This document shows, in pieces, positions 1-64,000 of a DNA stretch of 64,000 nt (its first letter is position 1; the number at the start of each line of letters is the position of its first letter). The stretch is from positions 186,001 to 250,000 of the forward strand of contig BROI01000022.1 in the NCBI GenBank assembly GCA_027923505.1, given 5' to 3'. The position numbers were made by a program, and so were the translations under genes. The notes beneath the pieces were generated by a model. It searched no databases. It saw nothing but the letters and a program-made list of their open reading frames with translations, and was not told the origin of the DNA. The stretch is from Mayamaea pseudoterrestris. Lineage: Eukaryota > Bacillariophyta > Bacillariophyceae > Sellaphorales > Sellaphoraceae.

Positions 1-570
1 CCATTCGCCAAGCGAACTTCGGTGGTTCCGTCACCGACAGTGAGTGAGACAGAGCAGCGAGCCAATTGCAAGGACACGCCGAAACGTTACGTCGCAACAT
101 TCGATGAACAACTGATGCGTCAGGAGGCCCACTTGACGATGTTTTGAACGGCTGCATGGTTGCCTTGCCAAGCTCAAATTGCTCGACACAACAATCCGTA
201 CTACATGTTTGCAGATGCAGGCATTCTGAAATTTCGAACAATCTATTACATCACAAATTGATTAACAATCGGAATCTAATAATAAATTTTCGCGTATGGC
301 CATGTTCAAGTAAAAAACGAGACGGCGACAAGTCGTAGAACAGGGGTTGTACGCAGGTCGTTGTCAATCGACTCGTGCTCATTATTCCAACCCACTTATA
401 CGCAAAACTGCCTCATAAACCATCAAATTGATGTAAAATCAACATTGCACATGGTCGTCAAAGTCGGTAAGGCCGTCCAGGCATCGCCTCTGGCTCGCTA
501 AACTGCCAGTGCTTTGGCACAATGCACTTTTATTGTAGCTAGCATGGTCGCCGGAATATTCTTTCGAGCA
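1..570. other. No gene recognised
   Basis: Only short open frames without recognisable protein features are present. The stretch is the 3' flank of the minus-strand membrane-protein gene that ends at 571. I see no RNA gene or repeat here. Confidence 0.5.
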
Positions 571-1371
571 TCAAACAGGTAATTCAGCGGAAGAATTGAC
601 AGCTGCAACCGGTACTTCCTTTACGCCACCATTGCTGCTGTCGCTACCCTTCTCGACATCGCCTGCTGCAGCAGCTGTTGCATCCTCGTTACCATCGTCA
701 TCGCCCTCATCATCGTCAGAGTCGTCCATTGCAAAACCTTCCTTGTCATCCACGTCACTCATGGCGACCGTGTCGTCGCAAGGGTTATTCGCAAAGGTTG
801 CAGCATCAATGTTTGTTTGCTCGTCATCGTCGTCTTCACAGCGACTGCAATGGTTCCAGTAGCTAACATGTATCATGGCAACCAGCAAAAGCGCCAGGAC
901 GACACCGACAAAATATAGAAACATGGTCCATACATCGAAATTCGGATACTCTAGCTCATAATCATCGTCATCGTGTAAGATACTCGAGCCCCAAACCCGT
1001 TGCTGAAGGATCAAAATGAGCCAAGCCATCAAGCCGGAAAAGAAGAGTCTCATCGTCAGCGTCTTTTGGTGCATGAAGCGCATGGTGAATCGTCTTCCGT
1101 CGTCATTACGTAATTGACGATTCCAATGAGTGGAGAGCATCAGAGTCATGCTTCCAAAGACTACCATTGTCACACCCATGGCAGCGAACAGATGCAAAAC
1201 ATGGTGGTGCTCGTGCGCGTCGGATGGAATAAAGTTGACGCTGCTATGGCTCCTCATTGTTGCGGGCGACGACATGTTTGATGGTATTATAGAGTGAGTA
1301 GGTAGCGACGTAATTCTGTTTCGAAAAGTAGCAAAATGCGGCCGTCGCGTGTATGCTTGATGGAAGGCCAT
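571..1371 (-). CDS. Small three-pass membrane protein with acidic tail, function unknown
   Basis: A 266-residue intronless frame starting at ATG 1371. Three hydrophobic stretches are visible, at about residues 57-80, 104-122 and 147-171, so it is predicted to be a membrane protein. The C-terminal third is low-complexity and strongly acidic, with runs of Asp and Glu after a CSRCEDDDDE segment, and should be cytosolic or luminal and disordered. An in-frame internal Met at residue 33 (MSSPATMRS) is an alternative start, and the first 32 residues are basic. No family is recognised. The upstream neighbour is the SulP permease gene, on the opposite strand and starting at 1954, so the two are divergently arranged. 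Confidence 0.6.
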   Translation of the reverse strand: MAFHQAYTRRPHFATFRNRITSLPTHSIIPSNMSSPATMRSHSSVNFIPSDAHEHHHVLHLFAAMGVTMVVFGSMTLMLSTHWNRQLRNDDGRRFTMRFMHQKTLTMRLFFSGLMAWLILILQQRVWGSSILHDDDDYELEYPNFDVWTMFLYFVGVVLALLLVAMIHVSYWNHCSRCEDDDDEQTNIDAATFANNPCDDTVAMSDVDDKEGFAMDDSDDDEGDDDGNEDATAAAAGDVEKGSDSSNGGVKEVPVAAVNSSAELPV

Positions 1372-1953
1372 GGTTGGACGCGGCTCGAGGTATTTTGGGA
1401 ACTTGAAGGGTGACGGAGAGGGTCACAGCTTTTGCATCTTGAAAACCATGTCGTAGCAGTCGTGCCAATCCAGAACCACGTAAGTTATCCATTCAGCCAA
1501 TCAGAAGCTGTTGAAGCACTTTCGGAGTTTCATACTTAACGGACATGAGTATCCGCGCCTTTCAAGCCATCTGCCACTATTGCCCTGGGTGCCGGGATAC
1601 AAATTGGGCCAATCAAAACGATGCGCAGACATTTCGACAGGAGAGCTCGATCAAGAGGTCTCGACTCGTGTTTTGCGACTCCGCCATCCCAAGCAACCGT
1701 CACAATTCACGGCGACCTCTTCATTGATTGAGCAAACACAAAGTTTGAATCGTCTTTCGCTCCAAGTCAAAGTGTAAGTGTGGATCGTTTCTCGACTCTG
1801 GCTTGACAAGAGAGGATCAGTCTTTGTTTCAGGTTTTGTTGCATTGCTGGAGCTGCGCGGAATCGACGGATCGACTCGAAGATCCATCACAGTCAACCAT
1901 TGGTTCGCTCACCTTGTCTCCTCCAATCCATTGATTCTACAGCTAACTGCATC

Positions 1954-4190
1954 ATGTCGGATCTTGACAAGGACACTGCTCGCAGCGGGTCGGACGACTC
2001 CAGTTCCAACCTTCGCAACCGTGGAACCGTTTCCAAGCATCGCGCCCAGCTCGACAAGCTTGAAGGCGACGCTTCCCATTCAGTCGCTCACGCAATCCCT
2101 GAAATCACCAAGAAGGAACGTCTTGATACGTGGGACATGGCCAAGACCACAATTACCAACTTTACCAAGCCGCCGCAGTCTCCAGAGGAGTGGATCTCCT
2201 TTTTGTTCCCAGCCTATCGCTGGCTCAAGGTGTACGACGTCAAGAGTGACCTCTCGAAGGATTTGATTGCTGGCTTGACTGTCGGAGTCATGGTCATTCC
2301 ACAGAGTATGAGTTACGCCAAGCTTGCTGGCTTGCCAGTCGAGTACGGCTTGTACTCGGCCTTTGTTCCAGTTTTCATGTACGCCATTTTCGGATCCAGT
2401 CGCCAGCTGGCCATTGGACCCGTCGCCTTGGTGTCGCTCCTCTTGAGCTCGGGTCTTGGACGCATTATGGAGAAGCGCGGCTTTGTCAGTGCGGACGACG
2501 ACAATTACGACATGGATTTCTACATTAACATGGCGCTGCAGGCGAGTTTTCTGGTTGGCGTCATTAACATTGGACTTGGGCTCTTGCGTCTTGGATTCAT
2601 TACCATTTTCTTGAGTCACGCTGTCATTTCCGGTTTCATTTCGGGAGCGGCCTTGATTATTGCCAGCTCGCAGCTCAAGTACTTGTTTGGTAAGTCATTT
2701 GATCGGGCGCTGCGTCGTCTCGGATCCCTTGTCGGCAACTTGTCGCTCACACGCTTGCTATTCGTCCACCACTTTCGACAGGCGTCAAGACGGAACGTTA
2801 CGATACCCTACAAGGCAACCTCAAGACGCTGATTCTGAACCTCAAGGACACGAACTGGCGCGTTGTCATTATGGGCTTCTCGGCGCTGTTCATGCTCTTG
2901 GGAATCAAGCAGGTTGCCAGACGCGTTCCAAGACTCAAGTGGATCCAGCCGCTCGGACCATTGACTGTCACTATCATTGCCATTGTCCTCACGGCTGCGC
3001 TCAACCTCGACGAGCGCGGTATTGACGTTGTTGGAGAGATTCCCAAGGGGATGCCGCCATTCACGGCTGGTGCCTGGACACCCATTGAAAACTTTGGCGA
3101 GCTCATTGTTCCAGTCATTTCCATCGTCCTCATTGGCTTTCTCGAATCGATTGCCATTGCTCGCAAGTTTGCTGCCAGGCACAAGTACGAAATTGAACCG
3201 TCGTTGGAGCTCATGGGACTTGGTTTCGCCAATCTCTTTGGTGGCATGTTTGGCGGATACCCAGTCACTGGTTCATTCAGCCGCTCGGCCGTCAACAATG
3301 ACAGTGGCGCCAAGACTGGACTTGCGGGTATTGTCACGGGCATTCTCGTCATGTTTGTCCTCTTGTTTTTGACACCCATTTTTGAAATTCTTCCGACTGC
3401 CATTCTCGGAGCCATTGTTATTGCCGGTGTCATTAGCTTGGTCGATTACCCCGAAGCGATCTTTCTCTACAAGGTTCATAAGAAGGACTTTTGCCTCTGG
3501 GTTATTGCGTTTCTATTGTCGCTTCTCTTTGGTGTCGAAATGGGCCTTGCCGTTTCTGTCGGTCTTTCTTTGGTGATTGTTCTCTACGAGAGCGCCTATC
3601 CTCAGACGGCAATTTTGGGTCGCCTTCCAGGTACGTTTCGCCCAGCGGCAATATGCTCTGTCTTGCGAACAATTATGGCACAGCAGCTCAACATCCTGCG
3701 TTCACCTTTTTTTTTAACAGGCACAACGGTCTACCGCAATGTCAAGGAGTACCAAGACGCTGAAACGTTTGACGGCATCGTCGTCATTCGCGTCAACGCT
3801 CCCCTCTACTTTGCCAACGCGGAGAATATCCGTGACAAGATTCGCAAATATCGTCTGGCGGCAGAAGAAAAGTCTGGAGAAGACCTCAAGTTCCTTATTG
3901 TCGACTTGACGCCTTGCTCGCACATTGACGTTAGCGCTCTTCACGTCCTCATGGATATGAACGATAACTACAAGTCTCGCAACCAGCAGCTCTGCTTTAG
4001 CAACCCGTGCCTCACTGTCCTAGAGCAGTTTGAGCTTAGCGGCTTGACCGAGAAGGTTGGACGCAACTACTTTTTCTCGTCGACACACGACGCAGTCAAG
4101 GCTTGCCTCAACGAACTCGATGTCGAGTCCAACTCGACGCGCGATGGCAAGGAGGACGAAGCATCGGAACTTGACGAAGAGGCCTTGTAG
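1954..4190 (+). CDS. SulP/SLC26-family anion (sulfate-type) permease with STAS domain
   Basis: Three exons, 1954-2689, 2782-3630 and 3721-4190, giving 684 residues. Introns are 92 and 90 bp with GTAAGT and GTACGT donors and CAG ends. The start is the first ATG (MSDLDKDTARSG). After a hydrophilic N-terminus comes the SulP signature region (PQSMSYAKLAGLPVEYGLYS) and about a dozen hydrophobic segments, including SGFISGAALIIASSQLKYLF and GGYPVTGSFSRSAVNNDSGA. The cytosolic C-terminus is a STAS domain (IVVIRVNAPLYFANAENIRD, FLIVDLTPCSHIDVSALHVL). The family moves sulfate or other anions across the plasma or an internal membrane, and the exact substrate cannot be read from sequence. The second intron is a multiple of three and has no in-frame stop, so its retention would add 30 residues just before the STAS domain. 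Confidence 0.92.
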
Positions 4191-4592
4191 GGAGCGAGGC
4201 AAGTGTTTTGACGCATGCTCATGTTTCTGTTTTTGGGAAGGTTGGTGCCGTATTATTTAGAGCAGTAGGACCATAACTTTGACTATAGTTTACGATCCCG
4301 TTGATTGTTAGTATACTTACTGGCTGTAATTTGTAGTTAAGCTTGTGTAAAGATTGTCGGGTAGCTGAAGCTTTGCTTTGATCGAGCGAATCCATCAACT
4401 ACCGAGGTGCAACGGCGAGCCAACTCCAGCACCTCTACTCAACGGTAAACTCACATGACACATTTACCAGCTAAGACAGCATTACCGAATGGTTCCCTCG
4501 TTCCACTTTTAACAAACTTCCAACGCCTTTGAGAGGCCAAGACGGACGAAAAGCATGAACAGCCATTTAGTCAAGCTCGTCGCTCGCCATTG
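4191..4592. other. Intergenic, no gene seen
   Basis: About 400 bp between the SulP stop and the next start on the same strand. It should hold the 3' untranslated end of the permease and the promoter of the next gene. I see no clear repeat or RNA gene. Confidence 0.5.
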
Positions 4593-5924
4593 ATGACCAT
4601 GAGACCTATCATTTTGGACCCCAAAAGCCCGCCGGTGCCTTGCAGAGTAACAAAGAAGTCGCCCACACCGCACCGACCTCGAATGCAGCAACATTTGCGA
4701 GACAAAAGTCACCTGCCGCCGACTGAGCCAACTAGCATCTACGATCGAGCCAAGCAGCAGCAAGCGGCGCGTGAGCTCAAGGTTGAATTTCTTCGGCGAA
4801 CGCTGACGAGCGAGTGCACCTTTACGCCCAAAACGATCACACGACAGTCTCAACAAGCAGTCACTTCATTGCGCGGCAAGGATAATTCCGTCTTTGAGCG
4901 TTTGTACCATATTAAAAGCGGACCATACTTAAAAGGCTCCGTCGCGAAGCATTCGCCCATTGCTCGCCCGTCGGCTGGCAAGCTGCCGCCACAGCATCGC
5001 ATACTGTCGACAATGTCCACTCCAAGCGGAAGTATGAGCCGCCACAGTCGCCAGTCATCACAGCAGCAACAATTCATGAGCCGACGACTTGAGAATCTAT
5101 ACGACTATGGCGTTAGTAAATTGCTTTCACGCCCCAAGAGTCACCAAGACGAAAAGCAGTTTCGCGACTGGCGGTACGAAACCAAGCAGCTGCAGGACAG
5201 CAGCAAATCAACAAGATACAATAGAGGCAGCGAGACGAATACCAACCAGCGTTTTTCCTCGATGCGCATGGTTCCGACAAGGCAGCAACCAACGAATGCA
5301 CGAGTGCGCCGTAAGATTCCTCCAGGCTTTTCTACGCCATCACCACGTCGGCCGCTGTATCCTCCTCCGTCAATCTTGACTCGAAGCGGCAGCAATAACA
5401 GCAATCTAAAATTTCCGTCGGAGATTGTGGTTGACATGGCAAGCATGAGCTCGCCCGATGGAGTCTTGGCCATGCAACGTAAATCGTTGCTGCCAATTCC
5501 GAAACGTTTGTTGATGGATTCACCCGAAATGAAAGCGGTTCCGTGGCCGTCATCGTTACCGTCTCCAAACCCTTGGCGAGAATCCTCTTCCATTGTTCGC
5601 AATAACAATATTAAAGCGTGTCGAAGCAAGCAGCAGCAGCAAGCAATTTCCCCAAAGGTTTGGAAGTCAGCCTCGCCCAAACCATGGCATACGCCGCTCC
5701 GCAAGGATTATCAATGGACGACGCCGCCACCGCCGCAGCCGCAAACGACCGACTATTCAGTGTACTCAAGTCCTGGTATTCCAGCTGCCGTTTCAGAGTC
5801 GACGGAGGAATGGGGAATGAGCGACGTAATCTTGGTTGATGAAGGCAAAACTGGCGTTGACTTGAAGCACGAGAGCACGACGGATGATGACGACGACTCT
5901 GGCACTATTTACGGATCGATATGA
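4593..5924 (+). CDS. Basic, low-complexity protein of unknown function
   Basis: A 443-residue intronless frame from ATG 4593 (MTMRPIILDPKSPP). It is rich in Arg, Lys, Ser, Pro and Gln, with no membrane segment or signal peptide. Residues about 68-100 read ECTFTPKTITRQSQQ followed by SVFERLY. The pairing of a C-T-F-x-P-K box with a following FERLY segment occurs in many protist repeat proteins, some of them cytoskeletal, but this is a weak clue. The rest looks disordered (PSPRRPLYPPPS, TTPPPPQPQ) and ends in an acidic tail with five consecutive Asp. Long coherent reading through biased sequence supports a real gene. No function is assigned. Confidence 0.6.
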   Translation: MTMRPIILDPKSPPVPCRVTKKSPTPHRPRMQQHLRDKSHLPPTEPTSIYDRAKQQQAARELKVEFLRRTLTSECTFTPKTITRQSQQAVTSLRGKDNSVFERLYHIKSGPYLKGSVAKHSPIARPSAGKLPPQHRILSTMSTPSGSMSRHSRQSSQQQQFMSRRLENLYDYGVSKLLSRPKSHQDEKQFRDWRYETKQLQDSSKSTRYNRGSETNTNQRFSSMRMVPTRQQPTNARVRRKIPPGFSTPSPRRPLYPPPSILTRSGSNNSNLKFPSEIVVDMASMSSPDGVLAMQRKSLLPIPKRLLMDSPEMKAVPWPSSLPSPNPWRESSSIVRNNNIKACRSKQQQQAISPKVWKSASPKPWHTPLRKDYQWTTPPPPQPQTTDYSVYSSPGIPAAVSESTEEWGMSDVILVDEGKTGVDLKHESTTDDDDDSGTIYGSI

Positions 5925-6081
5925 AGGAGTAAACGCTTGGTTTGGATTGCTGTCGTATCACTGTCAGCTATAATCACCAAAAGAAAAGCAATTGAAGTAT
6001 CGTACACTTCTTTTCTTCGTCATGTTGCTTGCATTGTTGCTGCGTTTCCTTCCATTAATACTCGTGCTGCTCGTTACTACG

Positions 6082-6467
6082 CCACAAGGCAATAGTATGA
6101 AACGAGTGCCAGTGTCAATTACGTCGCAAGGCAATAATATGAAACGAGTGCCAGTGTCAATGACGTCATAAGGCAATAGTACGAAACGAGTGCCAGTGAA
6201 AAGCACGTCATAAGGCAATAGTATGAAACGAGTGCCAGTGAAAACACTGGGTCATAAAGGCAATAGTATGAAACGAGTGCCAGTGAAAACTACGTCAGCA
6301 AGTAATTTTGTGAAACGAGTGCCAGTGAAAAAACGAGTCACGAGGCAATAGTATTTAACGAGTGCCAATGAAAACTGCGTTATAAGGCAATAATATGAAA
6401 CAAGTGCCAGTGAAAACTGCGTCATAAAGGCAATAGTATGAAACGAGTGCCAGTGAAAACTACGTCA
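6082..6467 (+). repeat. 42-bp tandem array 1, nine units, CRE-like motifs
   Basis: Nine units each contain GAAACGAGTGCCAGTG. The AAACG positions are near 6100, 6142, 6184, 6226, 6271, 6313, 6356, 6398 and 6441, a period of 42-45 bp. Between cores lies AAGGCAATAGTAT and an ACGTCA element, and one unit carries a perfect CRE palindrome TGACGTCA at 6161-6168. The last ACGTCA (6462-6467) is 83 bp before the ATG of the GT92 gene at 6551. The same unit recurs at 25,491-25,889 and 27,842-28,072. Units vary by several substitutions, so the array is not a very recent expansion. Confidence 0.9.
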
Positions 6468-6550
6468 TTTGATCAAACCGCTACGACAGTCGCTCGTCTC
6501 GTCAAGGCGCATCGCTCATCGCTCATCACAACATGAATGCGCCATGAATC

Positions 6551-9176
6551 ATGGCGAGCGCTGCTGTTCGACAGCGAGCAAGACAGCAGCAGCAGTTATT
6601 GTATCACCACGAAAAGGAAGATAATGTTGAAAAGGTTGAGGAGGAAGCCTTTCATCATCATAATGACGAATCAAAGACACAGAACCAATCGATCTCCTTC
6701 AGATCATTATTATTTCTTCGTCGACGACAAAGGAAGAAAGCCATTGTCAATGCATGCTTCCTCTTGACTGTTTCATTCGTTTTTGTTTGGTCGATACGAA
6801 AACAAAGACATCGATTTCATATCCGGCGTCATCAATTGATAACGCCAGAATCACGGCTGTCGAACAATGTAACACTCAAGCTCGAGAGTAATTTGCAGCA
6901 ACTCCGTCAAGCGCCGACGAGTCAAATTCAGCAGCAGCAGCAAGACCAGTTACGAGGTCAAAATGTCAAAATCCTTACAATCTACGCCGAATCTCCAAGT
7001 ACGTTGGATATCAAGACGCTTCCCTTGCCGCCTCGCAATACGACGGCCGAATCACTCACCAAGTACACTTATCCGAAAGTCCGTAATTGCAACTCGCTCG
7101 AGCAGTTTCCGGTCGACGACTTTCCCAACGACGATCCATTTCTGCCATGGAGTACGTATCGGTATTGAATATAGAGAGCTTGGCGAGACGTCGTCTGCAA
7201 AAACGTCTCGTTATTCGATACATCTATACCTCATCCATTCACTCGCTCTCACTTTTACTTACAGTCCATGACTATTTTGTCAATGAACAACGCACCCATG
7301 TCACCATTGTCGCGCAAAACAAACGTCGCTGTCAGACTGGAAGAGGCAATGAGCAAGCCATGGAGCACTGGGAGCCACAAATGGCGCTCTTTCAACCGGT
7401 TCCAGTGAGAGTCGAGACACTTGAAAACAGCAATGGAAGGGGGACGCACCTACGATATAGTCTTTCGTCACTGGAGAATGCGACACATTCCGAAACGAGG
7501 TTTCTTTGTCACTTTCACAACAAACAATTGAACGAAACAACACTGTCTGTCTTTGCGTTCAACTACGAATTCGTTTCCTGGCGCAAGCATCGAGGCCTCA
7601 TGTTTGAGACAAGTGGAGGCAAGGGCGATACCAGCAAACTGGAAACGTCGCAGCTAGTCTTTTACTGTCCCATTCCAGACTTCTTGAAGAAGCAGCAGCA
7701 AACGTCCCCATTAGAAAGTGTCGACTTTTACCTGGACATTGTTCCGATTCGCACGCCAGCACGTCGGCAGTTTCTTCTCACGCCAGATCATGTCGGTCCA
7801 AAGGAGTGGAGCAAATTGACGCCCTTCGACGTTTCTGCCAACTATGGAAACCACGTACTACCGGAAATTGCCGATTCTGGACGATGGGCTAACCTTCCAC
7901 TCTGCTGGCCGCCACTATTACGCTATTCATCTAGTGTTGCTTCCATTTCAAATTCAACAATAGATACGGCAGCGTCCAATAGCGACAGCAAGAGAAAGCG
8001 GCATCGGCTAGTCGCTTGTACATGGGCAGCGGCAAGCTATCACCGTCGGGGTGATGTGGCGGCGGTGCATGACACTAGTCGACGTTTGCGAGAATGGATT
8101 GCCTTTCATCGGCTCGTCGGCTTAGATCACTTGTACATTTACGACAATACACAGCATCCCATGGTATCGAATGATACTATTCACGCGACCACTTATAAGT
8201 CTCCACTAGAAGACATCGCGAAACAGGAAGATCAAAGTTTCGTGACATACATTCCCTGGAAACCGAAAATTTGCAATAACAATCGACCTCAACATGCAGT
8301 TCCTGGAGAGCGCAGCTCTCAATATGCGGCGGAAGCCTCTTGTCGAGAGCGTTACGGCTCGCAGACGGATTGGCTCGTCTTTATGGATATTGATGAGTAC
8401 TTGGTCCCCATGGGGAATGACACTTGGAATGCTGTTTTGGATAAAGCGGACGAAGACGGCGTCAAGGCTCTCAAACTCAAAAGTGCGCGGGGGCGACCAA
8501 GGTTGGAATTCATGGATGAAATGCCAGCTAATTCTGAATCGCAAGCTTGCGAAAACATGATAGATGCACGCGTTTCCACCGCACCCGAGCCATGCCTTGT
8601 TCCTCGATCCAATGAAACTATTCTGCGCGTCTACAACTGCGACTACATTAAACTGCCTCGGCCGGAACGTTTCTCTCGCGCCATGAAGCAGATCTATCGA
8701 CCAGACTTTGTACTTCAGCACTTCGTGCACTATTCTTGCGTCACGACGCACATGGCAACGTACTACAAGGATCGACACGACAAGGAAACGTTTCAAAAAG
8801 GCGTCAAGAGTGAGGAATGGTACGACTCGTGACATGTTGCTGGGTTTTAATTCAAGGCAGTGGATTTTATGTACCATTTGAGCCTCACCTTTCCGCCATT
8901 CGCAGGGCGGACATGTTTGTCGACGAACTATCGCAGGGCGTGTTGGTGCACACAAAGTCTGTGCTGCCGCACGAAACAATATATAGAAACCGCTCTTGTT
9001 ATCTGGGGTCCAAGACTCCATGTCCACTCGGAATAGCGTGTCCAGCATCAACACCATTTGTCTTTGGCCAGCACCAAAGCAATTCGTTCCATGATGAGCG
9101 AGGCGAATATTGCAACTGCTGGGTGAATGAGAAACTAGAGAAGTTAATTTTAAAGCTTGAACGAGCGCTAATGTAA
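6551..9176 (+). CDS. GT92-family (DUF23) glycosyltransferase, type II membrane protein
   Basis: Three exons, 6551-7151, 7265-8819 and 8906-9176, about 808 residues. Intron 1 (113 bp, GTACGT...ACAG) restores FLPWIHDYF, matching the intronless FLPWIHDVF of the paralogue at 21-24 kb. Intron 2 is best placed at 8820-8905, because that gives the same spacing to FVDEL as in the paralogue. An in-frame 41-bp alternative ends at 8860. A hydrophobic segment at about residues 70-84 (FLLTVSFVFVWSI) followed by basic residues is a signal anchor, so the catalytic part should be luminal, probably in the Golgi. GT92 hallmarks are FHRLVGLDHLYIYDN, PGERSSQYAAEASC and the metal-binding DxD in WLVFMDIDEYL. The family transfers galactose or related sugars to glycans. 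The acceptor is unknown. Confidence 0.85.
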
Positions 9177-9236
9177 TAAATGTACGTAGTAGACTGACTC
9201 TCGTAACATTTCGTAAAGCAGTAACTAATACTTTTA

Positions 9237-12200
9237 TTAGCGTTTGGTTTTATTTAACGTATCCGCCAACTGCTGCTTCAAATTCGCCATAATGTCGGCA
9301 CTTGCTCGAGGCCGTATAGCACCAGCCGGTTGTTGCGCCGTATATCCTGGCGGTTGCAGACCACCGCTTGCGTTGTATGAACGAAAGTTAAAACTCTGCT
9401 GTGGCGGGCGCTGTTGTTGCGCCATGTTGCTCATCTGCTGCGACTGATATCCTTGGTTCCACTGACCCGGTCGCTGCTGATGAGCGCCCTGTTGATACTG
9501 CGGTGGGTATTGCTGTTGCTGCGGCTGTTGCCGGTAATTCGCGCCGCTGTGTTGCTGATATTGCTGCGACAGGTGTTGTTGCTGCCATTGTGGTTGTTGC
9601 ATATTGTAATTCATTCCAGGCTGTGGCGGGGCGTGCGTTGGTTGTCCCTGCCAGGCAGTCTGCCCGTTCGGCCGATTTGGAGCCAAAAAAGGATTTGCGA
9701 CGTGCGGAAGCTGAGGCATCGGCGGCGGCAGAGGGCGCCGATAAGTCTGTTGCGGCTCCATGGACCCCCAAGATCGTGTACCTGGTTGGTTCATTTGATT
9801 CCCACGGCCGTTTTGGTAGGCGAGTTGTCTCTCTTGACTGCTTATATTCATGCTACCATACCCTTGCTGATGACTCTGATTGTTGCCCGATCCGCCCATA
9901 TTTGCGATTGTGCCGCCAAATCTATTTAAGCGAGGACGTCGAATAATCTTATCGTCCGGCTTCAACGAGGGCGGTGGCGGCCGAGCACCTGGAAGCAATA
10001 TGCTCTTGTGCGAAAGCTTGGGTGGCTCGGTAAACGCTGCAACCACGACTTCATTCGAATGCAATTTATCGGAGAAGACCCTGCTCGAGTCACTTGTAGC
10101 CTCTGCATTCGGCGGCAGCGGAATTGAGACTTCATCGCCCAAAGGAAACACCTCATGACTCAAGGGAGGACGCACTGCACCAGTCAGCCCCTTGACTCCA
10201 TGCGACGCCGAGTCAGTGAGACGAGCCTTCGGCGCCGTCGCCGTCTTGCCATCCACTATCGTCAGCAATTTATTTGCAAATGGATGTGAATTATGCGTAT
10301 AAAGATAACCATCATCCATGCCTCGCGCATTACAAAGAAGCTCCTCCTTGGTCCACTTGGACATCGTTGGTGACATGGCAGCCAGCAATCGTTCTTCTTC
10401 AATAAAAGGAAGAAGGACGACCCAAAGCCAAGGCATGGCTTTGCCATTTGGATCTACTGGAACAGAAGTCGGGTAAAAGTCATTGATTGGAGATTCCGGA
10501 TCAAGCATTAGCCATCGCGAAGCCACAGGAATTGCATGCGACGAATCAGGAGGCAACACAGCCATAAGCTGCTCTATCGGGTTAAATGGCGCATTTTGTT
10601 CAAAAGACTTGCAATCATTCTGAAACCGCTCAATGTTCTTAAGATCAGAAGCGAATGGCGCATAATGGAATGGATAGTACCACTTCCAGCTCGGACACCC
10701 GTCGTAGTAATACTTCATCACCCAACAGAGCCCCATGACGTACGACCGAAATAAGTGTTCCCGTCCACCATGCTTCTCGACATCATCCGCTTTGCACTTA
10801 TCGCGATAGTATCTATCCTTCCAACCAGGCTCATGTAAGCGAACCTTGTCTTCAACCTGCTTGGCATGTTCGTCGAGCTTTTGTCGAATTTGCGCTTGTA
10901 CCTTGTCTTTGAACACACGCGCAGTCTCTGGATCAAGCTCTTCCACCAACGCTTCCTCTAATTTTGGCAAATTGTCTTCGAGTTCATCGTCATCGACAAC
11001 AACATCAATGTCGTCGTCGCAAAATTCTGCCCCATCCTCATACAGTTCCGCATCCCCAACCGCACCGGCTTCAATCGTATTTGTCGCCTCTGCAGGTGCT
11101 GTTTCATCGTCCTGCTCGATTAATATAACTTGCTCATGCTTTCGCTTGCTGCCACTACGATTTACACTTTCGTCAGCCATCGATTCACCAGATTGCGCGT
11201 CAGCGTATTGAGACTCACTGGCGCTGTCGCCAGCAGACGTTGCCGTCTCATTTAGCATTTCAGCTCCATTGTCAGTACCCTTATTTCTTCCAACATCGAG
11301 CTCCTCAGTCGCATTTCCAGCACCACTGACAGCCGTCAGTGATTGTTTCAACGCCAATGCAGCTCTTGTATTTTCCTCAATCTCCATATGCTTAATCTTT
11401 TTCGATTGACGAGTATCGTCCTTACGACCATGTTTGCGCGAGAGCGGCACAACTGTTTGTTCGCTGGCACCTAGAATTTTTGACGACCGTCCCTTGCGCG
11501 CGTGATGCTCGACTGGTGCTGTTGGCTCTGGCGGTGGTCCAGGATTGTTACGGCGTCCACCTTGCTGCTTGTCGCGCGCCTTGCGATCCTGCTGAAACTT
11601 CTTGTTGCGTTCCTCCGATTCGTGCTTCATGGCAAAAACATAATCCTCCAGCGCACCTACTTGACTAAGAATAACGTCAACATGCGAAAGATTAACATTT
11701 CCTCCACTTTTTGTTATATAGTCGCCGAGCGACGGCAATATGCGCTTGTAAACATTGAACAAAAAGTCGAGTCCGCCGTCACGAATATCCAGACTCGGTA
11801 AATGCGGCAAAAAGTCATTACCAACAAAGAAACAAAGAAAGACAATATCATCAATTAGTCGCTCCAAACTAGGCGCGAATGAGAGATACTCAGGCCGCAA
11901 GCATTCTTCAAACTCGGCTTGCAAATATTCGCGCAGTATTGGGATGCTAATACGCTGCAGCGGCGTTTGCTGATTCTCGAGCAACCCCATGGCTTCAGCG
12001 CCAACCGCTTGATTCAATTGCTCTTGCTGATCCTTGTGACCCGAATCAAGTTGCCGTTGCTCTGCCATTTCCACCGACTTGCGCCCAAACAAAACTTGCT
12101 CGCGACAAACATAAAAGTGCGCCTCATGCGTGGCCAAACCCAGCATAATCAAGTCAGCATCCAGTCCATGCAGTACATGAACAGCATTTGGATCGTAACC

Positions 12201-12857
12201 AGGCTGTGATCGCTGCCTTCGTAAATGCGCCATGAGTTTGTGCTCGCCTTCACCTGGAATGCTTGCGTCAGACCAAATTATAATCAAGTGCTTCCAACTT
12301 GGATCTTCCTGAAGACGTTTCCGAATATAAAATCGCAAATAGTCAGATAGCTTTGTCATGAATTTTGTTCCTGGAGTAATCACGTTGGAATCCCAAGCGG
12401 AACTTGCAGCTGGTTTCTTGCTTTGTTGCTTTCCCATGCTTGAACGCACTTGATCTTGAATTTCGGCTAGTTCTCGAGCCTCCTCGGCTGCTCTGAATCG
12501 TCTTGCTCGTTGCTGATTCATTTTGGCTCTTGGCGCCACTCCATCCACGGCCAAGTAAAGTAATCGTCGTGGTCTGACTGCCCGAACAAGTCGATCTACG
12601 TATTTGCAAACGTTTTCAAACATTTCTTGCTCCGTCGCTGGTTGCGGTCCATTCTCCGGATGACTGCAGGGATGAATGATTCCATTCATGTCAATGTATA
12701 GATTGTCGCATTCTAGTCCCGATGGATTGGGGCCTCGCCAGTCCAATGGCATAGGTTGATGGGAAAAGGCATCCATTCTCACTCGTTCCTCGGCAACATT
12801 GGAGACAATCTTTGGATACTTTTCGGACAGCCAGCGGTAGAATGCCGGGACTCCCAT
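9237..12857 (-). CDS. XRN-family 5'-3' exoribonuclease (XRN2/Rat1-like)
   Basis: A 1206-residue intronless gene from ATG 12857. The N-terminus GVPAFYRWLSEKYP and the acidic active-site motifs LYIDMNGIIHPC, AVDGVAPRAKMNQQRARRFR, IPGEGEHKLM, HGLDADLIMLGLATHE and FFVGNDFLPHLPSLDI are all present, so the nuclease core looks intact. The second conserved block includes YVMGLCWVMKYYYDGCPSWK. These enzymes degrade 5'-monophosphate RNA processively, in transcription termination and RNA turnover. Compared with typical Rat1/XRN2 there is no CCHC zinc knuckle after the HFYVCREQVLFG segment, where it usually lies. Residues about 420-660 are an acidic, charged insertion, and the last 250 residues are Gln/Pro/Tyr/Gly-rich and prion-like. 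It is convergent with the GT92 gene, 60 bp apart. Confidence 0.93.
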   Translation of the reverse strand: MGVPAFYRWLSEKYPKIVSNVAEERVRMDAFSHQPMPLDWRGPNPSGLECDNLYIDMNGIIHPCSHPENGPQPATEQEMFENVCKYVDRLVRAVRPRRLLYLAVDGVAPRAKMNQQRARRFRAAEEARELAEIQDQVRSSMGKQQSKKPAASSAWDSNVITPGTKFMTKLSDYLRFYIRKRLQEDPSWKHLIIIWSDASIPGEGEHKLMAHLRRQRSQPGYDPNAVHVLHGLDADLIMLGLATHEAHFYVCREQVLFGRKSVEMAEQRQLDSGHKDQQEQLNQAVGAEAMGLLENQQTPLQRISIPILREYLQAEFEECLRPEYLSFAPSLERLIDDIVFLCFFVGNDFLPHLPSLDIRDGGLDFLFNVYKRILPSLGDYITKSGGNVNLSHVDVILSQVGALEDYVFAMKHESEERNKKFQQDRKARDKQQGGRRNNPGPPPEPTAPVEHHARKGRSSKILGASEQTVVPLSRKHGRKDDTRQSKKIKHMEIEENTRAALALKQSLTAVSGAGNATEELDVGRNKGTDNGAEMLNETATSAGDSASESQYADAQSGESMADESVNRSGSKRKHEQVILIEQDDETAPAEATNTIEAGAVGDAELYEDGAEFCDDDIDVVVDDDELEDNLPKLEEALVEELDPETARVFKDKVQAQIRQKLDEHAKQVEDKVRLHEPGWKDRYYRDKCKADDVEKHGGREHLFRSYVMGLCWVMKYYYDGCPSWKWYYPFHYAPFASDLKNIERFQNDCKSFEQNAPFNPIEQLMAVLPPDSSHAIPVASRWLMLDPESPINDFYPTSVPVDPNGKAMPWLWVVLLPFIEEERLLAAMSPTMSKWTKEELLCNARGMDDGYLYTHNSHPFANKLLTIVDGKTATAPKARLTDSASHGVKGLTGAVRPPLSHEVFPLGDEVSIPLPPNAEATSDSSRVFSDKLHSNEVVVAAFTEPPKLSHKSILLPGARPPPPSLKPDDKIIRRPRLNRFGGTIANMGGSGNNQSHQQGYGSMNISSQERQLAYQNGRGNQMNQPGTRSWGSMEPQQTYRRPLPPPMPQLPHVANPFLAPNRPNGQTAWQGQPTHAPPQPGMNYNMQQPQWQQQHLSQQYQQHSGANYRQQPQQQQYPPQYQQGAHQQRPGQWNQGYQSQQMSNMAQQQRPPQQSFNFRSYNASGGLQPPGYTAQQPAGAIRPRASADIMANLKQQLADTLNKTKR

Positions 12858-13051
12858 GGTTACGTTATTTGCAAGTGGATCGCAGCTGTCTTTGAATGCA
12901 ATTTGCTGTACTGATCACAAGACAAGAATTGAAGCAAAGGAAGAAACTGTTGCAGACGAATGGAACGGGTGGCTGTCCACCTCGAGTGCGACAAAAATCC
13001 AGTCGTGTTGTGACTTCATCGGAATCGACGGCGCGTGTGCCAGGCTTCACA

Positions 13052-13400
13052 GTGCCAAAAACTTTGATTTCAACGGCTGTCGATGCTACACTCTAAACCA
13101 GTGTGCCAAAAACTTTGATTTTCAACGGCTATCACTAATACACTCTTGAGCACAGTGCCAAAAACTTTGATTTTCAACGGCCGTCAATGCTACACTCCGA
13201 ACCAGTGTGCCAAAAACTTTGATTTTCAACGGCTATCCTCGGTACACTCGGGAGCACAGTTCCAAAAACTTTGATTTTCAACGGCTGTCAATGTCACACT
13301 CCGAACCAGTGTGCCAAAAACTTTGATTTTCAACGGCTGTCAATGGTACACTCCGGAGCACAGTGCTAAAAACTTTGATTTTCGACTGCTCGGTACCAGG
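13052..13400 (+). repeat. 52-bp tandem array, seven units alternating in two types
   Basis: Seven copies of a unit starting GTGCCAAAAACTTTGATTTT begin near 13052, 13103, 13155, 13207, 13259, 13311 and 13363, a steady 52-bp period. The last ten or so bases alternate between a CCGAACCAGT type and a GGAGCACAGT type, so the array is really a 104-bp dimer repeated about three and a half times. It lies about 195 bp upstream of the XRN start codon. The CCAAAAACTTTGA core recurs at 44.2 kb in inverted pairs. Confidence 0.9.
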
Positions 13401-16400
13401 GACCTTCTCGACGATCTTGTTCACTTATAGCAATATAAACGACACATGGACCATCGCCGCTGCGTGATATTCAGCACACAAGAAGAATCGCAAGACAATG
13501 CAAGGAAAAGCAGCAAACACAAGACTTGAAAACAAGGATCAAGCAATGTGGTTGTATCGCAGGAGCAGCATGAAGAAGGTCACAGTCAGCAGCCAGCCGC
13601 AGCCACGAGCCGGACGACCAAGGAAGATTGAAACAACGATGACAGTTCCATTTACATGATCAGGCGCATTCAATCAACAGCACTATAAAATATTGACGCA
13701 AGTCATTGTTTCGTACTTCACAAATGGAATCGTAGTTTCCGATGTTTGAGTTGACTCGCGTCAATGAATTTCTTGCCGAGCGACTCAGCGCCAGCGCGTT
13801 ATAACAAGTTATACCCTCGGACTTCACACTGATGGAGGAGCTTGAGATGGATTGATAACGTCAATATGTGTCTATTGGCAATGGATTTGCGAGCGCCTTT
13901 ATTGACGAAACGCTCGCAGAAGCGTCACCATGTCATGACGATGACGCTAGAGCCTCTTTTCATTCGACCATCCAGTCACCACATGCACGAACTGGACCCA
14001 TCCTTTGTTATAAGTCTGCGTCTTTTACCGCGCGGCAGTGGCTTTTTTCACGCATATGGAACGTACGGGACCCTCGTTGACTCGGATGCATTCGCGTTGC
14101 CCCTTCGCGTCGGAGAACACATGGCCGTTCATCAACACGTGCCACATTGGAAATCTTAAAAACTTTTGCAAAGAAAACGCATTGGTTAATCATATTTGGT
14201 GAAAGATGAATCACTCTGGCGAGCCAGATTCGCATTTGGCACTTCGCATGCTGCATAGCGTGTTCTTAATAGTCAACTGTTGGGCGATAAAGGATGTTGT
14301 CTATAGAGACGATGGAATGAATGTAATTGTCCTTTACACAGCGAATTAGTAATATGCTTGCCATCGTTACATAATGCCCATACGTAGAGCCATCCGTATG
14401 GCCAAATCAAGCCGTGCGACTTTGAACCTCATGGATGGTAACTCTTCATCGGCACCATCCCCTTTGAAAGCGCATGGCACCTACCTTGTCAAGTCAGTGA
14501 AACAGTAGCCGAGTCCTCTCGGCCGTCAGCAGCTGCAAAGCGCCTTATAATTCAATACGAAGTGCAATGTACAAGCAGCAATCGTCCATCCTTCCTTCCG
14601 AGAAGCCGAGCAATCCAATGCATGCACATGTTTAAATCCTCCGTTATTATCGACATTCTTCATGGCAACGAATCTTGCTACAAAAGTTTCGCATCGTAGT
14701 ATAATAGCCGAGTTTCATTAACAAATGGAACCGTATTTTTTTATCAAGAAGAGTACGACAATTTGGATCGTCGGTCATCAGTCGTCGGTTGCTTCTAGTC
14801 CAGCCACCTCCAAATGCAGCGACCTTGACTATGTAAACCCGAATCAACTGAACCGATGCAAATGCCCATTGAATTGTGCGCCGAGGCTAAAGGGTACTGC
14901 GCGATTGTGCGTAATGATCGGCATATTGCCTCGATCATTCCTTGACAGCATATTGCCAGTCGCTATGCCAATTTTGAAAGAGCTGGTGATCCGCGAGACG
15001 GCCCAAGCCCTCATAAGTCGATAATCACATATATCTTTCACAATGAAAAAGGAAAAAAGTCTCCAGCTTGCGTCCATCAAGATGTTGGTAGGAGTGCGGC
15101 CCAATAAGAGCTTAATCATTGAAACTTTACGACAAGGAGTGCAACTGCAGTCGCTTGGCCCGTTAGAATTGCATCTGCATGCCGATAAAGCAGGAAGTTT
15201 CCAAGAACAGGCAGCTTTCGCAAGATAGGATAACGGGCATCGATTACATCGAGATGCAGCAACGAGGAAGGTCAGCATGATGGCGTCCACATCAACCACG
15301 CTGCTTGTGAGGTAACCAGTTTTGCCGTGGACAGATGAGTTGGCATTTCTCATCGCCACCGACCGCCATGTCTGCCACAAGACATACTCCTGTATGACGT
15401 CGATTACCTCCCGCTGTCAGCGCTTTCGTCAAGCAAGTATAGCTTTTTCGGACGCCACTGCCGCATCAAAATTGCTGGTCCGGCGTTTCGTACGAGGCAG
15501 CAACAGCTGCTTTAAATACAATTATTGTTGCAGTGCCCGACGATCTTCCAACATGTAACGTTTGGCCGCGCATGCCGTAACGAGCCACCACTCTAAGCTG
15601 AAGACAGTTAACAATTTTATTCCTCAATCCTTTCGACGCAACGTCGCAACGGGCGAATACCGCCGTGCGAGAACGTCGTATATACACATGACATGCACAT
15701 GTCGATCACATTCAAGCGACACATGGCAAATTCAAGCTCCTTACACACATGCTTAATGCCGACTAGCGCAAATTCAATATGCAGCGAGCTTTCCACTTCT
15801 TGAGCCTTGTATTGTTCCGCTTTGCGTCGGCAAAGGTGAACATGTCCATGGCAAAGTTGCTCCCAATCCAATATATATACTGAGAGGCGCTAAACTTCAA
15901 TCTTGAGTTCAACCCTCTTGGCCAACTCGGCATTGCTGCAACTTTTCTCGAAGCAAACGTCCCCATTTGATCGTTGTGGCGTACTGTAATGTGCTATACT
16001 GCAGGCATTTGAGCAAAGACGTTGTAGCAAAATTTGTTTTCCATCATTAACCTTCCAATGAATATCTCGTAGCACCATGATTGTCGGTTGGCAGAGCGCT
16101 GCAGTAATGACAGCCAATGCCTGACGTGCACATCCTCTACTGTACCGGTAGGTTGCTTCGTAGATCGCAAACTACATGATTCTCCTCCGTGAGTCCTGCC
16201 GTGGATGCTGATGCTCTCAAAGTCAGCTTGAGTCGATGCGTGCCGACCAATGTGCATGGTCTGCTCCATCATTTACTGGAAATGTACGTCGTACGTCGTC
16301 GTATCAGAAGACTAGCGTTGGCAATTTTTGCCATCATTGAATGTCAATAGCCTTATATGCATTGGGCGATGATACGTCCGTCAAGTGCAACAAGAAAAAT

Positions 16401-16560
16401 GAAGTGTGCGATGGAACGACTCGATGTTGACGAAAACCTTTCCTGTAACGCTACGACATTCAAAGAGCCAAAGAGCCATATGATTGGTTGAAAGATCTTT
16501 CGTCAGTTTATGTGAAAATGGACCCAACAGGAGATCTTTGTTTCGATTGGCTAGACCGAG
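13401..16560. other. Gene-poor region, no supported gene
   Basis: About 3.2 kb with no frame that carries a recognisable domain, low-complexity bias or splice-supported continuation. The longest open stretches are 105 codons (13842-14159, plus) and 178 codons (14844-15380, minus). The latter is rich in Cys and Arg in a way expected of antisense noise and has no convincing homologue in my memory. It might hold a decayed gene or old transposon, but nothing identifies one. No tRNA-like cloverleaf was noticed. Confidence 0.45.
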
Positions 16561-16647
16561 TGACAATAACTTTGAAAACTGGCCCAAGAGAGTTCAATTC
16601 ATTTCATTGGTCTATTTCGTGACCAATAACTTTGAAAACAGGCCCAA
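16561..16647 (+). repeat. Two-copy 59-bp direct repeat upstream of the DUF1769 gene
   Basis: The segments CAATAACTTTGAAAACTGGC (from about 16564) and CAATAACTTTGAAAACAGGC (from about 16623) are near-identical and 59 bp apart. Both are followed by CCAA and are flanked by ATTGG/CCAAT-type boxes. They lie 230-320 bp before the ATG at 16880. The AACTTTGAAAA part resembles the core of the repeats at 13.1 and 44.2 kb. Confidence 0.6.
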
Positions 16648-16879
16648 CTAACTTTGTGTGATTTGATTGGTCATATACGAGTCATTAATGACGGTAGAGC
16701 TTCCGAGTGAACCTTGCGTGACGCAATTCCAAGGCATGAACGGCCGTCGACGCTTGGATCGAGGCACAGTAGCCAACAAGACTGCCAAACAAGCGATAGC
16801 AGACGAGAGTCTATGACAGTATAGCTTCTTTCTAGCAAGAGTAGCTGCCTGAACGATCATTCCATCGCCATTTTGCAGC

Positions 16880-18266
16880 ATGCCTCGCGTTCGAATCCTC
16901 GAGTCCAAGCTCGGCAAAAAGGCAGGCGCCGCGCCAAGCAACGCAACGAGTACACCGTCGGCTCCAACAGCCTCCATGATACAGGGCCGATGGGACGATT
17001 CCAGTCGCGACTTGACTGACAATGGTTCCGGCGTCTTGCTTGCCTCGACTCCATCACTGGATGAGCGCGACAAGAATCACATCGGTCAGCATCCGGCGCT
17101 ACGCGACTTGACCATTATGAATACGCAATCCAAGGTTCGACTGGTTCCAAATGGACCGCCGACGGAATTGAGTAACGAATGCTTCGACGGAAAGGTCATG
17201 TTAATGATACGAACGCCAGATGTCGATGACTTGGAGCATTCCGGAATTCACTTCGATGCCTTGTGTCAAGAGCTAGACCTTTGCGACTCGGCGGTGCAAA
17301 TGAGTAAATACTTTGCCGGCAAGAAGCGAAGATTTGAGTTTCAGTTTCAAATTAAATTGAAGAGTGAGTCATGCACGAGTATTTTGATATGGCTACTGCA
17401 TTTGGTGTGAGGAGAGAGAGGAGGTGAAACGAGAGGCTGGTGACCGGCGACGACATTTTGCTTCATTGAATTTCCCAGCTATATTTCGCATTCGTTTATT
17501 GTTTCTTTCGCTCATTCGACGTTTCATTCCCTTCACTTTGACAGAGATACCCGAAGGACCGCTCTTTCTCGGCTGCGAGCTGGAGCATGCCATCAAGATT
17601 GGAACACTTACCAAGGGGTTGGTGGGCATTCTACTCGCCATGGTGCGACGCATTAATCCAGGCTTTCATTACGCTTGGGGACCAACCTCGGCGGCTTGTA
17701 CCACTACCAATCCTCCCGGAGAATATGAAAAGACGCACTTGTCATTTCCAGTGGAAGCAAGCATGGATCGCATTGTCATTACCAAACCCAACCAGACGCC
17801 ACCAACCCTTGGCGAGGAACTCATGGAATCCAATGAATCAGTCAAGCGCCGACGCAAAATTGGCGCCGGCGCCGTCGATTGGAACCTACAAGACACGTAC
17901 ACCATGTGCCTTTGGAGTGCCTACTGCGACTGGATCAAGTGGAAGTCCTTGAATGTACCTGGCGTGACGCCATTTCTGTTGTCGCGCGTCACTGGCACGC
18001 AGCCAATTTACTTGAGCGTTTACGAAATCACTGGCATTGATCCGCATGAATACAGGCGGCGTCGAGGCGTTCCGCACTATCGCAAAGATTTGAACGTTTA
18101 CACCTGCTTGGAGTTTGCGCATCAGTATCACACGACGGGCGGGCTGGCGGAGAAACTGCTTGGCAAGAGCAAGACGGCCGGAGTCATTAGCACGGAACAG
18201 AGTCTACCGGATACAGAGTCACTGGACGATTCGGATTTTGAGACGGCTAGTCGAGCGACAGTATAG
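16880..18266 (+). CDS. DUF1769-family protein
   Basis: Two exons, 16880-17363 and 17545-18266, 401 residues. The 181-bp intron (GTGAGT...GACAG) joins FQFQIKLK directly to KIPEGPLFLGCELE. This is the typical DUF1769 core, in which a strand of hydrophobic and charged residues is followed by a G-x-L-F-x-G-x-E motif. Residues about 95-160 (FDGKVMLMIRTPDVDD, YFAGKKRRFEFQFQ) belong to the same domain. No signal peptide or membrane segment is seen. The family is shared by fungi, algae and other protists and has no established biochemical role that I can state. It is convergent with the RBBP5 gene, with about 210 bp between the stops. Confidence 0.8.
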
Positions 18267-18476
18267 ATTCAAATGGGCGGCGAGTCGTTTGAGGTGCAGT
18301 AATGGTTTTTCGCTGGCATTACTGTTAGGTCGCATGAGACTGCATCTAAATAATAAACACTAGTCTACAGTGGTTTCTGTGGCTCTTTAGCAGCTGTTTA
18401 TTAAGATCACCAACATAGCATTAATGGACATATGGAACTGGAGCCTCAAAGTACTGCAATGCGTTTGATCATCGTA

Positions 18477-20783
18477 TTACTCTTCCAGTCCTGACGGCAA
18501 CGAACACGTGGGCCGCACCAAAGTGCTGCAAAGCGTTGTTTCGAAATTAAAAACTTCCTCTTCGCCCTCCGAATCAGATGCAAAGACAGGGACCTTTTCC
18601 ACATTCAAGACATCTACAAAATCTGTCTCGTTATCGCGTGTCGACTGCTTATTAGCCTCTTCTGACAAGAATCGTCCATCGGCGTCCACGTCGAACTCAT
18701 CTTCCTCCTCCACGTACTCAACATTGGCCGGCAGCATTTGGAAATCCGGAGCAAACGCCGTCCAGTCCATTTTGGGCCCCCAAACATCAATCAACCCATC
18801 GCTCGTCGCCACGGCGATAAAGGCGCGAGTCGGATGCCATGCGACGCTGTACAACTGCACGGGCGACCCCGTTAGTTTGTCTATGAGCGCCCCTGTCGAG
18901 GTGCTCCAGACATATAGCTCGTACTTGTTATCGTCTCCATTTGCTCCAGCTACCAAGTATTCACCATCCATTCCACTCAAGTCGCAGCAGACAAACTTGA
19001 CTTTGGATACCAAGTCTTGAAAGAGCCAGGTTGGCTTCCGGTCCATCACTGGACCATTTTGCCAAAGTTCGTCAGTGGAAAACAGCCGCAACGCACCATC
19101 CGCCGAGTTGACAACAAGGTACTTGCCGTTGCGTGACACCAGCAAGTGCCACGCTGTCGAGCCACCAAGCGATATCTTAAAATGGCATGCGGTATTAGGA
19201 AGCCTTGCGGGGTACGAGGCTCGTTGGTCCGACGGTCGATCCCCATCTATGGCGCTATCTGTCCCTGTTGCTGTTGTTGTCGGAAAGGGCCAATCATCTC
19301 GTCGCAATAGCGCCCTCCAAATTGCAGCAACGTCAAACCCAAGCAGCATTCCATTCTTGGTCGCTGCATAAACGCGATCCCCGTGGCGATCAAAGGATGC
19401 ACATGTAATGCTTGACGACGATGACGATCCTTCATTCCATAGTTGCACAATGACTGCTACTGGTTGTTGTTGTCCTCGAATGCTTTGGCTCGCGTAAGTG
19501 TTAATGTTGCCTTGTAAACGTTCGCTCATCGCCTGCTGCATTCCGCGACTAGATGTATGTTCAAAGGCTGATTTTGGCACCCAAAACAAGACCAAGCTTC
19601 CGTCACTCAAGACAGCGAGCCCTCCCGTGGGGCATCGCGGACAAGTTTGCACCGGACCGCCAATGGGCAAGTCAAAGTCGAAAGATACACACGGATGTTT
19701 GCGTAATGGTGACTGCGCCCATGACGACGACGAGTCATGCGTGGCGCCGGCATGTCGTGTCGTGGCTGATGCAATCGCTTGGTTTAACACGTGGACTGGA
19801 ATTGTGTCTCCAGGTTGTAGCAGAACATGCGAAAGATGGCGTCGACGCGGTGGTGAATCAGACTCGGAATGGCTTGTTTGAAGATTGGGATGAATTATAG
19901 TCGCGTGAATTGTTGCAGCAGCAGCTTCGGCTGGCGAATCCGCGGAAATCTTGTCGGACAGTGCTGCTTCGTCTCCCGCCTTTTCCTCATCGTCATTGTC
20001 ATCACTATCATCGTTATCATCTCCAGCTACTTCCTTTGCTTGCAGCTGCTGTTGTTTCTTTTGGTTTGCCTTTTTTTGTCGCAATAGCCCCATCCAAGCC
20101 TGCTGCCGCCCAAAGGGATGCTCATTGTCCCATAGCCGCACCATTGATGCGCCAACGCCAGCGCTCAAGAGAATGCGAGACTGCCTGGACCAGCTGACAC
20201 TAGTGACTCCATGAGTCTCATGCTTATCGCTAATCCTGCCTTCTAGCTGCTCATTGTCGTTGCTGCTACTGCTGACATTTGTTGCTGCTGGTTTTTCATT
20301 TGTCAGGCACTTGCTACTGTACAAGGCAACGAGCGATCGACTGGCTACTGAAAAGAAAGCCAGCGTCCCTGATCCATATCCACAGGCAAGAAAGGATCCT
20401 CGTCGATTAAACTGCAAGTGATAGGCGGCTCTATACTCTTGATCCTCCTCGTCAATTCCGTCCATATCGTTTGTGATATAATCATCATTCATTCCTCGCT
20501 TGCGCCTGACTTTGGCAGCCTTTGCCTGTCGCGCCACTGCGGCTGCTGCAAATTTCTTGGCCTTGCGTGAGACGGCCGCTTCCTTTTCATTGGTAGTTGT
20601 TGTCTCCGTAGCAGCTTCAGGTGATAATGTCTTGCTAGTATTTGCTTCCTCGTGTTGCTCCTGCTCCTGCTGCTGCTTGTGCTTATATGATGAGTAAAAG
20701 TGAAGACTGGGCGCCAACGACAACGTCGAATCAATGCGATCAGGGACTTGGCGTCCGAACGGATTCAGTAGTTCCAAATTCAT
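18477..20783 (-). CDS. RBBP5/Swd1-like WD40 subunit of the SET1/COMPASS complex
   Basis: A 768-residue intronless gene whose first residues, MNLELLNPFG, match the characteristic RBBP5 start MNLELLESFG. WD-type repeats include FNRRGSFLACGYGSGTLAFF, HGVTSVSWSRQSRILLSAGV and LYSVAWHPTRAFIAVATSDG. The family-specific C-terminal block follows (DWTAFAPDFQMLPANVEYVE, EEDEFDVD). That block corresponds to the activation and hinge segment by which RBBP5 contacts the SET-domain methyltransferase and ASH2L in H3K4 methylation. The protein is longer than the human one (538 residues) because of low-complexity insertions at about residues 35-105 and 230-350. Nuclear location is expected. Confidence 0.9.
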   Translation of the reverse strand: MNLELLNPFGRQVPDRIDSTLSLAPSLHFYSSYKHKQQQEQEQHEEANTSKTLSPEAATETTTTNEKEAAVSRKAKKFAAAAVARQAKAAKVRRKRGMNDDYITNDMDGIDEEDQEYRAAYHLQFNRRGSFLACGYGSGTLAFFSVASRSLVALYSSKCLTNEKPAATNVSSSSNDNEQLEGRISDKHETHGVTSVSWSRQSRILLSAGVGASMVRLWDNEHPFGRQQAWMGLLRQKKANQKKQQQLQAKEVAGDDNDDSDDNDDEEKAGDEAALSDKISADSPAEAAAATIHATIIHPNLQTSHSESDSPPRRRHLSHVLLQPGDTIPVHVLNQAIASATTRHAGATHDSSSSWAQSPLRKHPCVSFDFDLPIGGPVQTCPRCPTGGLAVLSDGSLVLFWVPKSAFEHTSSRGMQQAMSERLQGNINTYASQSIRGQQQPVAVIVQLWNEGSSSSSSITCASFDRHGDRVYAATKNGMLLGFDVAAIWRALLRRDDWPFPTTTATGTDSAIDGDRPSDQRASYPARLPNTACHFKISLGGSTAWHLLVSRNGKYLVVNSADGALRLFSTDELWQNGPVMDRKPTWLFQDLVSKVKFVCCDLSGMDGEYLVAGANGDDNKYELYVWSTSTGALIDKLTGSPVQLYSVAWHPTRAFIAVATSDGLIDVWGPKMDWTAFAPDFQMLPANVEYVEEEDEFDVDADGRFLSEEANKQSTRDNETDFVDVLNVEKVPVFASDSEGEEEVFNFETTLCSTLVRPTCSLPSGLEE

Positions 20784-21123
20784 TTTACAACTGTTGAGTA
20801 CAGTAGTATATAGTAATATTGAGTAGTGGGTAGTGCTATCTATAGCCGAAGCTTGGGTTCATCTTTTGGATCGTCGTCATGATGGTGGATCGAGTGGGTT
20901 TCACTCGGAAGTCGTAGCGGTACTTCTATCTGTCGCATCCTTTCTCTTTTCAGTCCCGCGAAACGAATGTGACCTTTCAAATGACCGCGCGAGCGCGGTT
21001 CGAACAATCGAAAGAACGGAGGCCAAAGCAAGGGATCAAAACGACTTGCGCTTGCTTGGCTCTTGTCGTCTACTCTCACAGCAACGTTACCATTGTCCAT
21101 ACATTCAAAAGCTAAATTGATCA

Positions 21124-24015
21124 ATGTCATCCTCTCGAGTATCTCGACGAGCAAATCATGCAACAAATAATGCACAACGATCCTCTGTTGGTGCTACATC
21201 ATCCTCCTCGTCCAATCCATCACCATTCACCATGTTTCGACGCAGCAGTCCAACCTGTTGGATTGGAACATCCATGTTCTGTCTAGTCATTGTATACGTT
21301 GGAGTCGTCGTTGTCGTTGCCAAGCATCACATGCAGGTGCAACACCAGTTACAATTACTTTCAGTAGACGGCTTGTCGCAGCAACAAGACGAAACGACAA
21401 ACATCAATCACCATTTATTACAGCAGCAGCAACAAGCAAAGCAGCTACGAGCCGATTCAGCCAATGTTGGAATACAAGATAAACCAAACCCCAAGCATGC
21501 AGCAATGGCAGGACTTGGTGGAAGCCAAAGCGTCAATGAAGCCAGAATACTCGACAAGCAACAACCCAAGGGCGACGACGGAGATGACGATGATGGCAAT
21601 GATGACGCTGAGGAAGACGATGAGGAGGAGGACGGGGATGATGCTGATGTAAAGGACAAATCATCCAACGGCAAGCAACCCGACGTCAGCAATCAACAAG
21701 AGAATCAGGCCATTGTTCGGCCACGCCACGAAAGACTAAAAGCCCGAGACGACTTTGGTCATGGAGGTGAGCCGCAAGTCATGACGCTTAAACCCCCCGA
21801 TACTTCCAATTTACAATTTACAGCGTCAACAACGGAGCATGACATTCCATTAGATCAGCATCCAACGCCAAACAATATACTAAAGGCATACATTGAACAG
21901 GTTGACTTTGACGAATGGGAGCAGAAACCACTTCCAGTCAGATCCAAAGCTACCAAAGAACATTTGCGCGAAATATCATACTCGCGTTTGCACTCCTGTC
22001 GCAACTTGATGGCGCAGTTCCCAGTGGACGACACTCCAACCAATCATGATCCATTTTTACCATGGATCCACGATGTATTTCCGACGGCAGACGGCAAGTT
22101 TATTCAGTTTGTCGCGCAAAACAAGCGACGCTGTCGAACAGGTTCGACCAAATCCGAAAAGGAAGCGCTACACTTTATGCAGCCGCAGGCTTCCTTGTTT
22201 CAACACGTTCCAGTGCAGCGAGTACACAATGACAATGATAGCGAAACTCGCTACAAGCTAGTTCCATATGAAAAGGCCGACGCGGATGGATTGGTGACGC
22301 GGTTCATATGTCGTTTCAAACCAAGCATGGAGGAAACCTTGAGCGTGCACAATGTTGACTACGATTGGACGGCACTCCGGAAAAAGTATCGCCATACTTT
22401 TGACAAGGACGATGGCGGTCTCAAATCAATTCACACGACACAGTTAATGTTTCAATGTCCCGTCCCCGAGCACTTGCAGGAGACTGTACGGACCGGAGCG
22501 GCGGTGCAAAATGACTGGACGTCGCTCTTTGTCGACTTGATTCCAATACGGACGCCACCAAGATATGGATCGCCGAATCGATACCTTGCGCCATGGTACA
22601 GCGAATTTCAAGCACCCGGTCAGGAAGCTTTCCGGCCAAGTAAAGAGTGGGGCGACGAGCACATATTGCCGCGAATTGAAGACTCTGGTCGATGGGAAAA
22701 CATTCCTATTTGTCAGCCATCGCTCATGGCTTGGGAGGGAGCCACCAAATCGGACTTGCCAGCGACGAAGGAGGATTCCATTCCGAAGCGACACAAGCTT
22801 GTTTCGTGCATTTGGGCATCGGCAGGTTACGCGACGCGAGGCAATCGATTCGCCATTAATGATGGACAGAGGCGGTTGCTGGAGTGGATGACTCATAACA
22901 AGAACATTGGATTTGATCACTTTTACATTTATGACAACACTGGAGCGTTTCGAAACGATACGTCGCTGAAAGCGGTTGCCGACTTGTTTCCTGGCGAAGC
23001 GACGATAATACCTTGGCCGTCAACCGTACGTGTGTGATTGTAACTGCAGTCGTTGACGTGTCATTGCTCTCATCTTAGCATCTCTTTGCAGATTTGCAAC
23101 AACAATCCAAACAATGTTGACAGTCCCGGCGAGCGTTCGTCTCAATATGCCGCGGAATCGTCATGTCGACTGCGGTTTGGTGCTCACGTGGATTGGATTG
23201 GCCAATTTGATATTGACGAATATCTAATTCCCATGGGTGATCACACGACAGCCACCTCGCTACTGGCAAAGCTAGACAAGGAGGATACGAAGATTATTTC
23301 CTTCCCTTCATGGCGCGCATGGCCTCGGTGGGAGCATATCGGCCCCATCGATAAGATTGAAGATTCAAAAGTATGTTGGTCGGACGAGCCCTGCTTCCAT
23401 CTTACAATTCCGCTGACAACAACCATGCTGCAAGCGTACAACTGCGACCGACAACTACCTGGTAAAAAGGCGCAAAGTATGCCGGCCGAAAAACAGATTT
23501 ACAAAGCAGGTACGTGAACAAGCAGCCACCCTTCCTAATGGGATGACCGTTGCCTGGTAACTCATGCGCTGGCTTGCCATTTTGATTCATACGCAGACTA
23601 CGTCACACAGCATTTTGTGCATTATTCAGCCGCTACAACTCTTTCGGCACTCAATCGATCCGAGTTCGAAAAGCAGTTTCCATGGAGGTATCGCGCTTTC
23701 CCTGACAGGAGGCAACGCTTTGCTAATGAGGTAACTGAAGGCTTGATGATACATAGCAAGGCCGTGGCAACGCAAGATACAGTCGGGTGGGAACGTGTCT
23801 GTCACATTGACATACAGAAAGAAACAAACAAGTGGAAACGAGGTCTGTGTCGATTAGGCGTTCCATGGCCCGTCGATCCAGGGCTAATCAAGCAAAATGC
23901 CACGGAAGAAGGTTGGGCCTACAATTGCTATGTGAACAGAAAGGTTGAAGAGTACTTTGTTCCTCGCCTCTATGGTGCTCTCAAGGACCAGTTGAAGATC
24001 TTTAATGCGCAGTAA
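21124..24015 (+). CDS. GT92-family (DUF23) glycosyltransferase, second paralogue
   Basis: Three exons, 21124-23025, 23092-23509 and 23597-24015, 912 residues. Introns of 66 and 87 bp (both GTACGT donors) restore PWPST-ICNNN and QIYKA-DYVTQHFVHYS, which align with the continuous sequences of the gene at 6.5-9.2 kb. A signal anchor (FCLVIVYVGVVVVVA, about residues 58-72) is followed by a long acidic and Gln-rich stem at about 75-210. The catalytic domain shows NIGFDHFYIYDNT, PGERSSQYAAESSC and the DxD motif in IGQFDIDEYLIPMG. Likely a Golgi type II enzyme acting on glycans. None of its intron positions is shared with the other GT92 gene. Confidence 0.87.
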
Positions 24016-24106
24016 CGAATCGCGCAGTAGTTGAAACATGTCGGCCACATCTGCTTATCGATAAACATTAATTAAGCTAATTTGACATGTCTTGCTTCGC
24101 ACCCAG

Positions 24107-24154
24107 CACACTACAAGTAGCTACACTTGACAACATTAAGCTTAGTGTAGTGTG
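24107..24154. repeat. Inverted repeat between convergent genes
   Basis: CACACTACA at 24107-24115 is perfectly inverted as TGTAGTGTG at 24146-24154, with a 30-base loop. It lies between the stops of the second GT92 gene and the minus-strand FAIM-like gene, in their shared 3' region. It may act in 3'-end formation or be chance. Confidence 0.45.
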
Positions 24155-24381
24155 ATACATTACACCGCACCCCATTTCTTAAAAAAACCGCAGAGGAGAC
24201 ACAATCGTCGGCGACCATCGTGTCGTGCTGCTGCATCATAATGCACCCATTCACCACCCGTACCGAACAATCTAAAGCATATCAGCGCCGGCGATAGGCA
24301 CGTCGAGGCCGTGTTGAAATTTAAAGTATCTTAAAAGTAATGCCAGGGAAATGCCATTTCCCTTTGCTCTTGACAAAGCAA

Positions 24382-25446
24382 TCACGACAATGGCTCGACG
24401 CCGTCATACGAACGATACGACGACTGTCGCTGATCTAATTCCAAATCAATGTCCATCTTCTCCTCCTCCACGCCCTGCTGTTGCCGCCGTTGCTTGATTG
24501 GAGCTTTTTCCTGTGATCGACGCAAAGCTTCCTGTAAGAACTTTTCATCCTAGTAGTATTGACATAAAAGTAGTGTTGCGACAGGGTGTGAGTTGCCGGG
24601 CGAGTCTGTCAACGAAACGTCACAACCATTACATCTTTCATACATACCTCCTGCAATGTTGAGGGCGCCTCGACAGATTCCAAATAGGTGAGCGGCTGCC
24701 TTGGAATATTCGCAGACAACGGCGCGTGTGTAGTAGCTTGTAATGTCGGTGCAGCTGTACAAGTAGTCGAGCGACTATAAACGTACGCCGACACTCCAAC
24801 TTGTTGCAACTTTGGCAGCTTGAAAAATGAGCATCCATCAATGATCAGGTCGTACTGTTTACGATTGTGCTCCGGCATGGCTGCGTAGCCGATAAACTGC
24901 AAGTGTAATTGGCGACTGGAAGGCGTCGGTGAAGCTGGCGGACCAGCGGCAGCGTCGCTTGGCAGACGAAATGTCCAGGAAACATTCACAGCCTTTTTCA
25001 TATTCGTTTTGCTAGAATTGATGACTTTCTCCTCGCTATCAAGATGCACTGGAATAATCTTGTCGTTGATTGTTATGCGCAGCTTTCCGGAACGAACGCT
25101 CCAAACAGCAGTGACTAAATGTTCCTCTCCGCAGCAAGCAATTCCTTGAAGACCCTGCTTCAGTGACGCTCCATCAGCTAGTCCAAACTTGTATGACAGG
25201 ACTCTCTTGGAACTAGCAATATGCTTGCCTTTTTCAACATAGGAAAAGGAAACTTGATACGGAAAGGTCGGCATCATGGTCATCTTTGCGGTTGCTATAG
25301 CTTCTTCCATTCGCTGAAATCGCTGATTCACCTCTTCATGACAGGGCAGAGTTGCTAATAGTAGATCGTGGTCAATTGTGAGCCCATAACGTACTTCATT
25401 GCAGCGTACTTGTACCGCTATGAGATGCGCCAATTGCTGTGGTCAT
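24382..25446 (-). CDS. FAIM-like beta-sandwich protein (tentative)
   Basis: The core exon is 24648-25354. A last exon at 24382-24549 (56 codons with stop) follows a 98-bp intron with GTATGT donor and CTAG acceptor. The proposed first exon is 25410-25446, joined by a 55-bp intron (GTACGC...TTAG), giving MTTAIGASHSGT before TLPCHEEVNQRF and about 303 residues. Without that intron the frame opens only after a stop, and the first internal ATG is at 25310. The segment HLVTAVWSVRSGKLRITIND, a WTFRL strand and KQYDLIIDGCSFFKLPKL resemble the Fas-apoptosis-inhibitory-molecule fold as found in stramenopiles. That link is from memory of the pattern. The C-terminus is Gln-rich. Array 2 lies directly upstream in the gene's orientation. 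Confidence 0.6.
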
Positions 25447-25490
25447 GCAACTGCTTGTTTCTTGACGGCTTTGGCATTTGTTTCAAAATA

Positions 25491-25889
25491 CTATTGCCTA
25501 ATGACGTAGTTTTCACTGGCACCCGTTTCATACTATTGCCTACTGACGTAGTTTTCACTGGCACTCGTTTCGTATATTATAGCCTTGTGACGCTGTTTTC
25601 ACTGGCACTCGTTTCGTACTATTGCCTCATGACGTAATTGACACTAACACTCGTTTCGTACTACTGCCTTATGACGGTGTTTTCACTGGCATTCGTTTCG
25701 AACTATTGCCTCGTGACGTAATTGACACTGGCATCCGTTTTGTACTATTGCCTCATGACGTAATTGACACTGGCACTCGTTTCGTACTATTGCCTCATGA
25801 CGTAATTGACACTGGCACTCGTTTCGTACTATTGCCTCATGACGTAATTGAAACTGGCACTCGTTTCGTACTATTGCCTCATGACGTAA
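25491..25889 (-). repeat. 42-bp tandem array 2, nine units, minus orientation
   Basis: Nine copies of the unit seen at 6.1 kb, here reading in the minus direction. On the plus strand each shows CACTGGCACTCGTTTC, then TACTATTGCCTCATGACGTA. The element nearest the minus-strand gene (TGACGT at 25502-25507) is 56 bp from its proposed ATG at 25446, and a degenerate partial unit follows. Because 42 is divisible by three, open frames run through the array, but unit differences do not follow codon positions. Confidence 0.9.
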
Positions 25890-26737
25890 GATATCAGGAA
25901 TGCTGCACGTCGCGACCACCATGGAGTTTTTCTTCCGCTGCTTCGCACAACACGAGAGCTGTTGGTTTCTCGACGCGTGTCTCATGCATACAGAGCATTT
26001 AGACACTGCCGCCATGTCGGAGATGGCGATGCACTGCAATTCTTTGCCGCTGCCTCCTATCGCTTTCGTAACCGCAAGCGACCGTCCTTTCATCTTTCAT
26101 CTTATCTAATATTTCAATGATCATTTCTTCGTTCAAGTCATTACACAACAAATCAAACCAAAGTCGGAATATTGTCAATACACACTCACGAACAGTTGCT
26201 CCACGGGTGTCATGTATTAATTTACAGGAATGAACTCCCTTAAAAGCGAGGTTCGCAAGCACCTTCCAGCGAGCAATTCCTATTTCGAATAAAACTACCA
26301 AAGACAGAATCGACAGCCGATCAAAAGATTGCAGAAATTTCGAGGAATAAAGTCATGTATGGAGGAGCTGGACTGTTAAGATGGAGTGACGACTGCCGGA
26401 GTCGAAAGTGATGCGATGACGCGATACGCGATGGTGATCCGGTGCAAAGTTGCAACTGCCTGGGATACAGAATAATCCATGGTCGACAGTGCAACGATAG
26501 CAACTGCAAACGACGACCTTTCTGCGATCGAATGGCTGGAGCTATCGTTGGTGGCTCCTTGAATATACTGTTAGTGACGAAGGATCGCAGGGCATATTGA
26601 CAATTGACGTCGACAGCTAATCCAGCGATGAGATTCGCTGCTGTAACACAACAAGAGCGTAAAACAGATCTTTCAATTATTCGTTGTACTTGTGCAGAGT
26701 CCATTTTCTTTGTACAGCACGACATTGTTCCTCGACC
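25890..26737 (-). other. No firm gene; two minus-strand open stretches
   Basis: Minus-strand frames at 25999-26301 (with CVLTIFRLWFDLLCNDLNEE, helix-like) and 26321-26704 (MDSAQVQRIIERSVLRSCCV) look more protein-like than random sequence. I could not join them by convincing splice sites or match a family. They could be exons of a small gene or a decayed one. Confidence 0.25.
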
Positions 26738-27691
26738 TTACCAGAGAAGGGGTATGATTGCTTTTCTCTGTCCTGGATACCGCTTGCCATCGTCGTCATT
26801 ATCCTTTCCGTAATGACTCACGCCAAACGTTGCACGATACCATGCATGGTGCGCCAGTGCCCGCGGCACGAGGTTCGCCGCCGTAAAGACAGCCAGCGAA
26901 ACGCTAGCGACGGATCCTTGGTTCAGCAAGGCAAACCCAGTCCACTCGAGTATTTCGCCAAGAAAGTGCGGAGCCGTCACATATTCAAACATGCCGCCTC
27001 GAGGAATCTTGTATCGATGAATACCACTTGGAGATGCGAATGCTGTTGTTGTTGACGTTGTCGTCGTAGTCGACCGTCGTAATGATCGAAGAATGGCGTC
27101 CGAGTGAAGGTTCATCGCAGCTCCAGCTACAAACAAGGCGATTCCGCACCAAAACATGGGATGGTAAATGTAATCATTCGGTACTGGGCGAAATAGACAG
27201 ACGGATCGAGCTTGTAGACTGTTATGTGAAAAACGATTCAAATGAGCATATGAATTCAAAAGTTGCATATGCGACCAATATATCCATTCGCACAAGCCAA
27301 CTTACTATCCATTAATGAAGCAGTATGCCATGGCCGAAACAGCCATGAGCAATGGCAATCGTTGACTCGACTTGCTCATTAGCATTGGATATATGATGGT
27401 TCGTTGTATGTAGTGCAGCACAAACAGCAATAACAGCAATGAGCTGAGTGCGTTAGGTGGCGGTGAATCTTTCCAGCATATCCAAGCCCAAAGTAGATTC
27501 GGCGATTCAAAGACAAACCATGATATTCTTGGAGGAAGGATAGGCCTGGCCCACCATTTATTCGTTGTTGTCTTTCCCCATGGCGCCTTGAGCCAAAGGC
27601 AGGCGACAAACACAAGTGGCGACGACAAGAGAATGCTCCAGGAGATTCGATCATGCAGTCGTTCTTCGGCCGAGAGACTCAACCCAAACAT
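26738..27691 (-). CDS. 3-oxo-5-alpha-steroid 4-dehydrogenase-like reductase (SRD5A/DET2 family)
   Basis: Two exons, 27306-27691 and 26738-27218, 288 residues. The 87-bp intron (GTAAGT...AACAG) restores FINGYLQARS, matching CNGYLQSRY in SRD5A1. The start at 27691 gives MFGLSLSAEERLHDRISW, which aligns with the N-terminus of the family (AEERLL). Conserved catalytic and cofactor motifs are HSDAILRSLR, YKIPRGGMFEYVTAPHFLGE and ALAHHAWY, and the protein ends in IIPLLW like its relatives (IIPFLF). Several membrane-spanning segments place it in the ER membrane. The reaction is NADPH-dependent reduction of a delta-4 double bond in a 3-oxosteroid or similar lipid. A Thr/Ser-rich insert of about 16 residues interrupts the loop between HSD and YKIPRGG. 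Confidence 0.9.
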
Positions 27692-27841
27692 TGTTATCCT
27701 GCTGCTATTATAATTTTGAAGAGTCAATAGAGCATATAAGGGAACAGAGTCGTCGACCAAGCAGTATAAACGGCGAGGGTGACCGATGGATGCATGCGAA
27801 AGAAATTGGTCGAGGAGCAACGCGATTCCAGGAGAACAATT

Positions 27842-28072
27842 ACGTCAAAAGGCAATAGTACGAAACGAGTGCCAGTGTCAATTACGTCATAAGGCAATAT
27901 TATGAAACGAGTGCCAGTGAAAACTACGTCACGAGGTTATAGTATGAAACGAGTGCCAGTGAAAACTGCGTCACAAAGGCTATATTGTGAAACGAGTGCC
28001 AGTGAAAACTGCGTCATCAAGGCATAAGTACGAAACGAGTGCCAGTGTCAATTACGTCACAAGAACGAGTGC
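27842..28072 (+). repeat. 42-bp tandem array 3, five units plus a partial one
   Basis: Cores (AAACGAGTGCCAGTG) start near 27863, 27905, 27947, 27990 and 28033, a 42-43 bp period, followed by a partial ACGAGTGC at 28065-28072. The final ACGTCA (28054-28059) is 67 bp before the ATG at 28127. The array lies between the divergent SRD5A-like and 2OG-oxygenase genes, and its orientation matches the oxygenase gene. Confidence 0.9.
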
Positions 28073-28126
28073 ATTTCGCTCGTGATTCTACCGCCATTCG
28101 TTATTCGTTCCGCGCGACGAGCAACC

Positions 28127-29188
28127 ATGACGGCTACTATACGAGGCTCCCCCACTCTCTTCCTGGAACCAACGGCTCGGTTTTCTGTTCTTCACATTCA
28201 TAGAGATGACTTGGGTGCAAAAGTATCCGTAGGAAAGCAAGAAGCGAGACGAGAGCTTCTTCCACACGTCCCTGTCATTCGGCTCGACGACCTTTTGCTT
28301 CACTCTCATCGATCAAGTACGGAATGTGTACAAGAACAACTGCATCACGCGTTGTCAACGCAAGGTTTCTGCTTGATAGTGACTTCCAAGCATAGTCAAC
28401 CTGCTCGACTCGTTAATGAGCTCCGAACGTCCCTGACGCGCGACCTCTTTCCACAAGACTTTCAACCTGCTACTCATTTGCAGCAGTCTGAATCAATATA
28501 CATTAGTGAGCGTGACGTTCCCATGTATCGACTGGGATATGAGCTTTGCGAAGACAACGTACGGCAGCAGTATCGAATAGCTGCCGGCCGACCGGATGAA
28601 CAGCCATGGCCGTCGATTGAATCGAGACGCATCTGGCTGCAATCATTGGGATTGATGCGACACGTTACCGACGCTGCTTTGGAACTTTTATTGAAACGGG
28701 AGGTGCAAACACGTAGCCAAGCTGCCTCCTCATCCCTTCCTTCGATGCGCTCGCGTCCATACTCCAGCGCTTCCGCCTGGCGCAATGATAGGTACGCGAG
28801 TTCGAACGTGCACTCGCTGAATGATCGGCCACAAGACTTTTCAGTACTCTATGCCATGCACTACTTTGGACGATCACTCGATGACACGAACGGCATTGCC
28901 GTCAAGCAGCACGTTGATCCGTCGCTGCTGGTGCTAGAGCCTTTCCTTTGTCCAAACGTTTGCGGTCTACAGGTTTGGGATAGAACTCTACAAACGTGGA
29001 TGGACTGTGACGGACCTGACTCGCCCATGCATGCGTTTCCAAACGAGCATGTCATGCTGCTCTTTGTCGGCAAGGGATTGCAGGTGCATTTGCCTGAGTT
29101 GGAGGCGACGTTACACCGCGTCGTGTCGAGCAATGGGCGAGCCCGTCGAACTGTGATTTACGAACAAAAGTACGGGGTATTTTATTGA
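28127..29188 (+). CDS. 2-oxoglutarate/Fe(II)-dependent oxygenase (isopenicillin N synthase-like)
   Basis: A 353-residue intronless gene from ATG 28127 (MTATIRGSPTLF). The C-terminal double-stranded beta-helix carries the iron triad: H262 and D264 in KQHVDPSLL, and H330 in ATLHRVVSS. The 2-oxoglutarate-binding Arg at about 340-341 lies in RARRTVIYEQ. The segment VCGLQVWDRTLQTW is typical of the plant-type DIOX family. The N-terminal part (VPVIRLDDLL, LSTQGFCLIV) resembles the non-haem dioxygenase N-terminal domain, with an Arg/Ser-rich insert at about residues 195-240. The substrate cannot be inferred. It is preceded by array 3 and convergent with the small minus-strand gene that ends at 29267. 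Confidence 0.85.
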   Translation: MTATIRGSPTLFLEPTARFSVLHIHRDDLGAKVSVGKQEARRELLPHVPVIRLDDLLLHSHRSSTECVQEQLHHALSTQGFCLIVTSKHSQPARLVNELRTSLTRDLFPQDFQPATHLQQSESIYISERDVPMYRLGYELCEDNVRQQYRIAAGRPDEQPWPSIESRRIWLQSLGLMRHVTDAALELLLKREVQTRSQAASSSLPSMRSRPYSSASAWRNDRYASSNVHSLNDRPQDFSVLYAMHYFGRSLDDTNGIAVKQHVDPSLLVLEPFLCPNVCGLQVWDRTLQTWMDCDGPDSPMHAFPNEHVMLLFVGKGLQVHLPELEATLHRVVSSNGRARRTVIYEQKYGVFY

Positions 29189-29266
29189 ATGTACGGTAAA
29201 GTTGATTCACATATTCAAATGAGACTGAGATTTTAATATGAATGTTTCTCATGCGAATCCCTTTGA

Positions 29267-29797
29267 TCAATCCCATCCTGCACCAGCAATGACAATGTCA
29301 TCAAACTCCCCCATAATGTTGTTGTACTCATCGCCAATGTCCCGGGTCCACTGCAGCCTGGCAGTCGCGGCTTTCAATTGTAAGCTAGAACAGCTGTATC
29401 TTGGCTTGGCCTTGATGGCGGAACGCTGAGATGGTGGTTCTGTGTAGGATACTCGGCGGCGTCGTGGCTTAATACTTGTTGCGAGGCATTCGTCTATAGC
29501 AGCAAAATTGACGACCGATGGTCGTTTCTGTGGGTTACTGTTGTCGAGCAACTGGCTTGACGAAAGATCGTCATTTGCGGAAGACTCGCTGGCCGTGAAG
29601 GAACTCAGCGACACTTTGCGTGGCGAAGAGCAGCCGCGACTGCCAGCATCTTCGCCGAGGACCATTTTGAAGTGAATGTCACCTTGCTGTGTTTCATATT
29701 TCGAATGAGAGTTTATGCTTGCTGATCGGTCGAGATTTTTTGGGCTGGATAAGCCAAACTCCGTAACGGACCGCCGTACTCGTTGAAGAAACCTCAT
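29267..29797 (-). CDS. Small basic protein of unknown function
   Basis: A 176-residue frame from ATG 29797 (MRFLQRVRRSVTEFG), which is the first ATG in an open frame reaching back to 29860. It is Ser-, Arg- and Lys-rich with segments such as KPRRRRVSYTEPPSQRSA and an acidic end (GEFDDIVIAGAGWD). No domain, signal or membrane segment is evident. It may be a disordered regulatory protein. It is convergent with the oxygenase gene, with only about 80 bp between the stops. Confidence 0.45.
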   Translation of the reverse strand: MRFLQRVRRSVTEFGLSSPKNLDRSASINSHSKYETQQGDIHFKMVLGEDAGSRGCSSPRKVSLSSFTASESSANDDLSSSQLLDNSNPQKRPSVVNFAAIDECLATSIKPRRRRVSYTEPPSQRSAIKAKPRYSCSSLQLKAATARLQWTRDIGDEYNNIMGEFDDIVIAGAGWD

Positions 29798-29860
29798 GAT
29801 GCAATGCTTCCAATTTGTGAGCCGCGAGAGCAATCTATCCGTGTGACGAATGCTGGGCAC

Positions 29861-30309
29861 GACATATTTTTTGTAAATTGTCTTGAATATTCCAAAATGT
29901 CCATGCAGTCTCTGATCGATCAGTCATGCCTATGACATTCAATAACAAAAGATAGCGACGATTAGGCTTATCAAAAGCACGATCTGATTTGCCAGCCTTT
30001 TATTCAATATAGCCTATGCCGGATCAAATGCAACGTATGCGCCAGGCGTGTCACGCCCCGTTGCTTCACTACTTGTCGTATCCAGTCACACATGACAGCC
30101 AATCACCGTAGAATGACTCTTTTGGGCAATTGAAACCCTTCGCGATGCAGCCCTGATTGGGAATAAAGTGAATTTCGATCGTGTCGTAGCATTGCTATTC
30201 GATTTAAGCATTGAAATGTACAAACGTCTCGGAGCTTTCCAATATCCTTCCATTTGCATTCAAGAAACCGTTCAAACCATTGATCAACACTCGCATTCAG
30301 TTGTAAGCC
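29861..30309. other. Intergenic, no gene seen
   Basis: About 450 bp between divergent genes. It should contain both promoters. No repeat or RNA gene is recognised. Confidence 0.45.
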
Positions 30310-31419
30310 ATGAAGATCCGCGTCAAAGTCAGTCGCAGTCAACTGCAGGAGATGATGATGAAAGACCACGAAGAAAGAGATGTTTTGCTGCGAAAGCTAT
30401 ATCATGATGCAACCGATCAAACGGTCTGTATGGATCACGAATCTCTCGATTCATCAGTCATTGATCCATCTTCAAGTAGAGTTGCTGGCGACAAGTCAAA
30501 TCGACAAACACTGAAGCGAAGCAGCTCACTTCGACGACTTCTACTTCGACGAGACATCAAGAGCCACGAAGAAGTGCAAACCATTCACACTTATAGTGCA
30601 AAGGATTGTAACGATCGTCGAGTCTTTGGTCGAAGTGGGTCATTAAAGGTCCTCGTCGCCCGCAAGAATAGCAGCGACGATGTCTTTCAGGATCAACCAG
30701 CTACTCGACGAAGCAGTATTCGACGACGAAAAAGCAGCAGGAAGCTAAATGAAACGTCCAACGACACTCAAATAAAACGCAGCATGGAAGATCAGACGCG
30801 GACCAAGCCTCGACGCAGCGCTAGCAAAAGTCGGCCGTCGCGAGAAAATACACCGAGGGCGCGTTCCAAGGTTCGATCGTCGCCAAAATCAAAAACCCGC
30901 GTTCCATCTCCCAAAACACCAAAGACACCTGTCACGCCCAATTCGAGCAGTAAAACCAGGCGATCACTCCGATCCAGAAGCTTCAGCCTCCTGACGCCCA
31001 AGCTAGCCATGCCGTTGTTCCAACAGCGCGAGCAGGAGAAGGAGCAGGAGCAAGACGACGATTTAGAATTGTTCATGCAGGAATCCTTTTCGCCCATAAG
31101 AGAGCTTGATGAGTTGCTCGCAAGCAAGTCTCCGGCCAAGCTTATTCAGTCGCAGATGCAGCGACCTTCTCACGGTACTCCCTCATGCTCTACCACCAGC
31201 AGTAGCGACGCATTGGTAAACTCCCGGCACGGAGCCTTGGCGCATGTCACGACCGGCCGGGAAAAGCCAAGCCGCACAATTGGCCGGTCCAAGAGTTGTC
31301 AGCATCACGGTGAAGACAGCACACATACAACATCATCAGACATTCTCAATGCATATGATTACATCATGGAGGAGTCGCTTGACGTGAGGTCGATTCTCGA
31401 TATTAATACTGGATGGTAA
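30310..31419 (+). CDS. Highly basic Arg/Ser-rich protein, function unknown
   Basis: A 369-residue intronless frame from ATG 30310 (MKIRVKVSRSQLQEMMMK). It is dominated by RRSS-type clusters (RRSSIRRRKSSRKL, RSSPKSKTRVPSPKTPKTP), which look like multisite phosphorylation or nucleic-acid or tubulin binding regions. An acidic patch (EQEQDDDLELFMQESF) follows. The C-terminus SDILNAYDYIMEESLDVRSI is hydrophobic and helical. No recognised family. It is convergent with the SET+2OG gene, with 86 bp between the stops. Confidence 0.55.
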   Translation: MKIRVKVSRSQLQEMMMKDHEERDVLLRKLYHDATDQTVCMDHESLDSSVIDPSSSRVAGDKSNRQTLKRSSSLRRLLLRRDIKSHEEVQTIHTYSAKDCNDRRVFGRSGSLKVLVARKNSSDDVFQDQPATRRSSIRRRKSSRKLNETSNDTQIKRSMEDQTRTKPRRSASKSRPSRENTPRARSKVRSSPKSKTRVPSPKTPKTPVTPNSSSKTRRSLRSRSFSLLTPKLAMPLFQQREQEKEQEQDDDLELFMQESFSPIRELDELLASKSPAKLIQSQMQRPSHGTPSCSTTSSSDALVNSRHGALAHVTTGREKPSRTIGRSKSCQHHGEDSTHTTSSDILNAYDYIMEESLDVRSILDINTGW

Positions 31420-31504
31420 ATGGCACAGTTGGTAGTCTATGGAAGCGATATCAACTGAAAATAATAATTTGCTCTTGTAAACCATGCCATAGCAAGTGCG
31501 CATG

Positions 31505-34327
31505 CTAAAGTTCTTCTTCGTCTTCATCGTCTTCGTCACCTGCTTCATCCGTGTCAGCATCAACTTTCGGCTCGTCATCCGGAACAACGTGCACGCGTCG
31601 CAGTAGACGCTTTGTCGTAGACACTTGCTCTTCTGCCAATACGTGGTCGCTTACTGGCACTGGTAGCTTGTAGGATGCATCATTTGGCCGCCAATGTCGA
31701 CCAGCCCAGCTCATCAGCAGGGCCGAGTCGCGCGGAGGAAACGCTTGCGTGTACTGGTCCTGGATGCGCTCCACATTGAGTGCATTTACATCCGCAACAT
31801 ACACTGTCGCAGCCAGTCGCATCTCCTTGTTGGGTCGGTAATCGACGGATGATGTCGCGTGATAGGCATCATCGCCCATCATGGCGGCCATGCCGTACTG
31901 GTATTTTAAACGACCGACAGGTGTCGTCCCATCCGGCGCTGGTGGCCACTGCTGCAGGTCAAGCTCTGGACCGGTATCATTTGCCAAGAGCAGTGGAATG
32001 ATAATGTTGTAAGTCTTAGCTTGCGTTCTCGTTACGTCGTGATGTAAATAACCTTTAATGGCCTGTGAGACGGCGATGAATGTGACATGAAAGGCAACCA
32101 ACCCGTCCATTTGCAATTGCTCGCCAACACCGCGGAGCATTTCGTCAAATCCCGACGCTCCAAGAGCCTGCAGGTAATCTTCATGCGCCGGGTGTCCAGC
32201 TGGAGACAGCCAGTGCAAATCCGAGTGCCAATTCTTGCCGGGTCGTTGCAGATACCATCGCTCCTTGTTCACCGTCAGAAACATGTCGTCGTCAGGTAGT
32301 AAACCATTGCCATCACTCGTCACATGCTTTAAAATGTCGTAAATGCCAGTCTTATTACAATAGTCAAGCAAGCCAAGACGCACACGCTCAGAAATACCCA
32401 ATATGTATGCGTTTGGCGTCACCACAGATCCAGTATCCTTCCATCGAATATGTTCCATGTGTCCCGGCGGAAGATATGATGGTACGATAAAGTCGCCAGT
32501 TGGATTAGGATCCTGTGCGGCCCATGCTTCGGGATAAAGGCCATTTGGTACACCAACCGCGTGTCGAAAGGCATTCGGACTATACGCGTCGTCGTAGTAT
32601 GCCTTGTGCATTACTCGAATAGCCGTCGCAGGAACGTGGACGACACCAACTGAGTCGACGCGTTGATTGTCATCGGATAGTTTACATGTTGAAGGCGTGC
32701 CCATGTTATCTAGCTCGCGAACCATTACTTTGTATGCAGACCCATCACCATTCGATTTCTGCGTCCGCTCCAAAACATCGCAAGGTCGTAGGCAGCCGTA
32801 GTTTTCACTAGTCCAAACAACGTTGCCATTACTATCCGTTATTTCCTCAACCTCGTCCGACGAAGAGTGACCAAAGTAACATGCAGTCTGTAGATTCTGT
32901 GGATACGGATTGCTAGCTTGCTCGTCCAGGGTTCGAATAAGTGTACCATCCAATGCATGCTCCGCCGCAAATGCTAGCGGATCAACTTGGTCATTCAACT
33001 GCAACTGTCGAAGCTTCTCTTCGTATTGCTCGGCATGCTTGTCAAACGCCTTGGCCCAGTCGTCTCCGTAATCCAGCAAGACTTCCTCGTTTGGTAAAAT
33101 GTCTCGCGTTGCTATCACATTCACAACAAGCATTTCGTCTAGCGCCAATGGTTTTGCAAACAGTTCCATGGGTCGGATGGAATGTAAATGCGGTGCTTGC
33201 ATCGTGGTGGACCATTCGAGTCGAGCATTGGAGGTATATTGCGGCGTTGACGCGTGATTGAGCATGGAGACGGCTGGTTGTAGCGGCAGCAACAAGACAT
33301 TGGAAGCATTCGAGGCGAAGCAGTAATTCAACAGCAATTGATATCCAACTCCGCGAGTGTTTTGGTATCGAACGCTATGAGCGGTTCGGGTTGAAAATGC
33401 TGCAACCGAGTCAGCCGTCTCCATTCCATAATACTGTTGTTCAACCCGCTCAATTTGTGATTGATCAAAGTGCAAGACTGGCGACGACTCAATAACTTGA
33501 CCAGCCTGAAAGTGTCTTGTCGCAAACGATCCACTTCCAGCTTTTAGAATGGAGGATGGCTGAATCTTTAGTGCATTCGACAAGCAAATTGCCGACTCTT
33601 GCAAATGAAGCGTGCTCAAAACTTTTCGCTTGAGCGCCGAAACAAGGCTCGAATCATCAACGTCCGAATCACATGGCAATACAAGTTCCTCTCCAGCCCA
33701 GAGGTTCGTCGTCGCCGTGAATCCGTTTGTTTTGGGCGCATTGGCAAGAAGGTTTGTAGTCGCCGTGAAGCCGTTTGTTTTGGGTGCAAGTGAATGGTAG
33801 ATGAAGCTTCCAGCTGATGCATCTCGCATCGTGACATTGACTCGATCTCTCGTCACAATGTCATGTTTCATACCAGGATCTTCGTCATTTAAACTCTCAC
33901 TCCATGGCGCTTGAACATTGCTAAAGTGAAATGAGCAAACCATCATTGACGCTAGTCCAGTTGTGAGTAAATCGGTTCTGTATTGGTTCTCCAAAAGCAA
34001 TCCGGATTCACTCCGTAGCAAAGCGTCCAATTGCTTGTTTCCATAAGTCTGCATGAATCCATGCCATGGACTCCATTCATTCTTATTGGCGTCTGCAACG
34101 GGTAGAATCAATACAGACTCGCTTGCATTTGCAATGGTTGATCCTTGTCGAATGGCACGAGCCGAATAAAGACCGAGACGGCCGGGACGGACGGATGATT
34201 CCGCCAGGTAGAATGAGCAGTCATCTTCTGCTTTTGTAAGTGAAAACTTCAGTAGTAATAAGGAGAGAGAGACTGACCAATGGCAAGGTCGTCGTCTCGT
34301 CGCTGGAGAAGGAACGGTAGTCGCCAT
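31505..34327 (-). CDS. Secretory SET-domain protein fused to a 2OG-Fe(II) oxygenase-like domain
   Basis: A 940-residue intronless gene. A signal peptide is evident (VSLSLLLLKFSLTKA, cleavage likely before EDDC). A SET-type region follows, with CSFYLAESS at its start, then GVGYQLLLNYCF, LNHASTPQYTSNARLEW and VIATRDILPNEEVLLDYGDDW. A linker (PNAFRHAVGVPNGLYPEAW) leads to a C-terminal domain with an HxD motif at H762/D764 (GYLHHDVT), a second His at about 820 (DDAYHATSS) and a downstream Arg, as in 2OG oxygenases. The substrates are unknown, and a secreted SET protein is unlikely to be a histone methyltransferase. It is divergent from a shorter SET paralogue at 34550. An internal 48-bp tandem duplication (33,703-33,791) repeats APKTNGFTATTNL. 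Confidence 0.75.
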   Translation of the reverse strand: MATTVPSPATRRRPCHWSVSLSLLLLKFSLTKAEDDCSFYLAESSVRPGRLGLYSARAIRQGSTIANASESVLILPVADANKNEWSPWHGFMQTYGNKQLDALLRSESGLLLENQYRTDLLTTGLASMMVCSFHFSNVQAPWSESLNDEDPGMKHDIVTRDRVNVTMRDASAGSFIYHSLAPKTNGFTATTNLLANAPKTNGFTATTNLWAGEELVLPCDSDVDDSSLVSALKRKVLSTLHLQESAICLSNALKIQPSSILKAGSGSFATRHFQAGQVIESSPVLHFDQSQIERVEQQYYGMETADSVAAFSTRTAHSVRYQNTRGVGYQLLLNYCFASNASNVLLLPLQPAVSMLNHASTPQYTSNARLEWSTTMQAPHLHSIRPMELFAKPLALDEMLVVNVIATRDILPNEEVLLDYGDDWAKAFDKHAEQYEEKLRQLQLNDQVDPLAFAAEHALDGTLIRTLDEQASNPYPQNLQTACYFGHSSSDEVEEITDSNGNVVWTSENYGCLRPCDVLERTQKSNGDGSAYKVMVRELDNMGTPSTCKLSDDNQRVDSVGVVHVPATAIRVMHKAYYDDAYSPNAFRHAVGVPNGLYPEAWAAQDPNPTGDFIVPSYLPPGHMEHIRWKDTGSVVTPNAYILGISERVRLGLLDYCNKTGIYDILKHVTSDGNGLLPDDDMFLTVNKERWYLQRPGKNWHSDLHWLSPAGHPAHEDYLQALGASGFDEMLRGVGEQLQMDGLVAFHVTFIAVSQAIKGYLHHDVTRTQAKTYNIIIPLLLANDTGPELDLQQWPPAPDGTTPVGRLKYQYGMAAMMGDDAYHATSSVDYRPNKEMRLAATVYVADVNALNVERIQDQYTQAFPPRDSALLMSWAGRHWRPNDASYKLPVPVSDHVLAEEQVSTTKRLLRRVHVVPDDEPKVDADTDEAGDEDDEDEEEL

Positions 34328-34549
34328 GGTGATGGACGATGGACTGCCATTGTCACGCTCACCTCAACTCGCTCACTGCTTGGGCGCGTGCTGATATATG
34401 ATGGTGGCTGGCCCGATGCGACATGAGGCTCGCCCGGCTTGCTCGCCAAAAGCGTCACGCACCTCCGCACCTCCGCACCTCGCACCTCGTCGCACCTCGG
34501 CATGTGGATTGTGCCAACAAGCCAACAGGATTTATCACAAACCTCCATC
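34328..34549. promoter_or_regulatory. Bidirectional promoter between two divergent SET genes
   Basis: Only 222 bp separate the ATG codons of the divergent SET+2OG and SET genes. The stretch contains five direct copies of a CGCACCTC-like element at 34,458-34,500, which are kept in copy B at 52,363-52,405. Promoter function is inferred from position. Confidence 0.5.
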
Positions 34550-36658
34550 ATGAGGCTTGTGCATTCTCAAGCTTTGACGAAGCGCACCTCTCACTATGCA
34601 TTGACTGTTAGTCTTATCATAGTGACATTGCTGTCATCAAATAGACTCGCAGTCGCTGCTATATCGAGCAATGAGACTGACCAACAGGCGCAGCATCGAA
34701 CACCACAGCAACAGCAACAACATTCATGCGGACTGTACTTGGCTCCAAGCACCATTCCAGGGGCTGGCTTGGGCATGTTCAATGGTCGCTCCTCAAAGTC
34801 GCTCTGGGAACCCATCGGGCCGGCTGATTTGGTGATTCCAGTCACGGACTACTCCGAACACAATTCAGTACAGTCCCACAATGACGACGAGGATGAGCAA
34901 GCATACATTATGAATTACTATGGATGGAACATTCCGAGCTTTGCACATCTGCAGCATGATGCCAATGTCGACGATACCGTTGCCTTTTGTCCGGGACCAG
35001 GCGCAGCCTTGAATTGTTTAATGGGACTTGTCAATACCGTCGCGCTTGACGAAGAAGTCTCATTCAAAACGTACACCAACCAGCATTCTTCCACGCCACC
35101 ACACGCCGGAAGCTTTACCCCATTCAGCAATCGACAGCTAGTATCCAAAGTGAATAATATTGAACCAGGTGCGGAACTCTTTGACGACTACGGCGAAGCA
35201 TACTTTCGAGTCAAGGAGCGACCAGCCTACCATTCCATTCCAGTGACGAGCGACTATTCCGACGCCGATTCTTTGCTGGAGGAATATGAATCACTTCGAA
35301 AGCAAGTTTGTGGAGATGGCCTGTGTCATGAACCAATGCGAGCTGCGGATCCGATTACAACAGTGTCTTCGCCCACGTCATCACTCCATAGTTCGCTCTA
35401 TCAGCTCATGAACTCGCTCAAATCAACATGGCCGAGCCCGGTATTGAACGCCTTGCCGGAAAATCCAGAAACGGTTGATCAACTTACGGCACAAGGTACT
35501 GCCATGCGTGACTATCATCGAAGCATTCGATCCATTGCTTGGCTCGAGGAGCACGGAGACTGCATGGACAAGATTCGCATCGACGAGAGTGGCATTCCAA
35601 ACGCAGGTAACGGAGCCTTTGCTACCACGTTCATTGCAAAAGGAGACATTGTCGGACCAGCGCCAGCGCTTCATATACCTCGTGACTTTATGCAAATGTA
35701 TCCCGTCGACTTTGACGAGAACGAACAGGAATATAATGTGAATGCAAAGACAAACGACGGACCCACTCATCAACAACTGCTACTGAACTATTGCTTTGGA
35801 CATGATCGATCCAGCCTGCTGCTATGTCCATACGGGGCAGCAACACAAGCAATCAATCACGATGCGATAGCGCCAAATGCCGAGGTGGTTTGGAACTATA
35901 AGCTCATGCAACGGCCAGAGTGGTTGGAATTGCCGTTGCCGGAATGGACGCACCACATGAGCGCAGGTTTGGTATTGAGCTATGTGGCCACTCGAGATAT
36001 ACAAGCTGACGAGGAAGTAACAATTGACTATGGACGCGATTGGCAGAAAGCTTGGGACGAGCATGTAGGAAGCTTTGAACCACCAGTGGATCGAGCCGAC
36101 TATTTGGATGCGCTGGCTTTGAACGAGCAAGAGTTGGAACTGCAGGTATCACCTTTTTGGTACAGCGACAAGTACGTGCAACTCAAATGCCGTGGCATGT
36201 ATTTGCGATGGAATACTGGAACGGTGATAGACCATGGAGACATTGACGACGATGAGGAGGAAGAAACGCCATTTTCGTACACGACCGAAACAGACAAGAA
36301 AACATTTTCATGCCGGCCACTGCATCGCTACGCATCCAAAAATACCAGTGACACGCTGTACGTGGTTCAAGTTTATGCAAGATACGGCGAAGACGGACAA
36401 TGCTTTGAAAGTGACTGGGAGGTCGTCTTTGGAATGCCACGTGATGCGCTTGTCTTTGAGGATCGAATGTACAGCAGAGAGTAAGTAGTTCCGTCGCCAA
36501 AAAAGAGTTTGTCGGCAAACGTTTCTAAACTCACTCGGTTGGTCACTCGCTTGTTTTACAGTCATGCACAACCATGGAGCTTTCGACATTCGATTGGGAT
36601 TCCTGATGAGATTATGCCTGAGGCTTGGCTTGACCTTGACGCGAGTGTGAAGATATAA
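34550..36658 (+). CDS. Secretory SET-domain protein, copy A
   Basis: Two exons, 34550-36480 and 36562-36658, 675 residues. The 81-bp intron (GTAAGT...TACAG) joins MYSRD to HAQPWSFRHSIGIPDEIMPE. That second exon aligns with PNAFRHAVGVPNGLYPEAW of the divergent SET+2OG protein and confirms the splice. The N-terminus is a signal peptide (YALTVSLIIVTLLSSNRLAVAA). SET-type motifs are CGLYLAPSTIPGAGLGMF, the repeated IPNAGNGAFATTF, QQLLLNYCFGHD, AINHDAIAPNAEVVWNY and YVATRDIQADEEVTIDYGRDW. Compared with the neighbour it stops before the 2OG-like domain, so it is the shorter paralogue. Substrate and location after secretion are unknown. Confidence 0.8.
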
Positions 36659-36781
36659 ATCTTACACCCTAGCTAATCTAATAAAGCGCTACATGATTTT
36701 ACAAGTATGTGCTACAACTATTAGTACAATATCCAGAATTGTCATATTCAATGATTACACAATTCCACTGTATTTTTTCAA

Positions 36782-38599
36782 CTACGCCGGAGTCAGTCGG
36801 TACTGCATGACGGCAAATCCATACCGAGGCGATCCTCGCTTGAAGGCCACCTTCGACACCCCATGTCCTAAGGTAATCTCAACTGGTTCGGTCTCCTCCC
36901 ACTCGCCCATAGTGTACGGAATGGCAATCTCTCGCTTGTCCTTGCCATTGACAGTGACCGCCATGGGCAGTTCGTCACGATGAACCGTACATACCATGGC
37001 CGTCATATTGTATCGTCCTTCTTGATACTTGTCGAGCGTATACTCAACCTCAGCTTCTGCTTGAAGAAAAATTTGACAGCCACCCATGAACGACTTGTGA
37101 ATGTGAACTTGGTTGTTCGGCTTGGGGGGTTTCGTGAACGCCGTTCCTGGTATGACAATTGCTCTTCCATCCCTTGTAATTAATTCCTTTTCTTCCTTTT
37201 GTGCGATGATCTTGTCGAGTAGAGTGATGACTGAACTCTTTGGATGCAATGGCGGGCATTTATCCGTACATTGTTTGCCTAGACGCTTGCGCTGGAACAA
37301 GGCCAAGGAACACCAGAGTGCCTTCGAGCTTGGGTCGGCAATTTTCGACACCAACGTACGATCCTCGCCACTCGCCGTCGCAATCCACTCCAGTCGCAAC
37401 ACCTTGCGCATGTACTCGTCATCCGTCTTGCAGGCATATCTTGCTTGCGTCATCCACAAGAAATCATTGCCAGTCACTGGACCCCAGTAACTCTTGTGAA
37501 TACAAGCACCCAAGCACGTCATCCACCCATTCACGGTATGCCGGACAAGCGCCGCATGGCCAGGCTGCTGACAGCCCCAGGTCGGAATACCAAATGCCTT
37601 GCATGCAAACCGCCCATACCAGGCGCGAGGACCGCACTTTCCGCCGCTACTCAATATTTGATCATACGTTCGGACTTCCTTACCATCCTTGTCGCGCCGC
37701 CACCAGACAGGATTAGTGTATCCAACATCCTGTTTGACAATCATGCAGTAGCGCCACTGTAGGTTCTGCATGTATATTAAGTCTGGTCTATAGTTCCGCA
37801 AACATTCACGACCCCACGTGAGTTCATCGTCTTGGGCGTCACTGTCAATTGCCATGCGAAGCTCCCATACGGCAAACGTAGAAAACAAAGGATCAAGTTC
37901 GCCGGCTAAGTAAGCTTGCTTGTAGTGTTTGTAGCGCTTGACTGGATCAATCTCGTAGCCCTGTCCAACTTTTAAATCGATTGGTGTGCACAACTCCAGT
38001 GCTACGGCCAACGCAAGTCGCTGCAAGACTGGATCCTTTCCCCCTGGAATTGACTTGTAGATCTGCAAGGCCTTGGCGTAGCAATTCTTTCTTGGACCGC
38101 CGGAACTTGCAAACTGCATGAGAAGGTCAGTGTCGCAAAAGAATTGAATCAAATCCTCGTGTCCGTACGCTTGCACTTGCTGCTGAAAGGCCATGCCTTT
38201 TGGGGCGCCCGCCTCCATCATGCTTGCCGCAGTCACGAGTGAAATGGACGAGGAGCTGTCGAGTGGCTGATTCAACAAGGAGTCTTCCAATTGTTTCAAA
38301 ATTTGGTCGGCAATCTTCGCCGCCTTTTCGCGAGCTTGTTCAACCGATTGGGTCGATGCATCCAGCTTGGCTTGCGCAGCTTGTAGTATCGCTTCACTCG
38401 CATGCTCCTTGGTCTTTTGATCAAGCTCCTTTTGCGCTTGATTCTGCTGTTTAGAAGCAGCTTCAAAGCCGACAATGGCTGCATGAAAATCTGCTTGATG
38501 CGGCATGGATGGAACGTTTGCCTGCTTGAAGACGTCGTTGCGCCACTCTACCAAATAATTGGCGTCGTAAACTCCCTTCATTGCAACAAGAGGCTTCAT
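36782..38599 (-). CDS. Transglutaminase-like (Cys-His) protein with C-terminal beta-sandwich, copy A
   Basis: A 605-residue frame from ATG 38599, the first ATG in a slightly longer open frame. An N-terminal Ala/Lys/Gln-rich coiled-coil region lies at about residues 45-95. The core motif GGKCGPRAWYGRFACKAFGI (Cys at about 322) followed by QQPGHAALVRHTVNGW (His at about 348) has the spacing of the transglutaminase-like Cys-His dyad, with a conserved Trp after it. The last 120 residues (GGCQIFLQAEAEVEYTLDKY, VAFKRGSPRYGFAVMQYRL) look like a carbohydrate-binding-module-type sandwich. No signal peptide is clear. The fold call is from motif spacing only. Copy B at 54,691 conserves the same residues. 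Confidence 0.6.
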   Translation of the reverse strand: MKPLVAMKGVYDANYLVEWRNDVFKQANVPSMPHQADFHAAIVGFEAASKQQNQAQKELDQKTKEHASEAILQAAQAKLDASTQSVEQAREKAAKIADQILKQLEDSLLNQPLDSSSSISLVTAASMMEAGAPKGMAFQQQVQAYGHEDLIQFFCDTDLLMQFASSGGPRKNCYAKALQIYKSIPGGKDPVLQRLALAVALELCTPIDLKVGQGYEIDPVKRYKHYKQAYLAGELDPLFSTFAVWELRMAIDSDAQDDELTWGRECLRNYRPDLIYMQNLQWRYCMIVKQDVGYTNPVWWRRDKDGKEVRTYDQILSSGGKCGPRAWYGRFACKAFGIPTWGCQQPGHAALVRHTVNGWMTCLGACIHKSYWGPVTGNDFLWMTQARYACKTDDEYMRKVLRLEWIATASGEDRTLVSKIADPSSKALWCSLALFQRKRLGKQCTDKCPPLHPKSSVITLLDKIIAQKEEKELITRDGRAIVIPGTAFTKPPKPNNQVHIHKSFMGGCQIFLQAEAEVEYTLDKYQEGRYNMTAMVCTVHRDELPMAVTVNGKDKREIAIPYTMGEWEETEPVEITLGHGVSKVAFKRGSPRYGFAVMQYRLTPA

Positions 38600-39057
38600 A
38601 CTGGTTGCCTTCCAATGCAAGAGGAGCGAAACGATAAATTTAGACGCACGAATGATGGTGATGAATGGCCGCTCTCCTGCAAAAGGGAAACGGATCGATG
38701 GAACATCAATGAGGTGCGTCGCAACGCGAATGTCACGCTTTCCGGGTCCTACCCTGGCAACGACCCAGCAACGTCAAATGGAATGCTTAACAAGGCGGGA
38801 TTTCGATAGTGAATCGAGCAAAGGATTGATATAGACTACATCGGTAGGCATGGTTTTGAATAACCATACCGAAGAGGGTCAAAAGATACAGTATTGAGGG
38901 AAGGAAAAGTCTCGTTGCTCACTTAATCGTACATTCCAAACATTGGTGTAGGATTGGTTCTATGATTATCATATCATTCTATTTTCCTTTTATTTCGGGT
39001 AGACTGAGTTTCAGTAACCCGGTGTATGCTTTGGCAAAGTTTAAAACAAGTAATGGT
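38600..39057. other. Intergenic with a stem-loop, conserved in both copies
   Basis: Contains a hairpin at about 38841-38872 (TCGGTAGGCATGGTT, loop, AACCATACCGA; 6-bp and 5-bp stems with a GGC bulge). The equivalent in copy B is at 56,750-56,781. Across this stretch the copies differ at only about three to five positions. The hairpin may be a structured 5' UTR element of the minus-strand transglutaminase-like gene or chance. Confidence 0.4.
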
Positions 39058-39924
39058 TTACTCGTCTTCCTCCTCGTTTGACGACGCAGCCGGACCGGCC
39101 TCGGACTCTTCATCATCTTGATCAGAGTCGGACTGGGCAGCATCGTCTTGCTCTTGCATGTCGTCAGCTTGAAAATCGTCGTCGATTGTAGGTTCTTCGC
39201 CTGAAGTGGTAGGCTCGGACGCAGACTCATCGTCGACTGGAACTGGAGCAGCGTCGTCCTCGCCATTTTGTGACTTGAAGTCTTGGATTTCGTCCGTTAT
39301 TTCTTCCACTGTAGCTGTATTCTCCAACTCCGGCTCGTTTGCGACGACTGGTTCCGGTTCCGCTGCCGTAGTTTCCGTCTCGACTGCTCCGTCCTCGTTG
39401 GTTGAAGCATCGTCATCGTCCGCCGCAACATCAGCTCCTGCCGCAACATTGATCTCGTCCAACTCTGTATGGCCATTCTCGACAACAACAGGCTCCTCTG
39501 GCTCTTCTATAGCAACTTCTGCCACTGGTTCAGTTTCAGGTTCGGGCTCTTTCTTGTTATCCACGACTACTTGAGCTTGTTCGTCGCGAGGTGAGTCGAC
39601 CGTCGGAGCTGATTCTTCCGTTGGTTTCGTCTCATCGACGGATGCTCCTTCCTCCTTGCTTGGTGGATCATCGTCTTCCACAACAGCTGGAGCAGCTGGA
39701 GATGGGGCCGACGACACAGATTCCTTGATATCGAATTTTGGAGGAGGAGGAGGAGGAGGAGACGAGACTGCATCGGCTTGCTGCGCCGTCGGTTGATACG
39801 GAGAAACCTTGAATTTGCTTGGCGTCGGCGGTTTCTTGGCAGCGTCTTCTGCCTCCTGCTGCTCGCGACTTTGCTTTGACGCTTGCTCAAAGAGAGCAAT
39901 GCGATCCTTGATGCTTCCTACCAT
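39058..39924 (-). CDS. Acidic, disordered protein, copy A
   Basis: A 288-residue frame from ATG 39924 (MVGSIKDRIALFEQASKQSR). Only the first 25 residues look structured, as a short amphipathic helix. A Pro/Gln segment with an eight-Pro run follows, and then about 200 residues rich in Glu, Asp, Ala, Val and Pro, ending in SSNEEEDE. No domain is recognised. It lies just downstream of the myosin gene on the same strand and is kept together with it in both copies. Copy B differs by a shortened Pro run and scattered replacements, yet the frame is retained, which argues for a real protein. Confidence 0.6.
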   Translation of the reverse strand: MVGSIKDRIALFEQASKQSREQQEAEDAAKKPPTPSKFKVSPYQPTAQQADAVSSPPPPPPPKFDIKESVSSAPSPAAPAVVEDDDPPSKEEGASVDETKPTEESAPTVDSPRDEQAQVVVDNKKEPEPETEPVAEVAIEEPEEPVVVENGHTELDEINVAAGADVAADDDDASTNEDGAVETETTAAEPEPVVANEPELENTATVEEITDEIQDFKSQNGEDDAAPVPVDDESASEPTTSGEEPTIDDDFQADDMQEQDDAAQSDSDQDDEESEAGPAASSNEEEDE

Positions 39925-40705
39925 GGTACGATTGTGATGCCTATTATTTGATGATGGCCGATGACGATGATGATCTTGTGGTCGACGAAAAAGGAGAGGT
40001 CCCAGAACGTCTTGGGATCTTGATTGCACCATGACCGGAAATGACCATGTCGCGCTACGACATAACACAATCCTTGTCCAGCTACGTACCTTTAGGCTGG
40101 ATCCAGCCAACCAAGAGTATACATTTACATGTAAATAGAATGATGGAGACATTTTTGTCCTCTTTGGTCGGTTTAAATCCACTGCTAGACTTTGCGGGAA
40201 TTTTAATCGTGCTTTGAAGATCTGCAAGCCTCCATGGTAAAGTAAGTTGAAAGAATTCATACACAATATGACTTACAATAAGAAGTAGATTCATGAGCCA
40301 ACTAGCTCTTTAAAGTCTGGCTATAAACATTGCATTTGAAAACATGTTCCAACTGAATACAGTGAAGATGGTGCACCGTTGGACAAAGCAATTCCGCACT
40401 ACCGGTAGACCTTATGCGGTCGCTGCACAGGCCTCGGCATCGGATTCACAAATGCCCAGCAGACCGCTATCAAGCGCTAAACTGCCTTACAAAAATTGTA
40501 TTAAAAATGACTTGGGAAACGACACTGTCAGTTCCAGAGTCGTGCGTCCTCGTTGAAGTACAAGCATCTGCTGTCATCCTCGTTTGCCTTGGTACTGACC
40601 GAGCACTGGTTATAAAAACAGCTCCCGTTCCCTCGCCGCGTTGAGTTCACCACGGCTTTTGCCAACGCCTCGACGATGCCCCAGCAACATGCAACAACTT
40701 GATGT
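39925..40705. other. Intergenic between acidic protein and myosin, with copy-A-specific sequence
   Basis: About 560 bp here (near 40,050-40,612) correspond to only about 75 bp in copy B (near 57,965-58,041). The extra sequence has no convincing frame and no obvious terminal repeats, so it could be an insertion in A or a deletion in B. Confidence 0.55.
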
Positions 40706-43700
40706 TTACTTGACAAAGGTACACTCAAGCGCAGCCTCATAAAGGGGGTTTCTCGTCCATAGGCCATCGACAATGATCCACGCTGGATTTCGCAGATTGA
40801 TCGACTTATTGCGAGGACTTGCGCATTCCTTCTCAAAACTCGATGATGCCGACTTTAGTAACATTTGCTTGCGGAGCTGCACTATGTTTGGAATTGTCAT
40901 GTGGCTCTTGTTTCGCTTGGTGTAGTATAGCGATCTATTCTCTTCGAACCAAGTTTCAAACGTGTATCCGGTTTCCTTCAGCCCGGACAAAAATGTTTGT
41001 AAGACGGAACGGAATGCAAGCCGACACAGCAGACCGCGAAAGCGAGCATTCAAGAATGTAGCTGCACCTTGCTGAATCTCGGCAAGTCTTCGCTCCAATG
41101 ATTCAAAAGCGCGATGCTTGAGCAACACCTTTGACTTGCCAAAGGTTATGAATGTACCTGTTTGCTCTTCGTTCGCCTGTACTCCACGGCTTTCCTTCTC
41201 ATCAGCGTGCTCCTTTGGTCTGTTAGCATCGTCGAGCACCACCAGCTTGAGAAGCTTTTCGACTATTTCCTTGCACAAATCACGCATAGCATTCGCCGAC
41301 ACTCGGCTCGACGGAGCGCGTTGATTGACGATCACTCCATACCGCTTGATAAAGTCGGCGTGTGAGTAGTGCAATGTGAATCCGGAGCGGGTCACGCTGA
41401 CGGCCTGAATAATTCCGCCGCAACGAAGCTGGTGCGCCGCCATTGGAACGTCAAATCGGTCCGGGACAAGCTGCTCGTTTGGCTTGATGCAGCGTACGTA
41501 ATGGGGTGAAGTTGAGTCGATCTTTGATCGGAGGTCCTTCACCTGCTGCCGAAAGAAACCGCCCACCGTTACTCGAGCTGGTGCTTTCATTTGAGCTGCT
41601 GGTGATGTTTCTTCACCTTGACGCGGTAATATAATTTCGGCAAGCTGATGAACAAAAGGATCTCTGCTGCCTAGTAGTAATTCTGATGTTTCAGGTGGCA
41701 AGTCGTCCCTATTCTTCTCCACAAAGTCTGTAACATCATACTCCACCAAGCCAGCAAAATGGATGATGCCGAATTGTGTGTCATGTTTGCTGCTACGAAA
41801 TCGCTCATTGCTGCCGTCGTGCGCTTTGTGTACTTTCTGTCCGAACGCTACATCGGAGGCATTCGGGGCTCGGCACATGTCATCCAGTATTACCATGATG
41901 CCTTCTGGCTTACGCTCTATCAAGTCAAGTACATCTTGGTTCTCTGGAAACTTGATAAAGTCCCAGTCTATACCTTCATTCACGTATTCAGTCTGTTCAT
42001 TCTTGAGCATGAACGTGTTGAATTGCTGTTGAAGAGCTTCGTTGCAAAAATTGATGCATAATTGCTCAAAGCTGTTCACTTTGAACGACTCGAATCCGAA
42101 TATGTCCAAGACACCAATGCTTGCGACTGGTATGCATGACTCCTCGGTTCGTTCGGTGACTCTGAACGAAATGGTTTGGTTGACACGGCTCACTAAAAAC
42201 TCGAAGAGCGCACCGTACACTGACTTTAAAAGTGCATCTAGTCCCTTCCGTGCTCGCTCCACGGTTTGTGTCTTGCGTATCGTCTTTCCGAGCGCATTAA
42301 TGGACACGTAGCAGAGTGCCTCGTTAAAAGCTTGCGGCGTGATACCCAATAATGAGCACGCTGGTCCAATGTGCGCGCTTTCCAAATCCAGAGCAGACTC
42401 TTCACCGTTTCCGGTGTCTTCAAACTCAAGGTTGGCCGCGTGCAGAATGGCTGCCGTCATGCGCAGCACCTTGTCACGTTCCTCGTCGGTAAATCCCATT
42501 ATAGTCATGGCCTCAAGCAAACCGCGAAACGTATCCTTATCCGAAACACCATCGCGTGATCGAGTGATGGCTCCGTTGCAGAGCAATTTGAAATCGGATG
42601 GACGGGCGCTCGCTGACAACATCAGCTTATCTTCCAAGTAATTGATCGTCGGCAGCTCTCCCGAAAGGACTTCGTAGAATATGTGGTAGTTGCGTTCGCC
42701 TTGCGACTGTGCGACCAGCCGCACCTTTTCCAATAAATATGTTTCAATTTTTGTCCCCACTAAGCGGCCCGTTTTGGTAAACTGCATGTCTATAAACTTG
42801 CCGAATCGGCTGGAATTGTCGTTACGAATAGTGCGGGCATTACCAAATGATTCCAGTATTGGATTGCTTTGCAACACTTGGGCCTCGATCGAGGATCCCT
42901 TGATGGTGCTCGTGTCCGTAGTTTGCTTTTTGACTGTGGCAGTCGTCGTTGGTAACCGTGCAGCACTTAAGGTAGCAGTACTAGCTTGTTCTGTTGTTGC
43001 GTCCTGCTGCTTTTTTACCTTTTGGTATGCACGTGGAGTGGACTGTCTGGAACCAGCCATGGCGGATCGCTGGCTGAGCGCTGCCAAGTATTTCATCAAA
43101 TGCTTGGTCGTGACTGTCTTGCCAGCGCCCGACTCGCCCGAGACTAGTATGGATTGATCGAATCGTTTACCATAATGTTTCATTGTTGCTGTTCCATTTG
43201 CGATTTTTGTTGTCCCAATATTCATGTAAATGTTTCGCATCATGCTTCGAAAGGCGCCGTCGGCAATCGCATATGTATGTGGCGGCAGCGACTCGACCAA
43301 GGCTTGCTCCGCTTTGGTCCAGTATAATGCCATGACATCGTCGCCATACAGCTCTGGCAACTGTTGAAATGGATTGCATGCAATGAGTACTGGACCAGTG
43401 GCAGTGTAAATGAGTCCCTTGTGGTATCTATGTTGAAGGCATTCCACGACGGTTGGTTCATGAAAGTGCTGCAAAACAACCAAGTCATCTGGATAATGAG
43501 ACGACTGGTTTCCAATGAGAATGTCGGTTCCAATCTTATCGGATGGTAGTGTAAGTGTCATGTCGTTATTATTGTCGTTGCCAGTGCTGTAGCTGCTGGA
43601 TGCGCTTGCATCAAGCGAGACTCGAACGGAAAGTTGATTGTCATCTCGCCTTGTCATCCCACCTTGCGTCCATTCGTACTCTTGAGTTTTGTTGTAGGAT

Positions 43701-44065
43701 TGGCTTGATATTCTTTGACTTTTTGCTTGTTCTACATCATTATTGCTGCTCCTTCTGAGTCTGATAATGTCGTCGTCACTCTTGTTGCGTTTAGGAGGCG
43801 TTCGACAGGATCCGACGCTTGGAAGGTCCTCGCTGCTGTGATTCCGATGCAGTCCATTCGTTTCCGCTTGTTCTTCTTCCTCGACTGCTCCTCCTTCATC
43901 GTTTCCTTGCGGCTGCTCTGTCGCTCGTGCTCGTCGAAGGCCGCCTCTGGAAAAGGCTTTCTTCGGTCGATTCTCATTGACAAGTTCCGTCCGGATCCAG
44001 ACTCGTATTTCTTTCTTGTTGTTGCCGTCGTCGCTGCTGCTCCCGGGAGATTCATTTGATGACAT
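40706..44065 (-). CDS. Unconventional myosin heavy chain, copy A
   Basis: 1119 residues, intronless. After a charged low-complexity N-terminus (about 190 residues) comes a motor domain. It has the P-loop GESGAGKT near residue 308-315, switch I NDNSSRFGKF near 415, switch II LDIFGFESF near 655, and PHYVRCIKPNE in the relay/SH region near 850. One IQ-like segment (AATFLNARFRGLLCRLAFRS) follows at about 1005-1025, then a tail of under 100 residues with no recognised cargo domain. It is an actin-based ATPase motor, and the class is not certain from sequence alone. Loop 1, between the P-loop helix and switch I, carries an unusually long Ser/Thr/Gln/Lys-rich insert of about 70 residues that differs from copy B. 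Confidence 0.92.
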   Translation of the reverse strand: MSSNESPGSSSDDGNNKKEIRVWIRTELVNENRPKKAFSRGGLRRARATEQPQGNDEGGAVEEEEQAETNGLHRNHSSEDLPSVGSCRTPPKRNKSDDDIIRLRRSSNNDVEQAKSQRISSQSYNKTQEYEWTQGGMTRRDDNQLSVRVSLDASASSSYSTGNDNNNDMTLTLPSDKIGTDILIGNQSSHYPDDLVVLQHFHEPTVVECLQHRYHKGLIYTATGPVLIACNPFQQLPELYGDDVMALYWTKAEQALVESLPPHTYAIADGAFRSMMRNIYMNIGTTKIANGTATMKHYGKRFDQSILVSGESGAGKTVTTKHLMKYLAALSQRSAMAGSRQSTPRAYQKVKKQQDATTEQASTATLSAARLPTTTATVKKQTTDTSTIKGSSIEAQVLQSNPILESFGNARTIRNDNSSRFGKFIDMQFTKTGRLVGTKIETYLLEKVRLVAQSQGERNYHIFYEVLSGELPTINYLEDKLMLSASARPSDFKLLCNGAITRSRDGVSDKDTFRGLLEAMTIMGFTDEERDKVLRMTAAILHAANLEFEDTGNGEESALDLESAHIGPACSLLGITPQAFNEALCYVSINALGKTIRKTQTVERARKGLDALLKSVYGALFEFLVSRVNQTISFRVTERTEESCIPVASIGVLDIFGFESFKVNSFEQLCINFCNEALQQQFNTFMLKNEQTEYVNEGIDWDFIKFPENQDVLDLIERKPEGIMVILDDMCRAPNASDVAFGQKVHKAHDGSNERFRSSKHDTQFGIIHFAGLVEYDVTDFVEKNRDDLPPETSELLLGSRDPFVHQLAEIILPRQGEETSPAAQMKAPARVTVGGFFRQQVKDLRSKIDSTSPHYVRCIKPNEQLVPDRFDVPMAAHQLRCGGIIQAVSVTRSGFTLHYSHADFIKRYGVIVNQRAPSSRVSANAMRDLCKEIVEKLLKLVVLDDANRPKEHADEKESRGVQANEEQTGTFITFGKSKVLLKHRAFESLERRLAEIQQGAATFLNARFRGLLCRLAFRSVLQTFLSGLKETGYTFETWFEENRSLYYTKRNKSHMTIPNIVQLRKQMLLKSASSSFEKECASPRNKSINLRNPAWIIVDGLWTRNPLYEAALECTFVK

Positions 44066-44196
44066 GCTATCAAGCTATAGCTAGTTTAGAAGGATCTAAT
44101 TGATCCCGCTGGAAATGAAGAACAAAAGGTTGTTGGATCGGCTGTTTTCGTCGACTTCCGGTCATTCGAAACCGCTACGACTATTATGAGTACACT

Positions 44197-44300
44197 TTGG
44201 TGCATAGTGCCAAAAACTTTGAAAATCAAAGTTTTTGGCAGTACACTATGGATCATAGTGCAAAGAACTTTGAAAATCAAAGTTTTTGGTAATACACATT
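44197..44300. repeat. Two near-palindromic hairpin repeats upstream of myosin copy A
   Basis: At about 44211-44239 CCAAAAACTTTGA is followed by AAA and its exact reverse complement TCAAAGTTTTTGG, a perfect 13-bp stem. A second copy with a mismatch follows at about 44262-44290. Each is preceded by a CACTWTGG-type box and TGCATAGTGC-like sequence. They lie 10-100 bp beyond the right edge of duplication copy A, between the divergent myosin and longin-like genes, and share their core with the array at 13.1 kb. Confidence 0.8.
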
Positions 44301-44691
44301 AATCCATAGTAACCTCATGTCGCACTGTGAGCGACTGTCACGCTTCAGCTCGGCGCGCGCGTTTCCATTCGAATTCGAGCTCGACGCCTTTTTTCCATGA
44401 GGCTCATCGTCCCTCTTGTTGTTAATCCGGTCAAATTAGACAAGACCTTATTGCGTATAACAAGCATTGAAACAAGAACATTTTACATACATCAGTACTG
44501 GCTGTTGCTAGAGATTGCAGGTACACCTTCAATATCACTGACTGCTCATTATTGTCCCAAGTATCCGACACAATCTTTGACGCGCACCTCGCCAAAACAT
44601 AATCAAGAGACAAAAGCATAAGGAAATAAGAAGCGAATCTAGTGGGCGAGACGCAATCGATTCATATTCGAGTACGATTTCAGGCAATAAC

Positions 44692-46938
44692 ATGAGTCCG
44701 ATTAATTGGCTTTGCATTGTACGCGATGAGACGCTGCTCGTTCAGTTTCCATCGCCGAATAGCAAGACTACCAATCACAGTCACTACGAAAACCGCGATA
44801 GGAAGCACGAGGGCCCGAATCATTCTTTTACAAGCATTGGGAGCGATACTACTGTTTTGGAAACTGCTCGAGGCTTGTTGAATCGCGAGCCGTCGCACGG
44901 CTGGGATACGTTCTCAACCGTCAAGCTTTGGCAGCATGCGTCACACTCGAAAGATCTTACGGCGCTGAGAGGACTTCGCTTTCATGTTTATCAACGGTTG
45001 CGAAGAAATGTCGACAGTGATTCATCGATCTCCTCTCGAGTGCTGGTGTGGGTCTACGCCTGCGTCTACGATTCGTCCATACTCTCCAAGCATCAGGCGC
45101 AAGCCTTTTTGGAAAAGACTGTACTCATTACCGAGCTCTTTCGTGAGACGGATTCAACTTGGCAGTCTAGCAACGACTTTGAAGCTTGCCAAGAAGATTA
45201 CGTTTGTTTATTGGAGCAACGTGTACTCGAGTTGCAACAAGCGTGCGAGTTTGGCAATGTTGCCTCAAGCCTTGAATACAGCAAGCAAATCGTTCAGCAA
45301 AACAAGTGTATCATCAAGGAGGAGAAGCAGAGGAGTCAGCAGATCTTAGCAGCAGCAGCTGCTGCTGGTCCGGCTGCGCAGGCTACGGGCAGTCCCCAGC
45401 AAGTTTTGGAGCTCAAGGAACGATTGGCATGGTCCGTTGGAAACTTGTCGAGCAGGTTCAAGGCAATTCCTCTCCCATTGGATATCACTTGGAGCGGACA
45501 AGCAAGCCATCCTTCCTCCGCGTCAAGCTCAGCCAACCAAACGGCAGAAGTGTCGGCTTTTCGTGCGACAGATAAGGATGATGGTCAAAGGCACCAAGAA
45601 AAATGCGAGACGAACCATGACTGTCATTCGCCGCTGCCATTCGCGAGCGATTCGTCGCAAGGCTGCCATGACACTCCGCCAAACCACAAGAAAAGTATAG
45701 GACTTACTGGTTACGATTCTTCCAATGTATGCGATGCTCATGACAGTCCCAGAGATATCGCCACGCAGTGTCGCCAGGAGCAGGAAAGTTGCAAAACCAC
45801 GGGTGAAGCCGTCGCCATTTCGCCGTGCGCCACTGTGGGTGGTACTGTAAGGACAGACGATGGCTTTGAAAAAGTAAATGGAATCAATAAAATACTTTTC
45901 CCGCACGAGGATTCTCATTATGATTTGGATATCAGCGCTGGTCAACCGAAGAAGTTTGAAGCTGGGAGTTGTGACATGGAATCACTTGTATCGCATGTGG
46001 ATGATGGTAGCACTGATAGCACGGACGAACCAGCACTAAGTGCTGTAACAACACAAGCCCCTATTAGCAGACCACTCGTTGCGACAAAGTCAAGTGTCAT
46101 GAAGCAAATTGGCAAGGACATGGATGCTGAGGGATTAACAACGATTGGAAATGTCAACCGCCTAAATTTTAATAAGGTTCAGCCAAAGGTTACGAGCAAA
46201 GAGATTGAAATTTTGCCGCCATCGGCCCAAGGAAATGTTGCGGTCAAGGATGATTTTCAGGACCTCGACTTCGAGATGGACCAGACGATGGCTTTGTACG
46301 AGAACAACTCGGTGCTGTTGCACCATTCTGGGTTTGAACTTAATGCTAGTCTTATATGTGATGATGAATTCGATGTCGCCAATTCGAAATGGCTGGTACA
46401 GCAGTCGGTTGGCGGAACGATGGCTATTGGTGATCCTCTCGCCATTGCTACAGCAACGACGGTGGACAGTGAATGCGACGCAACAATTGACAGCGACACA
46501 AGTGTGACGCAATATGCAACGGCGAATGATAGAGACTTTGACGAAGCGGTGGGTGACATGATGAATGCTAGACACTGCAGCGACACAATATCCTCATATA
46601 CTGATTTAATCACTGACGGTTCGTTTGATCGATGCGCGGCGCAATCGATGCGGAATTCGCAGACAGTGAGCTCGAAACTGTCTGAAGTCGAAGAGATTTG
46701 TGATGCTTCCTCGTTGCCGTTACCTGCAATGTATCAGCAAACAACTGACGAAAGCGCCTCGGTCGCGCGCAAGACCAATGAAACCGGCATAACAAAGGCA
46801 AGTAAGGACCTTGGGCGTTACTATGAGTTTGTGAGGTCCAGGTCAGCTTCGGATGATCGATTCGCCCAACTAACAACGCTGGCCGTGATTGGAGCCGCTG
46901 TAATGTTTTCAAAATGGCCCCGCGGAGCGTCGAGTTGA
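44692..46938 (+). CDS. Longin-like, tail-anchored membrane protein (tentative)
   Basis: A 748-residue intronless gene from ATG 44692. The first 190 residues look like a longin fold: a strand pair INWLCIVRDETLLVQF, then RGLRFHVYQRL, then VWVYACVYDSSILSKHQAQA and FLEKTVLITELF, in the order seen in VAMP7/Sec22 N-termini. A helical region at about 190-270 is followed by a long disordered acidic middle. The C-terminus ends in a single hydrophobic segment (LTTLAVIGAAVMFSKW) suited to tail anchoring. No SNARE heptad layer with a central Arg was noticed before it, so it would be a longin protein without a SNARE motif. The family call is by pattern only. Confidence 0.5.
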   Translation: MSPINWLCIVRDETLLVQFPSPNSKTTNHSHYENRDRKHEGPNHSFTSIGSDTTVLETARGLLNREPSHGWDTFSTVKLWQHASHSKDLTALRGLRFHVYQRLRRNVDSDSSISSRVLVWVYACVYDSSILSKHQAQAFLEKTVLITELFRETDSTWQSSNDFEACQEDYVCLLEQRVLELQQACEFGNVASSLEYSKQIVQQNKCIIKEEKQRSQQILAAAAAAGPAAQATGSPQQVLELKERLAWSVGNLSSRFKAIPLPLDITWSGQASHPSSASSSANQTAEVSAFRATDKDDGQRHQEKCETNHDCHSPLPFASDSSQGCHDTPPNHKKSIGLTGYDSSNVCDAHDSPRDIATQCRQEQESCKTTGEAVAISPCATVGGTVRTDDGFEKVNGINKILFPHEDSHYDLDISAGQPKKFEAGSCDMESLVSHVDDGSTDSTDEPALSAVTTQAPISRPLVATKSSVMKQIGKDMDAEGLTTIGNVNRLNFNKVQPKVTSKEIEILPPSAQGNVAVKDDFQDLDFEMDQTMALYENNSVLLHHSGFELNASLICDDEFDVANSKWLVQQSVGGTMAIGDPLAIATATTVDSECDATIDSDTSVTQYATANDRDFDEAVGDMMNARHCSDTISSYTDLITDGSFDRCAAQSMRNSQTVSSKLSEVEEICDASSLPLPAMYQQTTDESASVARKTNETGITKASKDLGRYYEFVRSRSASDDRFAQLTTLAVIGAAVMFSKWPRGASS

Positions 46939-47008
46939 TTAATAGAAGTAGAGTCGTTTTAAATTGTGTGGAGTCTTCAAAGTACTTGTCAATAAAAGTG
47001 CGTATGTA

Positions 47009-49402
47009 TTATTCCTCCACGTCTTGACTCAGAACTGTGGATTCATTATTGACCCAGTACGCTTCGATACGACATTGTATTCTTCCAACTTCCTTGCCAT
47101 TCCTGAGCAGTGGCTCATCAATGTCAGCCTCCAACATTTCTTGATCCGAATTAATGCCGTTCAGTCCAAGAAAGCCCAGGACACTTCCTCTTCGCGACGC
47201 TCTGACCTTGCTCTTGAACGACAGACTTGAATAGGTGCGACTCGATAGCGACATTCTCGACGATGCTGCTCGCCACTTGCTATCGTCCGCCGTTAAATTC
47301 GGTAAACTAGTCATTTGTTCGTCGTCATCGTCTCCTTCTATTGCCTTATTCGCCTGGTGCATGCACTGTAGCAAGAGACTCGCCAAGTTGAACGAAAACG
47401 TCCCTATTAGTGGATGGTGTCCTTGCGTATTGCCAAGCGTTCCTTCTCCGTCCATGACGCTAATTTTGAGCATGCTGCCAGTCAAAGGAACGGATTGGCC
47501 ATCCATAGAATGCGTATGAACTTGAATCTTGACTGCTTCGTTGCCCCAGTCAGCCTCACGTGTGTGTCGACGAACCGAAGTTCGAGGCCAGCCACCCATG
47601 GTTTTGGCAACCCTCGCCTTCGTATTGCTGTCATTGCCGGCAGGATGACTGGTCGTCACCACATTACTCTGCCTTCGCTGTCCGAGACGAAAGATACAGC
47701 TCAACAACCGACACAACCAAAATCGTTGCGCCTGCCTTTGGACACAAGCCTCGGGACTGGCGACAAACATGACGTATGGCGAAGGTGCCGTGTTTGGTAA
47801 CGTTGTTGTTACAGCCAAGGATGCGCTGGAAATGCGCGTTGACAAAGCACCCACCATGGATCCGGTAACAGAAGAAGTTTTATGCGACGAGTCAAGACCA
47901 AGACCGTTTCGCTGCTCAGGACTTGCGTCCACTTGCTGTTGCACAATCACCTTGACTTGTTGCTCAACATTCGCATCGGCTTGTAAGTTGTCGTTAGGTT
48001 CAGTGTTGAGAGGTTCAGTGTCAAGTGCATTTTCGAGGCATGCAGCGACTTGTCGCTCGACAATTGCATCAATCTGCAGAATGCCATTGCTATCAGCGGT
48101 CGCTCCCTGCGAGTGTTGGTGTAGCTGCTGCAGCATTTTGGTCCGCGCAATACGTTTCCAGAATGTATCAGCGTTTTGATTGATTTGGCACTTGATGCGC
48201 GAAACGTGAAGGATCAATTGGTCCTTGTCGAGTGCTTTTAAAGCATCTTGACGATGACTCGCCATTGGCGCTGCCATGGAGAATCGTTGATGTATGATAT
48301 TTGCCATGGATTTTCGCTGCGGCCAACTGTTCTGCGGTTCGAATTTTGGCCTTAATACAATTGGATCGTTGAGTTGAATTTCGTATACGCCTCGGACTGG
48401 TTTGTGATCGCTCGTCGTAAAGTGCTCCACGCCTTCGTAGAGCAATGGCCGCAATCGGCCATCCAAGTCGTGACTTGCTTTGTACAAGATGCGATCCGTA
48501 TAGGAGGGTCTTCGCTTGTCGACATATTTGTATCCAGGCCCCCGTTCCACCTTGAAGGTTGGTGGAAAGTTGATTGGCAGCGAATCGTTAAAGCCAACCA
48601 AGCAATCCTTCTTTTCCAGCGCTCGTTTCAGTTCGTCATGCTCTCTCAGCGTCATCCAATCTCTGTCATCTACGATTCCGCGAACCTGCTTCTTGTGATC
48701 GTCGTCGTCTTTGAACGTTTCTTTCGGAAGGTCCGTCCGAAAGTTCAAATCGCCAAGAACAAACGCATAGTGACTCGTGATTGTCGCGTCGTGCATTTCT
48801 CCAGCTGGTCTCGTTCCATGCAATATATCGGCCATGGTGGAACATCGAATTTTGTATTTGGCTGTTCCCTCATGCGCCTCCAAGTGACAAGTTGTGAAGG
48901 AAAGACGTAGATTGTTCTTGACAAGCAGCTGCGCTTGAATGCCTCCCTTGTTCGGCCGACCAGCCAGACCCGTATTCTGCGCTCCCACGTGCAAGACTCT
49001 TGCCGAACAAGTTTCTGAATGACAAAAGACTTCGAGTCGCATTTCACCTCTCAAGTGCTTGACGATATGTGAATAGGAAGGAAGATGCCGTTGCAGCATC
49101 AGGTGCAATTTCTTGGTCCCCAATGGATCATTGTTTTCCGATTCGCTTCCTCCAGTAAAAGTCGCTTCCTGGAATCCAAGGACTATCAATCCTAGTGGAG
49201 CATCCGATGATGATCGATGCATGCCAGCTGGAAGAATCATGCTGGCAGTTCCATCGTAAGGAATCCATTCCGATAAAGATGCTTGGTTTGGAGCAGCGTT
49301 GCCTAGATTGGCTGTTCCCACAAAGACGGAAATGGATGGAGACCTTGCTGCTGCTCCTGCTGCATGTAGTACAGATTGAGTCGATGAGAGCAGGGACGAC
49401 AT
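47009..49402 (-). CDS. Inositol polyphosphate 5-phosphatase
   Basis: A 797-residue intronless gene. The catalytic domain fills about residues 20-345. It starts with VFVGTANLGNAAP and carries LGLIVLGFQEATF, the Mg-binding/catalytic FVLGDLNFRTDLP near 210, PPTFKVERGPGYKYVDKRRP, the hallmark PSYTDRILYKAS near 300 and TTSDHKPVRGVYEI near 335. These are the standard motifs for removing the 5-phosphate from phosphoinositides or inositol phosphates. A poorly conserved middle is followed by a C2-like region at about 620-690 (VKIQVHTHSMDGQSVPLTGS, HPLIGTFSFNLASLLLQC), which may bind membrane. It is divergent from the AAA ATPase gene, 290 bp apart. Confidence 0.9.
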   Translation of the reverse strand: MSSLLSSTQSVLHAAGAAARSPSISVFVGTANLGNAAPNQASLSEWIPYDGTASMILPAGMHRSSSDAPLGLIVLGFQEATFTGGSESENNDPLGTKKLHLMLQRHLPSYSHIVKHLRGEMRLEVFCHSETCSARVLHVGAQNTGLAGRPNKGGIQAQLLVKNNLRLSFTTCHLEAHEGTAKYKIRCSTMADILHGTRPAGEMHDATITSHYAFVLGDLNFRTDLPKETFKDDDDHKKQVRGIVDDRDWMTLREHDELKRALEKKDCLVGFNDSLPINFPPTFKVERGPGYKYVDKRRPSYTDRILYKASHDLDGRLRPLLYEGVEHFTTSDHKPVRGVYEIQLNDPIVLRPKFEPQNSWPQRKSMANIIHQRFSMAAPMASHRQDALKALDKDQLILHVSRIKCQINQNADTFWKRIARTKMLQQLHQHSQGATADSNGILQIDAIVERQVAACLENALDTEPLNTEPNDNLQADANVEQQVKVIVQQQVDASPEQRNGLGLDSSHKTSSVTGSMVGALSTRISSASLAVTTTLPNTAPSPYVMFVASPEACVQRQAQRFWLCRLLSCIFRLGQRRQSNVVTTSHPAGNDSNTKARVAKTMGGWPRTSVRRHTREADWGNEAVKIQVHTHSMDGQSVPLTGSMLKISVMDGEGTLGNTQGHHPLIGTFSFNLASLLLQCMHQANKAIEGDDDDEQMTSLPNLTADDSKWRAASSRMSLSSRTYSSLSFKSKVRASRRGSVLGFLGLNGINSDQEMLEADIDEPLLRNGKEVGRIQCRIEAYWVNNESTVLSQDVEE

Positions 49403-49692
49403 AATTCAAAAAAGAAATGGCTTTTGAGTGTTGATAAAGGAACCAACAAAGCAAGGAGGTGAATTTGACGACGGACAAAGAGCCGAGCCGCGCGCCCAAG
49501 AAGGGTGCAGGCTGACATGGAGTGAATGACCAAGAAAAGAACGAAATGACGAGCTTCATTTATTGCCCAGGGCACATCTCGGAGTCATTTGCTGATGGTG
49601 CGTTTGAAAACTGTACACTTAAACATACAGTTATCAAGAAAACGCTGCGACATGATTTCGGGCGAACCAAACATCATCGATCACCATGAAGG
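49403..49692. promoter_or_regulatory. Shared 5' region of divergent phosphatase and AAA genes
   Basis: 290 bp between two divergent ATG codons. It must contain the 5' UTRs and promoters of both genes. No motif is singled out. Confidence 0.4.
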
Positions 49693-51798
49693 ATGAAGAT
49701 TGCTCGCCCACAAGACCAGCAATCCCATCCTTTAACGTTTATAATTATGATGCATGCACAAAGAAGACTACGAGCACTGCTTAGCATCTGGGTTATACTC
49801 GCAATTCATATTGCCGAAGCTCGTCCATCTAGCAGCAAGAGCAACGAATTCTTTTCGCAGCAATCTACTCCTTCATATTCTTCTTCCACGTTTCATCGAG
49901 GAACATCTTCCCTTCAACCATTGCAACAACGCAAGTCACTCTTGGATGGAATTATTACATTCTTACAGCGATGGAGGCACCGTAGAGGTAGGGGAAACGT
50001 CGACGTTAGCGAATCGTACATGGAGCAGCCGCCGCCGTCGTTACAGCAAGAGCACTCGCAACACTTGCCGCATGATTCAATAACATCATCGCCTGCTGCG
50101 GAACAAAATCAAGCAGTACCATACCAAGCTTCTCAACAGCCATACAATAGTGTCTTGCAGTCGACTGCCAGACAGCTGCAGCATCATTCGCAGTCGTTAC
50201 AATTTCCTCCGCCTCGGAAACTACTTTCCATCGCAGCGTCGGGCGTGCAGATTGGACTCATTTGCTGGCTTGGAAACATGGTTTGGAAGGCATTCACGGA
50301 AGTATTGGAGGAATACAGTCAGGAAATTACGTCGCAGGAGGATCCGCTGCTGTGCAAGCGAGACCAAGTGACTCAAGTAGTGGCTTTTTTGCAGCAAGAC
50401 CCAACGGTAATGCAGAACCAACTGGACAGTAAGAAGAAACGCGACAATATTCCGCCGTTGCATCTGCTGCATATTGCCCGCCAATTGGTAATGGCGGGGT
50501 TGCCATTGACGGCGCCGGCGACAGATCCCAATGCTACGTCAGTACAATACGTGCTATCGCGCATGACCAAGACGCAAGCGAATATGCTGCAGCAATGCCT
50601 TCGAACGGCGTCGACGGCAAAACCAATTGCAAAATCTAATTCACCTTGGGATCAAGTGATTGGATTGGAGCCCATCAAGGAGCGACTCGTCTCGGCTTTG
50701 GCCTTGACGGTGAACGCACATGGAGACGGTGGAAAGCAGGCGCACCAAAATCACAGACATGCGTTTCGCTCCTTGTTTGACCATTCCGCCATGACTGGCA
50801 TCTTGCTATACGGTCCACCCGGATGTGGCAAGACTCTTCTCGTCAAGTCACTTGCGTCGGCCGCTCGCTTGCCCTGCTTGGTGGTGGCGCCATCGGTGCT
50901 CCTGCGCAAATATGTTGGCGAAACGAACGCGCAAGTCAAGGCGCTCTTTGGATTGACACAATTGCTGGCGCCTTGTATCGTTTGTATCGATGAGCTGGAC
51001 GGATTATTTCGGGAGCGACGAGACGATGAACATGAAGTGAGTCGAGACTTGAAGACGGAGTTTCTACAGTGGTGGGATGGTTTGCTGCATCCGTCTAGTG
51101 GAAGTGACGCGACGGCATCCTCATCCTCTACCGGCAGCATTAATAAGAAGCGCATTATAATCATTGGCGCTACAAATCGACCGTTTGATGTTGACGCAGC
51201 TGTTCTTCGCCGACTTCCGCAGTCTCACTTTGTGGGCCTGCCCGATGGATCGGTCCGCGCAGCTCTGCTCAAGCAACTCCTGGCACATATTCCCAATACA
51301 TGTTTGTCGGATGCTGACGGCATGAACGAGATTGTTGCCATGACGGAGCGGTATACTCCCAGCGACTTGAAGCAAGTTTTGCAGACGGCTGCTTTGATGG
51401 GACCGATGCGTGAACCGACTGCCAGGCCATTGACGACGGACGACGTGCGTCAGGCGCTACAAAGTACTCCGCCAACCCCATTGTCGTTGGCGTACCGCAA
51501 ATCGCTCGCTATGTTTTGTCAGCAGCAGTCTCAGCAGCAGGGTCAACAGCCGCAATCGTTCTTGCCGTTTGATGGCGTGACACATGCGGCGCCCAATGCC
51601 TTTAATTTACAACCAAAATGGGAAACAGACTTGGGCAACTTTTACAATGTTGGATCGATTGGGGTTGATCATGATACCTTTGACGCGCTGTCGTTTCTTG
51701 TAGACTTGATGGATTCGAGCGATGCATCGGATCACGATGGCATTTCCACTGAGACCTCTCGTCAATGTCATGTTTCATACTGGATCTTCGTCATTTAA
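49693..51798 (+). CDS. Msp1/ATAD1-like AAA ATPase with a chimeric C-terminus
   Basis: 701 residues, intronless. A hydrophobic segment near the start (MMHAQRRLRALLSIWVILAI, from about Met19, ending AEA) looks like a signal peptide, and a second membrane segment lies at about 185-200 (VQIGLICWLGNMVWKAF). The AAA domain has Walker A GPPGCGKT (about 374-381), the Msp1-type pore region RKYVGETNAQVKALF, Walker B IVCIDELDG (about 430) and RRLPQSHFVGLPD with the arginine finger. Family members extract mistargeted tail-anchored proteins from membranes. The targeting signals suggest an endomembrane or plastid-surface compartment rather than mitochondria. From about 51,753 the frame runs into sequence duplicated from the antisense of the SET+2OG gene. 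The last 14 or so residues (ending HVSYWIFVI) and the stop therefore come from the duplication. Confidence 0.85.
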   Translation: MKIARPQDQQSHPLTFIIMMHAQRRLRALLSIWVILAIHIAEARPSSSKSNEFFSQQSTPSYSSSTFHRGTSSLQPLQQRKSLLDGIITFLQRWRHRRGRGNVDVSESYMEQPPPSLQQEHSQHLPHDSITSSPAAEQNQAVPYQASQQPYNSVLQSTARQLQHHSQSLQFPPPRKLLSIAASGVQIGLICWLGNMVWKAFTEVLEEYSQEITSQEDPLLCKRDQVTQVVAFLQQDPTVMQNQLDSKKKRDNIPPLHLLHIARQLVMAGLPLTAPATDPNATSVQYVLSRMTKTQANMLQQCLRTASTAKPIAKSNSPWDQVIGLEPIKERLVSALALTVNAHGDGGKQAHQNHRHAFRSLFDHSAMTGILLYGPPGCGKTLLVKSLASAARLPCLVVAPSVLLRKYVGETNAQVKALFGLTQLLAPCIVCIDELDGLFRERRDDEHEVSRDLKTEFLQWWDGLLHPSSGSDATASSSSTGSINKKRIIIIGATNRPFDVDAAVLRRLPQSHFVGLPDGSVRAALLKQLLAHIPNTCLSDADGMNEIVAMTERYTPSDLKQVLQTAALMGPMREPTARPLTTDDVRQALQSTPPTPLSLAYRKSLAMFCQQQSQQQGQQPQSFLPFDGVTHAAPNAFNLQPKWETDLGNFYNVGSIGVDHDTFDALSFLVDLMDSSDASDHDGISTETSRQCHVSYWIFVI

Positions 51799-52233
51799 AC
51801 TCTCACTCCATGGCGCTTGAACATTGCTAAAGTGAAATGAGCAAACCATCATTGACGCTAGTCAGTTGTGAAATAAATCGGTTCTGTATTGGTTCTCCAA
51901 AAAGCAATCCGGATTCACTCCGTAGCAAAGCGTCAATTGCTTGTTCCATAAGTCTGCCTTGAATCCATGCCATGGACTCCATTCATTCTTATTGGCGTCT
52001 GCAACTTGGGTGAATCAATACAGACTCGCTTGCATTGCAATGGTTGATCCTTGTCCGAATACTTTGAGCCGAATAAAGACCGAGACGGCCGGGACGGACA
52101 GCGGATGATTCCGCCAGGTAGAATGAGCAGTCATCTTCTGCTTTGTAGAGTGAAAACTTCAGTAGTAATAAGGAGAGAGACTGACCAATGGCAAGGTCGT
52201 CGTCTCGTCGCTGGAAGGAACGGTAGTCGCCAT
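51753..52233 (-). pseudogene. Decayed 5' fragment of the SET+2OG gene
   Basis: Corresponds to 33,844-34,327 of copy A, about the first 160 codons of the SET+2OG gene including its signal peptide. The rest of the gene was not duplicated. The fragment has many one- and two-base insertions and deletions relative to copy A, so no long frame survives, and its 3' end is fused to the AAA gene. It is far more diverged than the neighbouring SET coding sequence, as expected of sequence without function. Confidence 0.85.
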
Positions 52234-52303
52234 GGTGATGGACGATGGACTGCCATTTGTCGCTCACCTCCAGCTCGCTCACTGCTTGGGCGCGTGCTGA
52301 TAT

Positions 52304-54566
52304 ATGATGGTGGCTGGCCCCATTCGACGCGAGGCTCCCCGGCTTGCTCGCCAAAAGCGTCACGCACCTCCGCACCTCCGCACCTCGCACCTCGTCGCAC
52401 CTCGGCATGTGGATTGTGCCAAGCCAACAGGATTTATCACAAACCTCCATCATGAGGCTTGTGCATTTCTCAAAGCTTTGACGAAGCGCACCTCTCACTA
52501 TGCATTGACTGTTAGTCTTATCATAGTGACATTGCTGTCATCAAATAGACTCGCAGTCGCTGCTATATCGAGCAATGAGACTGACCAACAGGCGCAGCAT
52601 CGAACACCACAGCAACAGCAACAACATTCATGCGGACTGTACTTGGCTCCAAGCACCATTCCAGGGGCTGGCTTGGGCATGTTCAATGGTCGCTCCTCAA
52701 AGTCGCTCTGGGAACCCATCGGGCCGGCTGATTTGGTGATTCCAGTCACGGACTACTCCGAACACAATTCAGTACAGTCCCACAATGACGACGAGGATGA
52801 GCAAGCATACATTATGAATTACTATGGATGGAACATTCCGAGCTTTGCACATCTGCAGCATGATGCCAATGTCGACGATACCGTTGCCTTTTGTCCGGGA
52901 CCAGGCGCAGCCTTGAATTGTTTAATGGGACTTGTCAATACCGTCGCGCTTGACGAAGAAGTCTCATTCAAAACGTACACCAACCAGCATTCTTCCACGC
53001 CACCACACGCCGGAAGCTTTACCCCATTCAGCAATCGACAGCTAGTATCCAAAGTGAATAATATTGAACCAGGTGCGGAACTCTTTGACGACTACGGCGA
53101 AGCATACTTTCGAGTCAAGGAGCGACCAGCCTACCATTCCATTCCAGTGACGAGCGACTATTCCGACGCCGATTCTTTGCTGGAGGAATATGAATCACTT
53201 CGAAAGCAAGTTTGTGGAGATGGCCTGTGTCATGAACCAATGCGAGCTGCGGATCCGATTACAACAGTGTCTTCGCCAACGTCGTCACTCCATAGTTCGC
53301 TCTATCAGCTCATGAACTCGCTCAAATCAACATGGCCGAGCCCGGTATTGAACGCCTTGCCGGAAAATCCAGAAACGGTTGATCAACTTACGGCACAAGG
53401 TACTGCCATGCGTGACTATCATCGAAGCATTCGATCCATTGCTTGGCTCGAGGAGCACGGAGACTGCATGGACAAGATTCGCATCGACGAGAGTCGCATT
53501 CCAAACGCTGGTAACGGAGCCTTTGCTACCACATTCATTGCAAAAGGAGACATTGTCGGACCAGCGCCAGCGCTTCATATACCACGTGACTTTATGCAAA
53601 TGTATTCAGTCGAATTTGACGAGAACGAACAGGAATATAATGTGAATGCAATGACAAACGACGGACCCACTCATCAACAACTGCTGCTCAACTATTGCTT
53701 TGGACACGATCGATCCAGCCTGCTGCTTTGTCCATACGGGGCAGCTACGCAAGCAATCAATCACGATGCGTCAGCGCCAAATGCCAAGGTGGTTTGGAAC
53801 TATAAGCTCATGCAGCGTCCAGAGTGGTTAAATTTGCCGTTGCCGGAATGGACGCACCACATGAGCGCAGGTCTGGTGTTGAGCTATGTGGCCACTCGAG
53901 ATATTCAAGCTGACGAAGAAATAACAATCGACTATGGACGCGATTGGCAGAAAGCCTGGGACGAGCATGTACGACACTTTGAACCGCCAGTGGATCGGGC
54001 GGACTATTTGGATGCGCTGGCTTTGAACGAGCAAGAACTGGAACTGCAGGTAGCACCTTTTCGGTACAGCGACAAGTACGTGCAACTGAGATGCCGGGGC
54101 ATGTATTTGCGATGGAACACTGGAACGGTGACAGACCATGAAGACATTGACGACGATGACAACGAGGAAGAAACGCCATTTTCGTACGCGACCGAAACAG
54201 ACAAGAAAACATTTTCATGCCGACCATTGCATCGCTACGCATCCAATAACAGCAGTGACACGCTGTACGTGGTCCAAGTTTATGCAAGATACGGCGAAGA
54301 CGGACAGTGCTTTGAAACTAACTTGGAGGTCGTCTTTGGAATGCCACGTGATGCGCTTGTCTTTGAGGATCGAATGTATAGCCGAGAGTAAGTAGTTCCC
54401 GTGCCACAAAAAGTTTGTAAACAAAACGTTGCTCAAACTCACTCGACTGGTCACTCGCTTGTTTTACAGTCATGCACAACCATGGAGCTTTCGACATTCG
54501 ATTGGGATTCCTGATGAGATTATGCTTGAGGCTTGGCTTGACCTGGACGCGGAAGTGAAGAGATAA
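52304..54566 (+). CDS. SET-domain protein, copy B, with displaced start
   Basis: Two exons, 52304-54387 and 54470-54566, 726 residues if started at ATG 52304. The intron matches copy A, and the same SET motifs are intact (IPNAGNGAFATTF, INHDASAPNAKVVWNY, YVATRDIQADEEITIDYGRD). The ATG equivalent to copy A's start is at 52452, but two extra bases just after it shift the frame, so it opens only a nine-codon frame ending in TGA. The SET frame stays open upstream to 52304 (MMVAGPIRREAPRLARQKRH). This puts about 65 basic residues before the hydrophobic signal segment, which would then act as an internal anchor rather than a cleaved signal. It may also be poorly translated. Confidence 0.65.
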
Positions 54567-54690
54567 ATCTTACACTCGAGCTAATCTATTAAAGTGCTAC
54601 AAGATTTTTACAAGTATGTGCTACATCTATTAGTACAATATGTAGAATCGTCATATTCAATAATCGCACAATTCCACTGTATTTTTCCAA

Positions 54691-56508
54691 CTACGCCGGA
54701 GTCAGTCGGTACTGCATGACGGCAAATCCATACCGAGGCGATCCTCGCTTGAAGGCCAGCTTCGACACTCCATGTCCTAAAGTAATCTCCACTGGTTCCG
54801 TCTCTTCCCACTCGCCCATAGTGTATGGAATGGCAATTTCTCGCTTGTCCTTGCCATTGACAGTGACCGACATGGGCAATTCGTCACGATGAACCGTACA
54901 TACCATGACCGTCAAATTGTATCGTCCTTCTTGACACTTTTCGAGCGTATACTCAACCTCAGCTTCTGCTTGAAGAAAAATTTGACAGCCACCCATGAAC
55001 GACTTGTGAATGTGAACTTGGTTGTTCGGCTTGGGCGGTTTAGTAAATGCCGTTCCTGGAATGACAATTGCTCTTCCATCCTTTGTGATTGATTCCTTTT
55101 CTTCCTTTTGTGCATTGATCTTGTCGAGTAGTGTGACGATTGAGCTCTTTGGATGCATTGGCGGGCATTTATCCGTGCATTTCTTGCCCAAACGCTTGCG
55201 CTGGAACAACGCCAAGGAATACCAGATTGCCTTCGAGCTCGGGTCGGCATTTTTCGACACCAACGCTCGATCCTCGCCACTCGCCGTCGCAATCCATTCC
55301 AGTCGCAGCACCTTGCGCATGTACTCGTCGTCCGTCTTGCAGGCGTATCTCGCTTGCGTCATCCACAAGAAATCATTGCCAGTCACTGGACCCCAGTAGC
55401 TCTTGTGAATACCAGCACCCAAGCACGTCATCCATCCATTCACTGTATGCCGGACAAGCGCCGCATGGCCGGGCTGCTGACAGCCCCAGGTAGGAATGCC
55501 AAAAGCCTTGCATGCAAACCGCCCATACCAGGCGCGAGGACCGCATTTTCCGCCGCTACTCAATATTTGATCATAGGTACGGACTTCCTTGCCATCCTTG
55601 TCGCGCCGCCACCAGACAGGATTAGTGTAACCAACATCCTGTTTGACAATCATGCAGTAGCGCCACTGTGGGTTCTGCATGTATATCAAGTCGGGTCTAT
55701 AGTTCCGCAAACATTCGCGTCCCCACGTGAGTTCATCGTCTTGAGCGTCACTGTCAATCGCCATGCGAAGCTCCCAGACGGCAAACGTCGAAAATAAAGG
55801 ATCAAGTTCACCGGCCAAGTAAGCTTGCTTGTAGTGTTTGTAGCGCTTGACTGGATCAATCTCGTAGCCCTGTCCAACTTTTAAATCGATTGGTGTGCAC
55901 AACTCCAGTGCTACGGCCAACGCAAGTCGCTGCAAGACTGGATCCTTTTCCCGTGGAATCGACTTGTAGATCTGCAAAGCCTTGGCGTAGCAATTCTTCC
56001 TAGGACCGCCGGAACTTGCAAACTGCATGAGAAGGTCAGTGTCGCAGAAGAATTGAATCAAATCCTCGTATCCGAACGCTTGCACTTGCTGCTGAAAGGC
56101 CATGCCTTTTGGGGCGCCCGCCTCCATCATGCTTGCCGAAGTCAAGAGTGAAATGGACGAGGAGCTGTCGAGTGGCTGATTCAACAAGGATTCTTCCAGT
56201 TGTTTCAATATTTGGTCGGCAATCTTCGCCGCCTTTTCGCGAGCTTGTTCAACCGATTGGTTCGATGCATCCAGCTTGGCTTGCGCAGCTTTCAAAGTCA
56301 CTTCACTCGCATGCTCCTTGGTCTTTTGATCAAGCTCCTTTTGTGATAGATTCTGTTGTTTGGAAGCAGCTTCAAAGCCGACAATGGCTGCATGAAAATC
56401 TGCTTGATGCGGCATGGATGGAACGTTTGCCTGCTTGAAAACGTCGTTGCGCCACTCTACCAAATACTTGGCGTCGTAAGCGCCCTTCATTGCAACAAGA
56501 GGCTTCAT
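54691..56508 (-). CDS. Transglutaminase-like (Cys-His) protein, copy B
   Basis: 605 residues from ATG 56508, the same length as copy A at 36,782-38,599. The Cys motif GGKCGPRAWYGRF and the His motif QQPGHAALVRH are unchanged. Replacements cluster in the coiled-coil N-terminus and between about residues 395 and 480, for example KKCTDKCPPMHPK against KQCTDKCPPLHPK. The C-terminal sandwich is nearly identical. Equal length with no frame break indicates that both copies are under constraint. Confidence 0.62.
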   Translation of the reverse strand: MKPLVAMKGAYDAKYLVEWRNDVFKQANVPSMPHQADFHAAIVGFEAASKQQNLSQKELDQKTKEHASEVTLKAAQAKLDASNQSVEQAREKAAKIADQILKQLEESLLNQPLDSSSSISLLTSASMMEAGAPKGMAFQQQVQAFGYEDLIQFFCDTDLLMQFASSGGPRKNCYAKALQIYKSIPREKDPVLQRLALAVALELCTPIDLKVGQGYEIDPVKRYKHYKQAYLAGELDPLFSTFAVWELRMAIDSDAQDDELTWGRECLRNYRPDLIYMQNPQWRYCMIVKQDVGYTNPVWWRRDKDGKEVRTYDQILSSGGKCGPRAWYGRFACKAFGIPTWGCQQPGHAALVRHTVNGWMTCLGAGIHKSYWGPVTGNDFLWMTQARYACKTDDEYMRKVLRLEWIATASGEDRALVSKNADPSSKAIWYSLALFQRKRLGKKCTDKCPPMHPKSSIVTLLDKINAQKEEKESITKDGRAIVIPGTAFTKPPKPNNQVHIHKSFMGGCQIFLQAEAEVEYTLEKCQEGRYNLTVMVCTVHRDELPMSVTVNGKDKREIAIPYTMGEWEETEPVEITLGHGVSKLAFKRGSPRYGFAVMQYRLTPA

Positions 56509-56966
56509 ACTGATTGCCTTCCAATGCAAGAGGAGCGAAACGATAAATTTAGACGCACGAATGATGGTGATGAATGGCCGCTCTCTTGCAAGAGGGAAAC
56601 GGATCGATGGAACATCAATGAGGTGTGTCGCAACGCGAATGTCACGCTTTCCGGGTCCTACCCTGGCAACGACCCAGCAACGTCAAATGGAATGCTTAAC
56701 AAGGCGGGATTTCGATAGTGAATCGAGCAAAGGATTGATATAGACTACATCGGTAGGCATGGTTTTGAATAACCATACCGAAGAGGGTCAAAAGATACAG
56801 TATTGAGGGAAGGAAAAGTCTCGTTGCTCACTTAATCGTACATTCCAAACATTGGTGTAGGATTTGTTCTATGATTATCATATCATTCTATTTTCCTTTT
56901 ATTTCGGGTAGACTGAGTTTCAGTAACCCGGTGTATGCTTTGGCAAAGTTTAAAACAAGTAATGGT

Positions 56967-57827
56967 TTACTCGTCTTCCTCCTCGTTCGACGACGCAGCC
57001 GGACCGGCCTCGGACTCTTCATCATCTTGATCAGAGTCGGACTGGGCAGCACCGTCTTGCTCTTGCATGTCGTCAGCTTGAAACTCGTCGTCGATTGTAG
57101 GTTCTTCGCCTGAAGTGGTAGGCTCGGACGCAGACTCATCGTCGACCGGAACTGGAGCAGCGTCGTCCTCGCCATTTTGTGACTTGGAGTCTTGGATTTC
57201 GTCCGTTATTTCTTCCTCTGTCGCTGTATTCTCCAACTCCGGCTCGTTTGCGACGACTGGTTCCGGTTCCGCTGCCGTAGTTTCCGCCTCGACTGCTTGC
57301 TCCTCGTTGGTTGAAGAAACGTCATCGTCCGTCGCAACATCAGCTCCTGCCGCAACATTGGTCTCGTCCAACTCTGTATGGCCATTCTCAACAACGGCAG
57401 GCTCCTCTGGCTCATCTATAGCAACTTCTGCCACTGGTTCACTTTCAGGTTCGGGCTCTTTCTCGTTATCCACGACTCCTTGAGCTTGTTCGTCGCGAGG
57501 AGGTGAGTCGACCGTCGGAGCTGATTCTTCCGTTGGTTTCGTCTCGTCGACTGATGCTCCTTCTTCCTCCTTGCTTGGTGATTCATCGTCTTCCACAACA
57601 GCTGGAGCAGCTGGAGATGGAGTCGACGATACAGATTCCTTGATTTCGAATTTTGGAGGAGGAGACGAGACTGCATCAGCTTGCTGCGCCGTCGGTTGAT
57701 ACGGAGAAACCTTGAATTTGCTTGGCGTCGGCGGTTTCTTGGCAGCGTCTTCCGCCTCCTGCTGCTCGCGACTTTGCTTTGACGCTTGCTCAAAGAGAGC
57801 AATGCGATCCTTGATGCTTCCTACCAT
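56967..57827 (-). CDS. Acidic, disordered protein, copy B
   Basis: 286 residues from ATG 57827, with the same MVGSIKDRIALFEQASKQSR start as copy A. The Pro run is three residues here against eight in copy A, and small in-frame length changes occur elsewhere (an extra Glu in SKEEEGAS, an extra Pro in SPPRDE). The acidic end is the same. No recognised domain. Confidence 0.6.
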   Translation of the reverse strand: MVGSIKDRIALFEQASKQSREQQEAEDAAKKPPTPSKFKVSPYQPTAQQADAVSSPPPKFEIKESVSSTPSPAAPAVVEDDESPSKEEEGASVDETKPTEESAPTVDSPPRDEQAQGVVDNEKEPEPESEPVAEVAIDEPEEPAVVENGHTELDETNVAAGADVATDDDVSSTNEEQAVEAETTAAEPEPVVANEPELENTATEEEITDEIQDSKSQNGEDDAAPVPVDDESASEPTTSGEEPTIDDEFQADDMQEQDGAAQSDSDQDDEESEAGPAASSNEEEDE

Positions 57828-58130
57828 GGTACGATTGTGATGCCTATTATTTGATGATGGCCGATGACGATGATGATCCTGTGGCCGACGAAAAAGCAAT
57901 GAGAGGTCCAAGAACGTCTTGGGATCTTGATTGCACCATGACCGGAAATGACCATGTCGCGCTGCGACACACAACATCGTTTTACTACCCTTCGATCTTC
58001 TTTATCCTCGACCAGCGGGGCAGGATCCAGCATACCATAAAAACAGCTCCCGTTCCCTCGCCGCGTTGAGTTCACCACGGCTTTTGCCAACGCCTCGACG
58101 ATGCCCCAGCAACATGCAACAGCTTGATGT

Positions 58131-60366
58131 TTACTTGACAAAAGTACACTCAAGCGCAGCCTCATAAAGGGGGTTTCTCGTCCATAGGCCATCGACAATG
58201 ATCCACGCTGGATTTCGCAGATTGATCGACTTATTGCGAGGACTTGCGCATTCCTTCTTAAAACTCGATGATGCCGACTTTAGTAACATTTGCTTGCGGA
58301 GCTGCACTATGTTTGGAATTGTCATGTGGCTCTTGTTTCGCTTGGTGTAGTATAGCGATCTATTCTCTTCGAACCAGGTTTCAAAAGTATACCCGTTTTC
58401 TTTCAGCCCGGACAGAAATGTTTTGAGGACGGAACGGAATGCAAGCCGACACAGTAGACCGCGAAAGCGAGCATTCAAGAATGTAGCTGCACCTTGCTGA
58501 ATCTCGGCAAGTCTTCGCTCCAATGATTCAAAAGCGCGATGCTTGAGCAACACCTTTGACTTGCCAAAGGTTATGAATGTACCTGTTTGCTCTTCGTTCG
58601 CCTGTACTCCACGGCTTTCCTTCTCATCAGCGTGCTCCTTTGGTCTGTTAGCATCGTCGAGCTCCACCAGCTTGAGAAGCTTTTCGACTATTTCCTTGCA
58701 CAAATCACGCATAGCATTCGCCGACACTCGGCTTGACGGAGCGCGTTGATTGACGATCACTCCATACCGCTTGATAAAGTCGGCGTGTGAGTAGTGCAAT
58801 GTGAATCCGGAGCGGGTCACGCTGACGGCCTGAATAATTCCGCCGCAACGAAGCTGGTGCGCCGCCATTGGAACGTCAAATCGGTCCGGGACAAGCTGCT
58901 CGTTTGGCTTGATGCAGCGTACGTAATGGGGTGAAGTTGAGTCGATCTTTGATCGGAGGTCCTTCACCTGCTGCCGGAAGAAACCGCCCACCGTTACTCG
59001 AGCTGGTGCTTTCATTTGAGCTGCTGGTAATGTTTCTTCACCTTGACGCGGTAATATAATTTCGGCAAGCTGATGAACAAAAGGATCTCTGCTGCCTAGT
59101 AGTAATTCTGATGTTTCAGGTGGCAAGTCGTCCCTATTCTTCTCCACAAAGTCTGTAACATCATACTCCACCAAGCCAGCAAAATGGATGATGCCGAATT
59201 GTGTGTCATGTTTGCTGCTACGAAATCGCTCATTGCTGCCGTCGTGCGCTTTGTGTACTTTCTGTCCGAACGCTACATCGGAGGCATTCGGAGCTCGGCA
59301 CATGTCATCCAGTAGTACCATGATACCTTCTGGCTTACGCTCTATCAAGTCAAGTACATCTTGGTTCTCTGGAAACTTGATAAAGTCCCAGTCTATACCT
59401 TCATTCACGTATTCAGTCTGTTCATTCTTGAGCATGAACGTGTTGAATTGCTGTTGAAGAGCTTCGTTGCAAAAATTGATGCATAATTGCTCAAAGCTGT
59501 TCACTTTGAACGACTCGAATCCGAATATGTCCAAGACACCAATGCTTGCGACTGGTATGCATGACTCCTCGGTTCGTTCGGTGACTCTGAACGAAATGGT
59601 TTGGTTGACACGGCTCACTAAAAACTCGAAGAGCGCACCGTACACTGACTTTAAAAGTGCATCTAGTCCCTTCCGTGCTCGCTCCACGGTTTGTGTCTTG
59701 CGTATCGTCTTTCCGAGCGCATTAATGGACACGTAGCAGAGTGCCTCGTTAAAAGCTTGCGGCGTGATGCCCAATAATGAGCACGCTGGTCCAATGTGCG
59801 CGCTTTCCAAATCCAGAGCAGACTCTTCACCGTTTCCGGTGTCTTCAAATTCAAGGTTGGCCGCGTGCAGAATGGCTGCCGTCATGCGCAGCACATTGTC
59901 ACGTTCCTCGTCGGTAAATCCCATTATAGTCATGGCCTCAAGCAAACCGCGAAACGTGTCCTTATCCGAAACACCATCGCGTGATCGAGTGATGGCTCCG
60001 TTGCAAAGCAATTTGAAATCGGATGGACTGGCGCTCGCTGACAACATCAGCTTATCTTCCAAGTAATTGATCATCGGCAGCTCTCCCGAAAGGACTTCGT
60101 AGAATATGTGGTAGTTGCGCTCGCCTTGCGACTGTGCGACCAGCCGCACCTTTTCCAACAAATATGTTTCAATTTTTGTCCCCACTAAGCGGCCCGTTTT
60201 GGTAAACTGCATGTCTATAAACTTGCCGAATCGGCTGGAATTGTCGTTACGAATAGTGCGGGCATTACCAAATGATTCCAGTATTGGATTGCTTTGCAAC
60301 ACTTGGGCCTCGATCGAGGATCCCTTGATGGTGCTCCTGTCCGTCTTTTGCTTTTTGACAATCGCA

Positions 60367-60406
<40 letters not shown>

Positions 60407-61523
60407 GTAATCGTGCAGCAGTTGAAGTAGCAGTAGCAGCTTGTCCTGTTGCTGCTTCCTGCTGCTTTTTTACATTTTGGTATGCACGTGGAGTGGATTG
60501 TCTGGAACCAGCCATGGCGGATCGCTGGCTAAGCGCTGCCAAGTATTTCATCAAATGTTTGGTCGTGACTGTCTTGCCAGCGCCCGACTCGCCCGAGACT
60601 AGTATGGATTGATCGAATCGTTTACCATAATGTTTCATTGTTGCTGTTCCATTTGCGATTTTTGTTGTCCCAATATTCATGTAAATGTTTCGCATCATGC
60701 TTCGAAAGGCGCCGTCGGCAATCGCATATGTATGTGGCGGCAGCGACTCGACCAAGGCTTGCTCCGCTTTGGTCCAGTATAATGCCATGACATCGTCGCC
60801 ATACAGCTCTGGCAACTGTTGAAATGGATTGCATGCAATGAGTACTGGACCAGTGGCAGTGTAAATGAGTCCCTTGTGGTATCTATGTTGAAGGCATTCC
60901 ACAACGGTTGGTTCATGAAAGTGCTGCAAAACAACCAAGTCATCTGGATAATGAGACGACTGGTTTCCAATGAGAATGTCGGTTCCAATCTTATCGGATG
61001 GTATTGTAAGGGTCATGTCGTTGTTATTGTCGTTGCCAGTGCTGTAGCTGCTGGATGCGCTTGCATCAAGCGAGACTCGAACGGAAAGTTGATTGTCATC
61101 TCGCCTTGTCATCCAGCCTTGTGTCCATTCGTACTCTTGAGTTTTGTTGTAGGATTGACATGTTATTCTTTGAATTTTTGCTTGTTCTTTGTCATTATTG
61201 CTGTTTCTTCTGAGTCTGATAATGTCGTCGTCACTCTTGTTGCGCTTAGGAGGCGCTCGATAGGATCTGACGCCTGGAAGGTCCTCGCTGCTGTGATTCC
61301 GATGCAGCCCATTCGTTTTCGCTTGTTCTTCTTCCTCGACTGCTCCTCCTTCATCGTTTCCTTGCGGCTGCTGCTCTGTCGCTCGTGCTCGTCGAAGGCC
61401 GCCTCTGGAAAATGCTTTCTTTGGTCGATTCTCATTGACAAGTTCCGTCCGGATCCAGACTCGTATTTCCTTCTTGTTGTCGTCGTCGTCGCTGCTGCTC
61501 CCGGGAGATTTATTAAATGACAT
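58131..61523 (-). CDS. Unconventional myosin heavy chain, copy B
   Basis: 1130 residues from ATG 61523 (MSFNKSPGSSSDDDD), equivalent to the copy A start. An in-frame ATG at 61556 would add 11 residues but is not shared with copy A. P-loop, switch I, switch II, PHYVRCIKPNE and the IQ-like segment are intact and nearly identical to copy A. The main difference is loop 1, where a run of 13 Thr codons (60,367-60,405) replaces three in copy A, with several replacements around it. The N-terminal 150 residues also differ more than the motor core. Function should be as for copy A, with possible differences in ADP-release kinetics through loop 1. Confidence 0.92.
60367..60405 (-). repeat. Thirteen-unit trinucleotide repeat coding for poly-Thr in myosin loop 1
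   Basis: (GTC)13 on the plus strand, read as 13 ACG/GAC-register Thr codons on the minus strand. The same place in copy A (about 42,940-42,950) has three Thr codons. The change is in frame. Confidence 0.9.
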
Positions 61524-61644
61524 GCTATCAGCTATAGCTAGTATAGATGGATCCAATTAATCCCGCTGGAAATGAAGAACAAAAGGTTGTTGGATCGGCT
61601 GTTTTCGTCGACATCCGGTCATTCGAAACCGCTACGACTATTAT

Positions 61645-61800
61645 TGCGGGGGGAACCCCCGCTCTTACGCTAACCCCTGAGAGGGTGGTCACGGGAATGG
61701 ATTGGCTGAGTCGTGCCGCATCCCATGCGAAAATTTTTTTGGGAGGGACCGGAACGGTCCCCCGGGGGACCGCAGGTCCCTCGAAGCGCGCGAGCGGGCG
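61645..61800. repeat. GC-rich hairpins at the right edge of copy B
   Basis: Two perfect 7-bp stems with the same GAA loop lie at 61646-61662 (GCGGGGGGAACCCCCGC) and 61745-61761 (GGGACCGGAACGGTCCC). Further CCCCCGGGGG and GCGGGCGCCCGC palindromes follow. The composition is much richer in GC than anywhere else in the window. It looks like the end of an inserted element or a structured boundary, but no second end or target duplication could be identified. Confidence 0.5.
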
Positions 61801-62144
61801 CCCGCTGACTCGGCAGAGGGTGCGACGTGCGTGCATGAACAGCCATCACTACAAAATCGTGCCATTGTGCCGAAATCAACCAGCAAGCAGCAACAGCATC
61901 GAACGTTCGACAACAAACACAACAAGCAAAAACGGAATTGAGAGAGGCGACAACAACCAACGCACCTCCATGGCAACACATAGTGTGACGCACCTCTAGC
62001 GCAGCAATCAACATGAATGGCGCGCCGCCTAGCGCCTAGGCATCGACGCATCGACGCCAGGCAGTCAGGCAGTCGTCGAACGTCGAACAGACATGCAGTC
62101 GAAAAATCAACCACCAGCAGCGTCAAACGTTCGTCAACGCCAAC

Positions 62145-62249
62145 ATGCAAAAAAGGAAAGCTCCTCCACGCAGCAGCCCCAACTGTTGTTGCTGCTATTG
62201 TCACTTGTCCTTTGATTCCTTCAAACGCCACCTCAAGTGCTGCTACTGA
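62145..62249 (+). CDS. Tiny open frame with a CCHC-like finger, possible mobile-element relic
   Basis: A 34-codon frame (MQKRKAPPRSS start) contains CCYCHLSFDSFKRHLKCC, whose Cys/His spacing resembles the single zinc finger at the N-terminus of some protist transposon proteins. It stops at once and no transposase or reverse transcriptase follows. The call is speculative. Confidence 0.2.
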   Translation: MQKRKAPPRSSPNCCCCYCHLSFDSFKRHLKCCY

Positions 62250-64000
62250 CAAGGAAAGAAGATTGATGTCAACGGAGCAGACACGGCTGCCGCAGCGCCG
62301 CAGCAGCCGTTCCAGGTTCCTGTCGCCAGAGCCATTCTCCATACGGCATACGGTCACCTTCCTAGCCCGTTACATTCTGGCAAGTAATGATCCTCTGAAT
62401 GGTGAATACAATGGTTAAAACAGCTCACTCAAACTGCTGATCTCCTTTAAACAGCAGCTGATTGCTTTAGAGAATTTGTTGGCACACCCTTGGAGACCAC
62501 TCCCATTCTTGTCGCTGCTTTGGTCAAGGCTGACAGCATCTGCGCCCTTGCATTCAAGCCATTGTTGGGGCCCAGCGGTACTGTATCTTGCCATTGCAGG
62601 CTGTACCAACCGCTGGGATAATCTAGTCATCAGTTCTGGTTTGGAGGTTTCAAGGCGTGGCAGGTTGTCGAATTGACGGTGGCAGATTTATGACCTTTGT
62701 CAATTGAACCGCTTCACCTACAATGGTCGAAAAGAGTGCGAGTGTGTGCCGCTAGAATTGAGCACGCTACCCCTTGCGCGCATTGGCCGAAACAAAATGG
62801 CAAGCTGATAGCAAGGATCCTTTCAAGTCGTTGAAGAATTCTATTGGGATTATAATATATTCCCAGTTTAGCAACCTGCAGGAATTCTAGTGGGCCTTTC
62901 AATGCCTTTATGTTTAGTAAGACTAATAGTTAACACGGTATTTACGCACAAAGTGCTCGCCGACTGATATTCTTTCGTGGGGCCCGCATCGTTCGTTTTC
63001 GCTTCGGCCAATACCGCAGAGACGGAATCGGTGTCGTACCGGTGTGGTCCCTCGTCGGTCCCTCGCATGTTGTCTTCTATTCTAGAAAAGTGTGCGCGGT
63101 TCCTTGGTTTCCGGGTTCTTTGATCGATTTTCATCGCATCGCCATCTTTGCGCTGTATTTGCGGGACCAAGGGAGCATTCCATTGCAACCAGCATTATGT
63201 CATGATGACTACAAGGAAGCAGGGAGTATGATTCCGTTGGAAATATTGCAGCGGGACCAAAATTGAGTGTGTGAGTCGCCTTTGTTTGAACGAGGTGCAA
63301 ACTGGTGACATCTTCAATCGTCGACGCGACGACCTTAACATGCATGCTTTTGGCTGAAACAGGCGCAATATACCATTTAATATATACTTGATACAATGGA
63401 CGAGTTAATAGTCTGGTATTACAGCTGTGGCCAAGGTTGTTGTAGTGTTTCTATCGAGATGATTTGAGTGAGTTTGCAAGAATCGTCCCAGCATGACCAA
63501 AACTAAAAGTTATGTTGCAATTTCGCATCTTTGCATTCTTCAATGATATACGTAGACGATGGTATGCTCAGATTCTCTGTATCATGATTCTGGACCGAGT
63601 TTGATCCCACAGAAGTACGAACTTGCGCAATCACGGATTTTGAGAACCGATGCGACGTTATTCGATTCATGCGATGGCAAGTATCACGCGCGCGAATCCA
63701 GCTTGTAAAGCTAGCTACCCTAGCCATGCCTACCGGTAGTCAACAGTATGAACGATACAGTTGTAATTAATGACAGCGGAGGAATGAGTGTGGATGGAAT
63801 CATTAGAAATGCTGCAGCCTTGGTGCCTTCAATGTCCGGCAATGGGATCCTTACCAGTTGTCTACAATAGCAAGCTGCTGACTGAGCAAACTGGTGTCGC
63901 TGTCTCGGGCTAGCCTGGTATCCTCAAAGTAAAGTACATTGGTGATTAATGGAACATTTGAGCTTGCTATTGAATCTCTTGTTCTTGTTCGTCAATTATG
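62250..64000. other. No supported gene
   Basis: Several short open frames on both strands carry no recognisable domain. The sequence has no counterpart elsewhere in the window. The last 300 bp may approach another gene, but nothing can be called. Confidence 0.4.

Follow-up and report, generated by a model that had tools for sequence, protein, structure and literature searches.

In a 64-kb stretch of DNA (the window), three arrays of one sequence of about 42 bp precede genes that are unrelated to each other. Do the arrays keep one direction toward these genes, as might be expected of elements that regulate them together, or are they copies of a dispersed repeat that happens to lie beside promoters? 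The window is eukaryotic, as seen from an XRN exonuclease, a myosin, a GT92 glycosyltransferase and spliced-looking gene structure, and its GC content is about 49%; it gives the impression of stramenopile DNA and may come from a diatom. The features discussed below are collected in Table 1.

Table 1 Positions of the arrays, genes and other repeats in the window
Feature	Position	Strand	Description
Array A1	6076–6468	+	9 units of about 42 bp; core spacings 42, 42, 42, 45, 42, 43, 42, 43
Array A2	25463–25889	−	9 units; core spacings 42 (six times), 44, 42
Array A3	27837–28063	+	5 units; core spacings 42, 42, 43, 43
ORF upstream of A1	4590–5924	+	No Pfam match
GT92 glycosyltransferase gene, downstream of A1	6551–8832	+	Pfam PF01697, E 8.7e-14 on 7087–8832
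"FAIM-like" gene, downstream of A2	24609–25446	−	Several start models
Steroid 5-alpha-reductase-like gene	26738–27691	−	Pfam PF02544 (steroid_dh), E 9e-32 on ORF 26738–27295
Possible 2OG-Fe(II) oxygenase-like gene, downstream of A3	28127–29188	+	PF03171, E 0.063, below cut-off
Second glycosyltransferase-like locus	21124–24015		Weak Pfam match, E 0.0005, below cut-off
Array B1	13048–13390		52-bp array; seven core copies; 104-bp higher-order period
Array B2	44189–44310		Palindromic
Array C	16560–16672		
Repeat of about 60 bp, upstream of the Duc1 gene	16483–16672		ATTGG box (inverted CCAAT) at 16483, 16546, 16606 and 16666
Duplicated block of about 10 kb, first copy	33808–44187		SET-domain and myosin genes
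Duplicated block, other copy	51714–61644		SET-domain and myosin genes

Structure of the arrays

The three arrays were confirmed by Tandem Repeats Finder, which gave a period of 42 bp and the spans 6076–6468, 25489–25889 and 27841–28062; together they contain 23 units, and rows of period 84–85 also describe A1 and A3. By eye, the gene-proximal end of A2 can be extended by a degenerate tenth unit (25463–25488), and a truncated remnant of a unit lies just past position 28063 at the end of A3. In A1, an ACGTCA-like slot occupies both the first and the last position. When two or fewer mismatches were allowed, the 13-base core ACGAGTGCCAGTG occurred 28 times against an expectation of 1.87, and none of 100 shuffles reached 28. 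Inside the three arrays lie 23 of these 28 occurrences, all of them on the plus strand in A1 and A3 and on the minus strand in A2.

No further copies of the unit were found in the window with a profile built from 21 of the 23 units, the other matches listed, up to an E of 10, all having E values of at least 0.56. The unit also gave no matches in viral and prokaryote collections (which hold no eukaryotes) when it was searched for as patterns with 25 or 19 specified bases. Rfam at gathering scores returned no family, and ARAGORN returned no tRNA. In passages of four papers (PMC11142338, PMC3411249, PMC4721966 and PMC4686930), the 42-bp repeat does not appear, the literature search having reached subscription journals to a small extent. 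The letters of the core occur in one rat study, and this was taken as a chance match. It was also found that a minus-strand reading frame of 136 codons (25683–26093) crosses part of A2; it is kept open by the 42-bp period and is probably due to chance.

Neighbouring genes and array orientation

The names that the first-pass annotation had given to the three downstream genes fared unequally. The GT92 assignment is firm, and this gene has an intron at about 7152–7263, as judged by eye. For the 2OG oxygenase, the Pfam match is a weak hint, with no match in the PDB. For the FAIM-like gene, neither Pfam nor the PDB gave a match with an E below 0.1, and its protein had no matches in viral contigs. 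On the distal side of A3, the steroid 5-alpha-reductase-like gene was assembled from two exons joined by eye; its first-exon ATG at 27691, likewise placed by eye, lies 145 bp from the distal end of the array.

It had been claimed that all the arrays keep one orientation relative to the gene they precede, within a range (25491–28072) that spans A2 and A3, A1 lying about 19 kb to the left. The strands are as had been described, and A1, which lies between two plus genes, and A2, which lies between two minus genes, agree with such a rule. A3 lies between divergent minus and plus genes, so that either direction would fit one of its neighbours, and its orientation is therefore uninformative. The rule thus rests on two of two cases, for which the chance expectation is 1 in 4, and it is not established.

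Three other promoter-near arrays in the window were examined in the same respect. In B1, the core GTGCCAAAAACTTTGA is on the plus strand, opposite to the minus-strand XRN gene that the array precedes. B2 is related to B1 and is palindromic. In C, the core GTGCCAAAAACTTTGA is weakly present on the plus strand, like the Duc1 gene that follows. These three cases are mixed, and the promoter-near arrays here therefore keep no general direction. On the present data, the orientation of the 42-bp arrays toward their genes is most likely a coincidence.

Relationship and dispersal of the arrays

The view that the array was not carried along by gene duplication is upheld by the second glycosyltransferase-like locus, which resembles the GT92 gene (68% DNA identity over 156 columns, 8269–8423 versus 23092–23246) and has no upstream unit. 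The flanks of the arrays share no sequence, the best flank-to-flank match having an E of 0.38, and nothing outside the arrays is common to them. A comparison of the 12 bases to either side of each array showed at most 2, 2 and 3 shared bases and hence no target-site duplication, and no transposon end was recognised at the arrays. The units themselves are about as different between arrays (mean distance 0.22–0.24) as within them (0.18–0.27), and clustering by array gave a permutation p of 0.079 when all 23 units were used, including the last units that run into the flank. Head-to-tail units at several sites without shared flanks, by which a dispersed minisatellite is recognised, are thus found in all three arrays.

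Two further features concern the ends and the internal order of the arrays. The arrays start at positions 17, 19 and 15 of the 42-position unit model, beside the ACGTCA-like slot; by a hand estimate made post hoc on three arrays, a span of start phases as small as this has a probability of about 0.03. A1 and A3 also end near this slot (model positions 26 and 29), and the last good unit of A2 reaches position 39, with the degenerate tenth unit following it. Moreover, two linked unit subtypes are ordered from the distal to the gene-proximal side (ttaaaaaaa, ttttataaa, taaat), with a one-sided p of 0.006 for this polarity in a test that was picked post hoc and applied to all 23 units of the three arrays. 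The shared unit, the unshared flanks, the start phase and the subtype order therefore favour preformed polar blocks over separate growth of an array at each promoter. The latter, in which a promoter element would have been amplified in tandem independently in each promoter, has a parallel in the tandem arrays of other sequences that also occupy promoter regions in the window; however, it hardly accounts for a full 42-bp unit and its subtypes being common to three unrelated genes, and we regard it as extremely improbable.

On balance, we lean toward the explanation that the arrays belong to a dispersed 42-bp minisatellite, which would have spread as preformed blocks into promoter-proximal DNA and might have a regulatory role there. 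The family would have moved as multi-unit blocks, for example if circular or copied repeat DNA was re-inserted. The ACGTCA-like slot would form the block end, on both sides of A1 and A3 and on the distal side of A2, and the blocks would land, or persist, in accessible DNA immediately before genes. The earlier suggestion of a mobile repeat beside promoters accords with this, given the one unit, the unrelated genes and flanks, and the equal start phase.

Distance to gene starts

The gene-proximal ACGTCA had been placed 83, 56 and 67 bp from the start codons, and these values match ATGs at 6551, 25446 and 28127 to within 1 bp. The value for A2 is uncertain, because the FAIM-like gene has several candidate starts. 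The FAIM-like ORF is in a different frame from the ATG at 25446, and translation from this ATG would reach a stop after 16 codons if the transcript were not spliced. The start models obtained by script comprise splicing from 25446 with an intron of 55 or 115 bp, and direct in-frame starts at 25310 and 25283; further models put the first exon beyond A2. Measured from the arrays, the proposed starts are 16–82 bp away; for A2, a gene start at 25310 would make the distance 152 bp.

The significance of these distances was evaluated by random placement in the intergenic DNA, using a list of 25 genes set from ORFs and Pfam matches, whose limits we drew ourselves; ORFs within 12858–16879 were counted as non-genes without a family search. 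For all three arrays to lie within 85 bp of an ATG, P was 0.005, and it was 0.04 when a single gene-free interval of 4 kb was left out. With the start of the A2 gene at 25310 and the limit at 155 bp, the corresponding values were 0.013 and 0.10. Of the six arrays in the window with a period of at least 40, none is more than 210 bp from a proposed start (P 0.001, including the 4-kb interval), and for the four of them outside that interval P was 0.09. The promoter-proximal placement is thus marginal after the large gene-free interval is dropped.

These values bear on another explanation, according to which the arrays are unconstrained minisatellites that lie near starts only because the local intergenic DNA is short. 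It overlaps the dispersal part of the explanation that we lean toward and denies its promoter part. In the same gene list, 22 of the 24 intergenic intervals do not exceed 626 bp, the variance along the unit is neutral-like (see below), and the other arrays are mixed in orientation, all as would be expected for neutral repeats; the clustering of the six arrays near starts speaks against it, with the P values of 0.001 and 0.09 given above. We consider this explanation a serious contender, somewhat short of probable.

Other repeats in the window

B1 and the proposed start of the XRN gene are 190 bp apart, and the matches of B1 with the palindromic B2 are 68–78% identical. The two copies of the duplicated block are joined by two matches of 94.8% and 96.7% identity. 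The first copy has its right edge at 44187, where the palindromic 51-bp tandem array begins, and the other copy runs on into GC-rich unrelated DNA.

The 42-bp unit was compared with B1, B2 and C in several ways. With cyclic consensus units and mononucleotide shuffles, p was 0.02 for B1 and 0.17 for C, and none of 500 shuffles reached the score of B2. With the actual targets and dinucleotide shuffles of the unit, the values were 0.098 for B1, 0.048 for B2 and 0.69 for C. With A3 as the query, they were 0 of 300 for B1, 0.80 for B2 and 0.31 for C, in a comparison biased toward a match, since shuffling breaks up the tandem period. When 18 further stretches of the window were scored for comparison, B1 equalled the best of them (15.0) and B2 was slightly higher (15.5). 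Since these results disagree, homology of the 42-bp unit to B1, B2 or C is neither claimed nor rejected from such sequence comparisons.

Motifs and variation within the unit

ACGTCA is present in 14 of the 23 units and GCGTCA in 4, so that 18 units carry TGACGT/C on the other strand; this count omits the three slots that precede the first core in the respective arrays. Outside the arrays, these hexamers occur about as often as expected from a Markov model (ACGTCA, 17 versus 16.3; TGACGT, 11 versus 9.7).

Variation along the unit was examined in 20 of the 23 units, after the final unit had been dropped from each array. The column variance was within the range of neutral simulations (p 0.46 and 0.14–0.15). 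For the 13-bp window of lowest variation, counted cyclically, the observed value was 7, with p values of 0.04 by permutation, 0.09 under a coalescent and 0.03 under a Yule model. When the observed window was linear and the null cyclic, p was 0.076 by permutation and 0.15 and 0.06 under simulated neutral genealogies. Simulated sets were kept when their mean and the observed mean differed by no more than 0.6, which left 596 and 920 of 1500, and 1241 and 1815 of 3000 in the cyclic version. The evidence for selective maintenance of a core is at most borderline (p 0.03–0.46, depending on the test).

These data can be set against the idea that the arrays are oriented cis-regulatory elements, in which clustered bZIP sites and a second 13-bp element in each unit, selected in one direction, co-regulate a set of genes. 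A length of 42 bp corresponds to about four helical turns, so that the sites would face one side of the DNA, and the 13-bp core varies somewhat less than would be expected by chance in some of the tests (p 0.03–0.09). Against these points, the column variance is neutral-like, the informative orientations number two, and bZIP-type sites usually function either way round. In favour of the idea, the motif found in 18 of the 23 units is the one given as the target of bZIP11 in the accessible part of PMC11142338. Taken together, we find such oriented regulatory arrays unlikely.

Another idea is that the arrays are transcribed, acting in the 5′ UTR through RNA structure or through a series of small upstream ORFs. 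By eye, units with TATGAA can be read from ATG to a stop within about one unit; however, in 7 of the 9 units of A2 the T of that ATG is replaced by C, and the predicted RNA structure of A3, the one array that was folded, is ordinary (z −0.25). Such a transcribed element is therefore very improbable.

Returning to the dispersed minisatellite, a regulatory role of its arrays is possible: TGACG(T/C) in most units could mean, as a weaker part of the proposal, that each block brings a cluster of bZIP-type sites to a promoter. A regulatory role is plausible because diatom bZIP factors are reported to bind TGACG(T/C). In its strongest form, a polar preformed block would insert into promoters in a fixed direction, install bZIP sites and put unrelated genes under one signal, which we think distinctly improbable. 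If true, such one-direction spread of binding-site blocks would be a case of a repeat family directly wiring unrelated genes together; the present evidence is of a small family of dispersed repeats that lie near gene starts.

Comparison with known systems

According to the accessible part of PMC11142338, TGACGT/C is the reported target of bZIP11 in P. tricornutum and lies no further than about 300 bp from start codons; PtCA1, PtCA2 and PtBST1 have motifs on both strands, and PtBST2-4 have them on one strand, for which the authors expect a different regulation. As far as that text goes, the present arrays resemble these CO2-cAMP-responsive elements of diatoms in having several copies of TGACGT/C within about 300 bp of a start codon, as found in 18 of the 23 units. 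They differ in that there is one motif per 42-bp unit, that the units of each array are on one strand, whereas PtCA1 and PtCA2 have the motif on both, and that the genes are unrelated and the arrays known from sequence alone.

For aureochrome 1a, a stramenopile bZIP-LOV factor, the accessible part of PMC4721966 describes binding measured on a 24-bp fragment of the dsCYC2 promoter with TGACGT. The arrays carry the same hexamer, but in repeated 42-bp units, and arrays of this kind are not mentioned in the passages on that fragment.

The TCAST-like elements of Tribolium castaneum are described in the accessible part of PMC3411249 as lying near genes, either at the 5′ or the 3′ end or within introns; a regulatory role is suggested there as possible. 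TCAST itself is a major satellite that makes up 35% of the genome; its short dispersed arrays do not exceed tetramers, and it has transposon-like carriers (PMC3411249, same part). Unlike TCAST as it is described there, the present family has a unit of 42 bp and 5–10 units per array, with no carrier seen and no parent satellite known. Both consist of short arrays or partial monomers from a single repeat family, spread over sites close to genes, and dispersed euchromatic satellite arrays, such as the TCAST-like elements in that description, are the closest known kind.
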